Origin: a virus
DNA length: 64,000 nucleotides
Strand: one strand, 5' to 3'
IMG/VR virus record: IMGVR_UViG_3300010157_000045
Coordinates: 27,175 to 91,174 of that record
Both the position numbers and the translations under genes were made by a program. Positions 1-64,000 of this stretch are shown piece by piece (the stretch's first letter is position 1; each line of letters opens with the position of its first letter). The notes below the pieces were generated by a model. That model saw only the letters and a list, made by a program, of their open reading frames with translations, ran no database searches and was not told where the DNA came from.

Positions 1-1316
1 GTTTAAATCTATATGCAACTGTATCTAGTGTTGTTCCTAATAACAACTTTAGTACACCAAGCCAAATAACATTTGCCACTGTAGTTCCTGATGGTGCTAT
101 TTTAAGTGACACTACCCGTACTGGTAAGAACAGTATCATTCCTCCGTATATGAATGATTTACCAATGTCGTTGATACCAACTATTACTAGTCAGATTCAA
201 TCAACATTAAACTTTGGATTAACGTACGACCAAGTAAATCAAACCTGGAAGAATGTTCTTCCAGCAGACATTGGAAACAAAACGGCCTGGATCGCAAATG
301 CCACCAAGCACGGCATGAGATTTGATTATAATGCTGGCTTGTATACCATTACATATAAACAAGTAGGTTATTCTTTTGCAAGCGACGGCACCACTAATTT
401 TTATTACGATCCGGCAGTGAGTGTGTACGATAGTACAACAGGATTACCTATCACTGACACCATTAAGGTATTAAAAATTAACGACAAGCCAACTAATCCT
501 GGTGTCCCACTAGGACAAGATATACTTTGGAAAATTTATAATAGTAAAGTTGAACCAGACGGGTATATAGATCAAAATATTGTATTAGTTACATTCCCTG
601 ACACACAAATGCCAGGAGTTCCAGATAATCCAGATTTATTTACAGACACAGTTGGAACTGGCTTAACGCGATCAGAATTGTATTTCCAATATAAACATAA
701 TGCCCCGGCACGTAGCCGCATTGATCCAACCCCAGTTAATATTATGGATTTATATATTTTAGTGTCGTCATATTCTAGTGCTTATATTTCCTGGTTGCGA
801 GATTTAACCGGAACTATATCAGAACCTCTTCCGCCTACCAGTAGCGGGCTTGAATTAGATTACGCTGGCTTAAACGATTTTAAAACTGTTAGCGATACAA
901 TCATTTATAATCCGGCTATTTTTAAACCTTTGTTTGGTGCTAAAGCAGATGCTGGGCTACGAGCACGTTTCCAGGTAGTTAAGAATCCTAGTGTTGGTAT
1001 TACAGACAATGAAATTAAAACGCAGGTGATTGCCACAATTAATAATTACTTTGATCCTAATAACTGGGATTTTGGCGACACATTTTATTTTAGTGAATTG
1101 GCCGCATATTTACACAGTACACTGGCACCTAATATCAGTAGCGTACTTATTGTTCCAAGCAACACCGATTTGGTATTTGGTAATTATTTCCAAATTAATG
1201 CCGAACCATGGGAAATTATTACATCGGCTGCAACAGTAAATGATATCGACGTGGTAACAGCAGTAACAGCCGCACAACTAGGTATGCACGGTATTAACTT
1301 TGGTTCTACACAATAA
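1..1316 (+). CDS. Baseplate wedge protein, gp6/J-like (5' end outside window)
   Basis: The reading frame is open from the first bases of the window, so the gene begins upstream; the first internal ATG at 150 is not a convincing start. The C-terminal third resembles baseplate J/gp6 proteins: a helix running 'IKTQVIATINNYF', then 'WDFGDTFYFSELAAYLHSTL' and 'ISSVLIVP', the usual order of a dimerising helix followed by a small alpha/beta domain. In T4, gp6 forms the wedge ring around the tail hub. The stop overlaps the ATG of the giant structural gene by one base (TAATG), which fits the T4 order gp6-gp7. Family assignment is by pattern only and moderately sure; virion function is much surer because of the neighbours. 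Confidence 0.6.
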   Translation, partial: LNLYATVSSVVPNNNFSTPSQITFATVVPDGAILSDTTRTGKNSIIPPYMNDLPMSLIPTITSQIQSTLNFGLTYDQVNQTWKNVLPADIGNKTAWIANATKHGMRFDYNAGLYTITYKQVGYSFASDGTTNFYYDPAVSVYDSTTGLPITDTIKVLKINDKPTNPGVPLGQDILWKIYNSKVEPDGYIDQNIVLVTFPDTQMPGVPDNPDLFTDTVGTGLTRSELYFQYKHNAPARSRIDPTPVNIMDLYILVSSYSSAYISWLRDLTGTISEPLPPTSSGLELDYAGLNDFKTVSDTIIYNPAIFKPLFGAKADAGLRARFQVVKNPSVGITDNEIKTQVIATINNYFDPNNWDFGDTFYFSELAAYLHSTLAPNISSVLIVPSNTDLVFGNYFQINAEPWEIITSAATVNDIDVVTAVTAAQLGMHGINFGSTQ

Positions 1317-4300
1317 TGGCACTACTAAACACTATTAATTTTTTACCAGAAGCTTTTCGCACAGACACGAATAAACGTTTCCTTGGTGCTACCATGGACC
1401 AGTTGTATACTGGCGCAATAAACACTCCAATTAACGGATACATCGGACGCAAGTTTGCTCCTACATATAAACTAGGTGATAACTATGTGCCCGAATCAAT
1501 TACATCAAGATCTAATTACCAATTGGAATCCGGGGTAGTAGTAACAGATGAAAATAAAAATATTAAATTTACTGCTGGATACCTGGATTTATTAAATAGC
1601 GTTGCAACAAATACTGGTAGCAGTCAGTTATTAACAACAAACCATCAAAGACTATTTTCATCTGACAGTTATAATTACGATGGTCAATTTGATTATGATA
1701 AGTTTGTAAATTATTATAATTACTATTGGTTACCCAATGGCCCGGCTTCTGTATCTCTTTCAACTAATCAAGTTCCGTATCAAGCTACATATGAAGTAAC
1801 ACGTAGCACTTCAGTTGGCGGATATACATTCACTGGCATAGGCCCGCACCCTAATACACAACTTACATTGGCACGTGGCGGAACATATACATTTAAAATT
1901 AATCAACCAAGTTTTAAATTCTGGATACAAACTAGTCCTGGTACGTCCGGTCAAGATCCCAATATTTCTACAGTCACAACTCGTCAGGTATTTGGCGTAA
2001 CTAACAACGGCACTGACAGCGGAGATATTACATTTAAAGTTCCGTTGGCAACAGCGCAAGACTTTTATGTTAACATGCCAATTATTAGACCTACTACCGG
2101 TAGCACCGATGCCGCAGTGGCATTTAAATATACAGATATACAAAATCAATTACTAAGTACCTTCATAAGCAAATTTCCAACAGGATTGGATGGTATTAAC
2201 AATAACTTACAAAACAAAACTATTGTATTTGTAGGCGGCCAAGTTGCGGACACAGATTGGACTACCCCAACAGATCCGTTGCCGCCAGATTTAGCTACAG
2301 GTAAAGCAAACCCAAATGCCAATCCAGTTACTGGTATTATTCCTAAAGCAACTAGATCAAATATCTGGCGCCTTAATATAGTACGTATTAGCGCAACCGA
2401 TTCAGTACTTCAGATTGTGCCTGACACTCAAATACAACCTCAGCAAAAAGTTTTTATTTCGTCTGGCCAGACTTATGCAAGTAATCAGTTTTGGTTAGAT
2501 AATAACATGCGTTACCAGATTGTGCCGGTAATGACAGCCAGCGTTAATTATCTATATTACCAAGATAGTAGTAACCCTCAATTTACAGGGCAAATAAAAT
2601 TAGTTGATAATTCAACGAGTACCATTGATGTACCCAATGATATTATTGGTAGTGCAGGATATACCAGCCCCAATGGAGTAATTTTTGCCAATGGGATGAA
2701 AATTCATTTTGATAGCTCTGTTACTCCAAGTACATACACTAACAAAGATTACTATGTTGAGGGAGTTGGCACAGGCATAGACCTGGTCCCAGTTGATGAA
2801 TTAATTGTACCAGAATCATTTGGTCAAAACATTAACAAATCTCCTGATTACATTACAATTAATAGAGCTAGTCAAGACCGTAACCCATGGTCGCGATACA
2901 ATCGTTGGTTCCATCGAGATGTAATTACGTCTACTGCCAAGTATAATAATTCTGTAGCAGACTACGGAAATGACATATCTGCACGACGTAGCATTATTGA
3001 ATTTGAACCAAATTTACAATTATTCAATTATGGTCAACAAGCAACTACATCGGTTAGTTATATTATAACTACGCCAACCGATGCGTTCAATGATTACGAG
3101 GGTAAAACAACAGCATCAATTGATGGTATTCACTTGGTCAATGGCGATACTATTGTGTTTGCCAAAGACTTTGATACTGCTATTGTAAACGAAGTATGGG
3201 AAGTACAGTACCAAAGTATTATTAAAAGCCCGTATCTGACCCTAAACAAAGTAGCGTCGGATCCAGTATTACCTGGACAAAATGTACTAGTTACAAAAGG
3301 TTCCCACAAAGGATATACTTTTGCATTTGATGGAAGCACATGGACACAATCTCAACAGAAGACCAATGTTAATCAAGCACCACTGTTTGATATTGTAGAT
3401 AATGATGGTTATAGCTTTAGTGATATAACGGTGTACCCAGGCACCACATTTGCCGGTACTAAATTCTTTAATTACGCAGTTGCTACTTCCGGTACCAATG
3501 ATAGCCTATTAGGATTTCCGTTAACATACCAAACATTTAATAATATTGGTGATATTGTTTTTAACAACTACTACGATACAGATTCTTTTTCAACCAGTAA
3601 CGGAAAAATTAGTGTTAATACCGGGTACCTTGTTAAAAATATCGGATTAGACAAAACAGAAAAATTAACTAACTGGGCAACATCGGCTGAACCCACATTA
3701 CAATTTCAAGTATTTACAAAATTCTTTGATGGGTACGTAATTGAATTAAATGGAGTACAAACTGCGTTTGTACAAATTGATGTATTACCGGTTGACGAAC
3801 AAACAGTACCACACCTTAAGGTTTATCTAAATAATAAGTTGCTAGTCAACGAAATGGATTATAAACAAATAAAGTATGGTGTGTATCACGCAATCGTCTT
3901 TACGACTATACCAGCAATCAATGACAAAATTGATGTCAAGATTTTTAGCACAGAATCAAGTAAACTTGCATATTATGAAGTTCCGGATAACTTAGATTTA
4001 AATCCATTGAATGAAAACTTTAAATCTATTACGTTGGGTCAACTTAGAACACACTATAATAAATTAATAGAAAACACAACATCTGATCCTAGTAACCCAA
4101 TACCAATACAGGACAACTATCTTAAAGATCAAGGTGGTACGTTGCGCCAGCATTCGGCACCGTTGGTTTACGCATTATCGTTTTTAAACGACCCAACAGT
4201 TAGTTTTGTTGATGCAATAACATTGGCCAAAAAAGAATATACAAAATTTAAACATAAATTTTTAACTTTATGTAATACAACTTCAAACATAAACTACAAT

Positions 4301-7300
4301 AACCCATCAATTGGTGTAGACGTTATATTACAAAATATTAATTCTTTAAAGAATTCTAGTTTTCCGTGGTATTACAGTGACATGGTTCCGCAAGGCAACG
4401 GATTTTCTACAGTGACCTATACTGTACTGAATGCTCGTCAGGTAAACTACGAAATTAATTCTTTATTTAATAACACAATATTAAGCAATCGTGCTGTGCT
4501 AGTGTATGTAAACGGAATACAACAAACAGTTGGAGTAGACTATACTTTTAATAAAATTAGTCCTACCATTATCTTTACTCGAGAATTTGCTGCCGCAGAC
4601 GTAGCAAATAAAACTCAAATTGTTATCAGAGATTATGGTAATACCGACGGCAATTACATTCCGGAAACTCCAACCAAGCTAGGGCTATATCCAAAGTTTC
4701 TTCCAGAAATATATTTAGATAATACATATCAAACACCTACAATGGTTATTCGTGGACACGATGGTAGCATAACACCTGCATTTGGAACTTACGATCAAAC
4801 TACTGGCATATACACCAAGGACTTCCGCGACGACTATCTATTAGAATTGGAACGTCGTATCTACAACAACATTAAAGCCGATTACAATAACAATGAAATT
4901 GATTTATACAATACTATTCCTGGAAGATTTAGAAAAGGGGATTACAGTCTAACTGAATTTAATCAAGTAATCTCACAAAGTTTTATGAACTGGGTAGGCA
5001 CTAATAATGTTAATTATACAGAAAATAAATTCTACGATGTTAATAACCCATGGACCTGGAACTACGGTAGCTGTCCAGATGTAATTGACGGATCTAATCT
5101 ACAAGGATCATGGAGAGCTATATATAACTATTGGTTTGACACAGATACGCCTAACTTAACTCCTTGGATTATGCTAGGATTTAGTAGCAAACCACTATGG
5201 TGGGAAAGTCGTTACGGAAACGGACCGTATACTAGCGGAAACATATTACTATGGGAAGACTTAGAATCAGGCTACATATGGAATGACGGTGCGCCGTATA
5301 CTGATGATAGATTTGCTCGTTCAGGGTTGACTAAATTTATCCCAGTAGACTCTGCGGGTAATCTAATAGACCCAACACAAATTCCGTTAATTAAAAAATA
5401 TCATTCATCTACTTCGAGTGATGCATTTTCTTCGGGTCAACACAGCCCCGCCGAAGTGGCATGGCGTCGTAGCAGTGATTATCCATATTCTGTACAATTA
5501 ACACTAGCATTACTTCGTCCAGCTCAATATTTTGCTACACAATTAGATACAAGTCGTTTCTTTAAGAGCCCGCAAACTGGACAATTTTCTAATGCTTCTA
5601 ATAGAAAAATTGCACCAAACTTATTAACAGTTAACGGCAACAGCGCCAGTGGCACAGTCGATCGCACCAGTGGATATATCAATTGGATTGCCGATAGTAT
5701 TAAAAATACCGGCATCGATCCAATCTCTACACTGACTAGTTATTTTACCAATACCTCGGTCAAACTAAATTATAAGGTTGGTGGCTTTACTGACAAATCA
5801 ATTATCACAGTAAGTGCTGAACAAACAAGTCCCGGTAGTACTAGTGGTAGTGTGATCATCCCAGACACCAATTACAATATCTATTTAAACAAATCGGTTC
5901 CGGTTGGATCAGCAGTATATAGTGCAGTAATTGTTGAAAAAACTACCACTGGGTGGAGTGTAACTGGGTATGACCCAACAAACCCGTTCTTTACTATTAT
6001 ACCAAGCATTGCAGATAATAAGAAACAGCCACTTACGGTCAATGGATTAACAATTAGTTTATATCAAAGTAGTGAAAGCTCTGTTTCGGTTATTCCGTAC
6101 GGTACTGTATTTTCTAGTATACAGCAGGTAGCAGATTTTATCGTAAGTTACCAACGATATTTAACGGCAATTGGATTCCAACTTGATACGTATAACACAG
6201 ATTTGCAAGAAGAGCAGAACTGGTTACTAAGTATTAAAGAGTTAATGTATTGGAGCCAGCAGGGGTGGAATACTACTTCGGTTATTGTGTTAAATCCAGT
6301 AGCAACATCGTTGACATTGTTAACTGCGGGAGTAATCGTTGATGAAGTTACAAATACTTCCAATGGTAATAAAATATTAGATCAAAATTTTGCTCCTATT
6401 AAAAATAACAATTTTAATATTGTAAGAACTAATAGTGCAGTTAATGGAAACCGTTTTAAGATATCTACCTTAAATGGAACTACAATTTGTTACGCAAAGT
6501 TAAACGTAACAGCATACGAACATGTATTAGTATTTGACAATGTTGATGATTTTGGCGATATTATTTATATTCCATCAACTGGAACACGGCAGAGTCGTTT
6601 AAAAATAGCAGGAACTAAAACTGGGGCATGGGATGGCTCATTGAGTGCCGCCGGCTATATCTATAGCGACCCAAATATCGATGTGTGGCAGTCCGGAAGA
6701 GACTATAATTTAGGAGACGTGGTACAATATAATAATTTTTATTATACCGCTACTCAAAAAATATCTGCAGGCGCAAACTTTATTCCTACACTATGGACAC
6801 AAATTCCTTACGATAGTATCCAGACTGGTTTATTGCAGAGCTTTGGATTAAATGCACAACAATTTTCTAACTTCTACGATGTAGATAATCCTCCTACAAA
6901 CGAAACATTACAAAAATATTCTGCAGGATTATTAGGATTCCGTCAACGACAATACTTAACTGACCTAGGTATTAGTATTCCTACACAAACAAAATTTTAC
7001 CAAGGGTATATTAAACAAAAAGGCACAATGAATGCAATTACAGCATTAACTAAAGCCAATTTTAATAACGTCAGTGGTGAAATTAGTGTATACGAAGAAT
7101 GGGCATTTAATGTTGGTAAGTATGGAAATCTAAATAATAATATCTATAAAGATTTTATCTTAGACCAAAGTGTATTTAATACTAACCCAGCGGTATTTAC
7201 GTCTGCTGGCACATATAGTGCCGCTAATGTTATTGTTAGCTTAAACGGCAACGCATTATGCACAAATTCAAATGTGTATACCGCAAGTAATACATTAGTA

Positions 7301-10300
7301 ACAACTACCTCATTATATAGTAATCGCGTTGATCCAGTTTATATGACAGATTTACCAGACGTCGGTTACGTAAATTTAAATGATGTTGACTACACAATAT
7401 TTGATATTACAAAACCCGAATTAGATCTTACTGCACTAGGTGCAGGCGACTATGCGTGGGTAGCAAAAGACATTGAGAATAATTGGAATATTTTAAGAGT
7501 CAATGAGTCCAATTTAACAGCCGAATCTCTAACATATATTCTTGATTCAAATGCTCAATTAACATTTAACTATACACATACATTCAGTGTTGGTGATATT
7601 CTTGTGTTAAAATACTTTAGCTCGGCATTTGATGGAGTATATGAAGTTATTGGTGTACCAAATACAACAAACGTTATTATTCAAATTGATAATACACGCC
7701 TAGACAAATTAACATCAATAAGTCCTCTACAAACATTAATAAGAGCATTGACTATTACCGGATCAGGGATAGTATATACATTAGATAGTGCTAAAATTAA
7801 CTCATTAAGTGACTTTAAAAATCACACCATTCCTAAGAATGGCTGGATAACTGGCGATACGGTATGGGTAGACAATGCATCAGTGGACGGGTGGGGTGTT
7901 TATACATTTAAACAACCATGGTCTACTAAGAATCGTAGCCAGGTAACTGGTAATATATCTACTGCTGGACAATTTGGTTCCGCAGTAACTATTAGTTCAG
8001 ACAATACTTACATATTCTCAGGTAGTCCTGGCAGCAAGCAAGTATTTGTAACGCCAATAACAACAGGATCTACACAAACATTAACATCGATTGATTCTAA
8101 CTTTGGTACAGCAATTGACAGCCGAGGAAATTTATTAAGTGTAGCAAGTAGCTCTAATGTTTATATCTATCGTCAAAACGGTAATGTAATTACAGCACTA
8201 CAAACTATTACCGGCGCAAACTTAGTTGGCAATGTAACAAGCATTTCAATGAGCACCGATGGAAATATATTAGCCATTGGCGGCAACACATCTGTGCATA
8301 TTTACAAAGCAAATACTACCCCAAGTTCAGCAAATGTAAAATATGTATTAGCCAACGTAATTCAAAATACTGGATCAACCACTAATATAGTTAAAACAAA
8401 TGCCACTGGTAATGTAGTAATCATCGGTGCACCATACGCTACCAATGGCAACACACAAGCTGGAAATGTTTATGTGTACGGTGGAAACTTAATTACAAAC
8501 GCATTTAGTAAAACGCAATCAACACTAACCAGCCAGTACAACAATCAAAGTGCCAACTTTGGTGCAAGTATAGATATTGATAGCACTGGTACTAATTTAT
8601 ATATTGGTGTTCCTGGATCCTTAAAGTCTGGCATTGCAAACGGCGTAGTTGAACGTTACACACTAGGCGGAAATACCTATACGTTTACAGAATCAATTGC
8701 ACACCCTGCTAACGAAATTGGAAAATTTGGCACTAGCATCAGTGTAAGTGCAAATGGAAATGTATTGGCTGTTGGTAGCATCGGTTCTCCTGCAGAAGAA
8801 CATACTACGTTTGACGATGATGAAACTGTAATCGATTCAGACACTACAAACTTTGTTGATTACATTTATAACAGTGGCGCAACATATTTGTTTGAGCCAA
8901 TTGGTAACTCATATGCTTACATACAAGAATTAGAAGCACAGTTAGCTAATAATGATAATTATGGGTTTGCTATTGATGTTACTAGCAATGTAATAGTTGT
9001 TGGTGCTCCTGGTACAACAAATAATTATGGTGCCGGCTACGTGTTTAAGAATTCTACATCAGCAAAGGCGTGGAATCAAACAAGAACACAAATGCCAATA
9101 GTTGACATTGACAGTATTGGTCGCACATTAATTTATAACAAAAACAATGATAATTTATTAGCCGCATTAGACTACATTGATCCAGCAAAAGGAAAAATAT
9201 TAAATGCATTTGGTCAAGATATTGACTTCCAAAGAGGAACCGATCCTGCCCTGTATAATGCAGGAACCAATGTTGTAAATCAAACAATACATTGGGGACC
9301 AAATCAAGTAGGAACAATTTGGTGGAACTTAGATACTGTTCGTTATATTAATTACGAACAAGATGCATTAATTTATCGATTAAACCATTGGGGCGACCAG
9401 TTCCCGGGATCTAGTGTTGACGTATACCAATGGATTGCAAGTAGCCAATTACCTAGTGATTACACCAGTGATGGTGTACCAATGTATCCAGACAATTCGT
9501 CATATAGCACATATGGATATGTTACACCTAACGGTGTAGTTAACGCCACTTATTATTATTGGGTTAAAAATATTCAGACTGTAGATAAATCTAAACATAA
9601 CAGCATTTACAGTATTGCTGAAGCTATTAAAAATCCGCAGAGCCAGGGTATTCCTTATACGGCTGTATTGCGTAATGATACTGTGGCAGTATACAATGCC
9701 AGCCACACATTAGTTGGACAAAGTAGCGTAATACAACTTGGTGCATCAAATGTACAAGCGAAGCAAACAGCGTTGGTCCACAGCGAATATGCATTAGTAC
9801 AAGAAGGCAACCCAACTAGCCAATTACCAGAAAATATTATTGCTAAAATCAATGATAGTTTATCAGGAATTGATCGCGACGGAAATCCGGTCCCAGATCC
9901 TGCGTTGCCACCTGGTAGACGTTACGGACTTTCTATCCGTCCAAGACAGTCAATTGTTATTGACGTCGTTACAGCATTATATAATGTAATCACATTAGTA
10001 AATGCAAAATTATTAGCATACCCAGTAACTCAACGTAAGGTTATGACTATTCTTAATAGTAGCGAGCAGTATCCTGTTTCTAGTCTAAGTACTTACTTGA
10101 TATCAGTTGAAACGTTTGATGAGCTTGGCTACGTAGATACTAATTTAATATCTTCAGGATATTCTGTACTAGTTAAAAGCGATAGTAACAATCTTACTAA
10201 GTGGGCAATTTATACATGGGATGGCACAAATTGGTCAGTAGCAACTCGCCCAAATGGATCACCTTGGGTACAAACTTATAAAACTAATTTATATTGGCAA

Positions 10301-12073
10301 TATGCTGATTGGTATGATGCAACATTTGACCCAACTACAACAATTAACGTTACAGTTGCTAATAACTTAGAGTTTGGCAAACTAACATTGCAGCCAAACA
10401 CTTATATTAAAGTAACAGATAGCGGCAATGGTAAATTTGTAATATATTATATTGATTCTAATTTAGAACAAACAACAGTTGGTATCCAAGACGGTACAGT
10501 TCAAATGCAAGGAATTGAAACAGACATTCCGGCGCTTGAATTGCGTCAGATTTTGTTGTCGATGCAAAAAGAAATCTTCATTGATGACCTGGCCGGCAAC
10601 TATAACGAATTGTTCTTTGTATTAATCAAGTACATATTAACAGAACAAAAAAATATTGATTGGGCATTTAAGACTAGTTTCATCAGTGCTACTCAGAGTA
10701 TTCGCAAGTTGCAGGAGTTCCCAAGTTACATTCCTGACAATCAAAACTTCTATTTAAATTACATCAATGAAGTTAAGCCTTATCGTACAGTAATTCGCGA
10801 ATACGTAGTTGACTATATTGGCAATGATTCATATGTTAGCGATATTACTGACTTTGATTTGCCACCATACTGGGATGCCAAGTTGGGAGTATATCGTAGT
10901 CCAAGCGGAGAACAAAGTTACGATGCCACTACATTAAGTGCTAGCAACAGCATATACAGCCAATGGAATAATAACTACAAATATAGAGTAGTTGATACTG
11001 TAATTGATTTACCAGGCAGTGGCTACTTAACAGCACCTCAAATTGTAATTACAGGCGGTGGTGGCACAGGTGCAAAAGGGTATGCAACTATCAATGGTAG
11101 TGGTGGCCTTGCAACTATTGTGATTACCGATGCTGGCTCGGGCTACACATCAATTCCGGATATTATTATTAACGGAACTGGCTCTGGCGCACAAGCCCGT
11201 GCAGTACTTAAAAACGTTTATGATGGCAATAATAATGGACATAATCTTGTACGTAGTGTTGCTACAACAATTAAGTATGATCGTGTAACTTATGCTGGAC
11301 TAAGCTACCCCGGTGTTATAATTGAGGGTGGTAATTTACGAACATATTCAGGCACAACAGTCACCGTTGGCTCACCAGCAAGCAATGTGGCCAGCGGATT
11401 TGATGCAACTATCTCAAGTTTATACACAAGTAGTTTGGGTGTAAACCCGGCAGATATTATAGTAGACGGCGGCGAGTATGTTGGAAGATTTAGTAGCTAT
11501 GCACCAGAAGAGTTACTACCTGGACGTATGTACGATAGCTTGAATATGAAAGTATTCTCAAATGTTAATCCGGGCACCAATGATTATGCTTTCCGTATCT
11601 TTACAGATATAAACCAAGTTACAACTTACTATAGAATTAGTGCGGCAAATACTACAGCATTGGCTAGTAATTTGGCAATTACTGACAGCAACATTCATGT
11701 TGTTAACAGTTCAGTGTTACCAATTCCTAATCCTGGATTAGCAATTCCTGGTGTAGTATTCATAGGCGGTGAAAAAATCACTTACTATACCAATGATACA
11801 GTAAACAATGTACTTGGACAAATTCGACGTGCTGTAGATGGTACTCCCGGTGTATCTTTACATTTAACTGGTGCTCGGGTCGTAGACTCAAGTTTAACGC
11901 AAGTTATCCCAATTAGTACTCCGACATACGCTAATATCAGCGGAAACCTAACAATGCAGGATACCAGCTGGTACACCCCGGGCGTAAGTAACGCAACAAC
12001 AGGCACAGGCCTAGTAAATAGCACCACAGTACAGGCGCAGTTCCTATTAGCAAGCCCAGGATATACACCATGA
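1316..12073 (+). CDS. Giant virion structural protein, 3585 aa (baseplate gp7-position)
   Basis: One uninterrupted frame encodes 3585 residues, more than three times T4 gp7. Residues about 9-145 carry a conserved-looking head ('FLPEAFRTDTNKRFLGAT', 'GYIGRKFAPTY', 'FDYDKFVNYYNYYWLPNGP') that I associate with large structural proteins of marine T4-like phages. Around 1788-1833 lies a carbohydrate-binding-module-like segment (W...Y..GD.V.Y...+Y......FIPTLW). Residues about 2218-2575 hold repeated FG-GAP-like beta-propeller units ('FGSAVTIS', 'FGASIDI', 'FGTSISVS', 'YGFAIDV', each followed by '..GAPG'-type loops). Residues about 3229-3301 have two 'GSGY...P.I' glycine-rich repeats. Position after a gp6-like gene suggests the wedge initiator, with added binding modules that could touch the host surface. 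The exact baseplate role is inference. Confidence 0.75.
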   Translation: MALLNTINFLPEAFRTDTNKRFLGATMDQLYTGAINTPINGYIGRKFAPTYKLGDNYVPESITSRSNYQLESGVVVTDENKNIKFTAGYLDLLNSVATNTGSSQLLTTNHQRLFSSDSYNYDGQFDYDKFVNYYNYYWLPNGPASVSLSTNQVPYQATYEVTRSTSVGGYTFTGIGPHPNTQLTLARGGTYTFKINQPSFKFWIQTSPGTSGQDPNISTVTTRQVFGVTNNGTDSGDITFKVPLATAQDFYVNMPIIRPTTGSTDAAVAFKYTDIQNQLLSTFISKFPTGLDGINNNLQNKTIVFVGGQVADTDWTTPTDPLPPDLATGKANPNANPVTGIIPKATRSNIWRLNIVRISATDSVLQIVPDTQIQPQQKVFISSGQTYASNQFWLDNNMRYQIVPVMTASVNYLYYQDSSNPQFTGQIKLVDNSTSTIDVPNDIIGSAGYTSPNGVIFANGMKIHFDSSVTPSTYTNKDYYVEGVGTGIDLVPVDELIVPESFGQNINKSPDYITINRASQDRNPWSRYNRWFHRDVITSTAKYNNSVADYGNDISARRSIIEFEPNLQLFNYGQQATTSVSYIITTPTDAFNDYEGKTTASIDGIHLVNGDTIVFAKDFDTAIVNEVWEVQYQSIIKSPYLTLNKVASDPVLPGQNVLVTKGSHKGYTFAFDGSTWTQSQQKTNVNQAPLFDIVDNDGYSFSDITVYPGTTFAGTKFFNYAVATSGTNDSLLGFPLTYQTFNNIGDIVFNNYYDTDSFSTSNGKISVNTGYLVKNIGLDKTEKLTNWATSAEPTLQFQVFTKFFDGYVIELNGVQTAFVQIDVLPVDEQTVPHLKVYLNNKLLVNEMDYKQIKYGVYHAIVFTTIPAINDKIDVKIFSTESSKLAYYEVPDNLDLNPLNENFKSITLGQLRTHYNKLIENTTSDPSNPIPIQDNYLKDQGGTLRQHSAPLVYALSFLNDPTVSFVDAITLAKKEYTKFKHKFLTLCNTTSNINYNNPSIGVDVILQNINSLKNSSFPWYYSDMVPQGNGFSTVTYTVLNARQVNYEINSLFNNTILSNRAVLVYVNGIQQTVGVDYTFNKISPTIIFTREFAAADVANKTQIVIRDYGNTDGNYIPETPTKLGLYPKFLPEIYLDNTYQTPTMVIRGHDGSITPAFGTYDQTTGIYTKDFRDDYLLELERRIYNNIKADYNNNEIDLYNTIPGRFRKGDYSLTEFNQVISQSFMNWVGTNNVNYTENKFYDVNNPWTWNYGSCPDVIDGSNLQGSWRAIYNYWFDTDTPNLTPWIMLGFSSKPLWWESRYGNGPYTSGNILLWEDLESGYIWNDGAPYTDDRFARSGLTKFIPVDSAGNLIDPTQIPLIKKYHSSTSSDAFSSGQHSPAEVAWRRSSDYPYSVQLTLALLRPAQYFATQLDTSRFFKSPQTGQFSNASNRKIAPNLLTVNGNSASGTVDRTSGYINWIADSIKNTGIDPISTLTSYFTNTSVKLNYKVGGFTDKSIITVSAEQTSPGSTSGSVIIPDTNYNIYLNKSVPVGSAVYSAVIVEKTTTGWSVTGYDPTNPFFTIIPSIADNKKQPLTVNGLTISLYQSSESSVSVIPYGTVFSSIQQVADFIVSYQRYLTAIGFQLDTYNTDLQEEQNWLLSIKELMYWSQQGWNTTSVIVLNPVATSLTLLTAGVIVDEVTNTSNGNKILDQNFAPIKNNNFNIVRTNSAVNGNRFKISTLNGTTICYAKLNVTAYEHVLVFDNVDDFGDIIYIPSTGTRQSRLKIAGTKTGAWDGSLSAAGYIYSDPNIDVWQSGRDYNLGDVVQYNNFYYTATQKISAGANFIPTLWTQIPYDSIQTGLLQSFGLNAQQFSNFYDVDNPPTNETLQKYSAGLLGFRQRQYLTDLGISIPTQTKFYQGYIKQKGTMNAITALTKANFNNVSGEISVYEEWAFNVGKYGNLNNNIYKDFILDQSVFNTNPAVFTSAGTYSAANVIVSLNGNALCTNSNVYTASNTLVTTTSLYSNRVDPVYMTDLPDVGYVNLNDVDYTIFDITKPELDLTALGAGDYAWVAKDIENNWNILRVNESNLTAESLTYILDSNAQLTFNYTHTFSVGDILVLKYFSSAFDGVYEVIGVPNTTNVIIQIDNTRLDKLTSISPLQTLIRALTITGSGIVYTLDSAKINSLSDFKNHTIPKNGWITGDTVWVDNASVDGWGVYTFKQPWSTKNRSQVTGNISTAGQFGSAVTISSDNTYIFSGSPGSKQVFVTPITTGSTQTLTSIDSNFGTAIDSRGNLLSVASSSNVYIYRQNGNVITALQTITGANLVGNVTSISMSTDGNILAIGGNTSVHIYKANTTPSSANVKYVLANVIQNTGSTTNIVKTNATGNVVIIGAPYATNGNTQAGNVYVYGGNLITNAFSKTQSTLTSQYNNQSANFGASIDIDSTGTNLYIGVPGSLKSGIANGVVERYTLGGNTYTFTESIAHPANEIGKFGTSISVSANGNVLAVGSIGSPAEEHTTFDDDETVIDSDTTNFVDYIYNSGATYLFEPIGNSYAYIQELEAQLANNDNYGFAIDVTSNVIVVGAPGTTNNYGAGYVFKNSTSAKAWNQTRTQMPIVDIDSIGRTLIYNKNNDNLLAALDYIDPAKGKILNAFGQDIDFQRGTDPALYNAGTNVVNQTIHWGPNQVGTIWWNLDTVRYINYEQDALIYRLNHWGDQFPGSSVDVYQWIASSQLPSDYTSDGVPMYPDNSSYSTYGYVTPNGVVNATYYYWVKNIQTVDKSKHNSIYSIAEAIKNPQSQGIPYTAVLRNDTVAVYNASHTLVGQSSVIQLGASNVQAKQTALVHSEYALVQEGNPTSQLPENIIAKINDSLSGIDRDGNPVPDPALPPGRRYGLSIRPRQSIVIDVVTALYNVITLVNAKLLAYPVTQRKVMTILNSSEQYPVSSLSTYLISVETFDELGYVDTNLISSGYSVLVKSDSNNLTKWAIYTWDGTNWSVATRPNGSPWVQTYKTNLYWQYADWYDATFDPTTTINVTVANNLEFGKLTLQPNTYIKVTDSGNGKFVIYYIDSNLEQTTVGIQDGTVQMQGIETDIPALELRQILLSMQKEIFIDDLAGNYNELFFVLIKYILTEQKNIDWAFKTSFISATQSIRKLQEFPSYIPDNQNFYLNYINEVKPYRTVIREYVVDYIGNDSYVSDITDFDLPPYWDAKLGVYRSPSGEQSYDATTLSASNSIYSQWNNNYKYRVVDTVIDLPGSGYLTAPQIVITGGGGTGAKGYATINGSGGLATIVITDAGSGYTSIPDIIINGTGSGAQARAVLKNVYDGNNNGHNLVRSVATTIKYDRVTYAGLSYPGVIIEGGNLRTYSGTTVTVGSPASNVASGFDATISSLYTSSLGVNPADIIVDGGEYVGRFSSYAPEELLPGRMYDSLNMKVFSNVNPGTNDYAFRIFTDINQVTTYYRISAANTTALASNLAITDSNIHVVNSSVLPIPNPGLAIPGVVFIGGEKITYYTNDTVNNVLGQIRRAVDGTPGVSLHLTGARVVDSSLTQVIPISTPTYANISGNLTMQDTSWYTPGVSNATTGTGLVNSTTVQAQFLLASPGYTP

Positions 12074-12079
12074 TAAATA
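12073..12079 (+). promoter_or_regulatory. Late-promoter-like motif ATAAATA
   Basis: ATAAATA (preceded by G) lies 41 bases before the preferred GTG start at 12121. The T4 late consensus is TATAAATA, and the same GATAAATA octamer recurs before the genes at 19366 and 21432. Confidence 0.5.
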
Positions 12080-12120
12080 CTGATACAAGTAATGATTTAA
12101 ACAAATTAGAGGAAAAAGCA

Positions 12121-12759
12121 GTGGAAAATACACAACAAAGCCCAAACGAATCGTCCGGAATTTATATCCGCGGGCATATCAAGATATTCGATCCAAAGAC
12201 CAACGAAGTCTTTATTGATAAGCCAAACGCTATCCACTACGAAAACTTCTCAGTGGCGCTGGCCAATTCTGTTGCTGATAAAGGACAAAACTTTATCTAT
12301 GAAATGAACTTTGGCAACGGCGGCACAAGTGTTGATCCAACTGGTATTATTACATACTTGCCTACAAATACTGTGGGTCAGAACGCCAATTTGTATAACC
12401 CAACATACGCAAAGATTGTTGATAATACTGCTATTACTAACCCAGATCCAGTTAATAATAAAATGACAATCAGTCATATTCCTGGTACATTGTACACAGA
12501 TATTTTAGTTACTTGTCTACTAGATTACGGCGAGCCTAGCGGACAGCAAGCATTTGACAACAGCCAAGACCTAAACGGTCAATACGTTTTTGACGAACTG
12601 GGATTACGCGGTCGTAGTACTGATGGTACAAGTGGACTAACATCTACTGGACTACTATTAACACACGTTGTATTCCACCCAGTGCAAAAAGCGTTGAATC
12701 GTTTAATTCAAATCGATTATACTGTAAGAATTCAAACATTAACTAATTTAAGCGGATAA
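12121..12759 (+). CDS. Virion structural protein (probable baseplate/tail)
   Basis: The 212-aa product contains 'GIYIRGHIKIFD', 'NAIHYENFSVALANS' and 'YEMNFGNGGTSVD', a pattern I recall from small structural proteins of marine myoviruses; no enzyme motif is visible. An ATG at 12070 overlaps the giant gene, but its first codons contain an ATAAATA late-promoter-like motif. GTG at 12121 has a good ribosome site (GAGG about 8-11 bases upstream), so GTG is preferred. If ATG 12070 were used, the protein would have 229 residues. Its place between baseplate and fibre genes suggests a baseplate or fibre-attachment part. Confidence 0.65.
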   Translation: MENTQQSPNESSGIYIRGHIKIFDPKTNEVFIDKPNAIHYENFSVALANSVADKGQNFIYEMNFGNGGTSVDPTGIITYLPTNTVGQNANLYNPTYAKIVDNTAITNPDPVNNKMTISHIPGTLYTDILVTCLLDYGEPSGQQAFDNSQDLNGQYVFDELGLRGRSTDGTSGLTSTGLLLTHVVFHPVQKALNRLIQIDYTVRIQTLTNLSG

Positions 12760-12765
12760 TAGAAC

Positions 12766-14370
12766 ATGACATACCCTATTAATAAAACAGACGGATCGGC
12801 ACTAATAACTCCAACGATGCCATTGGGTGTGTTACAAGACGGCACACTCGATACCAGTACTGGTGTAACATTGATTGGTCGTAACTATCCTAGTTACGGT
12901 GAAATTCAAAATGAAAACTTTATTAAACTATTGCAAAATTTTGCCAGTAGCTCGCCACCAGATATAAGTCAAAATGCATTGTTGTTGCTACCTGGCACAT
13001 TATGGTACGATACTGCTAACAATATTTTAAATGTATACGATGGCATTGAATTTATTCCGGCTAGTCAACGTATAGTTGGCAATACTGCACCTGTAGTTAC
13101 ACACACTGGTGACCAATGGTGGGATTCAGTTAATCAACAATTACGCACTTGGAATGGTACTGCCTGGGAATTAATTGGCCCTGCGTATACAGCTAGCCAA
13201 GGCAAGAGCGGTCCGTTTGTTGAATCGATCACAGACACCACTGGTAATACACATATTGTTGTTGGCGAATACATTAGTAATAAACTGGTTAGTGTAACAA
13301 GTATTGATCCAGTGTTTACAGTAAATTCTGTAATATCTACAGCCTATACCAGTTTCACATCAATTCAACCAGGTGTAAATTTAAGTAACATTGCAATACT
13401 ACATGGCACAGCAACTAACAGTAATACTGTTGGCGGACTAAGTCCAACAGTATTTGCTCGTAATGATATTGCTACAAGTTTTGCAAGCGATGTTAATATT
13501 GCAGGTAATTTAGTTCTCAGTAATGCAAACATATCTACTGCTAACGGTTCGTTAATTTTACAAAATAAAAACTTTGGTGGCAACGTAGAATTCTTTATTA
13601 ACACTTCTACCAATGGAAACATTCGTGGATTGTCTTTTAGTGGTAATACCGGACATGCTTATGTTAACGCTGATCCAATTTATTCTCGTGGTATTGCCAC
13701 AAAGAATTACGTTGACACAACTGAAACTGTTATTATCAATAGTTTAAATACCGCAGTTGGGCAAATAAATGCCAACGTACAGGCAGTTTACGCAGACTAC
13801 ATTGGTAATATCAGTGCAGTTGTTACCAACACCAACGCTAACATAACATACTTACAAGCAACTACCAATGCAAATGTCACAGCGGCAAACGCTGCCATAG
13901 TATCATCTAACGTGGCAATGAACACTCATGTTGGTGAGCAAATTACAACAACAAATAACGCATTAACACTCGGTCTACAACAGACTCGTGATCTTGCAAA
14001 TGTACAGATATCATACGTAAGCAATACATTAGGTCTTCGTATTTCAAATGTTGAATCTTACATTAATACAACCATTACACCTGACTTAAATGTTCTTCAT
14101 GGCAATATTGTACAATTAACAAATGCTCTGATACCTTTAGCAAATATCGATAGTCCGCATTTTACTGGTATCCCAACTGCACCAACTACCAATATGCCAG
14201 TTTGGTCTACAATGGGACATTCTTCTTATGCAGGAGACAACAGCGGAAATATAGCAACTACACAATTTGTTGTTGGTGCAATAGCAGGACAAAAATTTAA
14301 TTATACTGTTTCTACATTACCGCCAACTGGCGGAGTCACTGGAGACTTTTGGTTCCAGATCGGCGGGTAA
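12766..14370 (+). CDS. Tail fibre protein, paralogue 1
   Basis: The 534-aa product starts with a head shared with the genes at 17396 and 19366: a 'YxI...dGs' start, 'LIGRNYPSYGEIQNENFIKLLQNFA', then two copies of a strand-turn unit ('LWYDTANNILNVYDG' and 'QWWDSVNQQLRTWNG') and 'GPAYTASQGKSG'. The long middle is Ser/Thr/Asn-rich with regular beta or helical repeats ('NTNANITYLQATTNANV'), typical of trimeric fibre shafts. The C-terminus is short ('GDFWFQIGG') and lacks both the collar and the S74 chaperone ends of its paralogues, so it may be a proximal fibre segment. (Quoted head segment is split here: LIGRNYPSYGE then IQNENF.). Confidence 0.75.
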   Translation: MTYPINKTDGSALITPTMPLGVLQDGTLDTSTGVTLIGRNYPSYGEIQNENFIKLLQNFASSSPPDISQNALLLLPGTLWYDTANNILNVYDGIEFIPASQRIVGNTAPVVTHTGDQWWDSVNQQLRTWNGTAWELIGPAYTASQGKSGPFVESITDTTGNTHIVVGEYISNKLVSVTSIDPVFTVNSVISTAYTSFTSIQPGVNLSNIAILHGTATNSNTVGGLSPTVFARNDIATSFASDVNIAGNLVLSNANISTANGSLILQNKNFGGNVEFFINTSTNGNIRGLSFSGNTGHAYVNADPIYSRGIATKNYVDTTETVIINSLNTAVGQINANVQAVYADYIGNISAVVTNTNANITYLQATTNANVTAANAAIVSSNVAMNTHVGEQITTTNNALTLGLQQTRDLANVQISYVSNTLGLRISNVESYINTTITPDLNVLHGNIVQLTNALIPLANIDSPHFTGIPTAPTTNMPVWSTMGHSSYAGDNSGNIATTQFVVGAIAGQKFNYTVSTLPPTGGVTGDFWFQIGG

Positions 14371-14373
14371 TCA

Positions 14374-15387
14374 ATGTCCCGCGGCATATATTATAAAGGC
14401 GCAGATGGGAATTGGCATTCAGTTGTTATGCCTTACATTCGTACCGACATACCAATTCCGACTACACTAGCTCTTAGTCTAAAGGTACAAGGTGCCGGGG
14501 GCGGAGTTGGAGGCAATGATAGTCACAGCGGGTACCCAGGATCTGCCGGACATCAATTAACAGGTACATTAACTATTCCGTTTGGTAAAAATATTCAAGT
14601 TTATGTAGGCGGACCTGGCGCAGGCGGATCAAGCGGGTCCGGCAATGGTGGTGGTGGTGGTGGTGGCAACGCCTTGGGTTACAATGGCGGCCCGGGTGGT
14701 AGTACTGGTGGAGAAGGTTGGTCAGGATCTGGTGGTGGTGGCGGAGCTGCCACTGTTATATCAATTGATGGTACTGTTACTGTTGTCGCAGCCGGCGGTG
14801 GTGGTGGTGGTGGTGGTGGAAATAATAGTAATGGGCAACCGAGCCAAGGGTATGCAAGTTCTGGTGCTATTGCAGGCGGTGCAGGCGGCAATAAAACATC
14901 CGGTGGCGAGCACGGTGGCGGTGGTGGCTGTAAGATTATCTGTACCAAGTTACACGAACTTGGATATTTGTCAGACAATATATATGAAGCAGACGAAAGA
15001 TTTGGACAGTATTTACGAGACACAGATCCATATGCATACTATGGTTATGTACGTTGGGCATCGGTTGTAGTTGATTGGATGGACAAAGATGGTCCACAAT
15101 GCATGTTCTGGATCCGAGACAAAGATAAACGCAATCAAGCACAACGTAACATGGCAATTAGCTGGGCAAGACGCATTGCCACACCGTGGGCGGAACATAT
15201 GGCCTATATAATGGGTGTAGGTGAAACAGATAATCGTGCCGGCAAACTTATTATGAAAACTGGTATGTGGGTAAGCCGCATGATCGGTAAGTATACAAAA
15301 ACAACAGAACCAACCAAGAGTGTAGCACTAGGTTACATAATGTGGGCTACATTTGGTGTATTCTGGTTACTAGCAGGAGTCAAATAA
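14374..15387 (+). CDS. Glycine-rich adhesin-like protein with a foreign-looking C-terminal domain
   Basis: Residues 1-185 are a glycine-rich module ('VVAAGGGGGGGGG', 'GGPGAGG') like receptor-binding adhesins of the gp38 kind, where packed polyglycine helices present variable loops. At codon 186 (base 14929) composition changes abruptly to a non-repetitive, Cys/Trp/Arg-rich domain starting 'CKIICTKLHELGYL', running through 'YAYYGYVRWASVVVDWM' to a hydrophobic tail 'GYIMWATFGVFWLLAG'. I recall related C-terminal domains on other phage tail proteins, but its function is unknown. The polyglycine module looks unfinished here and seems to resume in the gene at 15803. GGT microsatellites lie inside the coding sequence. 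Confidence 0.65.
   Translation: MSRGIYYKGADGNWHSVVMPYIRTDIPIPTTLALSLKVQGAGGGVGGNDSHSGYPGSAGHQLTGTLTIPFGKNIQVYVGGPGAGGSSGSGNGGGGGGGNALGYNGGPGGSTGGEGWSGSGGGGGAATVISIDGTVTVVAAGGGGGGGGGNNSNGQPSQGYASSGAIAGGAGGNKTSGGEHGGGGGCKIICTKLHELGYLSDNIYEADERFGQYLRDTDPYAYYGYVRWASVVVDWMDKDGPQCMFWIRDKDKRNQAQRNMAISWARRIATPWAEHMAYIMGVGETDNRAGKLIMKTGMWVSRMIGKYTKTTEPTKSVALGYIMWATFGVFWLLAGVK
14647..14667 (+). repeat. In-frame GGT/GGC trinucleotide tract
   Basis: Six GGT units followed by GGC encode polyglycine inside the adhesin-like gene. Slippage would add or remove whole Gly codons without breaking the frame. Confidence 0.8.
14794..14820 (+). repeat. In-frame GGC/GGT/GGA trinucleotide tract
   Basis: GGC, seven GGT units and GGA encode nine consecutive Gly codons in the same gene. 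Like the tract at 14647, it could vary in length while staying in frame. Confidence 0.8.
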
Positions 15388-15817
15388 CATGGGAATGAGT
15401 TTAGAAGAGTTTTTAAAAGACAGAGAAGCATGTGCTCACTGTGATGATACTGGCAATCAAGAAACTTGTATAACTACTTTATTGAGTCGCGAAGATAGTT
15501 GCATTTTTTATAATGCTCTAACTAAAAATGGTGACCCACATGATGATGTAGATGTTGAATATTTACAAAATTTTCGAGCAGTAATGCCTGGTGAAAAAGT
15601 TCTCAATTATTATATTCGTGCTAGCAAAATAGTTCAGGCTATTAACGATGAACCAGGAGATCATACAGATCTATGGATGGACATAACAATACGTTATGTG
15701 CGCCCAATTATTGCAGAAGTGCGTGATGGTAAAAATGTAGAAGCATACAGCGAAATTTTAGCAATGTTAGAAACCCTAGAAACAGGAAAGTAAGGAAACA
15801 AAATGGCAGATGGAGCA
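14929..15817 (+). other. Putative inserted cassette splitting a glycine-rich adhesin gene
   Basis: The segment starts where the polyglycine module of the gene at 14374 stops and ends where a polyglycine run resumes at codon 6 of the gene at 15803. It carries a new C-terminal domain with a stop, a complete 134-aa gene, and a ribosome site plus ATG for the downstream part. Joining the flanks would give one module ending in the usual 'GGPGSAVITY' strand. No inverted repeats, target duplications, transposase or intron core are visible, so the mechanism is unknown; recombination between glycine-rich tracts is possible. Confidence 0.4.
15389..15793 (+). CDS. Hypothetical protein within the putative cassette
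   Basis: The 134-aa product is not recognised. It is acidic, starts 'MGMSLEEFLKDREACAHC' and has a CxxC-like pair plus later Cys residues near its N-terminus ('CAHCDD', 'ETCITT', 'DSCIFY'), so metal binding is conceivable. The C-terminal half looks helical. The ATG lies directly after the stop of the preceding gene, implying co-translation, and the next gene starts 10 bases downstream. Both flanking genes are glycine-rich adhesin parts. A helper or chaperone role for the adhesin is possible, but nothing in the sequence shows it. Confidence 0.6.
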   Translation: MGMSLEEFLKDREACAHCDDTGNQETCITTLLSREDSCIFYNALTKNGDPHDDVDVEYLQNFRAVMPGEKVLNYYIRASKIVQAINDEPGDHTDLWMDITIRYVRPIIAEVRDGKNVEAYSEILAMLETLETGK

Positions 15818-17362
15818 GGCGGCGGCGGAGGCGGCGGCGGACAACTTGGGGGAGCAGGCGGTTCCATTAGAGGTGGTGACGATGGTGGCTTCACGGGTTC
15901 TGATGGTGCTGATTTACCCGCAGGATTATCGGTTAGTTCAGCTAACAACCCTGGCGGACCTGGTTCTGCTGTAATAACCTACAATTCCTATACCGGTGCA
16001 CCATTATATTCCGGTGGCACTATCACGACATCTGACAGCATTATTACTCATACCGTAACCGGAGATGAAACATTAATAGCGTACCCTCAAGGTCCGTATT
16101 CTAGGACCAAAGCTGGATTTGTAAATGTAAACGGTGATTGGAAACAATTCTGGCCACCCAATGTACGAGCAAATATTTTAGTAGTAGCTGGTGGTGGTGG
16201 TGGTGGTATTGGCTACGGATGGGAAGGTGGCGGGGGCGGCGGAGCTGGCGGAGTTGTATATGCAAAAGAGATCCTATTAGATTCTAGACTAACATACAAT
16301 GCAATCGTTGGCGCAGGTGGCGGTGCAAATGCCGGTGGCAACAATAGTTATTTTGGTTTGAATTCAACTGCACCCAGCCAAGCCGGTGTCGATGTTGCAG
16401 TATATCCAGCGTCGTATCCTGTTTATAACGGATTTTTAAATACTTACGGAGTATGGACTAGTCCAGATTTTGTAAGTCCGGTTGGGTCCTGGGTGACTGC
16501 AAACTATCAAGCATATATTCCTGTAGCACAAACATATCAGTTAATAGTGTCTGCAGATAATCACATACAAGTAAGTATCAATGGTAGCGTAGTTGGTGCA
16601 AATGATGACTGGGGATTGACCAATTCAAACTATATTAATTTACCTGCAGGAATTATAACAATTACCTGTCAGGCATTAAATGATGGTGGTCCAGCAAGTT
16701 TTGCGGCCGCACTATATGATCCACCTGGCAATGTAGTATGGCACACCCGTATGACAGATCCTATACAATACGACGATGGCTGGTTTCTTGCCATTGGAGG
16801 AGGAAACGGCGGATATGGTACAGCCAGCGAAACTGCCGGATCCGGTGGATCGGGCGGAGGCGGATGCGGATATGTAAACACACACGGTGGCGGAAGCGGC
16901 ATACCAGGACAGGGAAATTCCGGGGGTGCAGGAATTTGGCAAGGTTACGGACAAGCTGGTGGAGGTGGTGGTGGCGGTGCTGGAGGCACTGGTCATCAAA
17001 GCAATGGTAATCAAGGCGGCGACGGCGGATTTGGTATTACATATCTTGGGTTACAAGTTGCTGGAGGCGGTGGCGGCGGATATGGAGAGCAAGGCAGCGG
17101 CGGCTCAGGGCCAAGTGGCGTTGCTGTATTTGGGGGCGGCAACGGCAATGGAGGCCATGGAGTAGACGGAACTGGTGGCGGTGGTGGCGGGTCAGCACAT
17201 AGCAATATGACAGATGCAGGTGATGGCGGGTCAGGAATAGTGGTGGTACAATATAGTGGTGTTTCGCCAGCATTTTTGGGCGGAAATGAAGTTACAGTTA
17301 ACAATGGGTACGTTACACACAAGTTTCTAAATGTGGGTAGGACTAGCCTAACTGCAAAGTAA
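15803..17362 (+). CDS. Glycine-rich adhesin-like protein
   Basis: The 519-aa product opens 'MADGAGGGGGGGG', which looks like the middle of a polyglycine module, and closes that first module with 'GGPGSAVITY'. A second head follows (about residues 75-130, 'TKAGFVNVNGDWKQFWPP'), then 'ILVVAGGGGGGIG'. A non-glycine insert at about 195-320 ('YQAYIPVAQTYQLIVSADN', 'VSINGSVVG') resembles a PA14/lectin-like beta-sandwich, and after it come further glycine-rich loops. This is the architecture of receptor-binding adhesins with variable loops on a polyglycine core. A strong ribosome site (AGGAAAGTAAGGA) precedes the ATG. Ligand unknown. Confidence 0.7.
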   Translation: MADGAGGGGGGGGQLGGAGGSIRGGDDGGFTGSDGADLPAGLSVSSANNPGGPGSAVITYNSYTGAPLYSGGTITTSDSIITHTVTGDETLIAYPQGPYSRTKAGFVNVNGDWKQFWPPNVRANILVVAGGGGGGIGYGWEGGGGGGAGGVVYAKEILLDSRLTYNAIVGAGGGANAGGNNSYFGLNSTAPSQAGVDVAVYPASYPVYNGFLNTYGVWTSPDFVSPVGSWVTANYQAYIPVAQTYQLIVSADNHIQVSINGSVVGANDDWGLTNSNYINLPAGIITITCQALNDGGPASFAAALYDPPGNVVWHTRMTDPIQYDDGWFLAIGGGNGGYGTASETAGSGGSGGGGCGYVNTHGGGSGIPGQGNSGGAGIWQGYGQAGGGGGGGAGGTGHQSNGNQGGDGGFGITYLGLQVAGGGGGGYGEQGSGGSGPSGVAVFGGGNGNGGHGVDGTGGGGGGSAHSNMTDAGDGGSGIVVVQYSGVSPAFLGGNEVTVNNGYVTHKFLNVGRTSLTAK

Positions 17363-17368
17363 TAAATA
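17361..17368 (+). promoter_or_regulatory. Late-promoter-like motif AATAAATA
   Basis: AATAAATA overlaps the stop codon of the adhesin gene and lies 27 bases before the ATG at 17396. It belongs to the set of ATAAATA motifs found only in the wider gaps of the tail block. Confidence 0.45.
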
Positions 17369-17395
17369 AGTATAATGATAGGTAGCAATTAAAAT

Positions 17396-19327
17396 ATGGC
17401 ATATACGATACGAAAATTTGATAACTCACCCTTGGCTACCATTGCCGACGGCGGGTTTGATGTAACTGCAACAAATTTAACTTTAGCAGGTCCTAATCGC
17501 GTAGGATACGGGCAAGCTCTTACTGAAAATTTAGTATATTTGCTAGAAAACTTTGCTAGTAACTCGGCGCCAGTTGGCACAAATTTACAAGGACAACTTT
17601 GGTTTGATAAAGCACATCAAACTTTAAATGTTTTTACATCACAGGGATATAGTCCGGTCTCAGGGATCACTGTGGGCAGTAGCTTTCCGGTTACACAAAA
17701 AGATGGCGATGTTTTCTTTAATAACAGCACCAATCAGTTGTATATTTCTTCAGCTGGTATATTTGATTTAGTTGGCCCAGCATATACAAAATTACAAGGC
17801 GTTAGTGGAGCAATCCCTGCCACAGTAGCTGATGGTAGTATCAGTGGCGTAACACACAATATACTACAATTACAGTTTGGCAATACTATTGTTGCTACAT
17901 TTAGCACCGATTTACCATTTTTGCCAAGTCCCACAATGTCTGGGTTTACATATATTAATCCTGGTATTACACTTAATAGTTCTATAACAGGGCCGACATT
18001 TAATTCAAATGTAGTTGGTTCATTAACTGGTAGTGTTATAGGTAATGTTACAGGCAATGTAATTGGCAATGTTACAGGCAATGTAATTGGCAATGTTGCA
18101 GGCAATTTAACTGGTAACGTGACAGCTACAACGGTAACTGGTACATTAAATGGCGATGTTATTTCTACAAACGGACGTATTACTAATTTAACTTCTAGTA
18201 ATGCTTCAGTAACTGGCGGAAATGTAACTGGATTATCTAGTTTAACATCTAACAATGCAACATTAACAAATCTTGCTACAACAACATTAGCCGCTACTAA
18301 TTTAAGTGTATCAAATCTTGTAGTAGCAGGCGGAACCATTGCTGGACTAGCAAGTCTAAGCGTAACTAATTTAACAGCAACTAATTTTATTAGTGGCAAT
18401 GCTCAATTAATTAATGGTAGTCACACTAACGCAACCGCATTGTCAGCAACAAGCGGTACATTTACAAATTTCAGTGCCGGTAACGTATTAATATCCGGCG
18501 GTAGCATAAACAATATTGGCGGATTTTCTGCAGTTTCTGTGCAAACTACAAATCTTGCAACTGGTAATGTATTAATTGCTGGTGGTAGCGCAACTAGTTT
18601 AACAAACTTAACATCGACCAACGGCAACATAACAAATTTTGCATCGTCTAACGTAACAGTAAGCGGTGGAAACGTATCTAACGTAAGTGGATTAAACAAT
18701 ACATTTACCAATGCTAACTTAATAAATTCTACAGCAACTACCAAAGTGTATTTTGACAGTAGTACTGCTACTGCAACCACAGCCTTTGTACAGGGTGTAT
18801 TCCCACGCGGAATGATTGTGATGTGGAACAGTTCTTATGCAACTATCCCAACAGGGTGGCAGTTATGCGATGGAAGCAATGGAACTCCAAATTTACAAGG
18901 TCAATTTATAGTTGGCGCAACAGCCACATTGGGCACATGGAACACACCGGGCAACGTTGGTGGTACAACATCAGTGACATTAACAACTGGAAATTTACCT
19001 TCCCATACGCACTTGGCAACATTAACTGGTGCAACCGACCAAGGCGGCGCACATAATCATACAGTTATTGATCCAGGACATGCTCACGCAATGTCTCCGG
19101 GGTATCAAACTGCAACAAATTCAGGACAAACTGGTAGAAACGACGGTAGTCAAAGTGCTTTGATTACAACAACGCAGAGTGCAGTAACAAATATCAGTCT
19201 AGCACAGGCCGCAACACACAATCACTCATTGACTGTTACAGGTAATATAGGTGCAACAGGATCAGGACAAAGTTTTGGTATATTGCCACCATACTACGCA
19301 TTGTGTTACATACAAAAGATGTTCTAA
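17396..19327 (+). CDS. Tail fibre protein, paralogue 2, with phage tail-collar tip
   Basis: The 643-aa product shares the N-terminal head of the fibres at 12766 and 19366 ('YGQALTENLVYLLENFA', 'LWFDKAHQTLNVF', 'GPAYTKLQGVSG'), probably the virion-attachment end. The shaft is Asn/Thr/Ser-rich and includes three 24-bp tandem repeats. Residues about 475-643 form a tail-collar-type tip: 'PRGMIVMWN', 'IPTGWQLCDGSNGTPNLQGQ', then several His pairs ('SHTH', 'HNHT', 'HAHA', 'HNHS') and 'LPPYYALCYIQKM'. In T4 gp12 such His motifs bind metal in the receptor-binding knob. It is likely a short or side fibre that contacts the host surface. Confidence 0.8.
   Translation: MAYTIRKFDNSPLATIADGGFDVTATNLTLAGPNRVGYGQALTENLVYLLENFASNSAPVGTNLQGQLWFDKAHQTLNVFTSQGYSPVSGITVGSSFPVTQKDGDVFFNNSTNQLYISSAGIFDLVGPAYTKLQGVSGAIPATVADGSISGVTHNILQLQFGNTIVATFSTDLPFLPSPTMSGFTYINPGITLNSSITGPTFNSNVVGSLTGSVIGNVTGNVIGNVTGNVIGNVAGNLTGNVTATTVTGTLNGDVISTNGRITNLTSSNASVTGGNVTGLSSLTSNNATLTNLATTTLAATNLSVSNLVVAGGTIAGLASLSVTNLTATNFISGNAQLINGSHTNATALSATSGTFTNFSAGNVLISGGSINNIGGFSAVSVQTTNLATGNVLIAGGSATSLTNLTSTNGNITNFASSNVTVSGGNVSNVSGLNNTFTNANLINSTATTKVYFDSSTATATTAFVQGVFPRGMIVMWNSSYATIPTGWQLCDGSNGTPNLQGQFIVGATATLGTWNTPGNVGGTTSVTLTTGNLPSHTHLATLTGATDQGGAHNHTVIDPGHAHAMSPGYQTATNSGQTGRNDGSQSALITTTQSAVTNISLAQAATHNHSLTVTGNIGATGSGQSFGILPPYYALCYIQKMF
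18037..18108 (+). repeat. Three 24-bp tandem repeats in a fibre shaft
   Basis: Units at 18037-18060, 18061-18084 and 18085-18108 share the core GGCAATGTTACAGGCAATGT with a few changes and encode G-N-V-T-G-N-V-I octapeptides. This fits a regular beta-structured shaft that grows or shrinks by whole units. Confidence 0.85.
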
Positions 19328-19333
19328 AAACGT

Positions 19334-19341
19334 GATAAATA
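19334..19341 (+). promoter_or_regulatory. Late-promoter-like motif GATAAATA
   Basis: GATAAATA lies 24 bases before the ATG at 19366, in the gap after a fibre gene. An AAGG ribosome site follows before the start. Confidence 0.5.
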
Positions 19342-19365
19342 TAACAACTAATCAAGGTTCTTTAA

Positions 19366-21381
19366 ATGCCGTATACAATTAATCTAACTAATGGCTCAAG
19401 TCTGGTCCCAGGCGGGCTGTCCGACGGCACAGTTGACAATTCGCACAGTAGTATTATATTAATTGGAAAAAACTATGCCAACTACGGAACCTTTTTAAAC
19501 GATAACTTGGTTCACATGTTAGAGAATTTCTCTAACCAAGCAAGTCCGCCAAATCCTATACAAGGACAACTATGGTGGGATTCAAATAATAAAATTTTAC
19601 GAGTTTATACTGGTGTATCTTGGAAGATTTCTACAGGTGCTACCAGTGCCACACACAACAACCCACCGGCAGACACCAGTTCATTGGGTGGTGACTTATG
19701 GTTTGACACCACCAACAGTCAGTTAAACGTATGGTCTGGTTCAAACTGGATCACAGTTGGCCCAGTATCAACTCCAGCTACCGGCATTACTGGTGCTCTC
19801 CCAGAAATAATGACAGACACCTCCGGCGCCAGCCACGTTGTAATTCAAATTGTTTTTAACAAAACAATCTACGCTATTATATCCAAAGACGCTTTTGCAA
19901 GTTCATTGTACGGCTTCCCAATTATCCGCGCTGGTATTAATTTTAGTACCCAGGCAAGTCCGGTATGGGGTTTAAATACACAAGATGTAAACCCAACAAA
20001 CAATACATTAGTTCAACGTGATGCCACTGGCGGAGTCAATGCAGTAACATTAAATGCCACAACTGTAGCCGCAAGTACAGTAAATGCAACAAACTTAAAT
20101 GGTTCCTTTACTGGTAACCTGTACGGTAACGTATTGGCAACAACGGTTTCAGCAACCAGTTCTGTTTCTGCACCAGCGTTCCTTGCTACCAGTTACCAAG
20201 GTACAATAGTTACAGCGTATCAACCAAATATTACCACACTTGGTGTAGTGCAAAATTTAAATGCAACAGGAAATACCGTTATTACTGGTCGTGCATATTA
20301 TAACAATGCTGAAATTGCCACACAGGGCGGAGCAGTTGCATTCTCAAGTATTAACAGTACCCCAATTGGTAATGCTACACCCAATACAGGTGCGTTTACA
20401 ACGCTATCTACTGCTGGTACTACTACTGCCAACGGTAGCGTAATAATTACTGGTAATTTATCTGCTAGTAACTATGTTATTACACCAACAGTATTAGCCG
20501 CACAAATTGGTAATACAGCAACGGTACTAACTGGTACACTGAATACATCCGCACAACCTGGCATTACTTCTGCAACGGGCCTAGTTTCAATTGGAAATAT
20601 TACTTCCGGTGCATGGAGCGGTACAATCGTTCAACCATATTATGGCGGAACCGGTGTCAATAACGGTGCTAATACCATTGTTGCAACAACAAATATCTTG
20701 TTAAATCAGAACGTTGCCGCAAACTCTAGCCCAACATTACGTGGCGCAAACTTTACTAATATTCCAAATACCGCATTGGTTTCCGGCGGCAATATCAACA
20801 TGGTAGGCGGCACAGGAATTTCAGTAACTGGCACAATGGTACCGGGTGGAACAGTTACAATTGGATTTACTGGTAGCCCGGTCGTTGGTGTCAACGGCAC
20901 GGCAAATCAAATTCTTGTTACTGGCGCACAAAACGCACCAACATTGGCCACACCACAGAATATACATACCGGCGCCAACTTCCAAGTAAACAGTCTAGGA
21001 ATTGGTGTTGCGGCAACAGCAACCACAGGCGAATTACGTGCCGGTATAATTCGTGCCACAGACAACATTGTTGCTTACTATTCTGATGATAGATTAAAAA
21101 CTCGTCTAGGAAAAATTGAAAATGCTCTAGACAAATTATGTAGCTTAGAAGGGTTCTATTATGAAGCCAATCAAACTGCACAAGATTTAGGTTATACAGT
21201 TCAGCGTGAAATGGGTATTAGTGCCCAAAAAACACAACTAGTAGCACCCGAGATTGTTAAGCCTGCACCAATCGATGACAAGTACCTAACTGTACAATAC
21301 GAGCGTTTTGCTCCGTTAATTATTGAAGCTATCAAAGAGTTACGTGCAGAAGTTAATGATTTGAAGAATAAAATATCATAA
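19366..21381 (+). CDS. Tail fibre protein, paralogue 3, with S74-type intramolecular chaperone
   Basis: The 671-aa product has the shared fibre head ('LIGKNYANYGTFLNDNLV', 'LWWDSNNKILRVYTG', 'LWFDTTNSQLNVWSG', 'GPVSTPATGITG') and a repetitive Ser/Thr/Asn/Gly shaft. From about residue 570 it ends in a peptidase S74 domain: 'YYSDDRLKTRLGKIENAL', with Ser573 and Lys578 as the likely self-cleavage pair, followed by 'LEGFYYEAN', 'GISAQ' and a C-terminal coiled coil ('IIEAIKELRAEVNDLKNKI'). Such domains fold the trimeric fibre and then cut themselves off, so the mature fibre probably ends near residue 572. Confidence 0.85.
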   Translation: MPYTINLTNGSSLVPGGLSDGTVDNSHSSIILIGKNYANYGTFLNDNLVHMLENFSNQASPPNPIQGQLWWDSNNKILRVYTGVSWKISTGATSATHNNPPADTSSLGGDLWFDTTNSQLNVWSGSNWITVGPVSTPATGITGALPEIMTDTSGASHVVIQIVFNKTIYAIISKDAFASSLYGFPIIRAGINFSTQASPVWGLNTQDVNPTNNTLVQRDATGGVNAVTLNATTVAASTVNATNLNGSFTGNLYGNVLATTVSATSSVSAPAFLATSYQGTIVTAYQPNITTLGVVQNLNATGNTVITGRAYYNNAEIATQGGAVAFSSINSTPIGNATPNTGAFTTLSTAGTTTANGSVIITGNLSASNYVITPTVLAAQIGNTATVLTGTLNTSAQPGITSATGLVSIGNITSGAWSGTIVQPYYGGTGVNNGANTIVATTNILLNQNVAANSSPTLRGANFTNIPNTALVSGGNINMVGGTGISVTGTMVPGGTVTIGFTGSPVVGVNGTANQILVTGAQNAPTLATPQNIHTGANFQVNSLGIGVAATATTGELRAGIIRATDNIVAYYSDDRLKTRLGKIENALDKLCSLEGFYYEANQTAQDLGYTVQREMGISAQKTQLVAPEIVKPAPIDDKYLTVQYERFAPLIIEAIKELRAEVNDLKNKIS

Positions 21382-21394
21382 AAAGTGGTTTAGC

Positions 21395-21402
21395 GATAAA
21401 TA
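21395..21402 (+). promoter_or_regulatory. Late-promoter-like motif GATAAATA
   Basis: GATAAATA lies 29 bases before the ATG at 21432 and is followed by an AT-rich stretch and an AGG ribosome site. Confidence 0.5.
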
Positions 21403-21431
21403 CTTTATATAAAAAATAGGATTGTAAATTT

Positions 21432-22439
21432 ATGAGTTATGCACAATACGGCCTTGTACAGGCTTCTGACTACAATACTTTAATTGGTTCTAGTCCTAGT
21501 AGTACTATTAACACTATTAACACCACATGGGCAGTAGGTAACGGTCCACGTGGATACGGTCAAACTGCATTAAGTACAGTCAGTGCCGCGGCAACAGTTA
21601 CAGCTACACAATGGTCGACCTTGATTGGTACTGTAAACAGTATGCTTGTTCATCAAAGCGGTAGCGGCACTGGTATCACATTACCAACTACTGGTAACAC
21701 AATTTCATATTTAGGTACACTAACTGGCGCAATTACAACAGCATACAGTAATGCATTAACTACAGCTACTCGCGGAACTACAATTAATGGTTCGGCTATT
21801 ACTGCAACTTGGTCGGCAAGTATTAGTAACCCTGGATCAAATCCTCCAAGCTCTGCTACTGCACGTACATCACTTACACGTAGCGTTGGATTAACTGCAA
21901 CTTTTGCCAGCGCAGACCAAGCACGTTATTTCTTTAATGCAGGCGGTCAGTTAACTTACAACGTAAGCGGCGCACAACTTTCAAGTACAACTGCTCGTAC
22001 CAATGAAATTGTTAGTATGTTAGGCTTCATGGCTGGTGTTGCTACCTTTGGTGCTAACACAAACGGCGGACGCACTGGTTCTGGTGGTACATTAGGAACT
22101 AACGATACTGCCAAAGGTTATTGGACAGCAAACCCAACAATGCCTACTAGTAACGTTACTTTAGTGACCATGACAAGTACTGTAACCAACTACACAGCTG
22201 ACACTGGTTACATCCAATACAAAACTAACGGATTCCAAGGTGGACAACTTGACAACGGAACATCTGTAACATTCTGGACCACAGTTACATCCAATTCGGG
22301 TACTGACTATAACGGTGCATTTGGTTTCGACGATTCGTTTGGTGTAACAATTACCCAAAGTATCAACGTTATTCCTCCAGAAACAACCAACTTAACTAAT
22401 TCGTGGGGCACAGTTACTATCGCTGCCGCTACAGTATAA
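21432..22439 (+). CDS. Virion structural protein, last gene of the tail block
   Basis: The 335-aa product is Ser/Thr/Asn/Gly-rich with no Cys and no enzyme motif. It begins 'MSYAQYGLVQASDYNTLIG' and contains 'WAVGNGPRGYGQT' and a central 'SADQARYFFNAGGQL' segment that I recall from structural proteins of marine phages. It has its own late-promoter-like motif and is followed by a terminator, so it can be expressed as a single, probably abundant, late transcript. A tail-fibre or capsid-decoration role is possible; none is proven. Confidence 0.65.
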   Translation: MSYAQYGLVQASDYNTLIGSSPSSTINTINTTWAVGNGPRGYGQTALSTVSAAATVTATQWSTLIGTVNSMLVHQSGSGTGITLPTTGNTISYLGTLTGAITTAYSNALTTATRGTTINGSAITATWSASISNPGSNPPSSATARTSLTRSVGLTATFASADQARYFFNAGGQLTYNVSGAQLSSTTARTNEIVSMLGFMAGVATFGANTNGGRTGSGGTLGTNDTAKGYWTANPTMPTSNVTLVTMTSTVTNYTADTGYIQYKTNGFQGGQLDNGTSVTFWTTVTSNSGTDYNGAFGFDDSFGVTITQSINVIPPETTNLTNSWGTVTIAAATV

Positions 22440-22457
22440 TCTAATTATTCAAATTAG

Positions 22458-22486
22458 TTGACAATCGGGCGTAGGTAGTGTAAACT
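22458..22486 (+). promoter_or_regulatory. Possible sigma70-type promoter TTGACA-17-TAAACT
   Basis: TTGACA at 22458-22463 and TAAACT at 22481-22486 are 17 bases apart, just upstream of the first gene of the accessory island. The -10 is weak (4 of 6) and lies inside the terminator hairpin. Confidence 0.4.
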
Positions 22487-22502
22487 ATACTACGCCCTTT
22501 TT
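22467..22502 (+). terminator. Rho-independent terminator of the tail block
   Basis: GGGCGTAG pairs with CTACGCCC, and an inner TAGT/ACTA stem is capped by a GTAA (GNRA-type) loop. Five T residues follow. The structure sits 28 bases after the last structural gene. Confidence 0.85.
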
Positions 22503-22514
22503 CTATATAACACT

Positions 22515-22829
22515 ATGACCGATATCAATCAACTTGTTGAGCAAGTACGGCTTGCCACTGACTACCAAACAAATAAAGAAATACTACGTGAAAAGATCTT
22601 GACTGATCTACATTTGGCACACAACGGTGGCTTGTTCCGGGTCACGCCAGAACTATTGGCCTTTGTACAAAGTTGGCCAATTGATGAATTGTACCTGGAA
22701 GACACGTACCATAATCCAATTGAAGTAGACAAGCAAGTATTTTTAGTAATGGCACAACAACACTATCATAAAGTAATGAACCGGTGGCATCAAGAACATG
22801 CAGAAATTAAAAAACTCAGAAAAATCTAG
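22515..22829 (+). CDS. Hypothetical protein, first gene of the accessory island
   Basis: The 104-aa charged, helical product ('MTDINQLVEQVRLATDYQT', 'LHLAHNGGLFRVTPELLAF', 'MNRWHQEHAEIKKLRKI') is not recognised. It has no membrane segment or metal motif. The start lies 12 bases after the T-run of the terminator and lacks a clear Shine-Dalgarno sequence. It overlaps the next gene by 32 bases, so the two are probably translated together. It may assist the glycosyltransferase-like proteins encoded next, which is a guess from position only. Confidence 0.7.
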   Translation: MTDINQLVEQVRLATDYQTNKEILREKILTDLHLAHNGGLFRVTPELLAFVQSWPIDELYLEDTYHNPIEVDKQVFLVMAQQHYHKVMNRWHQEHAEIKKLRKI

Positions 22830-23589
22830 AGGCATTGTTGCGTTTGCTGTTAATACCGGCACAACCGATTATGTTGCTATTGCTAACAAAACAGTTCCGC
22901 TTGCCTCACAGGTATTAGGATTACCGTATACTATTATCACGGAAGAAAGTATTGCCGAGTATGCAAGATTTAGTACTCGCACCGATGTTGACACTGGTCT
23001 AACTGTTGAGTGGAAAAACGTTGGTCGCAATAGTGCGTACAAGTTAAGCCCATATGATGAAACATTAGTAATTGATGTTGACTATCTAGTGCAGGACGAT
23101 AGTTTGCTAGACATATTTGATATATCCTGGGACTATTTGTTACAAAGACATTCACGTTCATTAAATGACGAACACATGCCGCCATTAATGGGTAAACACA
23201 GCTTGCCGTATGTATGGGCCACTGTATTTGCATTCAGGCGCACTCCCAAAGCTGAAATGTTTTTTAATCTAATAGAACGTATACAAGAAAATTACAGTTA
23301 TTATAGAGAATTGTTTAACATACCAAATAGAACCTATAGAAATGATTATGCTTTTGCTATAGCTGATATTATATTAAATGGATTCAGGGTACGCAATGAT
23401 TTTGGTATACCCGGCTGGATGGTAAATGTAACACAAACCATTGACAGCATAGAAGCCCGAGATAATAAGCTAATCATTAAAGATAGAGATGCCGCTTACG
23501 TAATACCAAAAATGAATTTGCATGTAATGAGCAAGAAATACTTACAAAGTGAAAACTTCGATAAATTTATAGCCAATGTCACAGCATAA
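22798..23589 (+). CDS. Putative glycosyltransferase (GT-A-like)
   Basis: The 263-aa product has the outline of a small GT-A transferase: an N-terminal strand 'GIVAFAVNTGTTDYVAIAN', 'YTIITEE', then 'DETLVIDVDYLV' with Asp93 and Asp95 as a DxD-type metal and sugar-nucleotide site, and an aromatic acceptor region. The gene that follows is a diverged paralogue in which this motif reads 'LESDLLF'. It overlaps both neighbours, as expected in a co-translated operon. Donor and acceptor are unknown. A structural-only role cannot be excluded. Confidence 0.6.
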   Translation: MQKLKNSEKSRGIVAFAVNTGTTDYVAIANKTVPLASQVLGLPYTIITEESIAEYARFSTRTDVDTGLTVEWKNVGRNSAYKLSPYDETLVIDVDYLVQDDSLLDIFDISWDYLLQRHSRSLNDEHMPPLMGKHSLPYVWATVFAFRRTPKAEMFFNLIERIQENYSYYRELFNIPNRTYRNDYAFAIADIILNGFRVRNDFGIPGWMVNVTQTIDSIEARDNKLIIKDRDAAYVIPKMNLHVMSKKYLQSENFDKFIANVTA

Positions 23590-24430
23590 AGAACAACAAG
23601 GGTATGTTACCTTTGCACAAAATACCGACACAGTAGACTACTTAGAGCTTGCATACGTACAAGCACTAAACATCAAAGCTACACAGAAGACAGCCAAGTA
23701 TGCTGTAATTGTAGATGCACAAACAAAGGAAAAGGTAAATGAAATTCATCGTAGCGTTTTTGATTATATCATTGATTTGCCCATGGATTATAATGAGCCT
23801 ACCAGTAATTGGAAATTGGCTAATGAATGGCAAGTCTTTTATCTTACACCTTTTAAAGAAACAATTAAATTAGAAAGCGATTTATTGTTTACACGATCGA
23901 TTGAGCACTGGTGGACTGCATTTAGATTACGAAATATTGTATTGTCTACTGGATGTCGAGACTACCGAGGACATCGATCTCATGTACGTACATATCGCAA
24001 ACTGTTTGATGATAATAAGTTACCTGATGTATATAATGGCCTAATGTATTTTAGATTCAGCAGAGAAGCTAAACAATTCTTTGACACGGCTAGAACTATT
24101 GCATCCAATTGGGAATATTTACGTGATAATGTACTTAAAAACTGTAGGGAAGATGCACCAAGTACAGATGTATTGTATGCCATAACTGCCAGACTCATTG
24201 GCGAAGATGTATGTACTATGCCTAGCATGGACTTTATAAATTTTGTACATTTAAAACCGGCTATTAACGGGCTTGAAGAAACAGAACGTGTAACTGACAT
24301 ATACCTTAAAGAGTTTGATCAAGGCATGATCCGAATCGGAAACATTAATCAATTAAGTCCTTTACACTATTACGAAAAAGATTTTGCGACTACAGAAATG
24401 AAAGATTGGTATGAGTCCAGAAGAACTTAA
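23576..24430 (+). CDS. Putative glycosyltransferase-like protein, paralogue of the preceding gene
   Basis: The 284-aa protein follows the same plan as its neighbour: start 'GYVTFAQNTDTVDYLELAY', a Rossmann-like 'AKYAVIVDAQTKEKV', and 'KETIKLESDLLF' where the partner has DVD. Only one acidic pair (E-S-D) remains, so metal binding may be altered. A basic segment 'CRDYRGHRSHVRTYRKLF' follows. The two genes probably arose by duplication and may form a heteromer or act on different acceptors. It overlaps the previous gene by 14 bases and the next by 20. Confidence 0.55.
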   Translation: MSQHKEQQGYVTFAQNTDTVDYLELAYVQALNIKATQKTAKYAVIVDAQTKEKVNEIHRSVFDYIIDLPMDYNEPTSNWKLANEWQVFYLTPFKETIKLESDLLFTRSIEHWWTAFRLRNIVLSTGCRDYRGHRSHVRTYRKLFDDNKLPDVYNGLMYFRFSREAKQFFDTARTIASNWEYLRDNVLKNCREDAPSTDVLYAITARLIGEDVCTMPSMDFINFVHLKPAINGLEETERVTDIYLKEFDQGMIRIGNINQLSPLHYYEKDFATTEMKDWYESRRT

Positions 24431-24761
24431 TATTTTAATTAACAAGCCTGCACCTGTTAAAGAATACCGATTGTACTACAATGAACAAGGTATGGTTACT
24501 ATGTTTGCCGAACATGCACATCCAGAAGGAACTAACTATATTGTCTTAGATGACCCTGATTTATTTTATAAAGCAAATACGCATTTACTTAGAGTACGTG
24601 ATAACAAGTTAATTAAAATAGATACAAGAATACAATTTAAAACCGGATTAAGACGCGGCACACAAGGACAACCGGTAGTAAAAGGTATTGCCGCATTGGC
24701 ATTGTTACCCACAGAAACATATACAGAAATAGAATACTATGAGCGAAAAACAAATAATTGA
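24411..24761 (+). CDS. Hypothetical protein in the glycosyltransferase cluster
   Basis: The 116-aa, mainly beta-predicted product ('YRLYYNEQGMVTMFAEH', 'GTNYIVLDDPDLFYKAN', 'LLRVRDNKLIKID') is not recognised. It ends 'EIEYYERKTNN'. It overlaps glycosyltransferase-like genes on both sides, so a role in the same complex is plausible but unproven. No signal peptide, membrane helix or catalytic motif was seen. Confidence 0.65.
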   Translation: MSPEELNILINKPAPVKEYRLYYNEQGMVTMFAEHAHPEGTNYIVLDDPDLFYKANTHLLRVRDNKLIKIDTRIQFKTGLRRGTQGQPVVKGIAALALLPTETYTEIEYYERKTNN

Positions 24762-25644
24762 CGTTGCAGACCTAGACTGCATCTTTTTAACTTATGACGA
24801 ACCTAATAAAGAAACCAATTGGATTAAAATTCAAAACATGGTGCCTTGGGCACGACGTGTGGATGGTGTTAAAGGATCTGATGCGGCACACAAGGCCGCT
24901 GCCGATGCAAGCGATACTGATCGCTTTGTACTTATTGACGGAGATAATATCCCTGATCCTGATTTCTTTAATTTACAACTCGAACTCACCGACTCTAATA
25001 GAAGCTGTGTCTTTCGCTGGAAAGCTAGGAACTCTATAAATGGACTTATGTACGGCAATGGTGGAATGAGCTGTTGGACTAAAGAGTTTATCTACAATAT
25101 GCGTACCCATGAAAATACAGATGGGTCAGCGGCAAACGATGTAGAGTTTTGTTTTTATCCCAACTACTGGTCAATGAATGATTGTTACTCAACTACCTAC
25201 CCTAACGCTACACCATTTCAAGCATGGCGTGCCGGATTCCGTGAAGGTGTTAAGATGTGCCTAGATCGTGGTGCCAAGCCTAATATGGCAGACTTTGAAC
25301 AACGTGTACATAATCGCAATTACGATAATTTGTGTATTTGGCAGTCAGTTGGTGCAGATACAGACAACGGATTTTATGCCATATATGGCGCAAGAATTGG
25401 TACATATCTGACTATGTTAAAAGACTGGGACTATCGACAAGTACAAGACTTCGATGTTCTAAAAGGATTATGGGATGAATACTATTGCAATGATGATCGC
25501 CCTGAGAACTGCACAGAGATCGGGAACATGTTACGCACACGTTTAGGTTTACCTATTGTAGATATGGATCCGGCTGAAAGTAAGTTCTTTAAGCATCATT
25601 ACAAAAGTCAATTTAAAAATGTAGGACCAATGGTACGAGAATGA
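24739..25644 (+). CDS. Putative glycosyltransferase (GT2-like), DGDN motif
   Basis: The 301-aa product begins with a strand 'DCIFLTYDEPNKETNW', continues 'VPWARRVDGVKGSDAAHKAA' and reaches 'RFVLIDGDNIPDPDF' (Asp67, Asp69), a GT-A-type nucleotide-sugar/metal motif. Further features are 'FRWKARNSINGLMYGNGGM' and 'AWRAGFREGVKM'. These three blocks recur in order in the C-terminal part of the protein at 44178, which has lost the DGD. The gene overlaps its upstream neighbour by 23 bases and joins the next by ATGA. Substrate unknown. Confidence 0.6.
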   Translation: MSEKQIIDVADLDCIFLTYDEPNKETNWIKIQNMVPWARRVDGVKGSDAAHKAAADASDTDRFVLIDGDNIPDPDFFNLQLELTDSNRSCVFRWKARNSINGLMYGNGGMSCWTKEFIYNMRTHENTDGSAANDVEFCFYPNYWSMNDCYSTTYPNATPFQAWRAGFREGVKMCLDRGAKPNMADFEQRVHNRNYDNLCIWQSVGADTDNGFYAIYGARIGTYLTMLKDWDYRQVQDFDVLKGLWDEYYCNDDRPENCTEIGNMLRTRLGLPIVDMDPAESKFFKHHYKSQFKNVGPMVRE

Positions 25645-26330
25645 ATATACTGGTAAATGGTAGTAGTTTTAGTAGAGGTGAGCACGGTTGGCCTACACTA
25701 CTACAAAAACAACTTGGATGTGATTTAGTTAACCTAAGCGTAGCTGGGTGTGGCAACAGTTACATACAAGAAACTACCATTAGTGAACTAGCTCAGAGAA
25801 CATACAATCGCGTAATTATCATGTGGTCTCCGTTTGATCGAGTTGACTATAAAATAACTAACGTAAATTTATTTTCAGGAACTATTTACAATTCTAAATA
25901 TCAATCAGAACAAAACGACTGGCCCAGTAAAGTACTACATCCAGTCAATGATCAAGACTATGTAGAAAAAGACTGGATATTTGGCTGTGGGTTTGTTAAC
26001 CAGGATAAGGACACAGCATTACAAGAAGCATTTCATGGTTATTACAAATACACAGATAGATGGCAACAAATATATTCTAACCTAATGCGTGTAATTAGCT
26101 TGCAAGGATTTTTAAAAAGTATTAACCAACCGTACTTGTTTACGTTTGCACGACAATTTAGACAGTTTGATAGATACGACCATTTATATAATCTATTAGA
26201 TTGGGACAACATATATGAAATTGATTTGCAGGCCATTGTACGAGAAAATAATTGGTTTGACCCCGACGGTGTACACCCTGGGCCACAAGCGCACGAGTAC
26301 TATGCACAAGAAATAATTAAGTTATTATGA
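25641..26330 (+). CDS. SGNH/GDSL-like hydrolase 1
   Basis: The 229-aa protein shows the SGNH blocks: 'ILVNGSSFSRG' (Ser9 as probable nucleophile in the GDSL position), 'SVAGCGNSYIQ' (block II Gly), 'VIIMWSPFDR' near block III, and 'DPDGVHPGPQAHEYYA' with Asp209 and His212 as the catalytic pair. Family members are esterases or acyl transferases, often removing or adding O-acetyl groups on glycans. The surrounding glycosyltransferase-like genes fit that. ATGA junctions on both sides show tight translational coupling. Confidence 0.75.
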   Translation: MNILVNGSSFSRGEHGWPTLLQKQLGCDLVNLSVAGCGNSYIQETTISELAQRTYNRVIIMWSPFDRVDYKITNVNLFSGTIYNSKYQSEQNDWPSKVLHPVNDQDYVEKDWIFGCGFVNQDKDTALQEAFHGYYKYTDRWQQIYSNLMRVISLQGFLKSINQPYLFTFARQFRQFDRYDHLYNLLDWDNIYEIDLQAIVRENNWFDPDGVHPGPQAHEYYAQEIIKLL

Positions 26331-27283
26331 ATAGATTTACATTAGACCTCAATGACACACTAATTTGGAATTATAAAGAGTTCCTTAGCTTTTTAGTAAA
26401 TCGCCAGGGCCAACATATCACAATAGAAACACATGCTGAAGGTGTTTGTTTATCTAGTTTAGGGGTTTACGATATATTAGACATGTTTAACTTTTTGTCA
26501 GTTACTATTGTAACAGATAATGTTGTAGAAATACATTCTAAATATAATATCGCATTAATTAAACAGCGTTTTAGATTCTTGCAAGTACCGCTAGATACTG
26601 ACTACAGCCAATATCAGCACTGGAACAGAAATACTGTATACGGTGCATTTTATAATAGACCAACTTGGTCAAGAATTGGATTAGCTAGCCACTTGCTTGC
26701 TTGCTATCCAGCACAGTCTACAGTAAATGTTAGATATGATCCTGGCAGTGAAAATCAACGCAGACACTTTGAACTGGATAAACTATTTTTAGCACATCCA
26801 GAATCTGTTAAAAATTTTATGTCAATATACAATCAATTGCCCAAGCAATTAGAAGATGCAGATGGATACACATGCGGAGTAACAACGCAAGTACATACAG
26901 ATCAACTTGCTAAATTTTATTCTAATTTCTTAATCGATATTGTGGCAGAAACATTTATAACTGGCAGAACATTTTTCCCAACAGAAAAAACTATACGACC
27001 CATGCTGTTAAAGAAACCATTCATTGTGATGGGACCTACATCATTTTTAATACATTTACGCCAACTAGGATTTCGTACATTTCATGATTTTTGGGACGAG
27101 GGATACGACGGGCACAGTGGACTACATAGATATATAAAGATACTTGACTTAATTGATACTATAGCATGTAAATCTACAATAGAATTAGAAGACATGTACG
27201 CTGGCATGCAACCCATACTAGAACATAATCATAGTTTATTATTGGAACGTAAATATACAACAGAGGTAACATACATTGAATGA
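26327..27283 (+). CDS. Putative glycosyltransferase-like protein, 'FWDESYD' family copy 1
   Basis: The 318-aa product ends in a block shared with the genes at 27276 and 42914: 'FLIDIVAETFITG', 'FPTEKTIRPMLLKKPFIVMG', 'LRQLGFRTFHDFWDEGYD' and 'MQPILEHNHSLL'. The order (V.ET....FxTEKT.RP......PF...G) recalls the donor-binding end of GT-B or fucosyltransferase-like enzymes, where Glu and Lys bind the nucleotide sugar. The N-terminal half is diverged. It is joined to both neighbours by overlap. The glycosyltransferase assignment is inference from pattern and context. Confidence 0.55.
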   Translation: MNRFTLDLNDTLIWNYKEFLSFLVNRQGQHITIETHAEGVCLSSLGVYDILDMFNFLSVTIVTDNVVEIHSKYNIALIKQRFRFLQVPLDTDYSQYQHWNRNTVYGAFYNRPTWSRIGLASHLLACYPAQSTVNVRYDPGSENQRRHFELDKLFLAHPESVKNFMSIYNQLPKQLEDADGYTCGVTTQVHTDQLAKFYSNFLIDIVAETFITGRTFFPTEKTIRPMLLKKPFIVMGPTSFLIHLRQLGFRTFHDFWDEGYDGHSGLHRYIKILDLIDTIACKSTIELEDMYAGMQPILEHNHSLLLERKYTTEVTYIE

Positions 27284-28337
27284 TTCGGCATATAAATGGC
27301 ATCAAGTAGGAATTAACGATAACAAATTCTGGAGAAAAGATCTATTAATAATGTATTTGTACGAATGTGTTCGTAGCAATACACTCCCACTGATCACAGT
27401 AGCACCCGAGGCCAGCAGTCTTCAAGGAAACGGCTTGTATTGGTACTTAGATAATTTTTGCGAACGTAATGATTATCCTAAATCCAATATCACAATACGC
27501 ACTGGAAATATAATTGAACGCCACCCCGAATACAAAATAGAACGAATCATAGAATCGTGGTTTGAATTGCCCATAATTCACAAATGGTTGTGGGACAATA
27601 CAATAACTTATACATATACACCTACAAAACATTTTGGGCATTTTATTGGTAAAGCAAACTGGAACCGACTATGGGTAGCCGCAGTATTACATAATCAATA
27701 TGCCAACAAATCATTCCAGACATTCCATGGTGGCCTAGGTACCAATTACCTAACCAAAGATACTACCAAGGTAGATTACATTGGACTTGAAGATTTAGTT
27801 AAACGTCGATGTGATGTGTTACCGGAAGTGATTGAGTTCTTGCAAACATGTCCCAGAGTTATTCCTGAAGACAAAGAATTTATCTCCGAATGTGCCACAC
27901 ATATTAAACAGCCCGATCATTATCCTATACAGTTGCCAGCCAATTTAAACATATTACAATACTACAATGACATTTTTGTAGATATAGTACATGAAAGTTA
28001 TTTAACAGGTGAAGTATTCTTTTGCACAGAAAAAACATGGCGCCCCATGCTGGCACGTCGACCTTTTATCACAGCCGCTGGCCGAGGACATCTTGCCAAT
28101 ATGCGACGCCTGGGATTTAAAACTTTTAATGATTTTTGGGACGAAAGTTATGACGACCTATATGGCACTGATAGAATAAAGTCTATTATAGGGCTGGTAT
28201 CAACAATAAGTTCTTGGAGCCCAGGCGAATTAATAAGTAAATTAGAGGAAATGAAACCTGTACTGGATCATAACTATACCACATTCCTTCGATTAAAACC
28301 GCAACAAATTGTGGAAACTTTTAAAGATATAAAATGA
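27276..28337 (+). CDS. Putative glycosyltransferase-like protein, 'FWDESYD' family copy 2
   Basis: The 353-aa protein shares the C-terminal block of its upstream neighbour ('FVDIVHESYLTG', 'FCTEKTWRPMLARRPFITA', 'MRRLGFKTFNDFWDESYDD', 'MKPVLDHNYT'), so the pair is a tandem duplication that has diverged strongly at the N-terminus. The start is TTG at 27276, with GAGG 9 bases upstream; the ATG two codons later is out of frame. The TTG overlaps the previous stop region, a coupling pattern repeated at 29215 and 42752. Confidence 0.55.
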   Translation: MNDSAYKWHQVGINDNKFWRKDLLIMYLYECVRSNTLPLITVAPEASSLQGNGLYWYLDNFCERNDYPKSNITIRTGNIIERHPEYKIERIIESWFELPIIHKWLWDNTITYTYTPTKHFGHFIGKANWNRLWVAAVLHNQYANKSFQTFHGGLGTNYLTKDTTKVDYIGLEDLVKRRCDVLPEVIEFLQTCPRVIPEDKEFISECATHIKQPDHYPIQLPANLNILQYYNDIFVDIVHESYLTGEVFFCTEKTWRPMLARRPFITAAGRGHLANMRRLGFKTFNDFWDESYDDLYGTDRIKSIIGLVSTISSWSPGELISKLEEMKPVLDHNYTTFLRLKPQQIVETFKDIK

Positions 28338-29218
28338 CAACAAGATTCTTCGCTTTTGGATGTAGTGCTACTAGCTGTAACTGGCCGACCTGGGCAGATA
28401 TACTAGCACGAGAATATGATCAATATCAAAATTGGGCATTACCGGGAGCCGGAAATAGTTTTATATTTTATAGTGTTATGGAAGCAATTAAACGTAACAC
28501 TATTACCAAAGACGACACAGTAATGATTATGTGGACCAACATTGGTAGAGAAGATCGTTATGTTAAAGGACAAGGTTGGATTACCCCAGGTAGCATATAT
28601 AATCAAACTATATACAGCCAAGACTTTGTTCGCGAGTATGCTGATCCAACTGGATATTTGATTAGAGACATGGCACATGTATCAGCAGTCAGATCTATAC
28701 TAGAATCTATAGGATGCACATATAAGTTTTTTAGTACTGTTCCACTTAATGTCCCGGATGACAATATCTTTAGGGTGTTTAGCATGGACACCAAGATTGT
28801 TAGTCTTTATTCAGAGGACATACAAAATATAGCACCTAGTGTGTTTGAAGTTGTATTTGCATTTGATTGGTATAGTCGTCCTGGTGTTAAGGACTTAGTA
28901 ATGCTAGAACAGTATTATAATACAGTCAAAGGTGATGCGTGGCCAACTTGGAAAACATTTGAACAACAAGATTGGACAGGTGTAGAAAAGCGTGTGCGTT
29001 TAGAAATAGACGAAGACCATTTATTATCTAAACAGTTATTATCGCGCACTAATACACATCTACTACCAGCAGAGCATTTAGAATATCTAGATCGTGTAAC
29101 AGACATTTATATACCTGAGGAAACTAGAGCATGGGTTAACGATGTAAACACAGCGATACTATCGGGTACGGATTTTAAACGACTATGGAAACCAACAGGT
29201 AAGGTTAACAGATTTTGA
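28334..29218 (+). CDS. SGNH-hydrolase-like protein 2
   Basis: The 294-aa product opens 'FFAFGCSATSCNWPTWADIL' with Ser11 in the GDSL nucleophile position, then 'NWALPGAGNSFIFY' (block II) and 'DDTVMIMWTNIGRED' near block III. A late 'NTHLLPAEHLEYL' (His242/His248) takes the place of the usual DxxH block. It is longer than the other copies, with an extra C-terminal 45 residues. Catalytic residues look present but noncanonical. It sits between glycosyltransferase-like and radical-SAM genes with ATGA-type coupling upstream. Confidence 0.6.
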   Translation: MTTRFFAFGCSATSCNWPTWADILAREYDQYQNWALPGAGNSFIFYSVMEAIKRNTITKDDTVMIMWTNIGREDRYVKGQGWITPGSIYNQTIYSQDFVREYADPTGYLIRDMAHVSAVRSILESIGCTYKFFSTVPLNVPDDNIFRVFSMDTKIVSLYSEDIQNIAPSVFEVVFAFDWYSRPGVKDLVMLEQYYNTVKGDAWPTWKTFEQQDWTGVEKRVRLEIDEDHLLSKQLLSRTNTHLLPAEHLEYLDRVTDIYIPEETRAWVNDVNTAILSGTDFKRLWKPTGKVNRF

Positions 29219-30600
29219 GTAAATCAGATTTTATGTCTGCCGCAGAGCAGATGAAAGAAAAATTAGGGCACGGGCTATGTTTAGCCAAATGGAAGCAAGT
29301 CAGCCTACATTTACCTACAGGGTTAAATAATAGTTGTTATCATCCGCCACTACATCAAATTGATGCTAGTGTATTAAAAGATGACCCGGGCGCACTACAT
29401 AACACAGAGCATAAAAAAGCTCAACGTGTTATTATGTTAAAAGACGAACGTCCTAGCGAATGCAGTTATTGTTGGACCCAAGAAGACTTAGGAAATCTAA
29501 GCGATAGACATTATAGATCAGGAGAGCCGTGGGCGGCAGAAGATTATGAACTTATTCGATCAAGCACCGGTAATGAAACGGACGTTGTTCCGTCGTACGT
29601 CGAAGTTAACTTTAATCATGCGTGTAATCTTAAATGTAGTTATTGCAGTCCCCAATTTAGTTCAAGTTGGCAAGCGGAAATGGACAAGTTTGGCGGTTTC
29701 CCGACAAGCACAATACATAATGATCCTAGTCATTTTACTGGGCGCAATAGGCCTATACCACATTCCCAACCTAATCCTTACGTCGATGCATTTTGGGAAT
29801 GGTTTCCAACCCTTTATCCAAAACTAAAACATTTCCGCATGACTGGTGGCGAGCCACTTATGGATAAAAATACATATCGAGTATTTGACTACGTGTTGGC
29901 ATTACCTAATCCTGAACTGCATTTAGATGTTACTAGTAACTTTAGTGTAGAAGATTCATTATTTGAAAAATACATGGGCTATGTAAAGAATCTATGTAAT
30001 ACACAAATTGAACACTTCATGCAGTATGTAAGTTTAGATAGCGGGAAACCAGACCATGCAGAATATATTCGCAATGGACTAAATTACAAAAGAGTAGCAC
30101 ACAATGTACAGCGTTTCTTAACTGAGATACCTTATCGTAATAGTCTTACATTTATTATCACAATGAATAATTTAAGTGTACTAGGCCTACAACAACAACT
30201 CGAGTGGATATTAGATTTGCGTCGCCAACACAGCACAACCTATCAACGTGTTTGGTTTGATACTCCCTTGTTACGTCAGCCTAAATGGCAAAGTTTACAA
30301 ATACTGCCGCCAGTATATTCTAAACATTTAGAACGTGTAGCTGACTGGATGGAACTTAATTTAGAAACAGCAGATGATCCGTTTCATGGATTTAAAGATT
30401 ACGAAGTACAGCGTATGCGTCAAGACATAGATTGGATGAAAGAAGGTTGCAATTTAGATCCAGACTATGTTAAACTGCAACGTGCAGACTTTTACAGATT
30501 CTTCAATGAACATGATAAACGTCGCAATACTAATTTCCTAGAAACCTTTCCGCAGATGAAAGAGTTTTGGGATGAATGCCGATACTATGCCCAGAATTAA
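29215..30600 (+). CDS. Radical SAM enzyme 1, N-terminal Cys-cluster (twitch-like)
   Basis: The 461-aa protein has the radical-SAM cluster motif 'CNLKCSYC' (CxxxCxxC, which binds a 4Fe-4S cluster and SAM) and the SAM-binding 'MTGGEPLM'. Upstream is a second set of Cys residues ('NNSCYHPP', 'ECSYCWTQEDLG') that could hold an auxiliary Fe-S cluster, the arrangement I recall as N-terminal twitch radical SAM. It closely resembles the next gene. The likely start is TTG 29215, overlapping the previous stop; ATG 29233 is the alternative. Substrate unknown. Confidence 0.85.
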   Translation: MSKSDFMSAAEQMKEKLGHGLCLAKWKQVSLHLPTGLNNSCYHPPLHQIDASVLKDDPGALHNTEHKKAQRVIMLKDERPSECSYCWTQEDLGNLSDRHYRSGEPWAAEDYELIRSSTGNETDVVPSYVEVNFNHACNLKCSYCSPQFSSSWQAEMDKFGGFPTSTIHNDPSHFTGRNRPIPHSQPNPYVDAFWEWFPTLYPKLKHFRMTGGEPLMDKNTYRVFDYVLALPNPELHLDVTSNFSVEDSLFEKYMGYVKNLCNTQIEHFMQYVSLDSGKPDHAEYIRNGLNYKRVAHNVQRFLTEIPYRNSLTFIITMNNLSVLGLQQQLEWILDLRRQHSTTYQRVWFDTPLLRQPKWQSLQILPPVYSKHLERVADWMELNLETADDPFHGFKDYEVQRMRQDIDWMKEGCNLDPDYVKLQRADFYRFFNEHDKRRNTNFLETFPQMKEFWDECRYYAQN

Positions 30601-31948
30601 AAACGAAACAGATATAGAATATAAACGCAGGGTAATCGACATTAAGTCGGAGTCATTCTGCGGAGCCAAATGGTACAATGCCACGATATGGTTAGGTAGT
30701 GGACAAACTACAAGTTGTCATCACCCGTTGCCACATGCCATTGATGTTGAAGATCTTGCACATAATCCAAAGGCGTTACATAATACGCAAAAAAAGAAAA
30801 TGGAACGTGAGCAGATGCAAAAGGGAGAAAGACCCAGCGGATGCGAGTACTGCTGGAAGATAGAAGATATAGGACGTGATAACATTAGTGATCGCGTTTA
30901 TAAGACAGTTATATATACAGACAAAGAATTGGAGACAGCGTATGCTCAGCCAGCCAGCAGTGATGTGGATTTACGAACGCTTGAAATTGCTTTTGATCGC
31001 ACATGCAATTTTGGGTGTAGTTACTGTAACCCTGCTTTCAGTAGCACTTGGGTTAAAGATATTGACACCAATGGACCTTTTACCGGCCTCACTTCAGACG
31101 GCAGGAATCATTTTACTCATAGCCATGGTAGTAGTCAGCTTTACAAGTTTGGTGAGTATAATCCTTATGTTGAGGCGTTCTTTAAGTGGTGGGAATCTGA
31201 CCTTCATAGATCGTTACTGGAGCTAAGATTAACCGGCGGTGAGCCACTTATGTCGGGAGACACGTGGAAGCTATTAGAATGGTTCAAGAACAACGATAAT
31301 CGAGTTAATCCAGACATGCGGTTTGCTATGAATAGTAACCTTGGTGCAAAGGATGACTTAATAGATCGTTTAATTGATGCATCACATAGCCTTAAACACT
31401 TTCACTTGTACACAAGCAATGAAGCAGTGGGTATTCAAAGTGAATATATTCGCGATGGCCTAGTGTGGGATAAATGGACCGGTAATGTAGATAAAGTATT
31501 GGAACGCGGTAATATAGAAGGCTTCCATATGATGTGTACCGTTAATGCACTATGCTTAGATAGTTTACCTGAGTTCCTGGATCAATGTTTAGAGTGGAAA
31601 GACTTGTGCGGAAAAGACTATCCTACATTTTCGCTAAATATATTACGCTTTCCAAGTTTTCAAAGTCCGTTAGTACTCCCAGACGAAATACGCCACCAAT
31701 ACAAACTACGCCTACAAGCATGGTTTGATAATAACAGCAAGAATCCGTTACTACATCAGTTTGAACTTAATCAACTACAACGTCTGATAGATTATTTAGA
31801 TGTAGTTAAAACTCCACACATGGGTGCCGCAGAACAATCAGTCTTACAACGAGACTTTAAACAGTTCTATACACAATACGACCAACGACGGAACAAAAAC
31901 TTTACACAAGCGTTTCCCTCATTAACCGAATGGTATAATTCAATATGA
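30572..31948 (+). CDS. Radical SAM enzyme 2, N-terminal Cys-cluster (twitch-like)
   Basis: The 458-aa product has 'CNFGCSYCNP' and 'LTGGEPLM' as cluster and SAM motifs. Its N-terminal Cys set ('TTSCHHPLPHAID', 'GCEYCWKIEDIG') matches the preceding protein, so these two form a recent-looking paralogous pair. The conserved end 'F.QFYTQYDQRRNKNFTQAFP' is also shared. The first ATG (30572) overlaps the previous gene by 29 bases; an ATG at 30587 is possible. It is joined to the next gene by ATGA. All residues for SAM cleavage appear intact. Confidence 0.85.
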   Translation: MNADTMPRIKNETDIEYKRRVIDIKSESFCGAKWYNATIWLGSGQTTSCHHPLPHAIDVEDLAHNPKALHNTQKKKMEREQMQKGERPSGCEYCWKIEDIGRDNISDRVYKTVIYTDKELETAYAQPASSDVDLRTLEIAFDRTCNFGCSYCNPAFSSTWVKDIDTNGPFTGLTSDGRNHFTHSHGSSQLYKFGEYNPYVEAFFKWWESDLHRSLLELRLTGGEPLMSGDTWKLLEWFKNNDNRVNPDMRFAMNSNLGAKDDLIDRLIDASHSLKHFHLYTSNEAVGIQSEYIRDGLVWDKWTGNVDKVLERGNIEGFHMMCTVNALCLDSLPEFLDQCLEWKDLCGKDYPTFSLNILRFPSFQSPLVLPDEIRHQYKLRLQAWFDNNSKNPLLHQFELNQLQRLIDYLDVVKTPHMGAAEQSVLQRDFKQFYTQYDQRRNKNFTQAFPSLTEWYNSI

Positions 31949-33282
31949 CAGATAAAGCAGAACGTCAAAAAGCATTTTATAAAAAAGGTTACGATTATAT
32001 GAGTAAGATGCCTTACTACATAGATGCAGAAGACCTAACAGAAAAACAAGTAGAACGACTAACAGAAAGCAAGACATTTTGTATCTTGCCATGGACTCAT
32101 ATGCATGCCTTTCCCGACGGGCGCACATACCCTTGCTGTTTAGCAGACTACTGGCATCCAATTGGCGACTTACGCAAAAACACAATGGAAGAAGTTTGGA
32201 ACCAAGATGGTTACAAAACCATGCGTAAGAACATGCTTGAAGACCGGCCTTGTACAGAATGTACCAAGTGCTATGAGCAAGAAGAAAACGGTTTCTTTAG
32301 TATGCGTAACGAAGCAAACAGAAACCAAGGACATTTTATTAAGGACGTTGATCTAACACATGAAGATGGCACACACCCCGAGTTTAAAATCCGTTACTGG
32401 GATATTAGATTTAGTAACCTATGTAATTTTAGTTGTCGCACCTGCGGTCCTATTTTTAGTAGCAATTGGTATAACGATCATGTCAAACTATACAACCGCA
32501 AGCCAGATGTACTAGGTCGAGAAATGTTACGTGTAGAGTATGCGGCCGGCGACGAAGAAACTATACAAAAACAAATGGAACCGCACATTCCTAACTTGGA
32601 ACAAGTATACTTTGCTGGCGGCGAACCATTGATCATGAAGGAACATTATTTCCTATTAGACCGGTTACTAGAACAAGATAAAACAGATTGTAGATTAATC
32701 TACAATACAAACTTCAGTGAAATGCGCTACAAAGACAAACACGTATTTGATTACTGGAAAAAGTTTGAAACAGTAAATGTAGGAGCCAGCCTCGACGGTA
32801 GCTATGCTCGTGGCGAACTAATACGTAAAGGCACAGACTGGGCACAGGCAGTGGACAATCGTCGACGTATGATGACAGAAGTACCACACGTAGACTTTTA
32901 CATTAGTGCTACAGTTAGTGCTATGAATATTCTACATATACTAGACTTTCATCGAGAGTGGGTAGAGCTAGGGTTAATTGAACCTAAGGATTTTAATATT
33001 AATATTTGCCAAAGTCCTGAGTGGTATCGCATTGATATTTTCCCTGAATGGTTCAAGCAAGACGTTATTATTCCAGCATATCAAAAACATATCAAGTGGT
33101 TAGACCCACAGGATAAACTACGTCGTGCTACAGTAGGATTCCAAAGTATTTTAAACTTCCTAACTGCAAATGACCGCAGTGACTTATGGCCACGTTTTGT
33201 ACAAGAAATTAAAACATTAGATGATTTACGTAGTGAAAATTTTTGGTCTACCTTCCCGGAGTTCTCAGCGTTAAATGCTTAA
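31945..33282 (+). CDS. Radical SAM enzyme 3, N-terminal Cys-cluster (twitch-like)
   Basis: The 445-aa protein has an N-terminal twitch-like segment 'FCILPWTHMHAFPDGRTYPC' with 'CTECTKCYEQEE', then 'CNFSCRTCGP' as the radical-SAM cluster motif and 'FAGGEPLI'. The N-terminal 'C.LPWT...PDG..Y.CC' style resembles SPASM/twitch auxiliary-cluster regions placed before, not after, the catalytic barrel. A conserved 'SLDGSYARGELIRKG' segment lies in the second half of the barrel. It is a different subgroup from copies 1 and 2. ATGA coupling links it to copy 2. Confidence 0.87.
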   Translation: MTDKAERQKAFYKKGYDYMSKMPYYIDAEDLTEKQVERLTESKTFCILPWTHMHAFPDGRTYPCCLADYWHPIGDLRKNTMEEVWNQDGYKTMRKNMLEDRPCTECTKCYEQEENGFFSMRNEANRNQGHFIKDVDLTHEDGTHPEFKIRYWDIRFSNLCNFSCRTCGPIFSSNWYNDHVKLYNRKPDVLGREMLRVEYAAGDEETIQKQMEPHIPNLEQVYFAGGEPLIMKEHYFLLDRLLEQDKTDCRLIYNTNFSEMRYKDKHVFDYWKKFETVNVGASLDGSYARGELIRKGTDWAQAVDNRRRMMTEVPHVDFYISATVSAMNILHILDFHREWVELGLIEPKDFNINICQSPEWYRIDIFPEWFKQDVIIPAYQKHIKWLDPQDKLRRATVGFQSILNFLTANDRSDLWPRFVQEIKTLDDLRSENFWSTFPEFSALNA

Positions 33283-34264
33283 CTATAAAGATTTACGTAG
33301 CATACATTTAGAAATTAGTTCCAGATGTAATGCGGCTTGTCCCGATTGCTTACGCAATTACCGTGGTGTAGATATCATTGACACGTATCCTGTGCGAGAT
33401 ATGTCACTAGAGGAATTTAAAGAAGTATTCAGTGCGGAGTTCCTGCAACAATTAGATAATTTTAAAATCAATGGCAACTATGGCGATTTTGTTACAGCTA
33501 GAGATGGCGTAGAAATTGTTGAATACATTGTACATTCTAATCCTAAATTAAGTTTGGAAATTAGTACCAATGCTAGTGCTAAGCCAAAGATATGGGAACG
33601 ACTGGCAAAGTCTAAACCAATCGTATATTTTCGTTTAGATGGATTGGGTGATACACATCAACTATATAGACAAAATACTGACTTTGAGTTTATACTAGAC
33701 AATGCTCAAAAATTTATTCGTGCTGGAGGAGAAGCAGTATGGGCAATGATTAAATTTGATCATAATCAACATCAAATCAATGAGTGTGAACGTTTAAGTA
33801 GAGACTTAGGATTTAGTAGATTTGATTTAGTTGATGCAGGACGCAATACTATGCCAGTGTTTACATCAGATAAAAGATTAAGTCATACCATTGGCGACTA
33901 TCGTGGATCAACTAATTTTGATGAGTTATACAATAATTACAAATATTACGAAACTGATCCTACTATAGCAGTTATGTCAGAGACTGAAAATAGAGAAATT
34001 AGTTGCTATGCTAAAAAAATGCAAGAAGTATATGTAGCAAGCAACGGCGAAGTGTACCCTTGTTGCTGGCTGGGCTACTATCCTTTACATAGTAATAGTC
34101 GTCCAAGTAACGCACAGTTAAAACCTTTAATAATGGAAAATAACGCAATAGAGTACGGACTAGAACATGCAATAGCATGGTTTAATAAAATTGAAGAATC
34201 CTGGGACAAAACTGTTCCAACTGGAAAAATATATGAGTGCAATCAAACCTGTGGCATTAAATAA
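33275..34264 (+). CDS. Radical SAM enzyme 4, C-terminal SPASM-like domain
   Basis: The 329-aa product has 'EISSRCNAACPDCLRNYRG', with CxxxCxxC at the N-terminus instead of after an auxiliary domain. The usual GGE motif is replaced by 'INGNYGDF', a variant seen in some radical-SAM families. The C-terminus carries a SPASM-like Cys set ('ISCYAKKM', 'NGEVYPCCWLGYYP', 'ECNQTCG'). It is therefore the only one of the seven with conventional domain order, and may do a different step from its six neighbours. It overlaps the genes on both sides. Confidence 0.85.
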   Translation: MLNYKDLRSIHLEISSRCNAACPDCLRNYRGVDIIDTYPVRDMSLEEFKEVFSAEFLQQLDNFKINGNYGDFVTARDGVEIVEYIVHSNPKLSLEISTNASAKPKIWERLAKSKPIVYFRLDGLGDTHQLYRQNTDFEFILDNAQKFIRAGGEAVWAMIKFDHNQHQINECERLSRDLGFSRFDLVDAGRNTMPVFTSDKRLSHTIGDYRGSTNFDELYNNYKYYETDPTIAVMSETENREISCYAKKMQEVYVASNGEVYPCCWLGYYPLHSNSRPSNAQLKPLIMENNAIEYGLEHAIAWFNKIEESWDKTVPTGKIYECNQTCGIK

Positions 34265-35468
34265 ACATCCAACAACTTGTATGTTGCCTTGGTCTAGTAT
34301 TGCGGCAAATACTACCGGAACAACCAGACCATGTTGTATAAGCGAAGATATTATCAAACGTCCCAACGGTACTCCGTATAACCTTGCTACAGATAGTATC
34401 ATGGAAATATATCACAGTGACTGGATGAAAAATCTAAGACAAGAGTTCATTGACGGAAAAAAACCTGCAGGATGTCGGCGCTGTTGGAACGAAGAAGCCG
34501 TAGGAAAAACTAGCAAACGTCTTAATCATTTACATAAAATGAATATGATATTGCCAATGTTAAATTTTACTACGCTAGATCCGGTACATTTTTTATATTT
34601 GGATTTAAAACTGGGTAACATTTGCAATCTTAAATGTCGTATCTGCGGCCCAATGATCAGTAGCAAGTGGGCCCAAGAAAGTTTAATGCAGATACCATAT
34701 GAACAACGTAAAAATAGCATTCAGAAAACATGGTTGGTTGAAGGCGAGTGGCCTCGCACAAGTAAAGGATTCTGGGAAGAACTTTATACAATAATACCCA
34801 AGATTAAATTCTTAGATTTTACTGGTGGCGAACCTTTTATGATACAAGAGCACTTTGATCTATTACAATATAGCGTGGATAATGGCTATAGTAAATATCA
34901 ACACTTGTTTTATAATACCAATGGTACCATATTCCCAGAGGGTGCAGAAGACTTATGGAAAAATTTTAAACGTGTTGAAATAGCATTTAGTATCGATGCA
35001 ATTGGCAAACAATTTAATCTAGAACGATCCGGAGCAGATTGGGACAAGGTCAATGCAAACATAATAAAATTTCAAGCATTAAAAAAACATTTGCCGCACA
35101 TAGAACTTCAGATAAGCGCAACAGTAAACATACAAAATGTCTACTATCTTGAAGAATTATGCAATTGGTTTGATCAGCACAAATTTGATTACGTACATTT
35201 TGGCCTAGTACATTTCCCTGGTTACATGAGCATTGGTGAAATGACCGATACTGCCAAACAGCTAGTAATAGAAAAATTAAAAAATGGAAAATTTAACAAT
35301 ATTTATAAACCAGAGATTAACAAAATAATTGATTTTATTAACAGAGCAATGAGTACAGATGGTTCTTCGTTCCGTATTAAGATGAAACAACTAGACAAAT
35401 TACGCAATGAAAATTTTGCAGAAACACATCCAGAAATAGCACGAGCAATGAATTATGACGCTACCTAA
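34233..35468 (+). CDS. Radical SAM enzyme 5, N-terminal Cys-cluster (twitch-like)
   Basis: Preferred start is ATG 34233, with GGAAA upstream; a TTG at 34191 would add 14 residues overlapping the previous gene. The 411-aa protein begins with 'TTCMLPWSSIAAN' and 'TTRPCCISED', then 'CRRCWNEEAVGK', an auxiliary-cluster set. Next come 'CNLKCRICGP' and 'FTGGEPFM'. 'HFDLLQYSVDNGYSKY' and 'ISATVNIQNVYYLEEL' are nearly repeated in the next gene, showing a tandem duplication. Substrate unknown; the whole group lacks an obvious peptide-precursor gene beside it. Confidence 0.86.
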   Translation: MSAIKPVALNKHPTTCMLPWSSIAANTTGTTRPCCISEDIIKRPNGTPYNLATDSIMEIYHSDWMKNLRQEFIDGKKPAGCRRCWNEEAVGKTSKRLNHLHKMNMILPMLNFTTLDPVHFLYLDLKLGNICNLKCRICGPMISSKWAQESLMQIPYEQRKNSIQKTWLVEGEWPRTSKGFWEELYTIIPKIKFLDFTGGEPFMIQEHFDLLQYSVDNGYSKYQHLFYNTNGTIFPEGAEDLWKNFKRVEIAFSIDAIGKQFNLERSGADWDKVNANIIKFQALKKHLPHIELQISATVNIQNVYYLEELCNWFDQHKFDYVHFGLVHFPGYMSIGEMTDTAKQLVIEKLKNGKFNNIYKPEINKIIDFINRAMSTDGSSFRIKMKQLDKLRNENFAETHPEIARAMNYDAT

Positions 35469-36669
35469 TACAATTTGTATGTTACCTTGGATTAGTGTTG
35501 AGACTAGTCCATTGGGCACTACACGCCCTTGTTGTCTTGCTGACGAAGAAATTGTCGATGAGAATGGTGCCAAGTACGACCTGAACAAAACAAATTTAGA
35601 AGTTGTGTACCATAGCAAATATATGCAAGACTTACGAGAGCAGTTTCGTGCTGGTAAAAAGCCCAAGACATGTAAACGTTGTTGGGACGAAGAAGATGCT
35701 GGCCGTGACAGTAAGCGTATCAACAGTCAAATAAGATTAAAAGAAATATACAAGGAAGTTGATTGGTCTAACAACAATCCTGACCAGCTATGGTTTGTAG
35801 ATTTAAAATTAGGTAATATTTGTAATCTTAAATGTCGTATATGCGGCTCTTGGTCCAGTAGCAGTTGGGCCACAGAAGAAATGAATTACTTGCCAGCGGG
35901 CGAAGATAAGAAAAAGCATTTAGCATATACTTGGTTAAAGCAAGGCGCCTGGCCACGTAAAACAACTACATTTTGGGATAACATGCGATCATTGTTACCA
36001 AATATTAAGTACTTTGAATTTACAGGCGGCGAACCCTGGATGATTCAGGAACACTTTGACTTGCTACAATATGCGGCAGACAAAGGATATAGTCGTAACA
36101 TTGATATACATTACAATACCAATGGTACACAAAACCCGTTGCCTTACACAAAACTATGGGCACAGTTTGGTCGTGTAGATATTGCATTTAGTATAGATAA
36201 CGTAGGCAAGCGATTTGAATACGAACGATTTGGTGCAAAGTGGGAAGAAGTAAATGAAAACATAGACAAAACTCATTTTGCAAGAACTGATTTTGCTTCT
36301 AATATTACTACACAACTATGTTTTACTATTAATATACAAAATGTCTATTACTTAGATGAACTGCTCGCCTGGGCAGATACTAAACCGTGGACTAGCATTT
36401 ACTTTAACATGATGCACAGCCCGGAGTATATGAACATACAACATATGACCCCTACTGCTAAAGAACTAGTGCTTAACAAATTAAAAACAACCTTTTGGAC
36501 TAGTCGTCATTATCAACAAGAAATAGATAATGTAATCAAGTTTATTGAACTTGGTCAAGGCAGTGACGGTAAACGTTTCTTATTTGAAATGCAACGCACA
36601 GATGCTTACCGTAAACAAAACTTCATGGATACTCATCTTGAAATAGCCAGGGCAATGGGTTATGAATAA
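35455..36669 (+). CDS. Radical SAM enzyme 6, N-terminal Cys-cluster (twitch-like)
   Basis: The 404-aa paralogue of the preceding gene carries 'TICMLPWISVET', 'TTRPCCLADEE' and 'CKRCWDEEDAGRDSKR' before 'CNLKCRICGS' and 'FTGGEPWM'. It shares 'HFDLLQYAADKGYSRN', 'HYNTNGTQ' and 'NIQNVYYLDELLAW' with it. Both end in 'ARAMGYE' or 'ARAMNYD', which supports duplication of the full gene. It overlaps its neighbours by 14 and 8 bases. Two near-identical architectures side by side suggest either two related substrates or a heterodimer. Confidence 0.86.
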   Translation: MTLPNTICMLPWISVETSPLGTTRPCCLADEEIVDENGAKYDLNKTNLEVVYHSKYMQDLREQFRAGKKPKTCKRCWDEEDAGRDSKRINSQIRLKEIYKEVDWSNNNPDQLWFVDLKLGNICNLKCRICGSWSSSSWATEEMNYLPAGEDKKKHLAYTWLKQGAWPRKTTTFWDNMRSLLPNIKYFEFTGGEPWMIQEHFDLLQYAADKGYSRNIDIHYNTNGTQNPLPYTKLWAQFGRVDIAFSIDNVGKRFEYERFGAKWEEVNENIDKTHFARTDFASNITTQLCFTINIQNVYYLDELLAWADTKPWTSIYFNMMHSPEYMNIQHMTPTAKELVLNKLKTTFWTSRHYQQEIDNVIKFIELGQGSDGKRFLFEMQRTDAYRKQNFMDTHLEIARAMGYE

Positions 36670-37954
36670 GCCAGCAACACTATGTATGGCACCTTGGGTA
36701 CACACGTATCTAAGTCCGCAGACTGAACGTCGTATGTGCTGTGCTAGCCGCGAAGATGCACAAAACTTTGAGCAATATATAGACACCCAAGCAGGCACGG
36801 GCAAGTACATACCAATTACTCTAGATGAGCATTGGAATAGCAAACACATGAAGTCAGTACGTCAACGCATGATGGCTGGAGAGACCCTGCCCGAGTGCGA
36901 AGTATGTAATGACAAGCTATTAAACACAGATGTTTACCGTAGTTATTTTAATCAGCTATTTGGCAATAAGTACTTAGACGCAATGGCGAGTACAGACATT
37001 ACAGGTTATACCACGATGAAACCTGTAAGCTGGGATTACCGTTTTAGTAATCTGTGTAACTTCAAATGTCGAATGTGTGGGGATATGTTGTCCAGTGCTT
37101 GGGAAAGCGAGCAACGGCAAAACAATATGATTGATTGGAACAATCCAAAGAATAATTGGATGAAACCTGAAGTCAAAATAGAAATTGAAAAGTTTCAAGA
37201 CACCCAGGTAGAGCAAGAGTTTGCTACTGCTGTTGAAGAGCACCGAGTGGAAGAGGTGTATTGGGTGGGAGGCGAGCCGTTAATGTATGAACAGCATTGG
37301 CGATACATGAAGCGGATTATAGAACTTGGAGATGGAAAAAATGTTTACGCTAGGTATAATACAAATCTTAGTCGTGTTAATTATCGTGGTATTAATCTGT
37401 ATAGGGACATACTATCTGGGCTACGTGACTGGCAAATCTGTGCAAGCATCGACGGCACGGGCCGAATTGGAGAGTATATTCGATCAGGTCTTAATTTTGA
37501 TGAGTGGCTTAAGAACTTCATTGAAGGAATTACGCATAGCCAACACCGCCGCCAAATCCGTATGGATTTCACTCTTACTACACCAGGACTCTTTGAAGTA
37601 CAAGCGATACAAACGCTCGCAAAAGAACTTGGAGTAGACGTACTAGCCAAAGTAGTTTTTAGTTTTAGTCCGGACATAATTATGTCTCCGTTGGCACTAC
37701 CTAAAGATGTATTGCATCCTTGGGTAGACGAAATAGTAGCCGGCTTAGAACCCGGTGCCCTTCGGGACATAATGGTCCAACTTAAAACCCGCCCCACCTT
37801 TGCTGAACAATGGCCCACAGAATATCAAGCTGGGTTACGTAAGGGCAAAGCTCGCATACAAGAACTTGAAAAAATTCGAAAAGACGTGTATACTTTTAGA
37901 GACATAATGTCTTTAAGACCGGACGCACTGGAATGGTATGACTCAATCAATTAA
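36662..37954 (+). CDS. Radical SAM enzyme 7, N-terminal Cys-cluster (twitch-like)
   Basis: The 430-aa product has 'TLCMAPWVHTYLSPQTERRM' followed by 'CCASRED' and 'CEVCNDKLLN' as auxiliary Cys residues, then 'CNFKCRMCGDM' and 'WVGGEPLM'. The N-terminal style is closest to copy 3. A 'CASIDGTGRIGEYIRSG' segment lies where copy 3 has 'ASLDGSYARGELIRKG', probably part of the active-site barrel. It is the last of the radical-SAM run and overlaps the next, unrelated gene by 17 bases. Confidence 0.86.
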   Translation: MNKPATLCMAPWVHTYLSPQTERRMCCASREDAQNFEQYIDTQAGTGKYIPITLDEHWNSKHMKSVRQRMMAGETLPECEVCNDKLLNTDVYRSYFNQLFGNKYLDAMASTDITGYTTMKPVSWDYRFSNLCNFKCRMCGDMLSSAWESEQRQNNMIDWNNPKNNWMKPEVKIEIEKFQDTQVEQEFATAVEEHRVEEVYWVGGEPLMYEQHWRYMKRIIELGDGKNVYARYNTNLSRVNYRGINLYRDILSGLRDWQICASIDGTGRIGEYIRSGLNFDEWLKNFIEGITHSQHRRQIRMDFTLTTPGLFEVQAIQTLAKELGVDVLAKVVFSFSPDIIMSPLALPKDVLHPWVDEIVAGLEPGALRDIMVQLKTRPTFAEQWPTEYQAGLRKGKARIQELEKIRKDVYTFRDIMSLRPDALEWYDSIN

Positions 37955-39068
37955 AGTAGTATTACGTAATCCGTTAGATAAAAATGACTTAGTAGACTAT
38001 ACAATAGTTCCCAATGATACTCAGCTGGCCACAGATTGGGTTAACGCATTGAAGGCATTACTTGTGCGTGGCAATCTTGTAGAAAAGAATTTCTGCTTTA
38101 TGGGATTTCCGTATACAGCACGTAATTTAGGCTATCTATGTAAAGAACTTAATGATGCTGTTTATAAAATTAATTTATTTAATCGTAAAGGTATTTGGCC
38201 CACGCCATACGTAATCGAAGAATACTTTACTCCTGATACTGTACGCTTTGGAGACGAATATCCTATAGGCTGGGATGAAAGTAACCTTGGCCTCGGCATT
38301 AAGCACGGTGTAATGAACACGTTGCATAATCACTTTGAACGCTTACAGGGAACGGTGTGGGGATTAAGCGAATACTACAAACTGGCTGACTACGAAACAA
38401 AGTATGCTATACGTCAACTAAACAACATCTGTCACGAGATGGAGAACTTATGTTTGAGTCAGCGCAAACAAGCAACAACACCACAGTATATACGTCCTAG
38501 TCAAATTACTACTTTTCTACAAGCACAACGACATAACTTGACACTTGAACATCGTCAAGGGTTTGTTACCAATGGATATGATCGTGTGTTTGGCGGGGTA
38601 TATATGCACTGGACACAAATAGGAAAAACACTATTTGAAGTATATAGAGATGAACACGCACCAAACTTAACTGACACAGTATGCGAAGCTATCAATGAGT
38701 TAAAATACTATAGTGGCGAGTTTGATGTAGAATGGGGCAGAGATACAGTATATGGTGGCAAAGAGTGTCAGTGGCACACCGACGAACTAGATGGCTTTTA
38801 TGCTTGGCTAGAAAAAAATAATAAAGATTGCACGGATCCTACATTAAGTCTTGGGTACTTGCCAATGGGACAAATTGACTTAGACGGTTCATTTGGTAAT
38901 AATAGCCCTGAAGTAGTTTGGCAAATACTTAAAAACCATTTAGACATATATAAAATTGAAGTGGGAGACATAAGTCAAACTTATGATTTTTGTTGGTCAG
39001 ACTCTGATTATAAACAATTACAAATTAACATGATGAAACCTGGATATGATTATAGCAGCCGGAGATAG
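37938..39068 (+). CDS. Hypothetical protein following the radical-SAM run
   Basis: The 376-aa protein is not recognised as an enzyme. It is soluble and rich in aromatic and charged residues, with blocks 'NTLHNHFERLQGTVWGLSEY', 'AIRQLNNICHEMENL', 'RPSQITTFLQA' and a Trp/His-containing 'GGVYMHWTQIGKTLFEVYRD'. His-rich patches and 'CQWHTDELDGF' could bind metal, but no known motif is complete. It overlaps a radical-SAM gene at its start and an SGNH-like gene at its end, so it probably belongs to the same pathway. Confidence 0.65.
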   Translation: MTQSIKVVLRNPLDKNDLVDYTIVPNDTQLATDWVNALKALLVRGNLVEKNFCFMGFPYTARNLGYLCKELNDAVYKINLFNRKGIWPTPYVIEEYFTPDTVRFGDEYPIGWDESNLGLGIKHGVMNTLHNHFERLQGTVWGLSEYYKLADYETKYAIRQLNNICHEMENLCLSQRKQATTPQYIRPSQITTFLQAQRHNLTLEHRQGFVTNGYDRVFGGVYMHWTQIGKTLFEVYRDEHAPNLTDTVCEAINELKYYSGEFDVEWGRDTVYGGKECQWHTDELDGFYAWLEKNNKDCTDPTLSLGYLPMGQIDLDGSFGNNSPEVVWQILKNHLDIYKIEVGDISQTYDFCWSDSDYKQLQINMMKPGYDYSSRR

Positions 39069-39822
39069 TTTTGTATTTGGAAGTGAACTAAAAAGTCCTG
39101 CTAACACATTTACAGCCTTATTGGGTGCAGATGAATGTGTCGCATGGCCAGGTTACGGAAATGACGCTATTGCTCGTACTACTATAGAACGTTGTGAACA
39201 AGGCGGTGTAACTGGTGTAATTGTTAGTTGGACATTCCCGGGACGATACGAGTTTAGATTTGCCTACAATACTCAACAAAAGAAAAGCCCGTGGTACAGT
39301 ATTAATGTTTGGACTATTAAATCTGATATTGATTCTATTAAAGAAGAATTTGTTACAGATAATGCAGAAATACTTACTGCACAAAAACAAACTATTGAAC
39401 GTGCAAAGCAAACTGGAGTTGCTGATTTTGCAGATTCCTTTTATAAACACGTAGGGTCAACTGAGTACTGGGAAATATACAGTAGTCTTAAAGAAATTGT
39501 TTATCTACAAAATTATCTAACAGTTAAGGGCATACCATTTATGTTTACTTGTGCAGATAATTGCCTATTTAATAACCATACAGTGGACAACGCCGATTCG
39601 GTACTATCAAGTTTGCTAAACCAAATTGACTATTTAAAATGGTTTTGGTTTCCTGAAGGTAAAGGCTCAAACCAAACCAAAACCCAAAGAGGTTTTTACC
39701 AGTGGGCGTTAGAGAATAAATACCCAGTAGGCACAACACATCCACTTGAGCAAGCACATCTGGATGCTTCCAAAATAATGAAAGATAAATTCAATGAATT
39801 GGTTAAGAAACATATACAATAG
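39046..39822 (+). CDS. SGNH/GDSL-like hydrolase 3
   Basis: The 258-aa product opens 'MIIAAGDSFVFGSEL', a classic GDSF block with Ser8 as probable nucleophile, followed by 'WPGYGNDAIARTTIE' (block II) and 'VTGVIVSWTFPGRYEF'. Near the C-terminus 'THPLEQAHLDASKIM' supplies a candidate catalytic His (232 or 238). The usual block V Asp is not obvious. It overlaps the previous gene by 23 bases and contains the start of a 33-aa gene. It is related to the copy at 39892 ('GWTSPGRVEF' there matches 'SWTFPGRYEF' here). Confidence 0.72.
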   Translation: MIIAAGDSFVFGSELKSPANTFTALLGADECVAWPGYGNDAIARTTIERCEQGGVTGVIVSWTFPGRYEFRFAYNTQQKKSPWYSINVWTIKSDIDSIKEEFVTDNAEILTAQKQTIERAKQTGVADFADSFYKHVGSTEYWEIYSSLKEIVYLQNYLTVKGIPFMFTCADNCLFNNHTVDNADSVLSSLLNQIDYLKWFWFPEGKGSNQTKTQRGFYQWALENKYPVGTTHPLEQAHLDASKIMKDKFNELVKKHIQ

Positions 39823-39895
39823 AATTACATTAGAAATACGTTATCGCAAGAAATTAAAAGAATTGCGTAAACGTGATCCATTTATTTACAAATGA
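39794..39895 (+). CDS. Small basic protein (33 aa) between two SGNH genes
   Basis: ATG 39794 opens a 33-codon frame beginning 'MNWLRNIYNRITLEIRY' and ending 'RKRDPFIYK'. It is strongly basic and helical (Arg/Lys-rich 'RKKLKELRK'). It fills the gap between two SGNH-like genes: its start lies in the last codons of one, and its TGA overlaps the ATG of the next (ATGA), the junction style of this operon. I recall short phage proteins with a similar 'KRDPFIYK' end, which supports reality. It might bind nucleic acid or membrane; function unknown. Confidence 0.7.
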   Translation: MNWLRNIYNRITLEIRYRKKLKELRKRDPFIYK

Positions 39896-40530
39896 AAATA
39901 CTGGCAGTAGGCGACAGCTTTACCTATGGATCTGATCTAGCAGATCGCACACAGTCATGGCCTTGTGTGTTGGCCGGCAAACTTGATACCACTGTAACTA
40001 ACTTGGGCAAGCCTGGCGGCGGCAATACACAAATAGTTCGTAACATTGTGGAACATGCAACCGATTATGACTTGGTGGTAGTAGGGTGGACAAGTCCAGG
40101 GCGAGTAGAGTTTGGAACCATAACCAATACATTTGATGTATGGCCCGGTTGGCAAGGACGACCGATTGACATGTTTCAGCCCGAGTTTGCTAGATTGATA
40201 ACAGCAAGTCACGAACCTAAATATTTGTTTCGACGGTACCTGACTGATATAATACTGACTCAGAATTATCTAAAAACACAAAACATCAAGTATCTAATGT
40301 CAACTACACAAGGCGAAACAGAATATTATTACAGTACACTTAAAGACACCAGTCAAGATCTATTAGACAAGATAGATTATACACAATTTATAGAGTGGCC
40401 AATGAATGGCATGGCAGAATGGACATTTGAATCTCCTAGGGGCAAAAGCAATCATTTCTTAAACGAAGGTCACGTAAAAGTAGCAGACAAATATTATGAA
40501 TATATTAGGAATCTCGGCTGGCTTTCATGA
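39892..40530 (+). CDS. SGNH/GDSL-like hydrolase 4
   Basis: The 212-aa protein begins 'MKILAVGDSFTYGSDLADRT', the best GDSL block in the window (Ser9), with 'GKPGGGNTQIVRN' as block II and 'YDLVVVGWTSPGR' near block III. 'FLNEGHVKVADKYYEYI' gives the catalytic His194. It is compact, close to the minimum for an SGNH esterase. It overlaps the 33-aa gene by ATGA and the carbamoyltransferase gene by 35 bases. Deacylation or acyl transfer on a glycan is the likely reaction. Confidence 0.75.
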   Translation: MKILAVGDSFTYGSDLADRTQSWPCVLAGKLDTTVTNLGKPGGGNTQIVRNIVEHATDYDLVVVGWTSPGRVEFGTITNTFDVWPGWQGRPIDMFQPEFARLITASHEPKYLFRRYLTDIILTQNYLKTQNIKYLMSTTQGETEYYYSTLKDTSQDLLDKIDYTQFIEWPMNGMAEWTFESPRGKSNHFLNEGHVKVADKYYEYIRNLGWLS

Positions 40531-41971
40531 TGCGGCCGCAACAGTATTAAACCCTCACGGAGAGATACTATTTGCAGGCCATAGTGAACGTTACAGCAAA
40601 ATTAAAAACGATGCTGAATTTGCCAGTGAATTGTTTACCGACGTCATGCAACATAGTCCCATATACCATGTTGCATATTATGAACGTCCGTGGGCAAAAC
40701 AGTTACGTAGATGGTATAGTGGAGAAGGAATAGAATGGAACAAATTTACTGTACAGCAAATATTAAAAAAACAACTTTGCGGTTTTAAATTTCCAGAATA
40801 TAGTTCGCACAATCATCATTTAAGTCATGCCGCGGCTGGATTCCAAACTAGTACCTTTGATCGAGCTACTGTAGTTGTTATTGATGCAATTGGTGAGTGG
40901 GACACAATTAGTATTTGGGGTGCTCATTATGTCAATGGACGGGCACAGTATCATCGGCTATGGGGGCAGAAGTATCCACACAGCATAGGATTGTTTTATA
41001 CAGCAATGACACAACAAGCTGGACTAAAGCCCATGGAAGATGAATACATCTTAATGGGTATGGCCGCATATGGGACTGATAAAGCCAGTACGTCAATGAG
41101 TATGCAACTACTAGCAGACGAGTGGAACATCAAGTTTAAAGAAAATTTACACACTGGTACCAGCTACGAGTGGAACTCAAAATTTGATGTTGAAGATATT
41201 GCCAGTTCTGCACAGGCTTTTTGTGAAAATTTGATATATAATGTTATGCGCCGCGCAAAAGACTTTGGGTGGAGTACAAACTTGGTATATATGGGCGGTG
41301 TTGCCCTTAACTGTTTAGCTAATAGAAATCTTGGTGATTATTTTGAAAAAGTATGGATCATGCCTAACCCTGGTGATGCTGGTAGTAGCCTTGGTGCGGC
41401 CGCTCTTGTCCACGGCGGCAGAATACAGTTTGACCATGCATTTCTCGGACACAGTATTCCCGGTCCTTATCCAGTTAACACCGCGCTCGACGGACTCCTT
41501 AGAGATAAGATCGTGGGGGTGGCCTCTGGAAGAGCAGAATTTGGACCAAGGGCCCTTGGAAACAGAAGTCTACTCGCCGACCCGCGGGGTCCGGACATAA
41601 AAGACCGTGTCAACCAAATTAAACGTAGACAAGAATTTAGACCATTTGCGCCGATTATTTTGGCAGAGCACGTTAACGATTACTTTGACATGCCTAGTGG
41701 GTTTGTTGATAGCAGTTATATGCAAGTGGTGGGTCGCTGTCGCCACCCTAAGTTATTTCCTGCTATTGTCCACTATGATGGCACTAGTCGTATACAAACA
41801 GTACCAGCTAATAGTTCAGGAATTAGAGAACTCCTAGAAAAATGGTATGTCTTAACTGGTTGTCCAATGTTATTAAACACAAGTCTTAACATTAAAGGTG
41901 AACCAATGGTCAATGACCGCGCTGATGCAGATCGCTTTGAAAAACTCTATAACGTAAAGGTATATTCATGA
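40496..41971 (+). CDS. Carbamoyltransferase, NodU/CmcH/TobZ family
   Basis: The 491-aa product has the family signatures: an N-terminal 'ILGISAGFHDAAATVL', the metal-binding 'HNHHLSHAAAGFQTS' (105-118), 'YMGGVALNCLANRNLGD', 'EFGPRALGNRSLLADP' (349-363), 'EFRPFAPIIL' and 'LNTSLNIKGEPMV'. These enzymes make carbamoyl-adenylate from carbamoyl phosphate and ATP and pass the carbamoyl group to a hydroxyl on a sugar or antibiotic. It is somewhat shorter than typical members but keeps both domains. Its place beside SGNH, sugar and radical-SAM genes supports modification of a glycan or small molecule. Confidence 0.9.
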   Translation: MNILGISAGFHDAAATVLNPHGEILFAGHSERYSKIKNDAEFASELFTDVMQHSPIYHVAYYERPWAKQLRRWYSGEGIEWNKFTVQQILKKQLCGFKFPEYSSHNHHLSHAAAGFQTSTFDRATVVVIDAIGEWDTISIWGAHYVNGRAQYHRLWGQKYPHSIGLFYTAMTQQAGLKPMEDEYILMGMAAYGTDKASTSMSMQLLADEWNIKFKENLHTGTSYEWNSKFDVEDIASSAQAFCENLIYNVMRRAKDFGWSTNLVYMGGVALNCLANRNLGDYFEKVWIMPNPGDAGSSLGAAALVHGGRIQFDHAFLGHSIPGPYPVNTALDGLLRDKIVGVASGRAEFGPRALGNRSLLADPRGPDIKDRVNQIKRRQEFRPFAPIILAEHVNDYFDMPSGFVDSSYMQVVGRCRHPKLFPAIVHYDGTSRIQTVPANSSGIRELLEKWYVLTGCPMLLNTSLNIKGEPMVNDRADADRFEKLYNVKVYS

Positions 41972-42759
41972 CACAACGTATTTTAATTATGGGCCTTCCT
42001 GGCTCAGGAAAAACTTATCTAGCAACAGAACTAAAAAAGCTATTAGAAGACTGTGGCAAAACCGTAACATGGTTTAATGCCGACGAAGTTCGTAAACAAT
42101 TTGACGATTGGGATTTTAGTGAAGCAGGCCGTATTCGTCAAAGCAAACGCATGTACGACCTAGCAGACACTTGTGGAACCGACTACGCACTTTGCGACTT
42201 TGTTGCACCTTTGGTAGAAATGCGTAATAACTTCAAAGCAGACTGGACTGTTTGGATGGATACTATCCGCGAAGGTCGATATGCTGATACAAACAAAATG
42301 TTTGTGGAACCTGAAGTATACGACTTCCGTGTTAACGAGCAAAACGCTGTTAAATGGGCAGACTTTATTGCTGAACATATTGTAGAAAACCGCAGACGCC
42401 CTGTATTTGATTGGCGTAAAGAAACAGTACAGATGTTAGGTCGCTGGCAACCATGGCACGACGGACACCGTGCGCTATTTGAAAGACTGTTAGCCCGGAC
42501 TGGACAAGTTATTATACAAGTGCGTGACGTACAAGGTTGGCAAGGTAGCAATCCGTTTGAAGTAGAAAAAGTCAAGAGCTTTATTAAACAGGATCTAGAT
42601 CCGCTATATCAAGGATTGTATGACATACAAGTTGTACCTAACATTGTACATATTGGATGGGGTCGTGGAGTTGGTTATACCAGCGGCGAAGAAACGTTTG
42701 ATGAAAAGATAACGGATATTAGTGCTACTAAGATACGTAAGAGTTTAGGAATTGAATAA
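41968..42759 (+). CDS. APS-kinase-like P-loop kinase fused to a nucleotidyltransferase
   Basis: The 263-aa protein joins two domains. Residues 1-145 resemble adenylylsulfate (APS) kinase: 'IMGLPGSGKTYLATEL' (P-loop, 9-16), 'FNADEVRKQFDDWDFSEAGR', 'DFVAPLVEMR' and 'FVEPEVYDFRV'. Residues about 155-263 are a cytidylyltransferase-like domain with 'GRWQPWHDGHRALFERLL' (HxGH at 164-167) and 'ISATKIRKSLG'. The pair could phosphorylate and then nucleotidylate one compound. APS kinase alone makes PAPS, the sulfate donor, so sulfation is another option. ATGA coupling links it to the carbamoyltransferase gene. Confidence 0.82.
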   Translation: MTQRILIMGLPGSGKTYLATELKKLLEDCGKTVTWFNADEVRKQFDDWDFSEAGRIRQSKRMYDLADTCGTDYALCDFVAPLVEMRNNFKADWTVWMDTIREGRYADTNKMFVEPEVYDFRVNEQNAVKWADFIAEHIVENRRRPVFDWRKETVQMLGRWQPWHDGHRALFERLLARTGQVIIQVRDVQGWQGSNPFEVEKVKSFIKQDLDPLYQGLYDIQVVPNIVHIGWGRGVGYTSGEETFDEKITDISATKIRKSLGIE

Positions 42760-42937
42760 GTATCGCACATTATGGAAAACGTTGACCTGGCGCTTGGTCG
42801 GGTCAACTAGTACATTCTTAATAAGTTACTTGGTTACTGGGCAATTTTTTCTTGCTACCAGTATTGCTATTGCACAGATGATTGCCAATACTATCTTGTA
42901 CTATATACATGAATTAGCATGGAATCGCTTGCCCTAG
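42752..42937 (+). CDS. DUF2061 small membrane protein
   Basis: The 61-aa product matches the DUF2061 plan: 'RTLWKTLTWRLVGSTSTFLI', a second hydrophobic helix around 'ATSIAIAQMIANTILYYIH', and the end 'HELAWNRLP'. Two membrane helices are expected. In bacteria such genes often lie beside sulfate-activation genes, so placement directly after an APS-kinase-like gene is notable. The start is TTG 42752 overlapping the previous stop. The 3' end overlaps the convergent minus-strand gene by 24 bases, with no terminator between them. Confidence 0.8.
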   Translation: MNKYRTLWKTLTWRLVGSTSTFLISYLVTGQFFLATSIAIAQMIANTILYYIHELAWNRLP

Positions 42938-44179
42938 TCTAGGATTTGGTTTATACGGCGGTTTAAATTCATAGTTCAAACACATAAGTCTGAGCTGTTC
43001 TTTTAAATGATCCCATTCTTGACGTACAAAGTTGGGATCATTGAACAAGTTATAGTTATGATCTAATACAGGTTGCATCTTGACTAACATGTCTTGTTGT
43101 TCCGCAATACTCATGCTACTAATATCTTTTAAAATCTTTACAATAGCATCAAGTCGTTGTATTGGATCAAAAATAGTATCGTAACTTTCGTCCCAGAAAT
43201 CACCAAAGGTTTTAAACCCATAGCTACGTAAATATTCTAAGTTGTTGGCACAGCCCACAAGTATAAATGGCATACGTAGTACAATGGGTTTAAATATCTT
43301 TTCAGTCAAATGCGTTTTGTTTTGAAAGTAGCAAGTTTCTGTTACTAGGAATAAAAAACTTTCCATTAGTTGACGTAAGGGACTTAATAGCATACTTTGA
43401 TTGGGAATAAAATCTTCCTTGGCAAAGTCTATACGTAACTCGGGTAATTGTTCTATGTTAGCAATTACTTCTTCTTTAAGTACATGACTGAGTGGATACT
43501 CAGGAATGCCTGCCCTAATACTTACATCAAATGAATCATTGGTATCAGGACATACTTTACTGTAACTAACATAGCCGTGTTCAAGTAAATTGTTTTTGTA
43601 TAATTCGTTAACTAATAGACTACGATACAATCGTTTGTTGCTTGTAATACGATTAAATGATATGTAAGTTTTCTTTAATTTACGATCGGCAGGAGCAACA
43701 ATGCCTGGCAAATATTCATGTCCTCGGAACCAATCTGCTGCCGCAAAAATATGAAAGAAATAGTTTACTTCAGCAAACGGCAATTCATTACATATTCGAT
43801 CTCGGTCGTAGCTGTTTCTTTCGGTGTTAACTAATACCCACGGAGCATGAGTATTTTCTGTCAGCCATTTGAGTAATGGATAATTATAATGTAGGTCTAA
43901 GGGTTCTTGATCATAGAATAAGAACAGTGGCACACGAGATAATAATTTATGGTTAATAAACCTATCGTACATGTCTTTGTCGGTAGGCAAGAAATCATCA
44001 AATTTCATATTAGCAACGTCGGTGTCAATATCATCTACTTCATTGTCAACATTACGTATCATTTCTATGTTTTCTGGTGAAGTTGATCCAAAAGGATGTA
44101 GATAAGCGACCCTCACATCTGCTATAATAGTACGTAGGTACTGATAGATATTTTCATAATGATTGGATAGGTTATACAT
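42914..44179 (-). CDS. Putative glycosyltransferase-like protein, 'FWDESYD' family, long copy
   Basis: The 421-aa protein carries the C-terminal block of the genes at 26327 and 27276: 'FLFLVTETCYFQNKTHLTEK', 'FKPIVLRMPFILVGCANN', 'LRSYGFKTFGDFWDESYDT' and 'MQPVLDHNYNLF'. It adds an N-terminal half with 'PLFLFYDQEPLDLHY' and 'KKTYISFNRITSNKRLYRSL', typical of a second Rossmann-like domain in GT-B or fucosyltransferase-like enzymes. It is the most complete of the three copies. The ATG overlaps the ATG of the divergent plus-strand gene; no ribosome site is obvious. Confidence 0.6.
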   Translation of the reverse strand: MYNLSNHYENIYQYLRTIIADVRVAYLHPFGSTSPENIEMIRNVDNEVDDIDTDVANMKFDDFLPTDKDMYDRFINHKLLSRVPLFLFYDQEPLDLHYNYPLLKWLTENTHAPWVLVNTERNSYDRDRICNELPFAEVNYFFHIFAAADWFRGHEYLPGIVAPADRKLKKTYISFNRITSNKRLYRSLLVNELYKNNLLEHGYVSYSKVCPDTNDSFDVSIRAGIPEYPLSHVLKEEVIANIEQLPELRIDFAKEDFIPNQSMLLSPLRQLMESFLFLVTETCYFQNKTHLTEKIFKPIVLRMPFILVGCANNLEYLRSYGFKTFGDFWDESYDTIFDPIQRLDAIVKILKDISSMSIAEQQDMLVKMQPVLDHNYNLFNDPNFVRQEWDHLKEQLRLMCLNYEFKPPYKPNPRLGQAIPC

Positions 44180-46016
44180 GTTTGATGTTTTTTACTTTGG
44201 CGATAAACCGGGCTTGTTTGCTTTTGAACAACCTGCGACTTCATTGGAAGATGCCGCTACTAAAAGTAAGACTAGTCACTACTGGTATATTTATGGGGGT
44301 AATGACTACACCGGATTTGATTTTGATTATACACCTGTTCCTTGGGAAATAAATCATTTACATGTTTGGCCAAGTCAACATCAACGTAACGGCGAAGTAT
44401 ATCTAGCTAATAAACGCACACAGCATCTTGAGGAATGGCACTTTCATACAGGCCAACAAGTCTGGCGCAAGCCTAACAAGAGTTTATGGACTGTACCTGA
44501 TAACATAGACGATAGTGAGTTTGATTATAGTTGGCATCCAGATCGTACAGAGCCCGACTATGAATATCATTTCCCTACACAATGGCAACGTGAAGGCGGA
44601 CCTGTTTATCCTGGTAGTGCCGGTGTCAAGTACATGACAGATCAACGCATCCGGGCAGGTGCTACACAAATATTCTACATGGACTTTATGAATACTACAA
44701 TTAATCGTCATCAATACGATGTATTAAAGTGTGACTATCCTGATATTAAAAGTACACGCTACGTAGACAGCCATCTTAACGTATTCAAACGTATCATGAA
44801 ATTGGCCACAACAGAATATGTCTGGATTATTAGTAGTATCTGCGACTACACACGATTTGACTTTACTTGGCACCCCAGTGATGCACAACGTGAAATGATA
44901 CATTGCTTTCCAAGCGGCAATCAAAAACGTGGCGATACATTCTATATACATGTTCCTAGTTTTACACAGCAAATGGTTGACTTAGAGTTGCTAGATTGGT
45001 TTAATGTTATTAATTATTGTGAAGATCAAGTGCTTACCCGTTTTGATACACCTGTGCATGTTTATGATACTGATGATTTAGTAACCGAAATTAAAAACTA
45101 CGAATTTAAAACTCCCTATGCAATGTTTACAAACCAAAAGGATTTGATGTTTGCAGACTTTCCTTGCTTATGGACCAAGAAAGATCGCATCGTCCATCGT
45201 GTTACTGAAGACGGATCATCTGCATTAATACCAAGAGATATAAAAGAAGATTTAGTTACACAAGTATACGACTATCCGTACCTTGACACAAAAGGACATC
45301 GTATAATAAGCCCGCGATATCGATACTCAGATGTAGTTTTTATCAGCAACGGTGAGCCAATGGCAGAAGATAACTGGTTAGCACTTGCTCGTATTTGTCC
45401 CTGGGCTAAACGCAGTGATGGTGTTACTGGTCGTGAAGCCGCTTATAAAGCCGCTGCCAGTTTAAGTACAACGCCTTGGTTCTATGCGGTGTTTGCTAAG
45501 ACCGAAGTATTACCTGACTTTAAGTTTGATTTCCATCCAGACTATTTTCAAGAGCCCAAACATTATATCTTCCACAGTCGTAATCCTGTAAACGGATTAG
45601 AGTACGGTGCTATGAACATTAACTTATATAATAAAAAGTTAGTACTGGAAACAGATCCTGGTTTAGACTTTACCTTAAGTAAAGAACACGAAGTAGTTCC
45701 TATTTGTGCAAGCATAAGTCGCTTTAATACAGATCCATGGATTACTTGGCGTAGTGCTTTCCGTGAAACAATGAAACTACAACGTGAAGTTGTATTAGGT
45801 GCTGGATTAGAAATTCAACATAGACTTACAACTTGGTGTACAGTTGCTGAGGGTGAAAATGCTGAGTATTGTATTCAAGGCGCATTAGATGGCGTTGAAT
45901 ATCACGATAGTGTCGATGGGGATTATGAGGCACTCAAGTTGAGCTTTGACTGGGCTTGGTGCCAGGAATACTATTATAAAAAGTACAACAGAAAAATTTG
46001 GTTAGAATTGGTCTAA
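44178..46016 (+). CDS. Multi-module protein with four repeated motifs, related to the GT2-like protein
   Basis: ATG 44178 (AGG ribosome site 6 bases upstream) is preferred over TTG 44163 and gives 612 aa. A motif of the form FD(F/Y).(Y/W/H).P, about a dozen residues, then (F/W/H)(P/S)..Q.(R).G..(Y/F) recurs near residues 47-75, 114-144, 226-256 and 449-476. The last third ('ISNGEPMAEDNW', 'CPWAKRSDGVTGREAAYKAA', 'HYIFHSRNPVNGLEYGAM', 'TWRSAFRETMKL') aligns with the GT2-like protein at 24739, but the DGD metal motif is absent. It may be a multidomain, partly inactive transferase or a scaffold. It is the only plus-strand gene in its surroundings. Confidence 0.6.
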   Translation: MFDVFYFGDKPGLFAFEQPATSLEDAATKSKTSHYWYIYGGNDYTGFDFDYTPVPWEINHLHVWPSQHQRNGEVYLANKRTQHLEEWHFHTGQQVWRKPNKSLWTVPDNIDDSEFDYSWHPDRTEPDYEYHFPTQWQREGGPVYPGSAGVKYMTDQRIRAGATQIFYMDFMNTTINRHQYDVLKCDYPDIKSTRYVDSHLNVFKRIMKLATTEYVWIISSICDYTRFDFTWHPSDAQREMIHCFPSGNQKRGDTFYIHVPSFTQQMVDLELLDWFNVINYCEDQVLTRFDTPVHVYDTDDLVTEIKNYEFKTPYAMFTNQKDLMFADFPCLWTKKDRIVHRVTEDGSSALIPRDIKEDLVTQVYDYPYLDTKGHRIISPRYRYSDVVFISNGEPMAEDNWLALARICPWAKRSDGVTGREAAYKAAASLSTTPWFYAVFAKTEVLPDFKFDFHPDYFQEPKHYIFHSRNPVNGLEYGAMNINLYNKKLVLETDPGLDFTLSKEHEVVPICASISRFNTDPWITWRSAFRETMKLQREVVLGAGLEIQHRLTTWCTVAEGENAEYCIQGALDGVEYHDSVDGDYEALKLSFDWAWCQEYYYKKYNRKIWLELV

Positions 46017-46970
46017 GAAGTCTTGTGCTAAGAACCAATCTAAGTACTTGGGAATACCTTCTTCAATATCTACAGTAGGACGCCAGTTAGTACACTCTTG
46101 TAAAAATCTACTGTTGAGTGTATCTCTATTAGGATAAAACACATCGTGCGGCTGAATTACAATCTCACTGGGTATTCTTGATTGTATCATTTCGGCAGCT
46201 TCTATAATTCTTCTACCATTGCCACGTGTACAATTAAACGTACTATTAACACAATTTGGATCAAGTGCCACGGTAGTAAATGCACTAGCTACATCTGTTA
46301 CATAACTAAAGTCTAGTTTATTGTCCGGACCGTTAACAATCATCTTGCCGGTCTTTAATGCAGCCACTGTCATTTTACTAATAACACGTACTACCATATC
46401 GCGTGTGCCATACAAAGCACTAGGGCGTAACAATGCATATTCTAAACCATGTTCGTGGTTCCAAATTTTACACATACGTTCGCATTGTAATTTATAACTA
46501 CCATATAAAGTCAGCGGATCACATACGGCAGTTTCGTTTGGTGCACCTGTGAACGCATCAAAGTCGCCATATACCATCGAACTACTTGCTAGTACAAAAC
46601 GTTTGACATTGTACTTGACACAAAGATCTAGAGCAATAGCAGTGGCCGCAATCATATTGGTTGTGGCATCTACTACATTCTTTTTAACCATCTTAGCATT
46701 AGGGTATGTAGCAAGATCAATTACTACATCGGGTTTAGTAGTTGCAAACGCATTATCCATAAATACCGGATCACAAACATTGCCTTGAAGACCGTTGTGT
46801 GCGCCCATGTAGTGCAGGCGTTGTAACAATACTGGAAAATATTCCCAATCCTGATATTCGCCGTATTGATGATGTATGTCGACGGTTGATACGTTGTGCC
46901 CTAAGTCGGACATTTGTCGTGCCACATGGTGCCCAATGAATCCGTGTCCACCTAAAATTAATATATTCAT
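46002..46970 (-). CDS. NAD-dependent epimerase/dehydratase (extended SDR) 1
   Basis: The 322-aa product starts 'MNILILGGHGFIGHHVARQM' (GxxGxxG NAD-binding loop) and has 'FVLASSSMVYGDF' and the catalytic 'YGSYK' (Tyr156, Lys160), as in NDP-sugar epimerases and dehydratases such as GalE. 'YALLRPSALYG' and 'LDFSYVTDVASAF' are further SDR signatures. It ends with a 15-base overlap with the convergent gene. Its ATG overlaps the stop of the aminotransferase gene (ATGA). The role is remodelling of a nucleotide-activated sugar. Confidence 0.85.
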   Translation of the reverse strand: MNILILGGHGFIGHHVARQMSDLGHNVSTVDIHHQYGEYQDWEYFPVLLQRLHYMGAHNGLQGNVCDPVFMDNAFATTKPDVVIDLATYPNAKMVKKNVVDATTNMIAATAIALDLCVKYNVKRFVLASSSMVYGDFDAFTGAPNETAVCDPLTLYGSYKLQCERMCKIWNHEHGLEYALLRPSALYGTRDMVVRVISKMTVAALKTGKMIVNGPDNKLDFSYVTDVASAFTTVALDPNCVNSTFNCTRGNGRRIIEAAEMIQSRIPSEIVIQPHDVFYPNRDTLNSRFLQECTNWRPTVDIEEGIPKYLDWFLAQDFLDQF

Positions 46971-48013
46971 TTTAATGCCTCTACGATGCGTTCTACTTCA
47001 GCATCAGTTAATGTATGTTGGTTTGGTACTGTAAAACTAACAGCTTTTAATCTATCACTTACTGGAAAAGACTTTTTTGTATGATACAAAGCCTCATCAT
47101 TGACTGTTACACGATAATGTACAGTAGCACCAATGCCCTGTTCATTTAGTTTTGATACTAGCTCGTCTCTATTGTCGCTCTGGAATACTAACTTATGATA
47201 AGTATTTTTTCTTAAACTAAAATCGTTTGCTGATTTTAGTTTACAGTTACTTCTAATGTGGTCACTGATTCGGGTTCTCCGGTCCTGCCATTTTTCGGAA
47301 TATTTAAATCCTACCAAGACTGCGGCAACTTCCATAGTTGACATTATACTATTTAAACCGGGCCCAATGGCAAGATCGTCATTACGGACCTTACCATGAA
47401 TACGTAATTGCCTACACATAGTGGCTATATCTTCGTTGTCGGTCAATAATGCTCCGCCTGATCCCCAACTAGAAATAGTTTTACTAGGGCTAAAACTAAC
47501 GCAACTAACTAGACCCTTACTAACACTCCAATTTTCCCAGTCGCTACTTTCCAAACTTTGGGCGGCATCGTTGATAACTGGCATACGCAATCGATCCAGA
47601 TTTTGCCAGTTGCTCATGTTACCAAATAAGTCAATGGGTATAACAGCATCCACATCACCAAGTTTGGTAACATCAATGGTGTAGTTATCAGTTACATCAA
47701 CAGGAACTACACGGTAGCCAGCACGAGCAATGGCGTGTGCAGTGGCAGTAAACGTGTAATTGCCTACAGCAATCCTGGAGTTTCGAGGCAATTTCAATGC
47801 CTGCAGAGCCAGGTCTAATGCGTCAGTACAGCTACCCGTCACTACACAGTATTTTCTATTAAACCGGCGGCACAATTCGGCTTCTAATAATAATGCAGGT
47901 TCGCCATTTTGGGCAATGCCCAATCGATGGTATTGATCTGTTAACGCAAACACCTCATCCCGAATCTGGGTCCATGCCCGTTCAGTTTGGAAGAGGTTAA
48001 TCTTATCTAACAT
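46967..48013 (-). CDS. DegT/DnrJ/EryC1 aminotransferase (PLP)
   Basis: The 348-aa protein (ATG 48013; an ATG at 48067 would add 18 residues and a longer overlap) has the sugar-aminotransferase features 'CVVTGSCTDALDLALQAL', 'VGNYTFTATAHAI', 'VINDAAQSLES' (Asp149 for the PLP ring nitrogen) and 'FSPSKTISSWGSGGALLT' (Lys178 for the Schiff base), with 'IHGKVRNDDLAIGPGLNS'. These enzymes put an amino group on a keto-sugar nucleotide made by an SDR dehydratase, which fits both neighbours. Confidence 0.87.
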   Translation of the reverse strand: MLDKINLFQTERAWTQIRDEVFALTDQYHRLGIAQNGEPALLLEAELCRRFNRKYCVVTGSCTDALDLALQALKLPRNSRIAVGNYTFTATAHAIARAGYRVVPVDVTDNYTIDVTKLGDVDAVIPIDLFGNMSNWQNLDRLRMPVINDAAQSLESSDWENWSVSKGLVSCVSFSPSKTISSWGSGGALLTDNEDIATMCRQLRIHGKVRNDDLAIGPGLNSIMSTMEVAAVLVGFKYSEKWQDRRTRISDHIRSNCKLKSANDFSLRKNTYHKLVFQSDNRDELVSKLNEQGIGATVHYRVTVNDEALYHTKKSFPVSDRLKAVSFTVPNQHTLTDAEVERIVEALK

Positions 48014-48623
48014 ATTTGTATAGTAGTGTAAATGCTTCTGCATCCGGGTTGCCAGATTTGTCGCCATGTACTTTGGACAAGTTTCGAATCTGTCTTAGTT
48101 TATTTTCGGTAATATAACTGCTATAACATTGTAACAGGCTTTCTTTAAATTCCCAATCAATGCCTACATACATATTAGCCGTGTTTGTTTTATATTGATA
48201 ACAATAAGGCCAAGAGTCCATTGTCCAAACTTCTCGAGCACGACGTTGTAGTAACGGCCAAGCTAGTTCGTATGTTGTTCTATGATCCTGGTGGAAGTCC
48301 TGTGGATTTGGAATAATAGCAAGATCACACGAATCAATTAATTCGCTTAATTCAGTCATGGTGTTATTATTGCATACTAAATTAGGACGACCATTGGCGT
48401 GTAGATCAGTATCTAAAACTCTGAGCTCAAATTGTGATAGTGTATAACTATTTTTTAATTCTTCTAGTACAATATCTTCATCGCGTTCGCTATTAACTTC
48501 TGCACTGGGTTTAACTGTAACAATAGAAATAATTTCCGCACCTTGGTCCTGAAACTTTTTTAATGTTCCGGCACAGGCAATTTCTAAATCGTCTGGGTGT
48601 GGGGTTATGGCTACTATTTTCAT
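48003..48623 (-). CDS. PIG-L/LmbE-type deacetylase
   Basis: The 206-aa product begins 'MKIVAITPHPDDLEIACAGT' (PHPDD, residues 8-12) and has 'FHQDHRTTYELAW' (His111-His114), the zinc-binding set of LmbE-like GlcNAc deacetylases. ATG 48623 forms ATGA with the upstream stop and is preferred over ATG 48641. The enzyme would remove an N-acetyl group from an amino sugar, a logical partner of the aminotransferase. Position between two SDR genes points to one sugar pathway. Confidence 0.87.
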   Translation of the reverse strand: MKIVAITPHPDDLEIACAGTLKKFQDQGAEIISIVTVKPSAEVNSERDEDIVLEELKNSYTLSQFELRVLDTDLHANGRPNLVCNNNTMTELSELIDSCDLAIIPNPQDFHQDHRTTYELAWPLLQRRAREVWTMDSWPYCYQYKTNTANMYVGIDWEFKESLLQCYSSYITENKLRQIRNLSKVHGDKSGNPDAEAFTLLYKYVR

Positions 48624-49591
48624 TTTAATTTGTCTTGCCAATATTTAGATTCAGTAAACCAGCGATGGTATTTTACAAATCCTTCTTCTACATCTACTTG
48701 TGGATCGAATCCAAAGTCTCTACGTGCGGCAGTAATATCTAAAGCACCACGTGATGGAAAATCTGCGTCTTTGTCACGTACTTCAACTCGACCATTCCCG
48801 GCAATCTTGATAGCTAAACTTGCGGCCTGCAACAAACTAGTGCTATGACTCTTGGTAATATTGTAAGTACCGTTAACAGCCACTTTACTTAAAGTGGCTT
48901 GCACAATGCCACGTGCGGCATCTTCCACGTAGGTAAAATCCAGCGTTTCGTTTGCGCCATTTACCCTAAGAGTTTCTCCTCGCATAGCAGATAACATAAA
49001 CTTACTAACCACACGATCTTCAACATCGTACTCACCGTATACAGCACTAGGACGAATAATAACATGATCAAAACAGCCACGACGTGTGTAATCTCGAACA
49101 AGGTTCTCACCCATTAATTTCATAATACCATACTGCCCTTGTGGCACACATATCGCATCTTCGGTAACATCATTGTCAAAGTCTCCGTATACCATGCTAC
49201 TACTGATATAAACAAACTTTGGAATTTTATACGCCTTGGTTATTTCTAGTAAATTAACTAACCCAGTTGCCATTACTTCGGAGCCCCATACAGGATTTGC
49301 ACTAACTACTTTTTGTCTTGGAAAACTTGCTAAATGTATAACAGCTTCGGCTTTAAATGCAAAGTTACCAAACCAATTGGCAACTCTTTCATGGTTACGC
49401 AAGTCTACATGATGTGTATTGCTACGCATACGACTACTACGATGTTTGTGTAAATAACTTAATTCTTCTTTGGGTATAAATCCGTAATCGGTTACGCAAT
49501 CTAATGTATAGCATTCGTGTCCCAGTTGTTCTAGCTGACGCACCACATTATGCCCAATGAAACCTGCACCGCCAGTTACTAAAAATCTCAT
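48620..49591 (-). CDS. NAD-dependent epimerase/dehydratase (extended SDR) 2
   Basis: The 323-aa paralogue of the gene at 46002 has 'MRFLVTGGAGFIGHNVVRQL', 'FVYISSSMVYGDF' and the catalytic 'YGIMK' (Tyr154, Lys158), plus 'HVIIRPSAVYG' and 'LDFTYVEDAARG'. Two SDR enzymes in the same run would allow dehydration and epimerisation of one sugar. Its ATG overlaps the thyA stop (TAATG), so it may be expressed from the strong promoter upstream of thyA. Confidence 0.85.
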   Translation of the reverse strand: MRFLVTGGAGFIGHNVVRQLEQLGHECYTLDCVTDYGFIPKEELSYLHKHRSSRMRSNTHHVDLRNHERVANWFGNFAFKAEAVIHLASFPRQKVVSANPVWGSEVMATGLVNLLEITKAYKIPKFVYISSSMVYGDFDNDVTEDAICVPQGQYGIMKLMGENLVRDYTRRGCFDHVIIRPSAVYGEYDVEDRVVSKFMLSAMRGETLRVNGANETLDFTYVEDAARGIVQATLSKVAVNGTYNITKSHSTSLLQAASLAIKIAGNGRVEVRDKDADFPSRGALDITAARRDFGFDPQVDVEEGFVKYHRWFTESKYWQDKLK

Positions 49592-50502
49592 TATACTGCC
49601 ATTTCTGCTTTGATACTGTTGTGTGATTGATATCCGTCTAAGCGAATATCTGCCATGGTAAACTTAGTGATATCTTTTACATCGGGATTAAGCCAAAGAG
49701 TTGGTGCAGGCAATGGTTCACGTGATAATTGTTCTTTTACCTGTTCAACATGATTTAGGTAGATGTGTGCATCGCCGAGTACATGAACGAACTCACCGAC
49801 CTGGAGGCCGCACACTTGAGCTATCATGGCCGTTAACAGGCTGTAGCTAGCGATATTAAAGGGAACTCCTAAAAACATGTCACAACTTCTCTGATACATC
49901 TGACAACTTAATCGACGGTCTTTACTTACATAAAACTGAGCCAAGACATGACACGGGGGCAGGGCCATTTGTTCTAATTCGCCAGCATTCCATGCAGATA
50001 CTATATGTCGTCTTCCGTGTGGGTCTCGTTGTATTCCGTCGATTAATTTTTTAATTTGATCTGTTTCTACTTCTTGTATTCCGCCTTGTACACTAAAATA
50101 ACTTCCACATTCATTTTTAATACTGCCAGACTTGACATGTTGGGCGGTCCGCCAATGGCGCCATTGTACACCATATACACGACCTAGGTCACCTTCGTAC
50201 TGTGCATGTGGTTTCCAATACGGAGCAAGCGCATTAGGAGTCCAGATAGTCACGGCACCCGTACGGTCACCGTAGGTGATCTCTGCTAGCCTACGTTCAT
50301 CGCCTGAACCTTCAAGCATCCAGAGTAATTCGCCTACGCAGGCTCGCCATGCTAGTTTTTTAGTAGTTACTGCGGGAAATGATTCTGTAAGATCGTAGCG
50401 TTGTTGCATACCAAAACAACTAAGTGTACCTGTTCCAGTCCGGTCTCCAACTTCTTGTCCGTGGTCTAATACATATTGTAGTGCTTCTAGATATTGTTTC
50501 AT
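49591..50502 (-). CDS. thyA: Thymidylate synthase
   Basis: The 303-aa protein has the ThyA core: 'DRTGTGTLSCFG' near the N-terminus, 'GRVYGVQWRHW', 'DPHGRRHIVSAWN', the nucleophile motif 'LPPCHVLAQFYV' (Cys184), 'QRSCDMFLGVPFNIASY', 'HVLGDAHIYLNH' and the C-terminal 'IKAEMAV'. It makes dTMP from dUMP with methylene-tetrahydrofolate and lies next to DHFR, which regenerates the folate. It is slightly longer than bacterial ThyA. A consensus sigma70 promoter lies just upstream, and the start has only a weak ribosome site. Confidence 0.96.
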   Translation of the reverse strand: MKQYLEALQYVLDHGQEVGDRTGTGTLSCFGMQQRYDLTESFPAVTTKKLAWRACVGELLWMLEGSGDERRLAEITYGDRTGAVTIWTPNALAPYWKPHAQYEGDLGRVYGVQWRHWRTAQHVKSGSIKNECGSYFSVQGGIQEVETDQIKKLIDGIQRDPHGRRHIVSAWNAGELEQMALPPCHVLAQFYVSKDRRLSCQMYQRSCDMFLGVPFNIASYSLLTAMIAQVCGLQVGEFVHVLGDAHIYLNHVEQVKEQLSREPLPAPTLWLNPDVKDITKFTMADIRLDGYQSHNSIKAEMAV

Positions 50503-50528
50503 AAATTTAGTTCTTTTAATATAAGTTT

Positions 50529-50557
50529 ATTATACGCACTAACTAGAACATTGTCAA
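50529..50557 (-). promoter_or_regulatory. Consensus sigma70 promoter TTGACA-17-TATAAT
   Basis: On the minus strand, TTGACA (50557-50552) and TATAAT (50534-50529) are separated by exactly 17 bases, a perfect match to the bacterial housekeeping consensus. It drives thyA and probably the sugar genes behind it, separately from DHFR. Confidence 0.9.
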
Positions 50558-50566
50558 ACAATCATA

Positions 50567-51067
50567 TTATGGTTTAACTCGTTTAAAAATAGATTCGTAT
50601 ACTATAAAAGTTGATTGGAAATCTCGGCTCACTGTGGCATACACCGGTCGGTAACCAGTAAGGAATTCTTTTATATACATTCTGGTATCGTTGCGATATG
50701 CTCCTTTGATATGAGTTATATATACTCTATCATAGAGATCTTTTGCTTCTTCTATTAATTTTGGACCACCAATTACAAATACTTTTTTGTCTGGGTGTTC
50801 TTTTTCAATGCTGATTAACTTGTCGTTGAAATTGCCCGCAAACGGCATGGCATATTTTACCGGTTTATTAGTGGCAACATATACTGTGCGATTAGGAAGT
50901 GGCTTGGGCATCTTGGGATCTTCCCAAGTATTACGTCCCATTACAACTACATTACCTGTTGTAAGTTTTTGGAAGTATGACAAGTCTTCGGCGTTATGGG
51001 GCCAAGGCAATGTGCCATTGAAACCCATACCACCGTTAAAGTCAACGGCAAATATGGCATTAATCAT
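50567..51067 (-). CDS. Dihydrofolate reductase
   Basis: The 166-aa product has DHFR signatures in order: 'INAIFAVDFNGGMGFNGTLP', 'EDLSYFQKLTTGNVVVMGRN', 'FVIGGPKLIEEAKDLYDRVY' and the typical length of bacterial DHFR. The reaction is NADPH-dependent reduction of dihydrofolate. In T4-like phages it partners thymidylate synthase to supply dTTP for DNA synthesis. Its stop is close to the promoter of thyA, and its start overlaps the stop of the upstream hypothetical gene (ATGA). Confidence 0.93.
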   Translation of the reverse strand: MINAIFAVDFNGGMGFNGTLPWPHNAEDLSYFQKLTTGNVVVMGRNTWEDPKMPKPLPNRTVYVATNKPVKYAMPFAGNFNDKLISIEKEHPDKKVFVIGGPKLIEEAKDLYDRVYITHIKGAYRNDTRMYIKEFLTGYRPVYATVSRDFQSTFIVYESIFKRVKP

Positions 51068-51411
51068 AAATCTTTCAGGAGTTTATCGGTAAAGGGTTGT
51101 ACAACTTTTGCTACGCTGTCTACACTGATATGAAAGTCCACGTCTCTGATGATGTCATCGAGTGCGTGTAACTTTTCGTTAATTATACGTTCTATTACAG
51201 CAGGGTCGCCACCTTCTTCTAACATCTCAGCGACGTTGACGTCAACGGCTGTACCATCTTTAAGATTGACAGTGATTGAACGTATGACAGCAATGGGAAC
51301 TTGCTCTTTGTTTACTTCCTTGAGCAACTTTTCCCATTTGGCTTTACTATTTAAGTTAAGCCGCTTGCTTTTTACTTGGCGTGGCTTTTTTGGCTCTTGT
51401 TGTTTTGACAT
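51064..51411 (-). CDS. Conserved-looking phage protein of unknown function
   Basis: The 115-aa product is highly charged, with a Lys/Arg/Pro-rich N-terminus ('EPKKPRQVKSKRLNLNSKAK') and a middle 'IRSITVNLKDGTAVDVNVAE' that looks like a beta hairpin, then helical segments. Its 5' end overlaps the Lys/Ala-rich tail of the preceding gene by 56 bases in another frame, the longest overlap in this block. No ribosome site is clear. No function can be read; the basic N-terminus could bind nucleic acid. Confidence 0.65.
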   Translation of the reverse strand: MSKQQEPKKPRQVKSKRLNLNSKAKWEKLLKEVNKEQVPIAVIRSITVNLKDGTAVDVNVAEMLEEGGDPAVIERIINEKLHALDDIIRDVDFHISVDSVAKVVQPFTDKLLKDL

Positions 51412-52072
51412 TGTTTGCAGGCGTTAGTGAGTTTGCTTCTTCGGTCAATCGTTTGGCTTCAGCTAACAATTGAGTGGCTTGATTTTTCATTTGCTCAGCT
51501 TGAGCCAAACGTTGTGCGGCAATATCTTGATCGCCTAACACACCTTCACTTAGCGCACCTTTGAGGTATGCGGCAGCAGAATCAGTAGCATCCACATCAA
51601 TATTGGTACGACTCATACTAGTATTGTTTGGTGGCATGCCAACTTCACGGCCTTCGCGACCACGTTTCTTGCCACTCATACCAGCACCGGAATCAATTGC
51701 TTGCATACGCTTTACTGCTTCTTCGCCTTTGTCCATTTCGTCCAGGATGTCATTTAATTCATCTAAACGAACTGAGCTTTTAGCAGTTGGAGTAATCAAT
51801 ACTTGGCTTGTTGGAACCTTCTTGATGAATCCTTCTTTGTGCATAACTTCTAACAAGTTACGGCCATCGCCCATGGTTGTACGGAATAACACATCCGACA
51901 ATTCCTTGGAATTTTGTCCAACTGCACTTTCTAAGCACTTCATTAGATCGTCGTGGATCATGCGTGGTAGTGTATCACTGTAGGCTACTAGAGCCATATG
52001 AGCTTCGTTTGGTACACGACGCCAAAGCAATACTATCTTTTTGTTGTTGTGTTTACCGACATGTTTAATCAT
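51356..52072 (-). CDS. Conserved T4-like-phage protein of unknown function
   Basis: The start is ATG 52072, preceded by GGAAAATAAA; an earlier in-frame start at 52123 overlaps the neighbour and lacks a ribosome site. The 238-aa protein begins 'MIKHVGKHNNKKIVLLWRRV' and continues 'DTLPRMIHDDLMKCLESAVG' and 'VLFRTTMGDGRNLLEVMH', a pattern I recall from many marine T4-like phages. The C-terminal third is a long Ala/Glu/Gln-rich coiled coil ('AAQRLAQAEQMKNQATQLLA') with a basic tail. It may be a DNA-associated or scaffold protein; function unknown. Confidence 0.75.
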   Translation of the reverse strand: MIKHVGKHNNKKIVLLWRRVPNEAHMALVAYSDTLPRMIHDDLMKCLESAVGQNSKELSDVLFRTTMGDGRNLLEVMHKEGFIKKVPTSQVLITPTAKSSVRLDELNDILDEMDKGEEAVKRMQAIDSGAGMSGKKRGREGREVGMPPNNTSMSRTNIDVDATDSAAAYLKGALSEGVLGDQDIAAQRLAQAEQMKNQATQLLAEAKRLTEEANSLTPANNVKTTRAKKATPSKKQAA

Positions 52073-52085
52073 TTTATTTTCCTTG

Positions 52086-52325
52086 TTATGCCGCTGGTGC
52101 TGTAGCATCAGCTGGCTGTTCACCCGCAGGAGGATTTAAAGCACCGCTAGCTTGCAAGAAGCTAACTAAACGCTCGTATGTACCACCTACTTGTGTGAAT
52201 TCTTCGGCACGGAATGCGCCTCGTGTACTAGCAAGCTGAATGCACTGAGCCGCCGCTAAAATATCCGATAATTGTAATTGAACCTGTTGCGGTTCTTGTG
52301 CTTCTGTTGTTGTCTGGTCTGACAT
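52086..52325 (-). CDS. Small conserved-looking phage protein
   Basis: The 79-aa product has a Gln/Glu-rich N-terminus, a central 'LSDILAAAQCIQLASTRGAF' and 'GGTYERLVSFLQASGAL', and a disordered Pro/Ala tail. I recall similar 'aaqcIqlas.RGaF...E' proteins in marine T4-like phages. No catalytic motif. It is the first gene behind a sigma70-like promoter and is separated by 13 bases from the coiled-coil protein gene, so the two probably share a transcript. Confidence 0.7.
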   Translation of the reverse strand: MSDQTTTEAQEPQQVQLQLSDILAAAQCIQLASTRGAFRAEEFTQVGGTYERLVSFLQASGALNPPAGEQPADATAPAA

Positions 52326-52339
52326 AGTAATCTCCGTAA

Positions 52340-52368
52340 ACTATGCATATATTTACATGAGATCTCAA
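52340..52368 (-). promoter_or_regulatory. Sigma70-like promoter TTGAGA-17-CATAGT
   Basis: On the minus strand TTGAGA (52368-52363) and CATAGT (52345-52340) are 17 bases apart. The -35 matches 5 of 6 and the -10 matches 4 of 6. It precedes the gene starting at 52325, so the expected transcript would begin close to the ATG. Confidence 0.45.
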
Positions 52369-52389
52369 ACCGGAAAATATTTTCTTAGC

Positions 52390-52680
52390 TCAAAAATCAA
52401 AGTTATGTTTATTGATTTGATCCAGCATTAGGGCAAACATACTGGCTTCGCCGGGTACTTCAAAAGCCGCACATTTTTGAAATACTACGTTGTTATTTTC
52501 GTCTTTGTAGTAGTAATCGTTATACCAAAAGCGACCATCTAAATTAGTCCAAATCCAATCCGAAATTACCTTTTCGCCAGCCCGCAGATTGAACTCCACT
52601 TTGACAAAATGTGGAGGACAATGTTCAAGCTCACGGAGCCCGAACACCGCCAGGGGATTTACTTCATTGTACCTTAGCAT
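52390..52680 (-). CDS. Hypothetical protein
   Basis: The 96-aa, aromatic-rich product ('FVKVEFNLRAGEKVISDWIW', 'GRFWYNDYYYKDENNNVVFQ') looks like a small beta-rich domain and is not recognised. It overlaps the previous gene by 17 bases. No membrane helix or metal motif is visible. Confidence 0.65.
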   Translation of the reverse strand: MLRYNEVNPLAVFGLRELEHCPPHFVKVEFNLRAGEKVISDWIWTNLDGRFWYNDYYYKDENNNVVFQKCAAFEVPGEASMFALMLDQINKHNFDF

Positions 52681-53026
52681 CGGTTTTTATAATGCCGTCA
52701 ATTTTACCATGTTTGCGTTTGGCAATCTTGGGATCTTTTTTATAAATGTCCAATGCTTTGTTAAGATTTTCTTCAGATGATTCTACCAAAGTAATTTTAG
52801 CACTACCCTGTTTAATTTCGGGCAATATCAAACGATCTTTAAGTAGCTCTTCGGCGTCACGAACAAACACTTCGGTTGCTTGGTACTGTTTGGTATATTG
52901 TGCAATCTCTACACTACGCATAAGATCATCGAGGCAATTTTCCAAACTATGAATACGTTGTTGCAAGGTTAATGCTAATTCACGTGCTTCTTTTGGCTTT
53001 AAGTCTTTGGGGTTTTTAAATTGCAT
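52664..53026 (-). CDS. Hypothetical coiled-coil protein
   Basis: The 120-aa product starts 'MQFKNPKDLKPKEARELALT', followed by an N-terminal heptad-like helix ('LQQRIHSLENCLDDLMRSVE') and a basic C-terminus ('IAKRKHGKIDGIIK'). It is unrecognised. The ATG overlaps the upstream stop (TAATG), and an AGGAAA ribosome site lies inside the end of that gene. It probably forms a dimer through the coiled coil. Confidence 0.65.
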   Translation of the reverse strand: MQFKNPKDLKPKEARELALTLQQRIHSLENCLDDLMRSVEIAQYTKQYQATEVFVRDAEELLKDRLILPEIKQGSAKITLVESSEENLNKALDIYKKDPKIAKRKHGKIDGIIKTDAKVQ

Positions 53027-53241
53027 TATTCTTTTCCTAGGGTTGCGGGACTGTGATCTAATCTATTGCCATGCTCGTCTGAATAAAACGTAGCATCCTT
53101 ATCTGTTATTGTAACACATAAATCATAATGAAGCAAGTCGTAATCAGTAAATTCAAAGGTATCAGTATACACCCTAAAACGATACTGGCCATCAGCACAC
53201 CAAATTAAATGACCTTCTACTCCGTTGGCTGATAGTTTCAT
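53026..53241 (-). CDS. Hypothetical small protein
   Basis: The 71-aa acidic product ('GVEGHLIWCADGQYRFRVY', 'FTDYDLLHYDLCVTITDKDA') is predicted to be mostly beta strand and is unrecognised. GGAG lies 7 bases before the ATG. It is coupled to the neighbour on each side by short overlaps. Confidence 0.65.
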   Translation of the reverse strand: MKLSANGVEGHLIWCADGQYRFRVYTDTFEFTDYDLLHYDLCVTITDKDATFYSDEHGNRLDHSPATLGKE

Positions 53242-53522
53242 AGTTTACTCCGAGGAAAGTCAATGGGATTATCAGTATTACTAATATGATATTGCATATT
53301 TGTTTCATCCAATGGATGCATTGCACCCGGAGCTCTATTAGTATAAAATTTTTCATCAGGGACTGCAATAACCATTACTTCTTTTATAGTATTGCAGTAA
53401 GGATCAGCTGGATTGGCATACTTGACTATTGCACAGGCTGTTTCGTCTCCGTGCTCAAGACGTTCCAACTTGGACAACAAGGTAAGTAGGTTTCTTTTAG
53501 AAAGATAAATTTGTTGTCTCAT
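53238..53522 (-). CDS. Hypothetical small phage protein
   Basis: The 94-aa product begins 'MRQQIYLSKRNLLTLLSKLE' and contains 'TACAIVKYANPADPYCNTIK' and 'MVIAVPDEKFYTNRAPGAMH'. The opening is similar to small proteins I recall from T4-like phages. No function is known to me. ATGA junctions link it to the 25-aa gene upstream and to the next gene. Confidence 0.68.
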   Translation of the reverse strand: MRQQIYLSKRNLLTLLSKLERLEHGDETACAIVKYANPADPYCNTIKEVMVIAVPDEKFYTNRAPGAMHPLDETNMQYHISNTDNPIDFPRSKL

Positions 53523-53596
53523 TTTGATTTCTCTTTACGTTCTTGGTCTTCACGTCTACGTTTGGCGTACCACGGTTCTTTATATCCTGGCTTCAT
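53519..53596 (-). CDS. Very small basic protein (25 aa)
   Basis: ATG 53596 opens a 25-codon frame, 'MKPGYKEPWYAKRRR' followed by a charged helix 'EDQERKEKSK'. Its ATG overlaps the upstream TGA and its TGA overlaps the downstream ATG, so both ends form ATGA junctions, which is hard to explain by chance. I recall short phage proteins with a 'YKEPWYAKRRR' core. It may bind nucleic acid; function unknown. Confidence 0.68.
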   Translation of the reverse strand: MKPGYKEPWYAKRRREDQERKEKSK

Positions 53597-53829
53597 TCTT
53601 CAACTCCGAAATGTTCTTGTAAATCTCGTCTAATGAACTTCACAGCATTGTCCCAAATATCATTACTACCACCTCGTTCAGCATCGTCTACAATGCCTAA
53701 ACATTCCCGAACAATCAACTCGGCGAACTTGGCAATATCAAAGTGCTCGTCGATCATAAAATTTCTATTGCCGTATACCTGATGCCAGGCACCACATTGT
53801 AAAGCAAGTTTACTAATCTGTTCGGTCAT
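53593..53829 (-). CDS. Hypothetical small protein, paralogue of the gene at 53826
   Basis: The 78-aa product has 'FDIAKFAELIVRECLGIVDD' and ends 'IRRDLQEHFGVEE'. The gene upstream encodes the same pattern ('RLADLIIKDCIDIVG' ... 'IKQRFGIEE'), so they are tandem duplicates sharing a (F/L)A(E/D)LI(V/I)(R/K)(E/D)C motif and an FG(V/I)EE end. I recall this small family from T4-like phages. ATGA coupling links the two. Confidence 0.68.
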   Translation of the reverse strand: MTEQISKLALQCGAWHQVYGNRNFMIDEHFDIAKFAELIVRECLGIVDDAERGGSNDIWDNAVKFIRRDLQEHFGVEE

Positions 53830-54056
53830 TCTTCAATTCCAAAACGTTGTTTAATATTTTTAATCTTGCCTTCTAGCAATTCTAACCCATTAACACCGCC
53901 AAGATAACTCTGCGCCCACACTTCATGATGTTGAGTTGGCCCAACAATATCGATGCAATCCTTAATAATCAAGTCTGCTAATCTCTTGGCACGACCTGCA
54001 ATCTCAGGAGCCGCATAGCCTGCTTCAAGCATTAATTCTTTTAAACGTTCGTTCAT
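53826..54056 (-). CDS. Hypothetical small protein, paralogue of the gene at 53593
   Basis: The 76-aa helical product opens 'MNERLKELMLEAGYAAPEIA' and contains 'RLADLIIKDCIDIVG' and 'IKQRFGIEE', matching its downstream neighbour. The single Cys at the same place in both is notable. Its start follows a gap with a -10-like TATAAT. Function unknown. Confidence 0.68.
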   Translation of the reverse strand: MNERLKELMLEAGYAAPEIAGRAKRLADLIIKDCIDIVGPTQHHEVWAQSYLGGVNGLELLEGKIKNIKQRFGIEE

Positions 54057-54110
54057 AATATTACCTGTGGAGTGCTATGCACTAAATGAATATACAAAGA
54101 TACTGATATA

Positions 54111-54116
54111 ATTATA
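54111..54116 (-). promoter_or_regulatory. Isolated -10-like TATAAT
   Basis: TATAAT on the minus strand lies about 55 bases before the ATG at 54056 in an AT-rich gap. No -35 match at 16-18 bases was found, so an activator-dependent or phage-specific promoter is possible, or chance. Confidence 0.3.
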
Positions 54117-54137
54117 CAAAAAATATAATCAATCATA

Positions 54138-54245
54138 CTACAATAAACCAAAAATAAGTCCCACGGAAAATCCCATTAAGCAAAGATACATCAATGCAAC
54201 TGGGTACCAAAAAGCATTTTCAAGAATGTTAATTAATTTAATCAT
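54138..54245 (-). CDS. Small single-pass membrane protein (35 aa)
   Basis: ATG 54245 opens a 35-codon frame: an amphipathic start 'MIKLINILENAFWYP' followed by a continuous hydrophobic helix 'VALMYLCLMGFSVGLIFGLL'. It overlaps the upstream stop by 8 bases, like its neighbours. One membrane span is predicted. Small phage membrane proteins often act on host envelope functions, but none is indicated here. No strong ribosome site; reality is moderately supported by the clean helix and junction. Confidence 0.6.
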   Translation of the reverse strand: MIKLINILENAFWYPVALMYLCLMGFSVGLIFGLL

Positions 54246-54474
54246 TTTTCAAAGTCTCCCACATTAAGGTTGGATCGGTGCGTGGTACTGTAGCTATACA
54301 GCTAATCCACCCACGTTCATAAGCCTGTGCAATTATTGTAGCATACTCTCTAGGACATTTGCTAGTAATTTCTATACCAGCACGATTGGCTACTGTAAAC
54401 GGTCCTTGTAGTTGAAAACTTGGATCACCTTGACTTAAGGTAACCCAAGGGCTTTCTGCTACAGTAAAAGTCAT
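54238..54474 (-). CDS. Hypothetical small protein
   Basis: The 78-aa product ('MTFTVAESPWVTLSQGDPSF', 'GPFTVANRAGIEITSKC', 'IIAQAYERGWISCIATV') looks like a compact mixed domain with two Cys and is not recognised. Its ATG overlaps the stop of the metalloprotease/VWA gene (ATGA), so it is co-translated with it and may be an accessory subunit. Confidence 0.65.
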   Translation of the reverse strand: MTFTVAESPWVTLSQGDPSFQLQGPFTVANRAGIEITSKCPREYATIIAQAYERGWISCIATVPRTDPTLMWETLKND

Positions 54475-55730
54475 TTTCCTGCATCCTCGTAGTGAGCATA
54501 CACACCAAACTCTGGCTCTGCTGATTTGTTGCCTTTAATAATCCAAACAGTATCACAATACTGCTCAACTTCCGCTGGGCTCCAACCAAAGAAACAGAAG
54601 TCTGTAAACATGATCAATTTCTTAGGTTCAATATCGTTGGCTTGCAAGTAATTCCACACACAATGTGGATCTGTACCACCACCACCACCTGGTTCAAATG
54701 TACTAATATCTTCCAAGTTATCGCTAGTAAATGTAGCAATGTTATGGACTTCGGTATCCCAACCCATAACAGTAATACGATACTCTTCGTATGCTTCCAT
54801 AATACCTTGGATCTCACTCAAGAACACTTTGAGATCTTGGTCAGTAATACTACCCGAAGTATCAATACCAATAACAACATCAATCTGCTCGCCGGGCTTC
54901 ATACCGGGCATGACAGCATCCATATGCCAGCTACGACGGCTAGGACGGGCCCAAGTAAAGTCACTCTTAATAGTAGATTCAATTTGTTGCTGTAGCAACT
55001 CTCTCCAATCCATAACTGGCTCGGTCAAGTCTTTAATCATGCGCTTGACACCACCTGGCAAGTTACCTGCGCCCGATGCTTGAGCGGCCGCTAGCACAGC
55101 CTCTTTAATTTCGTCACGGATCTCTTTCTTTTCAGCTTCGCTCAAACGTGGGCGACCATTTCCGGGCTTGTCGCCATCTCCGTCACCTTCGCCATCTTCG
55201 CTGTTGCCATCCAAGTGCTCGTCCAATAGACGTTTCATTAGCTCGTCAATGTTGATCTTGTCTGCATTTTCGTACAAGTCATCATACACTTCTTCAGCAC
55301 TCATGCCTTTGTACTTAGAATCATACAGGGCGATTGGAATCTTATCACCAACCCGTTGTTCTACCAAGTCCCAGTTTACACAATAGTCATCGGCAATGTT
55401 CCACAGTTTAGGATCGCGATTGCCACGACGTCCCATGTGGTCATAAACTGCATGAAGCACTTCGTGTCCAACCAGGAACTCTAATTGTTTGAGTGGCAAT
55501 GAATTGACGAATACACTATTGTAATAAAACCTACGTCCGTCTGTGGCGGCAGTGGGGCACCACTCATCTGCATTGATCAGATTCATGCGGGTTGCCAAGT
55601 TGCCAAAGAACGGAGCACGGAGTAAAAGTCCAACACGAGCAGTGATCAACTTTTCACGTGCCGCGGCATCAACTTTGGGATCTGTTGCTGTAACAGATTT
55701 GCTTTTTTCTGCTAGTGTATTATCTGACAT
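54471..55730 (-). CDS. Putative metallopeptidase with VWA-like domain (DUF2201-type)
   Basis: The 419-aa protein has a zincin motif 'FLVGHEVLHAVYDHMGRR' (HExxH at 89-93), an acidic linker (about 165-195), and a VWA-like domain with a MIDAS motif 'IGIDTSGSI' (290-294), 'GGTDPHCVW' and 'LIMFTDFCFFG'. This is the DUF2201 N- and C-terminal pair seen in bacteria next to MoxR ATPases, and a MoxR-type gene lies three genes upstream. The pair may remodel or cut a protein complex in the infected cell. AGGAG precedes the ATG. Confidence 0.83.
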   Translation of the reverse strand: MSDNTLAEKSKSVTATDPKVDAAAREKLITARVGLLLRAPFFGNLATRMNLINADEWCPTAATDGRRFYYNSVFVNSLPLKQLEFLVGHEVLHAVYDHMGRRGNRDPKLWNIADDYCVNWDLVEQRVGDKIPIALYDSKYKGMSAEEVYDDLYENADKINIDELMKRLLDEHLDGNSEDGEGDGDGDKPGNGRPRLSEAEKKEIRDEIKEAVLAAAQASGAGNLPGGVKRMIKDLTEPVMDWRELLQQQIESTIKSDFTWARPSRRSWHMDAVMPGMKPGEQIDVVIGIDTSGSITDQDLKVFLSEIQGIMEAYEEYRITVMGWDTEVHNIATFTSDNLEDISTFEPGGGGGTDPHCVWNYLQANDIEPKKLIMFTDFCFFGWSPAEVEQYCDTVWIIKGNKSAEPEFGVYAHYEDAGK

Positions 55731-55759
55731 TTGGGCTCCTAAATTTCTAATATACTAAT

Positions 55760-55765
55760 ATTATA
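55760..55765 (-). promoter_or_regulatory. Isolated -10-like TATAAT before the metallopeptidase/VWA gene
   Basis: TATAAT on the minus strand, preceded by AAATG as at 58146, lies 30 bases upstream of the ATG at 55730. No good -35 was found. The shared 'TTAAATG...' context may be a phage-specific element. Confidence 0.35.
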
Positions 55766-55805
55766 CATTTAATTGAATAATAGGTCTGTGGCTTTTTTAC
55801 AACGG

Positions 55806-56081
55806 TTATTTTAGTGCTTTTCGCTGGGCAAAGATATCTTCCATGTTGCTTACAGATGTATTTACACCTTTCCTTGGAGGTATTTGTGGCTCACTTAACG
55901 GAGCAGATACTGTAACCGTGCCTTTGGGATCACATACACGTTCTCCGTGTATTACATTGGCAATCTTACAATCCTGGTCGGCCATCTTGCTAATTGCATG
56001 GTCGGCTAGGCCTTTACCAGTAATCTCGGTACTTGCCACACTTGCTACACCAACTACTAATAAGACTGCTTCAATGATCAT
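55806..56081 (-). CDS. Small membrane-anchored protein
   Basis: ATG 56081 (AGGTGG 5 bases upstream, ATGA junction with the preceding gene) is preferred over GTG 56090. The 91-aa product opens with a hydrophobic segment 'MIIEAVLLVVGVASVAST' that may be an anchor or signal, followed by 'GKGLADHAISKMADQDCKIA' and 'VIHGERVC' with two Cys, then a Pro/Ser-rich tail ('LSEPQIPPRKGV'). I recall 'aDHa.s...dqDCk' proteins in phages and proteobacteria, function unknown. It lies between the VWA and MoxR genes. Confidence 0.65.
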   Translation of the reverse strand: MIIEAVLLVVGVASVASTEITGKGLADHAISKMADQDCKIANVIHGERVCDPKGTVTVSAPLSEPQIPPRKGVNTSVSNMEDIFAQRKALK

Positions 56082-56269
56082 TGTGGCCACCTAAGCATAA
56101 AGTAAGTTCGATCCTCTGGATTGGGAATGTATAACATCATTTGTCCTAATGCTATTCTTTCTTCACCTAGCCAAGCACCAATTGCGTCCTTGTGATCTAT
56201 CCACCATTTACGGTCTAAGATTACGCAAATTCCTGGGCTATCTAGTTCTGGGCAAAAGTCATAGTTCAT
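56078..56269 (-). CDS. Hypothetical small protein
   Basis: The 63-aa product ('MNYDFCPELDSPGICVILDR', 'WWIDHKDAIGAWLGEERIAL') is unrecognised and ends 'YFMLRWPQ'. It overlaps the next gene by ATGA. No ribosome site is clear on this strand. Between it and the MoxR stop there are 55 bases with no recognisable signal on this strand. Confidence 0.6.
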   Translation of the reverse strand: MNYDFCPELDSPGICVILDRKWWIDHKDAIGAWLGEERIALGQMMLYIPNPEDRTYFMLRWPQ

Positions 56270-56324
56270 AAGAATAAGGAGGACTTATGGCTTGCGCCTG
56301 CCCCCTGCCTGTGACAGCAACCTT

Positions 56325-57431
56325 TTACTTACCGCCTGCCGCGATAATGTACTTGCCATAACGCTTATGGAACTCATCAAAGTTCTTGAGCTTGCCTGGG
56401 ACCAGTGGCAAGTTATAAGTAGTCAACGCAACACGAGCACCCATAACAACCAACTCAGTACTGAAATTATCCATCATAAAGCGGAAGAAGTTATCAGCTT
56501 GTCCGTGCCATATTGCAATCTTTTCTTTGCCAAGTTTGGCATAGTTATCCTGAAGTTCATAGCACATGGATACAGTCAAAGAATACATAGCACTCACTTC
56601 TTTAACTTCCAAGGTTTTAACCTTACCTGCCAAGATATCACTTGGGTTAGGCATACGGCTTGCAACCTTGCGGTGTGCCATAAACTTAACGCCCAATCCG
56701 TCTCCAATGGTACCCGAGATCAAGTCGCTCAATTCGCCGTCTGTTGCATCTTCGTCGTACAAGAACTCTGATACAAAGCTCCACGAACGTGGTGTAGCAA
56801 AGGCACGTGAACTTGAACGTGGGTTAAAGTCCATCAAGTCTTGTTTAGCAAAACCGATGTAACCTACTACGTCTTTGTGTACACGATTCTTAACAGCCCA
56901 CTCGTTCCATGAATCATAATCTGCACGTACTTCCAAGTGAACAAACCGGTTTGCCAACGGCATTGGCATACGGAAACTTACACCCTTGTCGCTTTCGCGG
57001 TTACCTGCGGCAACTAGTACTACGTTCTTTGGTAGATGATAGGTACCAAGTCTACGATTCAAAATTAGCTGATAAGCCGCCGCTTGTACAGCAGGTGCCG
57101 CCACGTTCATCTCGTCCAGGAACAAGACAACGATTGGATGCTCCTTGGCCATTTCTTCACTAGGCATCTCCACTGGTTCTGCCCAGTCCATCTTGCCATT
57201 TTCTTTGTTGTAAAACGGGATACCACGCAAATCGGTGGGCTCCATTTGTCCCAACCGCAAGTCAATACAAATACCACCAAGTTCGGTAGCAAGGCTAGCA
57301 ACTAGCTCTGACTTACCCACTCCGGGAGGCCCCCAAATAAACACTGGGCGTTTGACTTTAAATGCACGAAGCAAACGGCTACGGCATTCATTTGGCGTTA
57401 CGGTTCTATTCTCACTAATACTAGTACTCAT
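56325..57431 (-). CDS. MoxR-type AAA+ ATPase
   Basis: ATG 57431 has AAGGAG 6 bases upstream and is preferred over GTG 57434. The 368-aa product has Walker A 'WGPPGVGKSELVASLA' (34-41), 'MEPTDLRGIPF', Walker B 'VVLFLDEMNVAAPAVQAAAY' (101-108), sensor 1 'LVAAGNRESD' (Asn144) and 'PLANRFVHLEV' with the Arg finger near 162. This fits MoxR-type chaperone ATPases that act with VWA proteins; the metallopeptidase/VWA protein at 54471 is the obvious partner. Likely role: ATP-driven remodelling of a host or phage complex. Confidence 0.88.
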   Translation of the reverse strand: MSTSISENRTVTPNECRSRLLRAFKVKRPVFIWGPPGVGKSELVASLATELGGICIDLRLGQMEPTDLRGIPFYNKENGKMDWAEPVEMPSEEMAKEHPIVVLFLDEMNVAAPAVQAAAYQLILNRRLGTYHLPKNVVLVAAGNRESDKGVSFRMPMPLANRFVHLEVRADYDSWNEWAVKNRVHKDVVGYIGFAKQDLMDFNPRSSSRAFATPRSWSFVSEFLYDEDATDGELSDLISGTIGDGLGVKFMAHRKVASRMPNPSDILAGKVKTLEVKEVSAMYSLTVSMCYELQDNYAKLGKEKIAIWHGQADNFFRFMMDNFSTELVVMGARVALTTYNLPLVPGKLKNFDEFHKRYGKYIIAAGGK

Positions 57432-57466
57432 CACAGGCTCCTTAAAAAATTAACTACTGAAACTAC

Positions 57467-57495
57467 ATTGTATATTAAAACAATTTAACTGTCTG
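57467..57495 (-). promoter_or_regulatory. Sigma70-like promoter CAGACA-17-TACAAT
   Basis: On the minus strand CAGACA (57495-57490) and TACAAT (57472-57467) are 17 bases apart, 36 bases before the MoxR ATG. The -35 matches 4 of 6 and the -10 matches 5 of 6. Confidence 0.5.
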
Positions 57496-57511
57496 TCGCT
57501 TTTATGCAACA

Positions 57512-57850
57512 TTAAACAATCTTTACTTGTGAATGGTCGACACGATCACTGTACATCTTGTGGCCGCGCTCACGAATTAGGTCGGCCATTGCTTGAGGGC
57601 TGGTTTCAAACATGTCACGCACATCTTGCTCGGAAATACTGTCATCCATATTTACTGTATAAATCTCGTAATGGCGCTGACTGTTATAACGAGCTCTGAG
57701 CATAATGCCGTTGACAATACTGTTGAGATTTGGACCTGGTTTGTCTTGTAGTGTGGCCCAGGTACGCTCTGCGTCCATTGCTGTGACGTTGACCACAGCC
57801 TCAAGACCCAGCTGATCCCAGCTCAATAAAAAAGTATTACCTTGATTCAT
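57512..57850 (-). CDS. Conserved-looking phage protein of unknown function
   Basis: The 112-aa product ('MNQGNTFLLSWDQLGLEAVV', 'ERTWATLQDKPGPNLNSIVN', 'LRARYNSQRHYEIYTV') resembles proteins I recall from T4-like phages. 'MFETSPQAMADLIRERG' is a C-terminal helix pair. No function can be read. It shares one base with the preceding gene's stop (TAATG). Confidence 0.65.
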   Translation of the reverse strand: MNQGNTFLLSWDQLGLEAVVNVTAMDAERTWATLQDKPGPNLNSIVNGIMLRARYNSQRHYEIYTVNMDDSISEQDVRDMFETSPQAMADLIRERGHKMYSDRVDHSQVKIV

Positions 57851-58113
57851 TAACGGCTCAAATTCATAACACGAGCGTCATATTCCATGAAGCTAACTTC
57901 AAACGGAACAAGAACTTCTTTGCCAACACGGCCTTTATCTTCTGCGTCACTCCAAGAATCGTAAGTAACGTCAATTACAAAACAGTCATAACCACGGTTG
58001 TCAACTTTCTTAACAACACCTTCAACATAACAGTCTTCGCGACCTGTCATGGGTTTGAAATCATATGCACGGATAGTGTCACCAACTTTAGCGATATTTG
58101 CAAATTTCAACAT
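57850..58113 (-). CDS. Conserved-looking phage protein of unknown function
   Basis: The 87-aa product opens 'MLKFANIAKVGDTIRAYDFK' and has 'REDCYVEGVVKKVDNRG' and 'CFVIDVTYDSW', a small beta-barrel-like pattern (possibly SH3 or KOW-like). I recall similar proteins in marine T4-like phages. It is the first gene downstream of a promoter at 58146-58174. Confidence 0.68.
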   Translation of the reverse strand: MLKFANIAKVGDTIRAYDFKPMTGREDCYVEGVVKKVDNRGYDCFVIDVTYDSWSDAEDKGRVGKEVLVPFEVSFMEYDARVMNLSR

Positions 58114-58145
58114 TTTAGCTCCTGTTTATTAACTTCAATACAACT

Positions 58146-58174
58146 ATTATACATTTAATGGATTTATGGCACAA
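58146..58174 (-). promoter_or_regulatory. Promoter with strong -10 (TTGTGC-17-TATAAT)
   Basis: On the minus strand TATAAT (58151-58146) has a weak TTGTGC 17 bases upstream. It sits directly behind a terminator, starting a new unit at the gene of 58113. Confidence 0.6.
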
Positions 58175-58192
58175 CCAAAATTTTGCCAGCAA

Positions 58193-58217
58193 AAAACCCC
58201 GTTTTTAGCGGGGTTTT
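58193..58217 (-). terminator. Rho-independent terminator
   Basis: AAAACCCCG pairs with CGGGGTTTT over 9 bp with a 7-base loop. On the minus strand six T residues follow the stem. It ends the unit containing the gene at 58242 and is followed immediately by the promoter of the next unit. Confidence 0.9.
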
Positions 58218-58241
58218 AGCGGGGGTTTGAGTGTGGCGTTT

Positions 58242-58799
58242 TTACAACACCAAATGCTTAAAGTACTCGAAGTGATTTTCCAAGGTCCATGTGGCCGGAT
58301 CAATCACAGTACCATCGTGAGTTTGATACATGGCAGTAAACACGTTTGAATATCGCGTAAACGGCAACCAGATGCTGGGTGTTTTGCTTGCCCAACCTGC
58401 ATCTTTTAAAGCCATGTGTTTTGCACGGCTTAATTTTACTGTAGGTGGGTTTAGAGCTTGGGAAATTGAGATAACATTGCCCAGCAATAAATCTCGCAAA
58501 ATCTTGGCCGGGATCAAATGCTCAAAATCCCATTCTTCATCAGCATCTACTTCGTGATAGTGTGCTTCCATGCCATCACGTTGTTCAATACAGTACTCGT
58601 GATATCTGCGTAGATAGTAATCAATATCATTGCGTATTTCTCGCAATAGCTGTTGATCATTTTCCACAGCATGATAATCTTGAACTAGTTGACCAATACG
58701 TCGAGTACAGTAAGAGGCCACGGTCTGATAAGTTTCAGGTGTACGACGTGTCTTGCCGTAATTGGGTACTATAAATTTTTCCAATGATTCTTTAAGCAT
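58242..58799 (-). CDS. Phage protein with EHxIP motif, unknown function
   Basis: Start ATG 58799 (GATGGG upstream) overlaps the HNH gene's end; ATG 58811 would add four residues. The 185-aa protein has 'EEWDFEHLIPAKILRDLLL' and later 'MALKDAGWASKTPSIWLPFT' and 'MYQTHDGTVIDPATW'. The 'EHLIP' core resembles the first half of some HNH-type nuclease sites ('EHIIP'), but the second His/Asn part is not clear. I recall this family in marine phages as hypothetical. It follows an HNH gene, so a nuclease-related role is possible. Confidence 0.65.
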   Translation of the reverse strand: MLKESLEKFIVPNYGKTRRTPETYQTVASYCTRRIGQLVQDYHAVENDQQLLREIRNDIDYYLRRYHEYCIEQRDGMEAHYHEVDADEEWDFEHLIPAKILRDLLLGNVISISQALNPPTVKLSRAKHMALKDAGWASKTPSIWLPFTRYSNVFTAMYQTHDGTVIDPATWTLENHFEYFKHLVL

Positions 58800-59208
58800 A
58801 ATCAAACCCATCTGGCAAAGGTATTTCTGTGTTGTAACGATTTAAATGATGTTTCTTTTCGTGTGTGACACGAGAATGGCAATTACGGCAAAGACATTCA
58901 ACATTTGCTGGATCAGTATTTTGACGATTACCATCCTTGTGATTGATGTCAATCTGTCCTGCATAAGTTATAGTTGAACCACAAGGAAATTCATACTCCG
59001 ATCCATTGCGGTTAGCACAACCGTTGCTCAACTTGAAGTTATCTACTTCGTATTTTTTAGAACCACGATGTTCTTCACACATGGTTTTCCATTTAAATCC
59101 CACAGTACCATCGAGTTTAGGATATTGTTTATGATACGATACTTGGTTATTGCACCCAGGCAATGAACACTTGGGTGCTAGTTTTGTTACTAATGTAATA
59201 TTAGCCAT
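58792..59208 (-). CDS. HNH endonuclease
   Basis: The 138-aa product has the HNH site 'DINHKDGNRQNTDPANVECL' followed by 'CRNCHSRVTHEKKHH', with structural Cys pairs and the metal-binding His. The N-terminus adds another zinc-binding set ('KCSLPGCNN', 'TMCEEHRGSKK', 'NGCANRNG'). It may be a free-standing homing or host-DNA nuclease. It overlaps the ParB-like gene upstream by one base, and the intact frames on both sides show that it does not interrupt a gene. Confidence 0.85.
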   Translation of the reverse strand: MANITLVTKLAPKCSLPGCNNQVSYHKQYPKLDGTVGFKWKTMCEEHRGSKKYEVDNFKLSNGCANRNGSEYEFPCGSTITYAGQIDINHKDGNRQNTDPANVECLCRNCHSRVTHEKKHHLNRYNTEIPLPDGFDYA

Positions 59209-60263
59209 TAGACTGTCTCCTGTGGAAATAGTCCTGGTGCAACATTACCATCCTCAATTCCGGTCTTGCTGGCATCACCGTGGAATGGTAAATTCAGGCT
59301 ACCGCCATTGCGTATATGCAACTCACGCAGGAAGTTACTCATTGCAAGCGGAGCATTCCATCCTGCACCTGGGTGACTGTATTCCCATTGTGTTTTAGAT
59401 TTAGAATGTACCAGTCCCGAGCTTTTGAATGACTTTCTAGCAGTGGTCAATACTTGGATCATCCAGTCGTTGGACAGATTGTATTGTGTGGGATTGGTAC
59501 CCACTAGGCGTTGTAGTTCTACTAGGCCGATATAACAACCTTGATCAATTTCTTCCTGCATCGGGAATACTGTTTTAACAGCACTGAGAATCTGATTCAG
59601 AATTTTGCCAGACTCATCTAGTTCAATGCCCTTTTGTGCATACTTGAAGTGACTAAAGAAGTAATCGTGATCACCACGTAAGTTATCACTGGCACGTGAA
59701 CCTTTGTCTTGCAAGTCAATTTCTAACGTATCGAACTGATCCTGCATTATTCTGGCACGAACGTTCTTGATATCACGGCTACCGTTCTTGTAGCGAACCA
59801 AGGCATTGCGATGCAAGTCGCCTGGGTTTAATCTTTTAACACCGGTATCGTTTAGCATTTCAAATGCATACGACGCAAAGTTTGGATCGTCTGTTTCTAC
59901 TACGGCGCAGGGAATTTCTGTGTAGCCAAGGATGGCCGCGGCAAGTGTACGATGTTGTGCATCATAAAGATAGATGTTACTGCCCTTGATACGGCAGGCC
60001 GATCCTGGACTGCAAATGCGTGGATCCCATTTCTTCATAATATTGATCACGTGCTTGTGAATAACGTCACGCTGAACTTCATAGTCGATCCAAAGATCTT
60101 CTATGGTAATCATGGTACTATGTGGGAATGTGTGTACTAGAGCTTTTGCTCTAGCTCTCCAAGTCGCTAGATCTTTATCTGTGACTTCGTAGTGTGCTTT
60201 GAGCTGTGATTCTACTTCTGCTACAACTTCCGTGAATTTACGGACAAGGCGTTTTTGGGCCAT
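59208..60263 (-). CDS. ParB/sulfiredoxin-like N-terminal-domain protein
   Basis: The 351-aa protein has a ParB-like core around residues 52-125: 'ITIEDLWIDYEVQRDVIHKH' and 'NIYLYDAQHRTLAAAILGYT' then 'IPCAVVETDD', the typical G.HR..A....G...IP pattern (here D-A-Q-H-R, the phage variant). The rest, with 'RRLNPGD'-like and Ala/Lys-rich helices, is not recognised. In phages such proteins are often predicted nucleases or DNA-binding factors. A sigma70-like promoter lies upstream and the HNH gene downstream. Confidence 0.72.
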   Translation of the reverse strand: MAQKRLVRKFTEVVAEVESQLKAHYEVTDKDLATWRARAKALVHTFPHSTMITIEDLWIDYEVQRDVIHKHVINIMKKWDPRICSPGSACRIKGSNIYLYDAQHRTLAAAILGYTEIPCAVVETDDPNFASYAFEMLNDTGVKRLNPGDLHRNALVRYKNGSRDIKNVRARIMQDQFDTLEIDLQDKGSRASDNLRGDHDYFFSHFKYAQKGIELDESGKILNQILSAVKTVFPMQEEIDQGCYIGLVELQRLVGTNPTQYNLSNDWMIQVLTTARKSFKSSGLVHSKSKTQWEYSHPGAGWNAPLAMSNFLRELHIRNGGSLNLPFHGDASKTGIEDGNVAPGLFPQETV

Positions 60264-60322
60264 TTTACTTTCTCCTTCATTACCCGAACAATACGGGATT
60301 GGTTAAACTTGCTACAGTTAAT

Positions 60323-60351
60323 AATGTAACATCATATCACAGAACTGTCAA
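60323..60351 (-). promoter_or_regulatory. Sigma70-like promoter TTGACA-17-TACATT
   Basis: On the minus strand TTGACA (60351-60346) is perfect, with TACATT (60328-60323) 17 bases away. It precedes the ParB-like gene and lies inside the 3' end of the 43-aa gene. Confidence 0.65.
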
Positions 60352-60463
60352 TGATTTTGGTTAAGTCGGCGCCAATTTGCTTGAGCCATTCAACTTGGTT
60401 AGGCATTAGTTTAGCACGAGCCTGTCCAACTTGATTTTTAGTCTTAAAGAACGTGTCTGCCAA
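60332..60463 (-). CDS. Small hypothetical protein (43 aa, TTG start)
   Basis: A strong ribosome site GGAGG lies 8 bases before TTG 60463, opening a 43-codon frame: 'MADTFFKTKNQVGQARAKLM' then 'PNQVEWLKQIGADLTKI' and 'IDSSVI'. The product looks amphipathic and helical. It fills an otherwise long gap in a dense gene array. The perfect -35 of the next promoter lies inside its 3' end. The TTG start and short length keep confidence moderate. Confidence 0.55.
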   Translation of the reverse strand: MADTFFKTKNQVGQARAKLMPNQVEWLKQIGADLTKIIDSSVI

Positions 60464-60492
60464 GTCCAAATCCTCCGCCGACTACACATACA

Positions 60493-60897
60493 TTAATCAT
60501 GATTGCTTTCTAAATTTTCTAAATAACTTTTTAAGTTGTTTCCGTGAAGTGTGAGCATCAATGCCTCCTCCTCTTCGAATACAATTATTTTTTGACGTTT
60601 AAGCAAGTAGTACGGACCTTTAAGATACCGTTCTAATTGCAGTAAGTTGAGATTTGTAAGTTCTTCTGCAAGTTCAAATTCGTAACTTTGCATTTTAAGT
60701 ACAGCCTTAACAAGCTGTAAGCCTTGAAGGCTAAGCCTAAGGCTATGTGGATCAGTTGGATTCTTCCACCAACGCATCTGCATTTCACTTGTAGTGGCGC
60801 TAGGTATATCGCCCAGCTTTACAAATACTTTAGTAAGCTGATTTTGTGTATACCGTTTATCAGGGGAAGATTTTGTCACCGGCTTTAAGCAAGACAA
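60493..60897 (-). CDS. Conserved-looking phage protein of unknown function
   Basis: The 134-aa product has 'QMRWWKNPTDPHSLRLSLQG' and a helical middle with 'LERYLKGPYYLLKRQKIIVF' and 'EEEEALMLTLHGNNLKSYL', a pattern I recall from T4-like cyanophages and relatives. No function is known. It overlaps the preceding gene by 38 bases in a different frame. Confidence 0.7.
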   Translation of the reverse strand: MSCLKPVTKSSPDKRYTQNQLTKVFVKLGDIPSATTSEMQMRWWKNPTDPHSLRLSLQGLQLVKAVLKMQSYEFELAEELTNLNLLQLERYLKGPYYLLKRQKIIVFEEEEALMLTLHGNNLKSYLENLESNHD

Positions 60898-61147
60898 CAG
60901 AGAACTTGTCAGTCTTGAACAAGACGTTTAGTTTCTTGCAGAGGTTGATAGCATGACCGCTATTAGAAAAACTTACTTTTTTATATTTTGGACCGGGGTA
61001 TGCAATGAGTACGTTTGCGGTCTTAAGGTTAATAGGATGGTTATCATAGAAGACCGCCCAGATGCCCTCAGAGGCTAAAACTTGCTCACTCTTATAGGTA
61101 CTTTTATTAACATGGTCCAACAATACGGTTGGTTTAGGTCTTGACAT
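60860..61147 (-). CDS. Conserved-looking phage protein of unknown function
   Basis: The 95-aa product begins 'MSRPKPTVLLDHVNKSTYKS' and has 'EGIWAVFYDNHPINLKTAN' and 'GPKYKKVSFSNSGHAINLCK', a pattern I recall as widespread in T4-like marine phages. It is a small mixed alpha/beta protein without catalytic motif. A GATAAATA motif lies 28 bases upstream, raising the option of late expression. Confidence 0.7.
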   Translation of the reverse strand: MSRPKPTVLLDHVNKSTYKSEQVLASEGIWAVFYDNHPINLKTANVLIAYPGPKYKKVSFSNSGHAINLCKKLNVLFKTDKFSVVLLKAGDKIFP

Positions 61148-61174
61148 TTTTTTAGCTATCCTTGATGTACTAAT

Positions 61175-61182
61175 TATTTATC
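61175..61182 (-). promoter_or_regulatory. Late-promoter-like motif GATAAATA (minus strand)
   Basis: GATAAATA on the minus strand, 28 bases before the ATG at 61147. Spacing is like that seen in the tail block on the other strand, but here it lies among early-type genes. Confidence 0.35.
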
Positions 61183-61198
61183 TCAATATATACGCACA

Positions 61199-61420
61199 TT
61201 ATTTAAAACCTCCACCATCCATACTAACACTTGTAATTCCTGGGGCAGTAACACTGACCTTTGATAATTCGGCTATTGTGGCCATCAAATCATAAATTTC
61301 GGCGTGTAAACTGCGAGCTTCTTCGGCATTTAGTGTAAGCAATTTGCCATTACTTTGATTCATGGCTCTAACCTTTTCGTTAAACTTTTTAACGTGTAAG
61401 GGTAGACTAGTGCTGTCCAT
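61199..61420 (-). CDS. Small conserved-looking phage protein
   Basis: The 73-aa product ('KFNEKVRAMNQSNGKLLTLN', 'AEEARSLHAEIYDLMATIAE') is helical and resembles a small protein family I recall in T4-like phages. It ends in a Gly-rich tail. It overlaps the neighbour upstream by 14 bases. Function unknown. Confidence 0.68.
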   Translation of the reverse strand: MDSTSLPLHVKKFNEKVRAMNQSNGKLLTLNAEEARSLHAEIYDLMATIAELSKVSVTAPGITSVSMDGGGFK

Positions 61421-61889
61421 TTGCTTCCTTCATGGCTTCTTGCATACGTTCTTGTGTTTTAAACGGACCTTGATATTCATAACGATTTAGTGTAATCAGT
61501 TTAGGACAGTGGGCACGAACCCATGTGCTACTAAATTTAATTATATAGTGACCTGCACAAAAGAAACTTTTGGATTTGGCACCTTTAGTATAGATAGGCA
61601 AATAACGTTGAACGTCTAATACTTCATTATGCGGTCTACTTGCGGCAGGAAAGCCATATACATCATAAACATCAAGTTTTTCTTTAACGGGCTTTTCTGC
61701 CTTAACAAACGAGATATTATATTTGGCACTGATCATCTTAATGGAAGGAAATTGTTCACGTTTATTATCGTGTACATAAACAAATCCGCCTTCTTCAATG
61801 GCCATGATGTTTCCTACCTTGTTGCCGTACAGCTCAACAATCCACATCTTGTTCTTTACAATTGGTTTCGCAATTAGTTCTTCAGTCAT
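61407..61889 (-). CDS. Conserved-looking phage protein of unknown function
   Basis: ATG 61889 overlaps the upstream stop (ATGA) and is preferred over the in-frame ATG at 61955, which lies deep inside the neighbour. The 160-aa protein has 'NKMWIVELYGNKVGNIMAIE', 'FVYVHDNKREQFPSIKMI', 'YDVYGFPAASRPHNEVLDVQ' and 'FFCAGHYIIKF', with an end 'MQEAMKEANGQH'. I recall related proteins in marine T4-like phages. It is mixed alpha/beta; function unknown. Confidence 0.7.
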   Translation of the reverse strand: MTEELIAKPIVKNKMWIVELYGNKVGNIMAIEEGGFVYVHDNKREQFPSIKMISAKYNISFVKAEKPVKEKLDVYDVYGFPAASRPHNEVLDVQRYLPIYTKGAKSKSFFCAGHYIIKFSSTWVRAHCPKLITLNRYEYQGPFKTQERMQEAMKEANGQH

Positions 61890-62245
61890 AATACAATTAT
61901 TCCTATAATTAAAATGTAGGTAAGGTGGTGCAAACATTGATCTGCTCCTAGCCATATCCAGAACCTACGGTCTGACGTGGACAACCCACGACTTAAATTT
62001 GTTTTAGCCCAGTCGATGTGATAATGTAAAATCATATCAAGCAGACCAAACATTAGTGCTGACATTGGATTTACAAACGGCAATAGAAGCAAGGCAGTTA
62101 ATGCTCCATGTATGCCAGCATGATCTCTACCGCCCTCAGCACCATACGTGCCTTTTTGTCCAAGCATATAATCAAACTGTAGCACAAAGTCGGCTATAAA
62201 ATGTTTTATACCAAATAGTGCAAGTAAAATAATTACAGTATTCAT
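61886..62245 (-). CDS. DUF3307 membrane protein
   Basis: The 119-aa product fits DUF3307: 'GIKHFIADFVLQFDYML' at the start, a conserved 'GRDHAGIHGALTALLLL', 'HYHIDWAKTNL' and 'DQCLHHLTYILIIGI'. Three or four membrane helices are expected, with His and Asp residues in loops. The function of the family is unknown to me. ATGA junctions couple it to both neighbours. Confidence 0.8.
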   Translation of the reverse strand: MNTVIILLALFGIKHFIADFVLQFDYMLGQKGTYGAEGGRDHAGIHGALTALLLLPFVNPMSALMFGLLDMILHYHIDWAKTNLSRGLSTSDRRFWIWLGADQCLHHLTYILIIGIIVL

Positions 62246-62433
62246 CTAGTACTCCTCTCGGCTCTCATTTTGCGACATGCTTCTTTTACTTGAATGGGAT
62301 AGTCAGGACTAATTTCCGATAGGCTACAATCGTAAGCAACCTTACGTAAATTTTTATCGTCCCATGACCCAGTCATTGCAAATATCACTGCGATGAGAAA
62401 AATAATACCAACGAGTATTTCTTTAAATGTCAT
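62242..62433 (-). CDS. Small single-pass membrane protein
   Basis: The 63-aa product has one N-terminal helix 'ILVGIIFLIAVIFAM' and a soluble, Cys-containing, basic tail ('VAYDCSLSEISPDYP', 'CRKMRAERSTR'). Small phage membrane proteins of this kind can act in lysis control or envelope change, but nothing specific is seen. It is coupled by ATGA to the 55-aa gene upstream and the DUF3307 gene downstream. Confidence 0.68.
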   Translation of the reverse strand: MTFKEILVGIIFLIAVIFAMTGSWDDKNLRKVAYDCSLSEISPDYPIQVKEACRKMRAERSTR

Positions 62434-62597
62434 TTTTTATTTAGAAAATAGTTAAGAATAATAAGAATTGCGTCAATGGCCATGCCTTCGTAGTTGCCAC
62501 GACTAAATTCGTGTATCATATCCAATGATAGCCAACCGATAATGAACCAAGTGATTTCTGTGTAATTTTGTTGATACCAACGTACAATACTATCCAT
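62430..62597 (-). CDS. Small membrane protein (55 aa)
   Basis: GGAG lies 7 bases before ATG 62597, and the 55-codon frame ends in TGA overlapping the next ATG (ATGA). The product begins 'MDSIVRWYQQNYTEITWFII' and contains 'GWLSLDMIHEFSRGNYEG' and 'AILIILNYFLNKK', giving two hydrophobic helices. I recall similar 'WYQ.N...ITWFIIGW...LN..LNK' proteins in T4-like cyanophages. It starts just after the exonuclease stop. Confidence 0.78.
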   Translation of the reverse strand: MDSIVRWYQQNYTEITWFIIGWLSLDMIHEFSRGNYEGMAIDAILIILNYFLNKK

Positions 62598-62598
62598 A

Positions 62599-63591
62599 TT
62601 ATTTCTCCGGGTAAGGTTTTTCTAGAAAACGCACATAACTGTCAGACTGCTCTGACATTTTAATTAAATCATACTTGCCACAAAACTTTAAGAACTGTGC
62701 GCCTACCATTGGGCGACTAAGTGGCTTTGCGCCTTCCGCAATAGTTTCTGCTATTTGTTGCTTAATATCATCTGGTTGTGCAGACAAATCCACTAGTGTT
62801 ACATTACGATTATAATCGTCTAATACTCTGTGCTCAGACTCGTTATGGTCTGTCCAACGTTGGAGCATGAGATTGTTCCACGCAAAGCCTTTCGCCTCTC
62901 TGTCCGCGAAGGCCTCTTCAAGACCAACTTTACTTTTAGTTCCTTTTTTCCGAACTCCCGGGTAAGCTGAAAAGACATTGTCTGTGGGGTCTCCCCGCAT
63001 ACATTTTTCAAATAAAATCCACTTAGGGTCCGGAATAACTTTTGCCGCCTTAGTTTTTTTATCGATGACTGCTTTACCTTTTTTGTCGAAAATACCCGTA
63101 ATAGTATGGAGCTCATCTGCGATCCCGTTATATTGATTTACATTGTCTGCAAGTAACTGATAAAAATCAGTATCGCTAGATACAATAGTGTGATGATCGT
63201 CTGGGTGGCTCTGTATCCATCCAGCAATTAAATCATCTGCTTCTAAATTGCCGTGTTGCAAAACTGTACAATTGGTTTTATTTGCAAGAAAGTCTTTTAG
63301 GTTATCGAACGATTCCCAAAATAATTGATCTTCTTCTTGTTCTTTTTCTGTGAGTGCCGCACGAGCTACAGCACGATTGGCTTTATATGGTGCGTAAAAG
63401 TCTTTGCGCCACGAGCGACCTTCCAAACAGAAAATAACGTGGTCAGCTTTTTGGTCTCTAAAGGCCTTACTAACACTATTTAGCGTTACATGAATGGAAA
63501 ATCCTAACCTATCCCAGGTATCGGCTTGGCGGTGGGCGGCGTGTCTAGCACGAAAAAAGGTATTTGCGGTGTCAACAAGTAGATATCTCAT
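62599..63591 (-). CDS. 5'-3' exonuclease, FEN/T4-RNase-H-like
   Basis: The 330-aa protein starts 'MRYLLVDTANTFFRARHAAH' (Asp7), has 'FCLEGRSWRKDFYAPYKANR' (the arch region), 'NLEADDLIAGW', 'HTIVSSDTDFYQLL' and 'MRGDPTDNVFSAYPGVRKKG' (helix-hairpin-helix region). The acidic residues are those that bind metal in flap endonucleases. It would remove RNA primers or flaps during phage DNA replication. Its ATG is placed about one base from the predicted transcription start, so it may be translated from a leaderless mRNA. Confidence 0.9.
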   Translation of the reverse strand: MRYLLVDTANTFFRARHAAHRQADTWDRLGFSIHVTLNSVSKAFRDQKADHVIFCLEGRSWRKDFYAPYKANRAVARAALTEKEQEEDQLFWESFDNLKDFLANKTNCTVLQHGNLEADDLIAGWIQSHPDDHHTIVSSDTDFYQLLADNVNQYNGIADELHTITGIFDKKGKAVIDKKTKAAKVIPDPKWILFEKCMRGDPTDNVFSAYPGVRKKGTKSKVGLEEAFADREAKGFAWNNLMLQRWTDHNESEHRVLDDYNRNVTLVDLSAQPDDIKQQIAETIAEGAKPLSRPMVGAQFLKFCGKYDLIKMSEQSDSYVRFLEKPYPEK

Positions 63592-63597
63592 GTAGTT

Positions 63598-63626
63598 ATA
63601 ATAGCATTTAATGATTAACTTGTCAA
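63598..63626 (-). promoter_or_regulatory. Near-consensus sigma70 promoter TTGACA-17-TATTAT
   Basis: On the minus strand TTGACA (63626-63621) is perfect and TATTAT (63603-63598) matches 5 of 6, with a 17-base spacer. The exonuclease ATG begins only 6 bases after the -10. Confidence 0.85.
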
Positions 63627-64000
63627 TATCTTTTGGACATAATTTTGGAGCAAGTATTCAGACCAAGCAAGATGGGCATCTGCCCGAAAATGGTAGCTAG
63701 TAGGAGTTGCAGTTTGGAATCCTTGGGCTTTTAACCAATTATAATAAGTAAGATCTTCATCGTACGGTCCTATGTAGCATCCGTCCCAATCTATTTCTTC
63801 GGCACCCAAATGTCTAAGATTTCGAATATTACTAAACGATGTAAACGTATTAAAAAATATATGTGGTATCTTTTTATCTAGTAATGAAATATGTAAGTTG
63901 GCTATGCGCTCGTGGATATTGACTAATTTTTTGTTAACAACCGATGAATTGTGTTGATCAATGACCCATTCCTTATAACGAGTTTTAAGTTCATCTGGAA
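63615..64000 (-). CDS. SGNH-hydrolase-like protein, C-terminal part (5' end outside window)
   Basis: The frame is open to the right edge of the window, so the gene starts beyond it; the TTG at 63809 is only an internal codon. The visible 127 residues contain a helix 'NKKLVNIHERIANLHISLLD' and 'IPHIFFNTFTSF', then 'YDEDLTYYNWLKAQGF' and a closing 'SYHFRADAHLAWSEYLL', the position of the SGNH block V His in the other copies of this phage ('HPGPQAHEYYA', 'HLLPAEHLEYL'). It is probably the fifth SGNH-like gene; the nucleophile part is not visible. Confidence 0.55.
   Translation of the reverse strand, partial: PDELKTRYKEWVIDQHNSSVVNKKLVNIHERIANLHISLLDKKIPHIFFNTFTSFSNIRNLRHLGAEEIDWDGCYIGPYDEDLTYYNWLKAQGFQTATPTSYHFRADAHLAWSEYLLQNYVQKILTS

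Follow-up and report, generated by a model that had tools for sequence, protein, structure and literature searches.

We have described here an obligate five-enzyme radical-SAM module in jumbo phages, whose genes keep a fixed order, are linked obligately to flanking genes, retain intact catalytic signatures and are under purifying selection. The module lies within a 64,000-nucleotide stretch (the window; positions 27,175 to 91,174 of IMG/VR virus record IMGVR_UViG_3300010157_000045), to which all coordinates below refer, and every gene given with coordinates is on the plus strand. Phages with multiple radical-SAM genes are already known, Campylobacter phage CP220 and a TARA T4-like phage among them; the new result is the obligate five-enzyme module, of which a literature search among open-licence papers found no description. 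The reading we favor, held at a little short of even confidence, is that the genes from 21432 to 42759 form one translationally coupled jumbo-phage module that both builds a glycan and decorates it, with the neighboring protein S335 as the most probable carrier.

The radical-SAM array and its conserved core

Seven complete open reading frames with overlapping ends lie in a row on one strand between 29215 and 37954, as the first-pass annotation had noted: r1 (29215–30600, 461 aa), r2 (30572–31948, 458 aa), r3 (31945–33282, 445 aa), r4 (33275–34264, 329 aa), r5 (34191–35468, 425 aa; translation more probably starts at an in-frame ATG, position 34233, than at the initial TTG), r6 (35455–36669, 404 aa) and r7 (36662–37954, 430 aa). 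All seven match Radical_SAM (PF04055) with E values of 1e-5 to 1e-8, and the 91-kb phage record contains four further radical-SAM genes, for a total of eleven. The comparison with radical-SAM subfamily profiles that the first-pass annotation had called for places six of the seven in the N-terminal-twitch family NF033640 (N_Twi_rSAM, NCBIfam), with nearly full-length matches of 289–389 bits (r1, 301; r2, 305; r3, 389, with an additional N-terminal PF13186 match; r6, 332; r7, 289; and r5 within the same range) against a curated cut-off of 170 bits, whereas r4 scores only 27 bits and is of the C-terminal-twitch type. Two further N-terminal-twitch copies are present elsewhere in the same phage genome, outside the array. 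A PHROGs search of the array proteins returned generic radical-SAM families only, and no family-level match to viperin (pVip) was found, with weak barrel matches of 14–23 bits and NCBIfam viperin scores far below the cut-off.

The arrangement of cysteines agrees with what had been read from the sequence at the outset. In the six N-terminal-twitch copies of the array, an invariant C-x17/18-C ... C-x2-C set upstream of the CxxxCxxC motif provides four cysteines for one auxiliary cluster, GGE is likewise invariant, and both features recur in the two copies outside the array. Among 86–97 orthologues of each core enzyme, all of the Fe-S ligands (CxxxCxxC and auxiliary Cys) and GGE are 100% conserved. 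Only r4 has a C-terminal Cys set, with C18/C22/C25 followed by INGNYGD and then C244/C263/C322/C326. Because G67 and G70 are present in 73/73 relatives and D71 in 68/73 (E in the remainder), the GNYGD of r4 is, as judged from these relatives, a conserved trait of a GNxGD class and not decay.

Five of the enzymes (r1, r2, r3, r6 and r7) constitute a fixed core, and r4 and r5 are optional. Viral contigs were scanned with single copies as queries. Among 100 non-redundant array-bearing contig groups from uncultivated phages, gene order and strand are unbroken in 100/100, which exceeds chance, and all five core genes are present in 82; r1 is found at 99/100 array loci, r4 at 8/100 and r5 at 3/100, and r2 has at least 599 relatives in IMG/VR. 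Linkage is equally evident when contigs are fetched with the flanking genes GT301 or Y376 and not with radical-SAM sequences: 56/59 GT301-fetched and 61/61 Y376-fetched contigs carry an array (at least three N-terminal-twitch genes), r6 and r7 are present at all 61 of the latter loci, and S335, p104 and G284 are found at 53/53 flank-anchored loci, with S335 and p104 upstream of the array. Median dN/dS values of 0.04–0.10 for the core enzymes indicate purifying selection. These observations bear out the earlier suggestion of a dedicated pathway, and the conserved order and strand are not those of independently scattered housekeeping enzymes. Extra, variable radical-SAM copies are also found, inserted both within the array and elsewhere.

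A phylogeny of the copies, also proposed in the first-pass annotation, resolves the five core enzymes as five separate clades, one each; it was built by a quick method with long branches for the two N-terminal-twitch copies outside the window, and its deep branching order is disregarded. The proposal that copies 1/2 and 5/6 are tandem duplicates holds for the second pair, which share 47% identity and in which r5 is a lineage-limited sister of r6, but not for the first. With only 33% identity between r1 and r2 and with their orthology, a recent tandem duplication is ruled out, and the split is an ancient one, since nearly every relative retains a distinct orthologue of each. A SPASM and N-terminal-twitch pair was also considered as a general unit and rejected, since it occurs in 3/3 instances in this genome but in only 13/67 in relatives. 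A bacterial origin of the array was similarly set aside: a relative of r3 was found on a single MAG contig, of 6 kb, and NF033640 is present in 2/296 genomes of the Bacteroidota, the sole phylum sampled.

Flanking genes and Fe-S supply

The array module directly follows the tail-fibre genes on the structural strand. S335 (21432–22439) is a Thr/Ser-rich (31% S+T) fibre-like protein and candidate acceptor, with no cysteines and no long conserved core motif; it has no PHROG or Pfam match, matches no known structural family among those searched, and no homologue was found in cultured phages. The small conserved protein p104 (22515–22829; median 59% identity), also without a PHROG or Pfam match, is possibly an assembly chaperone of S335. 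There follow two putative glycosyltransferases, G263 (22798–23589), which has no family match and is placed in the GT-A type by a DxD-like motif alone ('D.DY', conserved in 86 homologues), and G284 (23576–24430), with 'KlE.D' conserved in 90 homologues, and then a small conserved protein, q116 (24411–24761), present at 65/100 array loci. GT301 (24739–25644), the fixed 5’ neighbor of the array, is GT2-like, with a weak Glyco_tranf_2_3 match and a conserved 'LIDGDN'. Between GT301 and r1 lies a variable segment encoding an SGNH-type protein (25641–26330; DUF6071/GDSL matches), the TEKT/DFWDESYD-family protein X318 (26327–27283) and its paralogue X353 (27276–28337), putative GT-B-like transferases by motif resemblance with homologues at 57 array loci, and an SGNH-like protein (28334–29218) recognized by sequence pattern with no Pfam match.

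Downstream, the conserved protein Y376 (37938–39068; AlphaFold pLDDT 90.5) is the obligate 3’ neighbor of r7 and is present at 85/100 array loci, with no PDB fold match and no homologue found in cultured phages. It is followed by a second pattern-only SGNH-like protein with no Pfam match (39046–39822; 58/100 array loci), an SGNH/GDSL hydrolase-like protein (39892–40530; weak PF13472/DUF6071 match), a NodU/TobZ-type O-carbamoyltransferase (40496–41971; PF16861, 6.7e-48, and PF02543, 1.8e-34; 76/100 array loci) and an APS-kinase-like/nucleotidyltransferase fusion (41968–42759; PF01583, 3.6e-9) with an NMN-adenylyltransferase-like C-terminal half. Most of the variable neighbors have no family match, and those with any match are of SGNH/DUF6071, epimerase, UDP-sugar dehydrogenase, hexapeptide and sulfotransferase types. 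We also note nucleotide-sugar genes near the module.

Genes for Fe-S delivery are present in the related genomes. IscA-type carriers occur in 8/9 array-bearing jumbo contigs and IscU in 5/9, and nine cultured jumbo relatives lack the array and have A-type carriers in 0/9. Neither a 2Fe-2S (Fer2) ferredoxin nor a SAM synthetase was found in ten records. Radical-SAM enzymes are oxygen-sensitive, and this together with the absence of a detected Fer2 ferredoxin points against the reading that we favor.

Proposed function and alternative readings

In the pathway we envisage, the GT-A transferases G263, G284 and GT301, with variable TEKT-family transferases, would assemble a short glycan, on which r1, r2, r3, r6 and r7 would each make a separate 5’-deoxyadenosyl-radical edit of sugar positions (oxidation, epimerization, deoxygenation or cross-link), through cleavage of [4Fe-4S]-bound SAM and with one fully Cys-ligated auxiliary cluster. 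The SGNH proteins and carbamoyltransferase would next attach or remove acyl and carbamoyl groups, and r4, r5 and other optional enzymes may vary the final structure among phages, in the manner of a fast-evolving receptor-facing or anti-recognition coat. The glycosyltransferase and acceptor assignments are putative ones from motifs, composition and position, and we infer the glycan substrate, the role of S335, the reaction types and the biological role. Structure does not fix the substrate class, since the best fold matches of r3 (AlphaFold pLDDT 94.9) are a mix of peptide, sugar, nucleotide and lipid enzymes. Of the likelier substrates named in the first-pass annotation (a glycan, lipid or virion protein), we lean toward a glycan on a virion protein because the variable genes are of SGNH, epimerase and sugar-dehydrogenase types, none of the genes checked has the look of a membrane protein, and every flank-anchored locus has the Ser/Thr-rich fibre-like protein upstream. 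More tentatively still, the core may be an obligate assembly line of five radical-SAM steps, for the most part restricted to phages, whose product on the tail fibre of a broad clade of jumbo phages from the environment would be new to chemistry: a glycan rearranged by radical reactions, or a protein cross-link or one joining glycan to protein.

There are several other models to consider, of which the first two are unlikely. SPASM/twitch enzymes mostly modify peptides or proteins, and the array enzymes could act directly on side chains or backbone of S335 (or p104) in a RiPP-like maturation that involves no glycan. The candidate acceptor is invariably adjacent, and the best PDB profile match is 8vpo, a structure cited in a paper on RiPP recognition elements. 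However, the r3 model, considered by secondary structure alone, has no apparent RRE-like winged helix, S335 has neither Cys nor a long conserved core motif, and glycosyltransferase, SGNH and carbamoyltransferase genes are constant companions. A small precursor is also missing, as had been remarked initially: the median intergenic gap at array junctions is -11 bp and 92% of junctions overlap (gap at or below 0), so there is no room for a small ORF and an adjacent precursor gene within the array is ruled out. The other model, which we judge no more probable, is that sugars made by the module alter host surface polysaccharide during infection, as in superinfection exclusion. The nucleotide-sugar genes nearby would suit it, and it has a precedent in the host-recognition regions of pelagimyophages, where glycosyltransferases accompany radical-SAM cassettes and are read as LPS-altering agents of superinfection exclusion (PMC7029224). 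Its difficulties are that no flippase, polymerase or membrane transferase is seen, that the module genes checked have no TM-like segment, that the module sits directly after the tail fibres on the structural strand, and that it is obligately linked to S335 and p104.

Two further models are much less probable. The extra, variable copies in the array and elsewhere would be expected if radical-SAM genes were accumulated, redundant auxiliary cargo with unrelated substrates and merely clustered, but the five core members are never reordered, are rarely missing and have all ligands fixed, and the flank-anchored tests largely refute this improbable account. Least probable of all is a nucleotide or DNA hypermodification pathway. 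Other phages employ radical enzymes for base modification, and thymidylate synthase and DHFR genes lie about 7–13 kb downstream, although these are on the opposite strand and outside the conserved block, the module adjoins the tail fibres, and no DNA-modification family match was obtained.

Relation to known systems

That five non-redundant radical enzymes are conserved together implies a series of difficult C-H functionalization reactions on something the phage needs, and phages with the module are common enough for hundreds of metagenomic matches. Through the module, the long-puzzling wealth of radical-SAM genes in certain phages would be connected with a single definite pathway, substrates would become available for the orphan family NF033640, and the phages’ own Fe-S carriers would gain an explanation open to test. 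For NF033640 itself we found annotation without tested function, whereas here one operon contains it as a constant set of five orthologous types.

The N-terminal Cys domain of the N-terminal-twitch copies can be aligned with the C-terminal twitch domain of the aminocyclitol dehydrogenase BtrN, and with BtrN and other SPASM/twitch enzymes (anSME, CteB, AprD4 and BlsE) the array enzymes share the catalytic barrel and a related twitch domain. In those enzymes the auxiliary domain is C-terminal to the barrel, whereas in six of the seven array copies it is N-terminal, and none gives a full-length fold match to an array enzyme (best TM about 0.35).

Among phages, Campylobacter phages CP220 and CPt10 have 11–12 radical-SAM genes each, in clusters of five accompanied by amidinotransferase and nucleotide-sugar transferase-like genes (PMC2853527). 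Three CP220 enzymes resemble r4 in being of the C-terminal type, but none reaches the NF033640 cut-off and they are thus not orthologous to the core; moreover, the published account has the modules of CP220/CPt10 as interchangeable, whereas the array here is one fixed orthologous set. The TARA T4-like phage, compared by description only, is similar in having many radical-SAM genes (12) together with phage-borne Fe-S carrier genes for delivery, although no array, order or pathway is described in the available part of that report (PMC5332604). Vibrio phages K566 and K567 are isolated phages in which several N-terminal-twitch enzymes are clustered, but these have only about 24% identity to r3, and neither GT301 nor Y376 has a detectable homologue in the two phages.

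Seven radical-SAM genes and their source genome

The window covers positions 27175-91174 of a 91,174-base IMG/VR phage record that is probably a fragment of a larger genome, since two of its proteins, the portal and a structural protein of 3585 aa, place it near the jumbo phages PA5oct, Atu_ph07 and GAP32/CBB. Positions 29215-37954 are filled by seven genes on one strand with overlapping ends, all identified as radical-SAM (rSAM) by the PF04055 profile, and the run of seven consecutive enzymes seen in the first-pass annotation is thus present. Copies 1, 2, 3, 5, 6 and 7 pass the NF033640 N_Twi_rSAM profile at 289-389 bits (cut-off 170), and copy 4 (r4, of C-terminal-twitch type) falls below the cut-off. 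The N-terminal-side Cys set that the annotation assigned to these six copies is borne out, as all eight N-twitch proteins of the source genome have four Cys (C-x17/18-C ... C-x2-C) before CxxxCxxC, and GGE is invariant among them. The C-terminal twitch domain of BtrN aligns with their N-terminal stretch, so that the N-terminal Cys domain, judged by alignment, fits a relocated twitch domain. The predicted structure of r3 is confident (pLDDT 94.9), and its closest solved structures (tetraether synthase, anSME, BlsE, CteB, viperins and AprD4) match it within the barrel only.

Copy 4 had been noted to carry INGNYGD where six copies have GGE. That difference is real, and we reject decay of the motif because copy 4 and 73 relatives keep GNxGD at this position, with both Gly fixed and the last residue Asp, rarely Glu; it is a conserved variant. 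Four further rSAM genes lie elsewhere in the source genome. Two minus-strand pairs, each a C-terminal SPASM-type enzyme followed by an N-twitch enzyme (L010:1698-4111 and L009:10659-12945), flank a gp46-like gene that adjoins a gp47-like gene, and their gene order is that of copies 4 and 5.

An obligate five-enzyme module

Copies 2, 3, 4 and 6 as queries retrieved loci that reduce to 173 non-redundant groups; both r2 and r3 are present in 100 of them. In these 100 the order r1-r2-r3-r6-r7 is unbroken with strands always agreeing; all five enzymes are present in 82, r4 in 8 and r5 in 3. Each core enzyme forms one clade in a tree of sampled orthologues (support 97-100), all Fe-S ligands and GGE are 100% conserved among the orthologues, and median dN/dS is 0.04-0.10. 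These five enzymes constitute an obligate rSAM module with intact catalytic signatures. The unbroken order, the single clades and the low dN/dS strongly support the dedicated pathway proposed earlier, and we consider it highly probable that all five act in one pathway.

Because these loci were found via rSAM queries, the module was also approached from its flanks. Among non-redundant loci fetched with GT301, a putative glycosyltransferase (at least 14 kb, n=59), 56 contain three or more N-twitch enzymes and 58 contain r1, and all 61 fetched with Y376, a conserved protein 3' of r7, contain r6, r7 and at least three N-twitch enzymes. Upstream of GT301, the fibre-like S335, the small p104 and the putative glycosyltransferase G284 are present in 53/53 loci. 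The usual order is S335 - p104 - G263 - G284 - (q116) - GT301 - variable segment - r1 - r2 - r3 - (r4, r5) - r6 - r7 - Y376. The genes after Y376 (SGNH, SGNH, carbamoyltransferase and kinase/nucleotidyltransferase, in this order) recur less consistently.

Neighboring genes and the substrate

We favor a glycan or glycoconjugate as the likely substrate, and the adjacent S335 (31% Ser+Thr) is a tentative candidate for the acceptor. By their motifs, G263, G284 and GT301 resemble glycosyltransferases, with a weak Pfam match for GT301 alone, and the carbamoyltransferase assignment is clear (Pfam). Variable-segment genes with any match are mostly SGNH/DUF6071, with single matches to sugar epimerase, UDP-sugar dehydrogenase, hexapeptide transferase and sulfotransferase families. 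Modification of the host surface is an improbable role, and the module genes checked contain no TM-like segment. Direct maturation of a protein by the rSAM enzymes is also unlikely; the array leaves no place for a precursor peptide, as the median gap is -11 bp and 92% of gaps are overlaps, which agrees with the earlier failure to see an obvious one. DNA as the target is very improbable.

Several other genes are of note. Y376 (37938-39068) has invariant N-x2-H-x2-F-E and C-H-E motifs and a confidently predicted fold with invariant His/Glu/Asn positions but no relative in a PDB fold search, and is possibly a metal enzyme. A recurrent TEK...GFxTFxDFWDESYD family (26327-28337 and 42914-44179; 318, 353 and 421 aa) has no convincing match in Pfam, NCBIfam or PHROG, and looks by motif like a GT-B transferase. 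The tail region includes two proteins rich in glycine (14374-17362); both have long Gly runs, and one of them matches Gly_rich_2. Minus-strand sugar-nucleotide genes (46002-49591; two epimerases, a DegT aminotransferase and a PIG-L deacetylase) adjoin thymidylate synthase and DHFR, and are present in few array relatives.

Fe-S carriers and other multi-rSAM phages

An A-type (IscA/ErpA-type) Fe-S carrier is present in eight of the nine array-bearing jumbo contigs and an IscU-like protein in five, with 7-16 N-twitch matches per contig. Neither an A-type carrier nor an N-twitch enzyme over the cut-off is present in nine cultured jumbo phages, which were matched through their portal or structural protein. 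However, Vibrio phage K566 lacks the carrier despite having N-twitch enzymes, so carriers and N-twitch enzymes do not always occur together, and ecology may account for their association.

Phages with multiple rSAM genes are already known: CP220/CPt10 have 11-12, with five-gene clusters (PMC2853527), pelagimyophages have rSAM cassettes (PMC7029224), and a TARA T4-like genome has 12 (PMC5332604). An operon of five orthologous enzymes in fixed order was not found described in the open-licence literature. By tblastn it is absent from cultured phages, in which r2, GT301, G284, Y376 and S335 have no match; r3 also distantly matches a marine single-cell fragment. The cultured-phage matches of r3 and r7 are confined to Vibrio phages K566 and K567, and are distant. 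K566, an isolate with several N-twitch enzymes, partly annotated as hypothetical (17974-24716), is a usable laboratory model.
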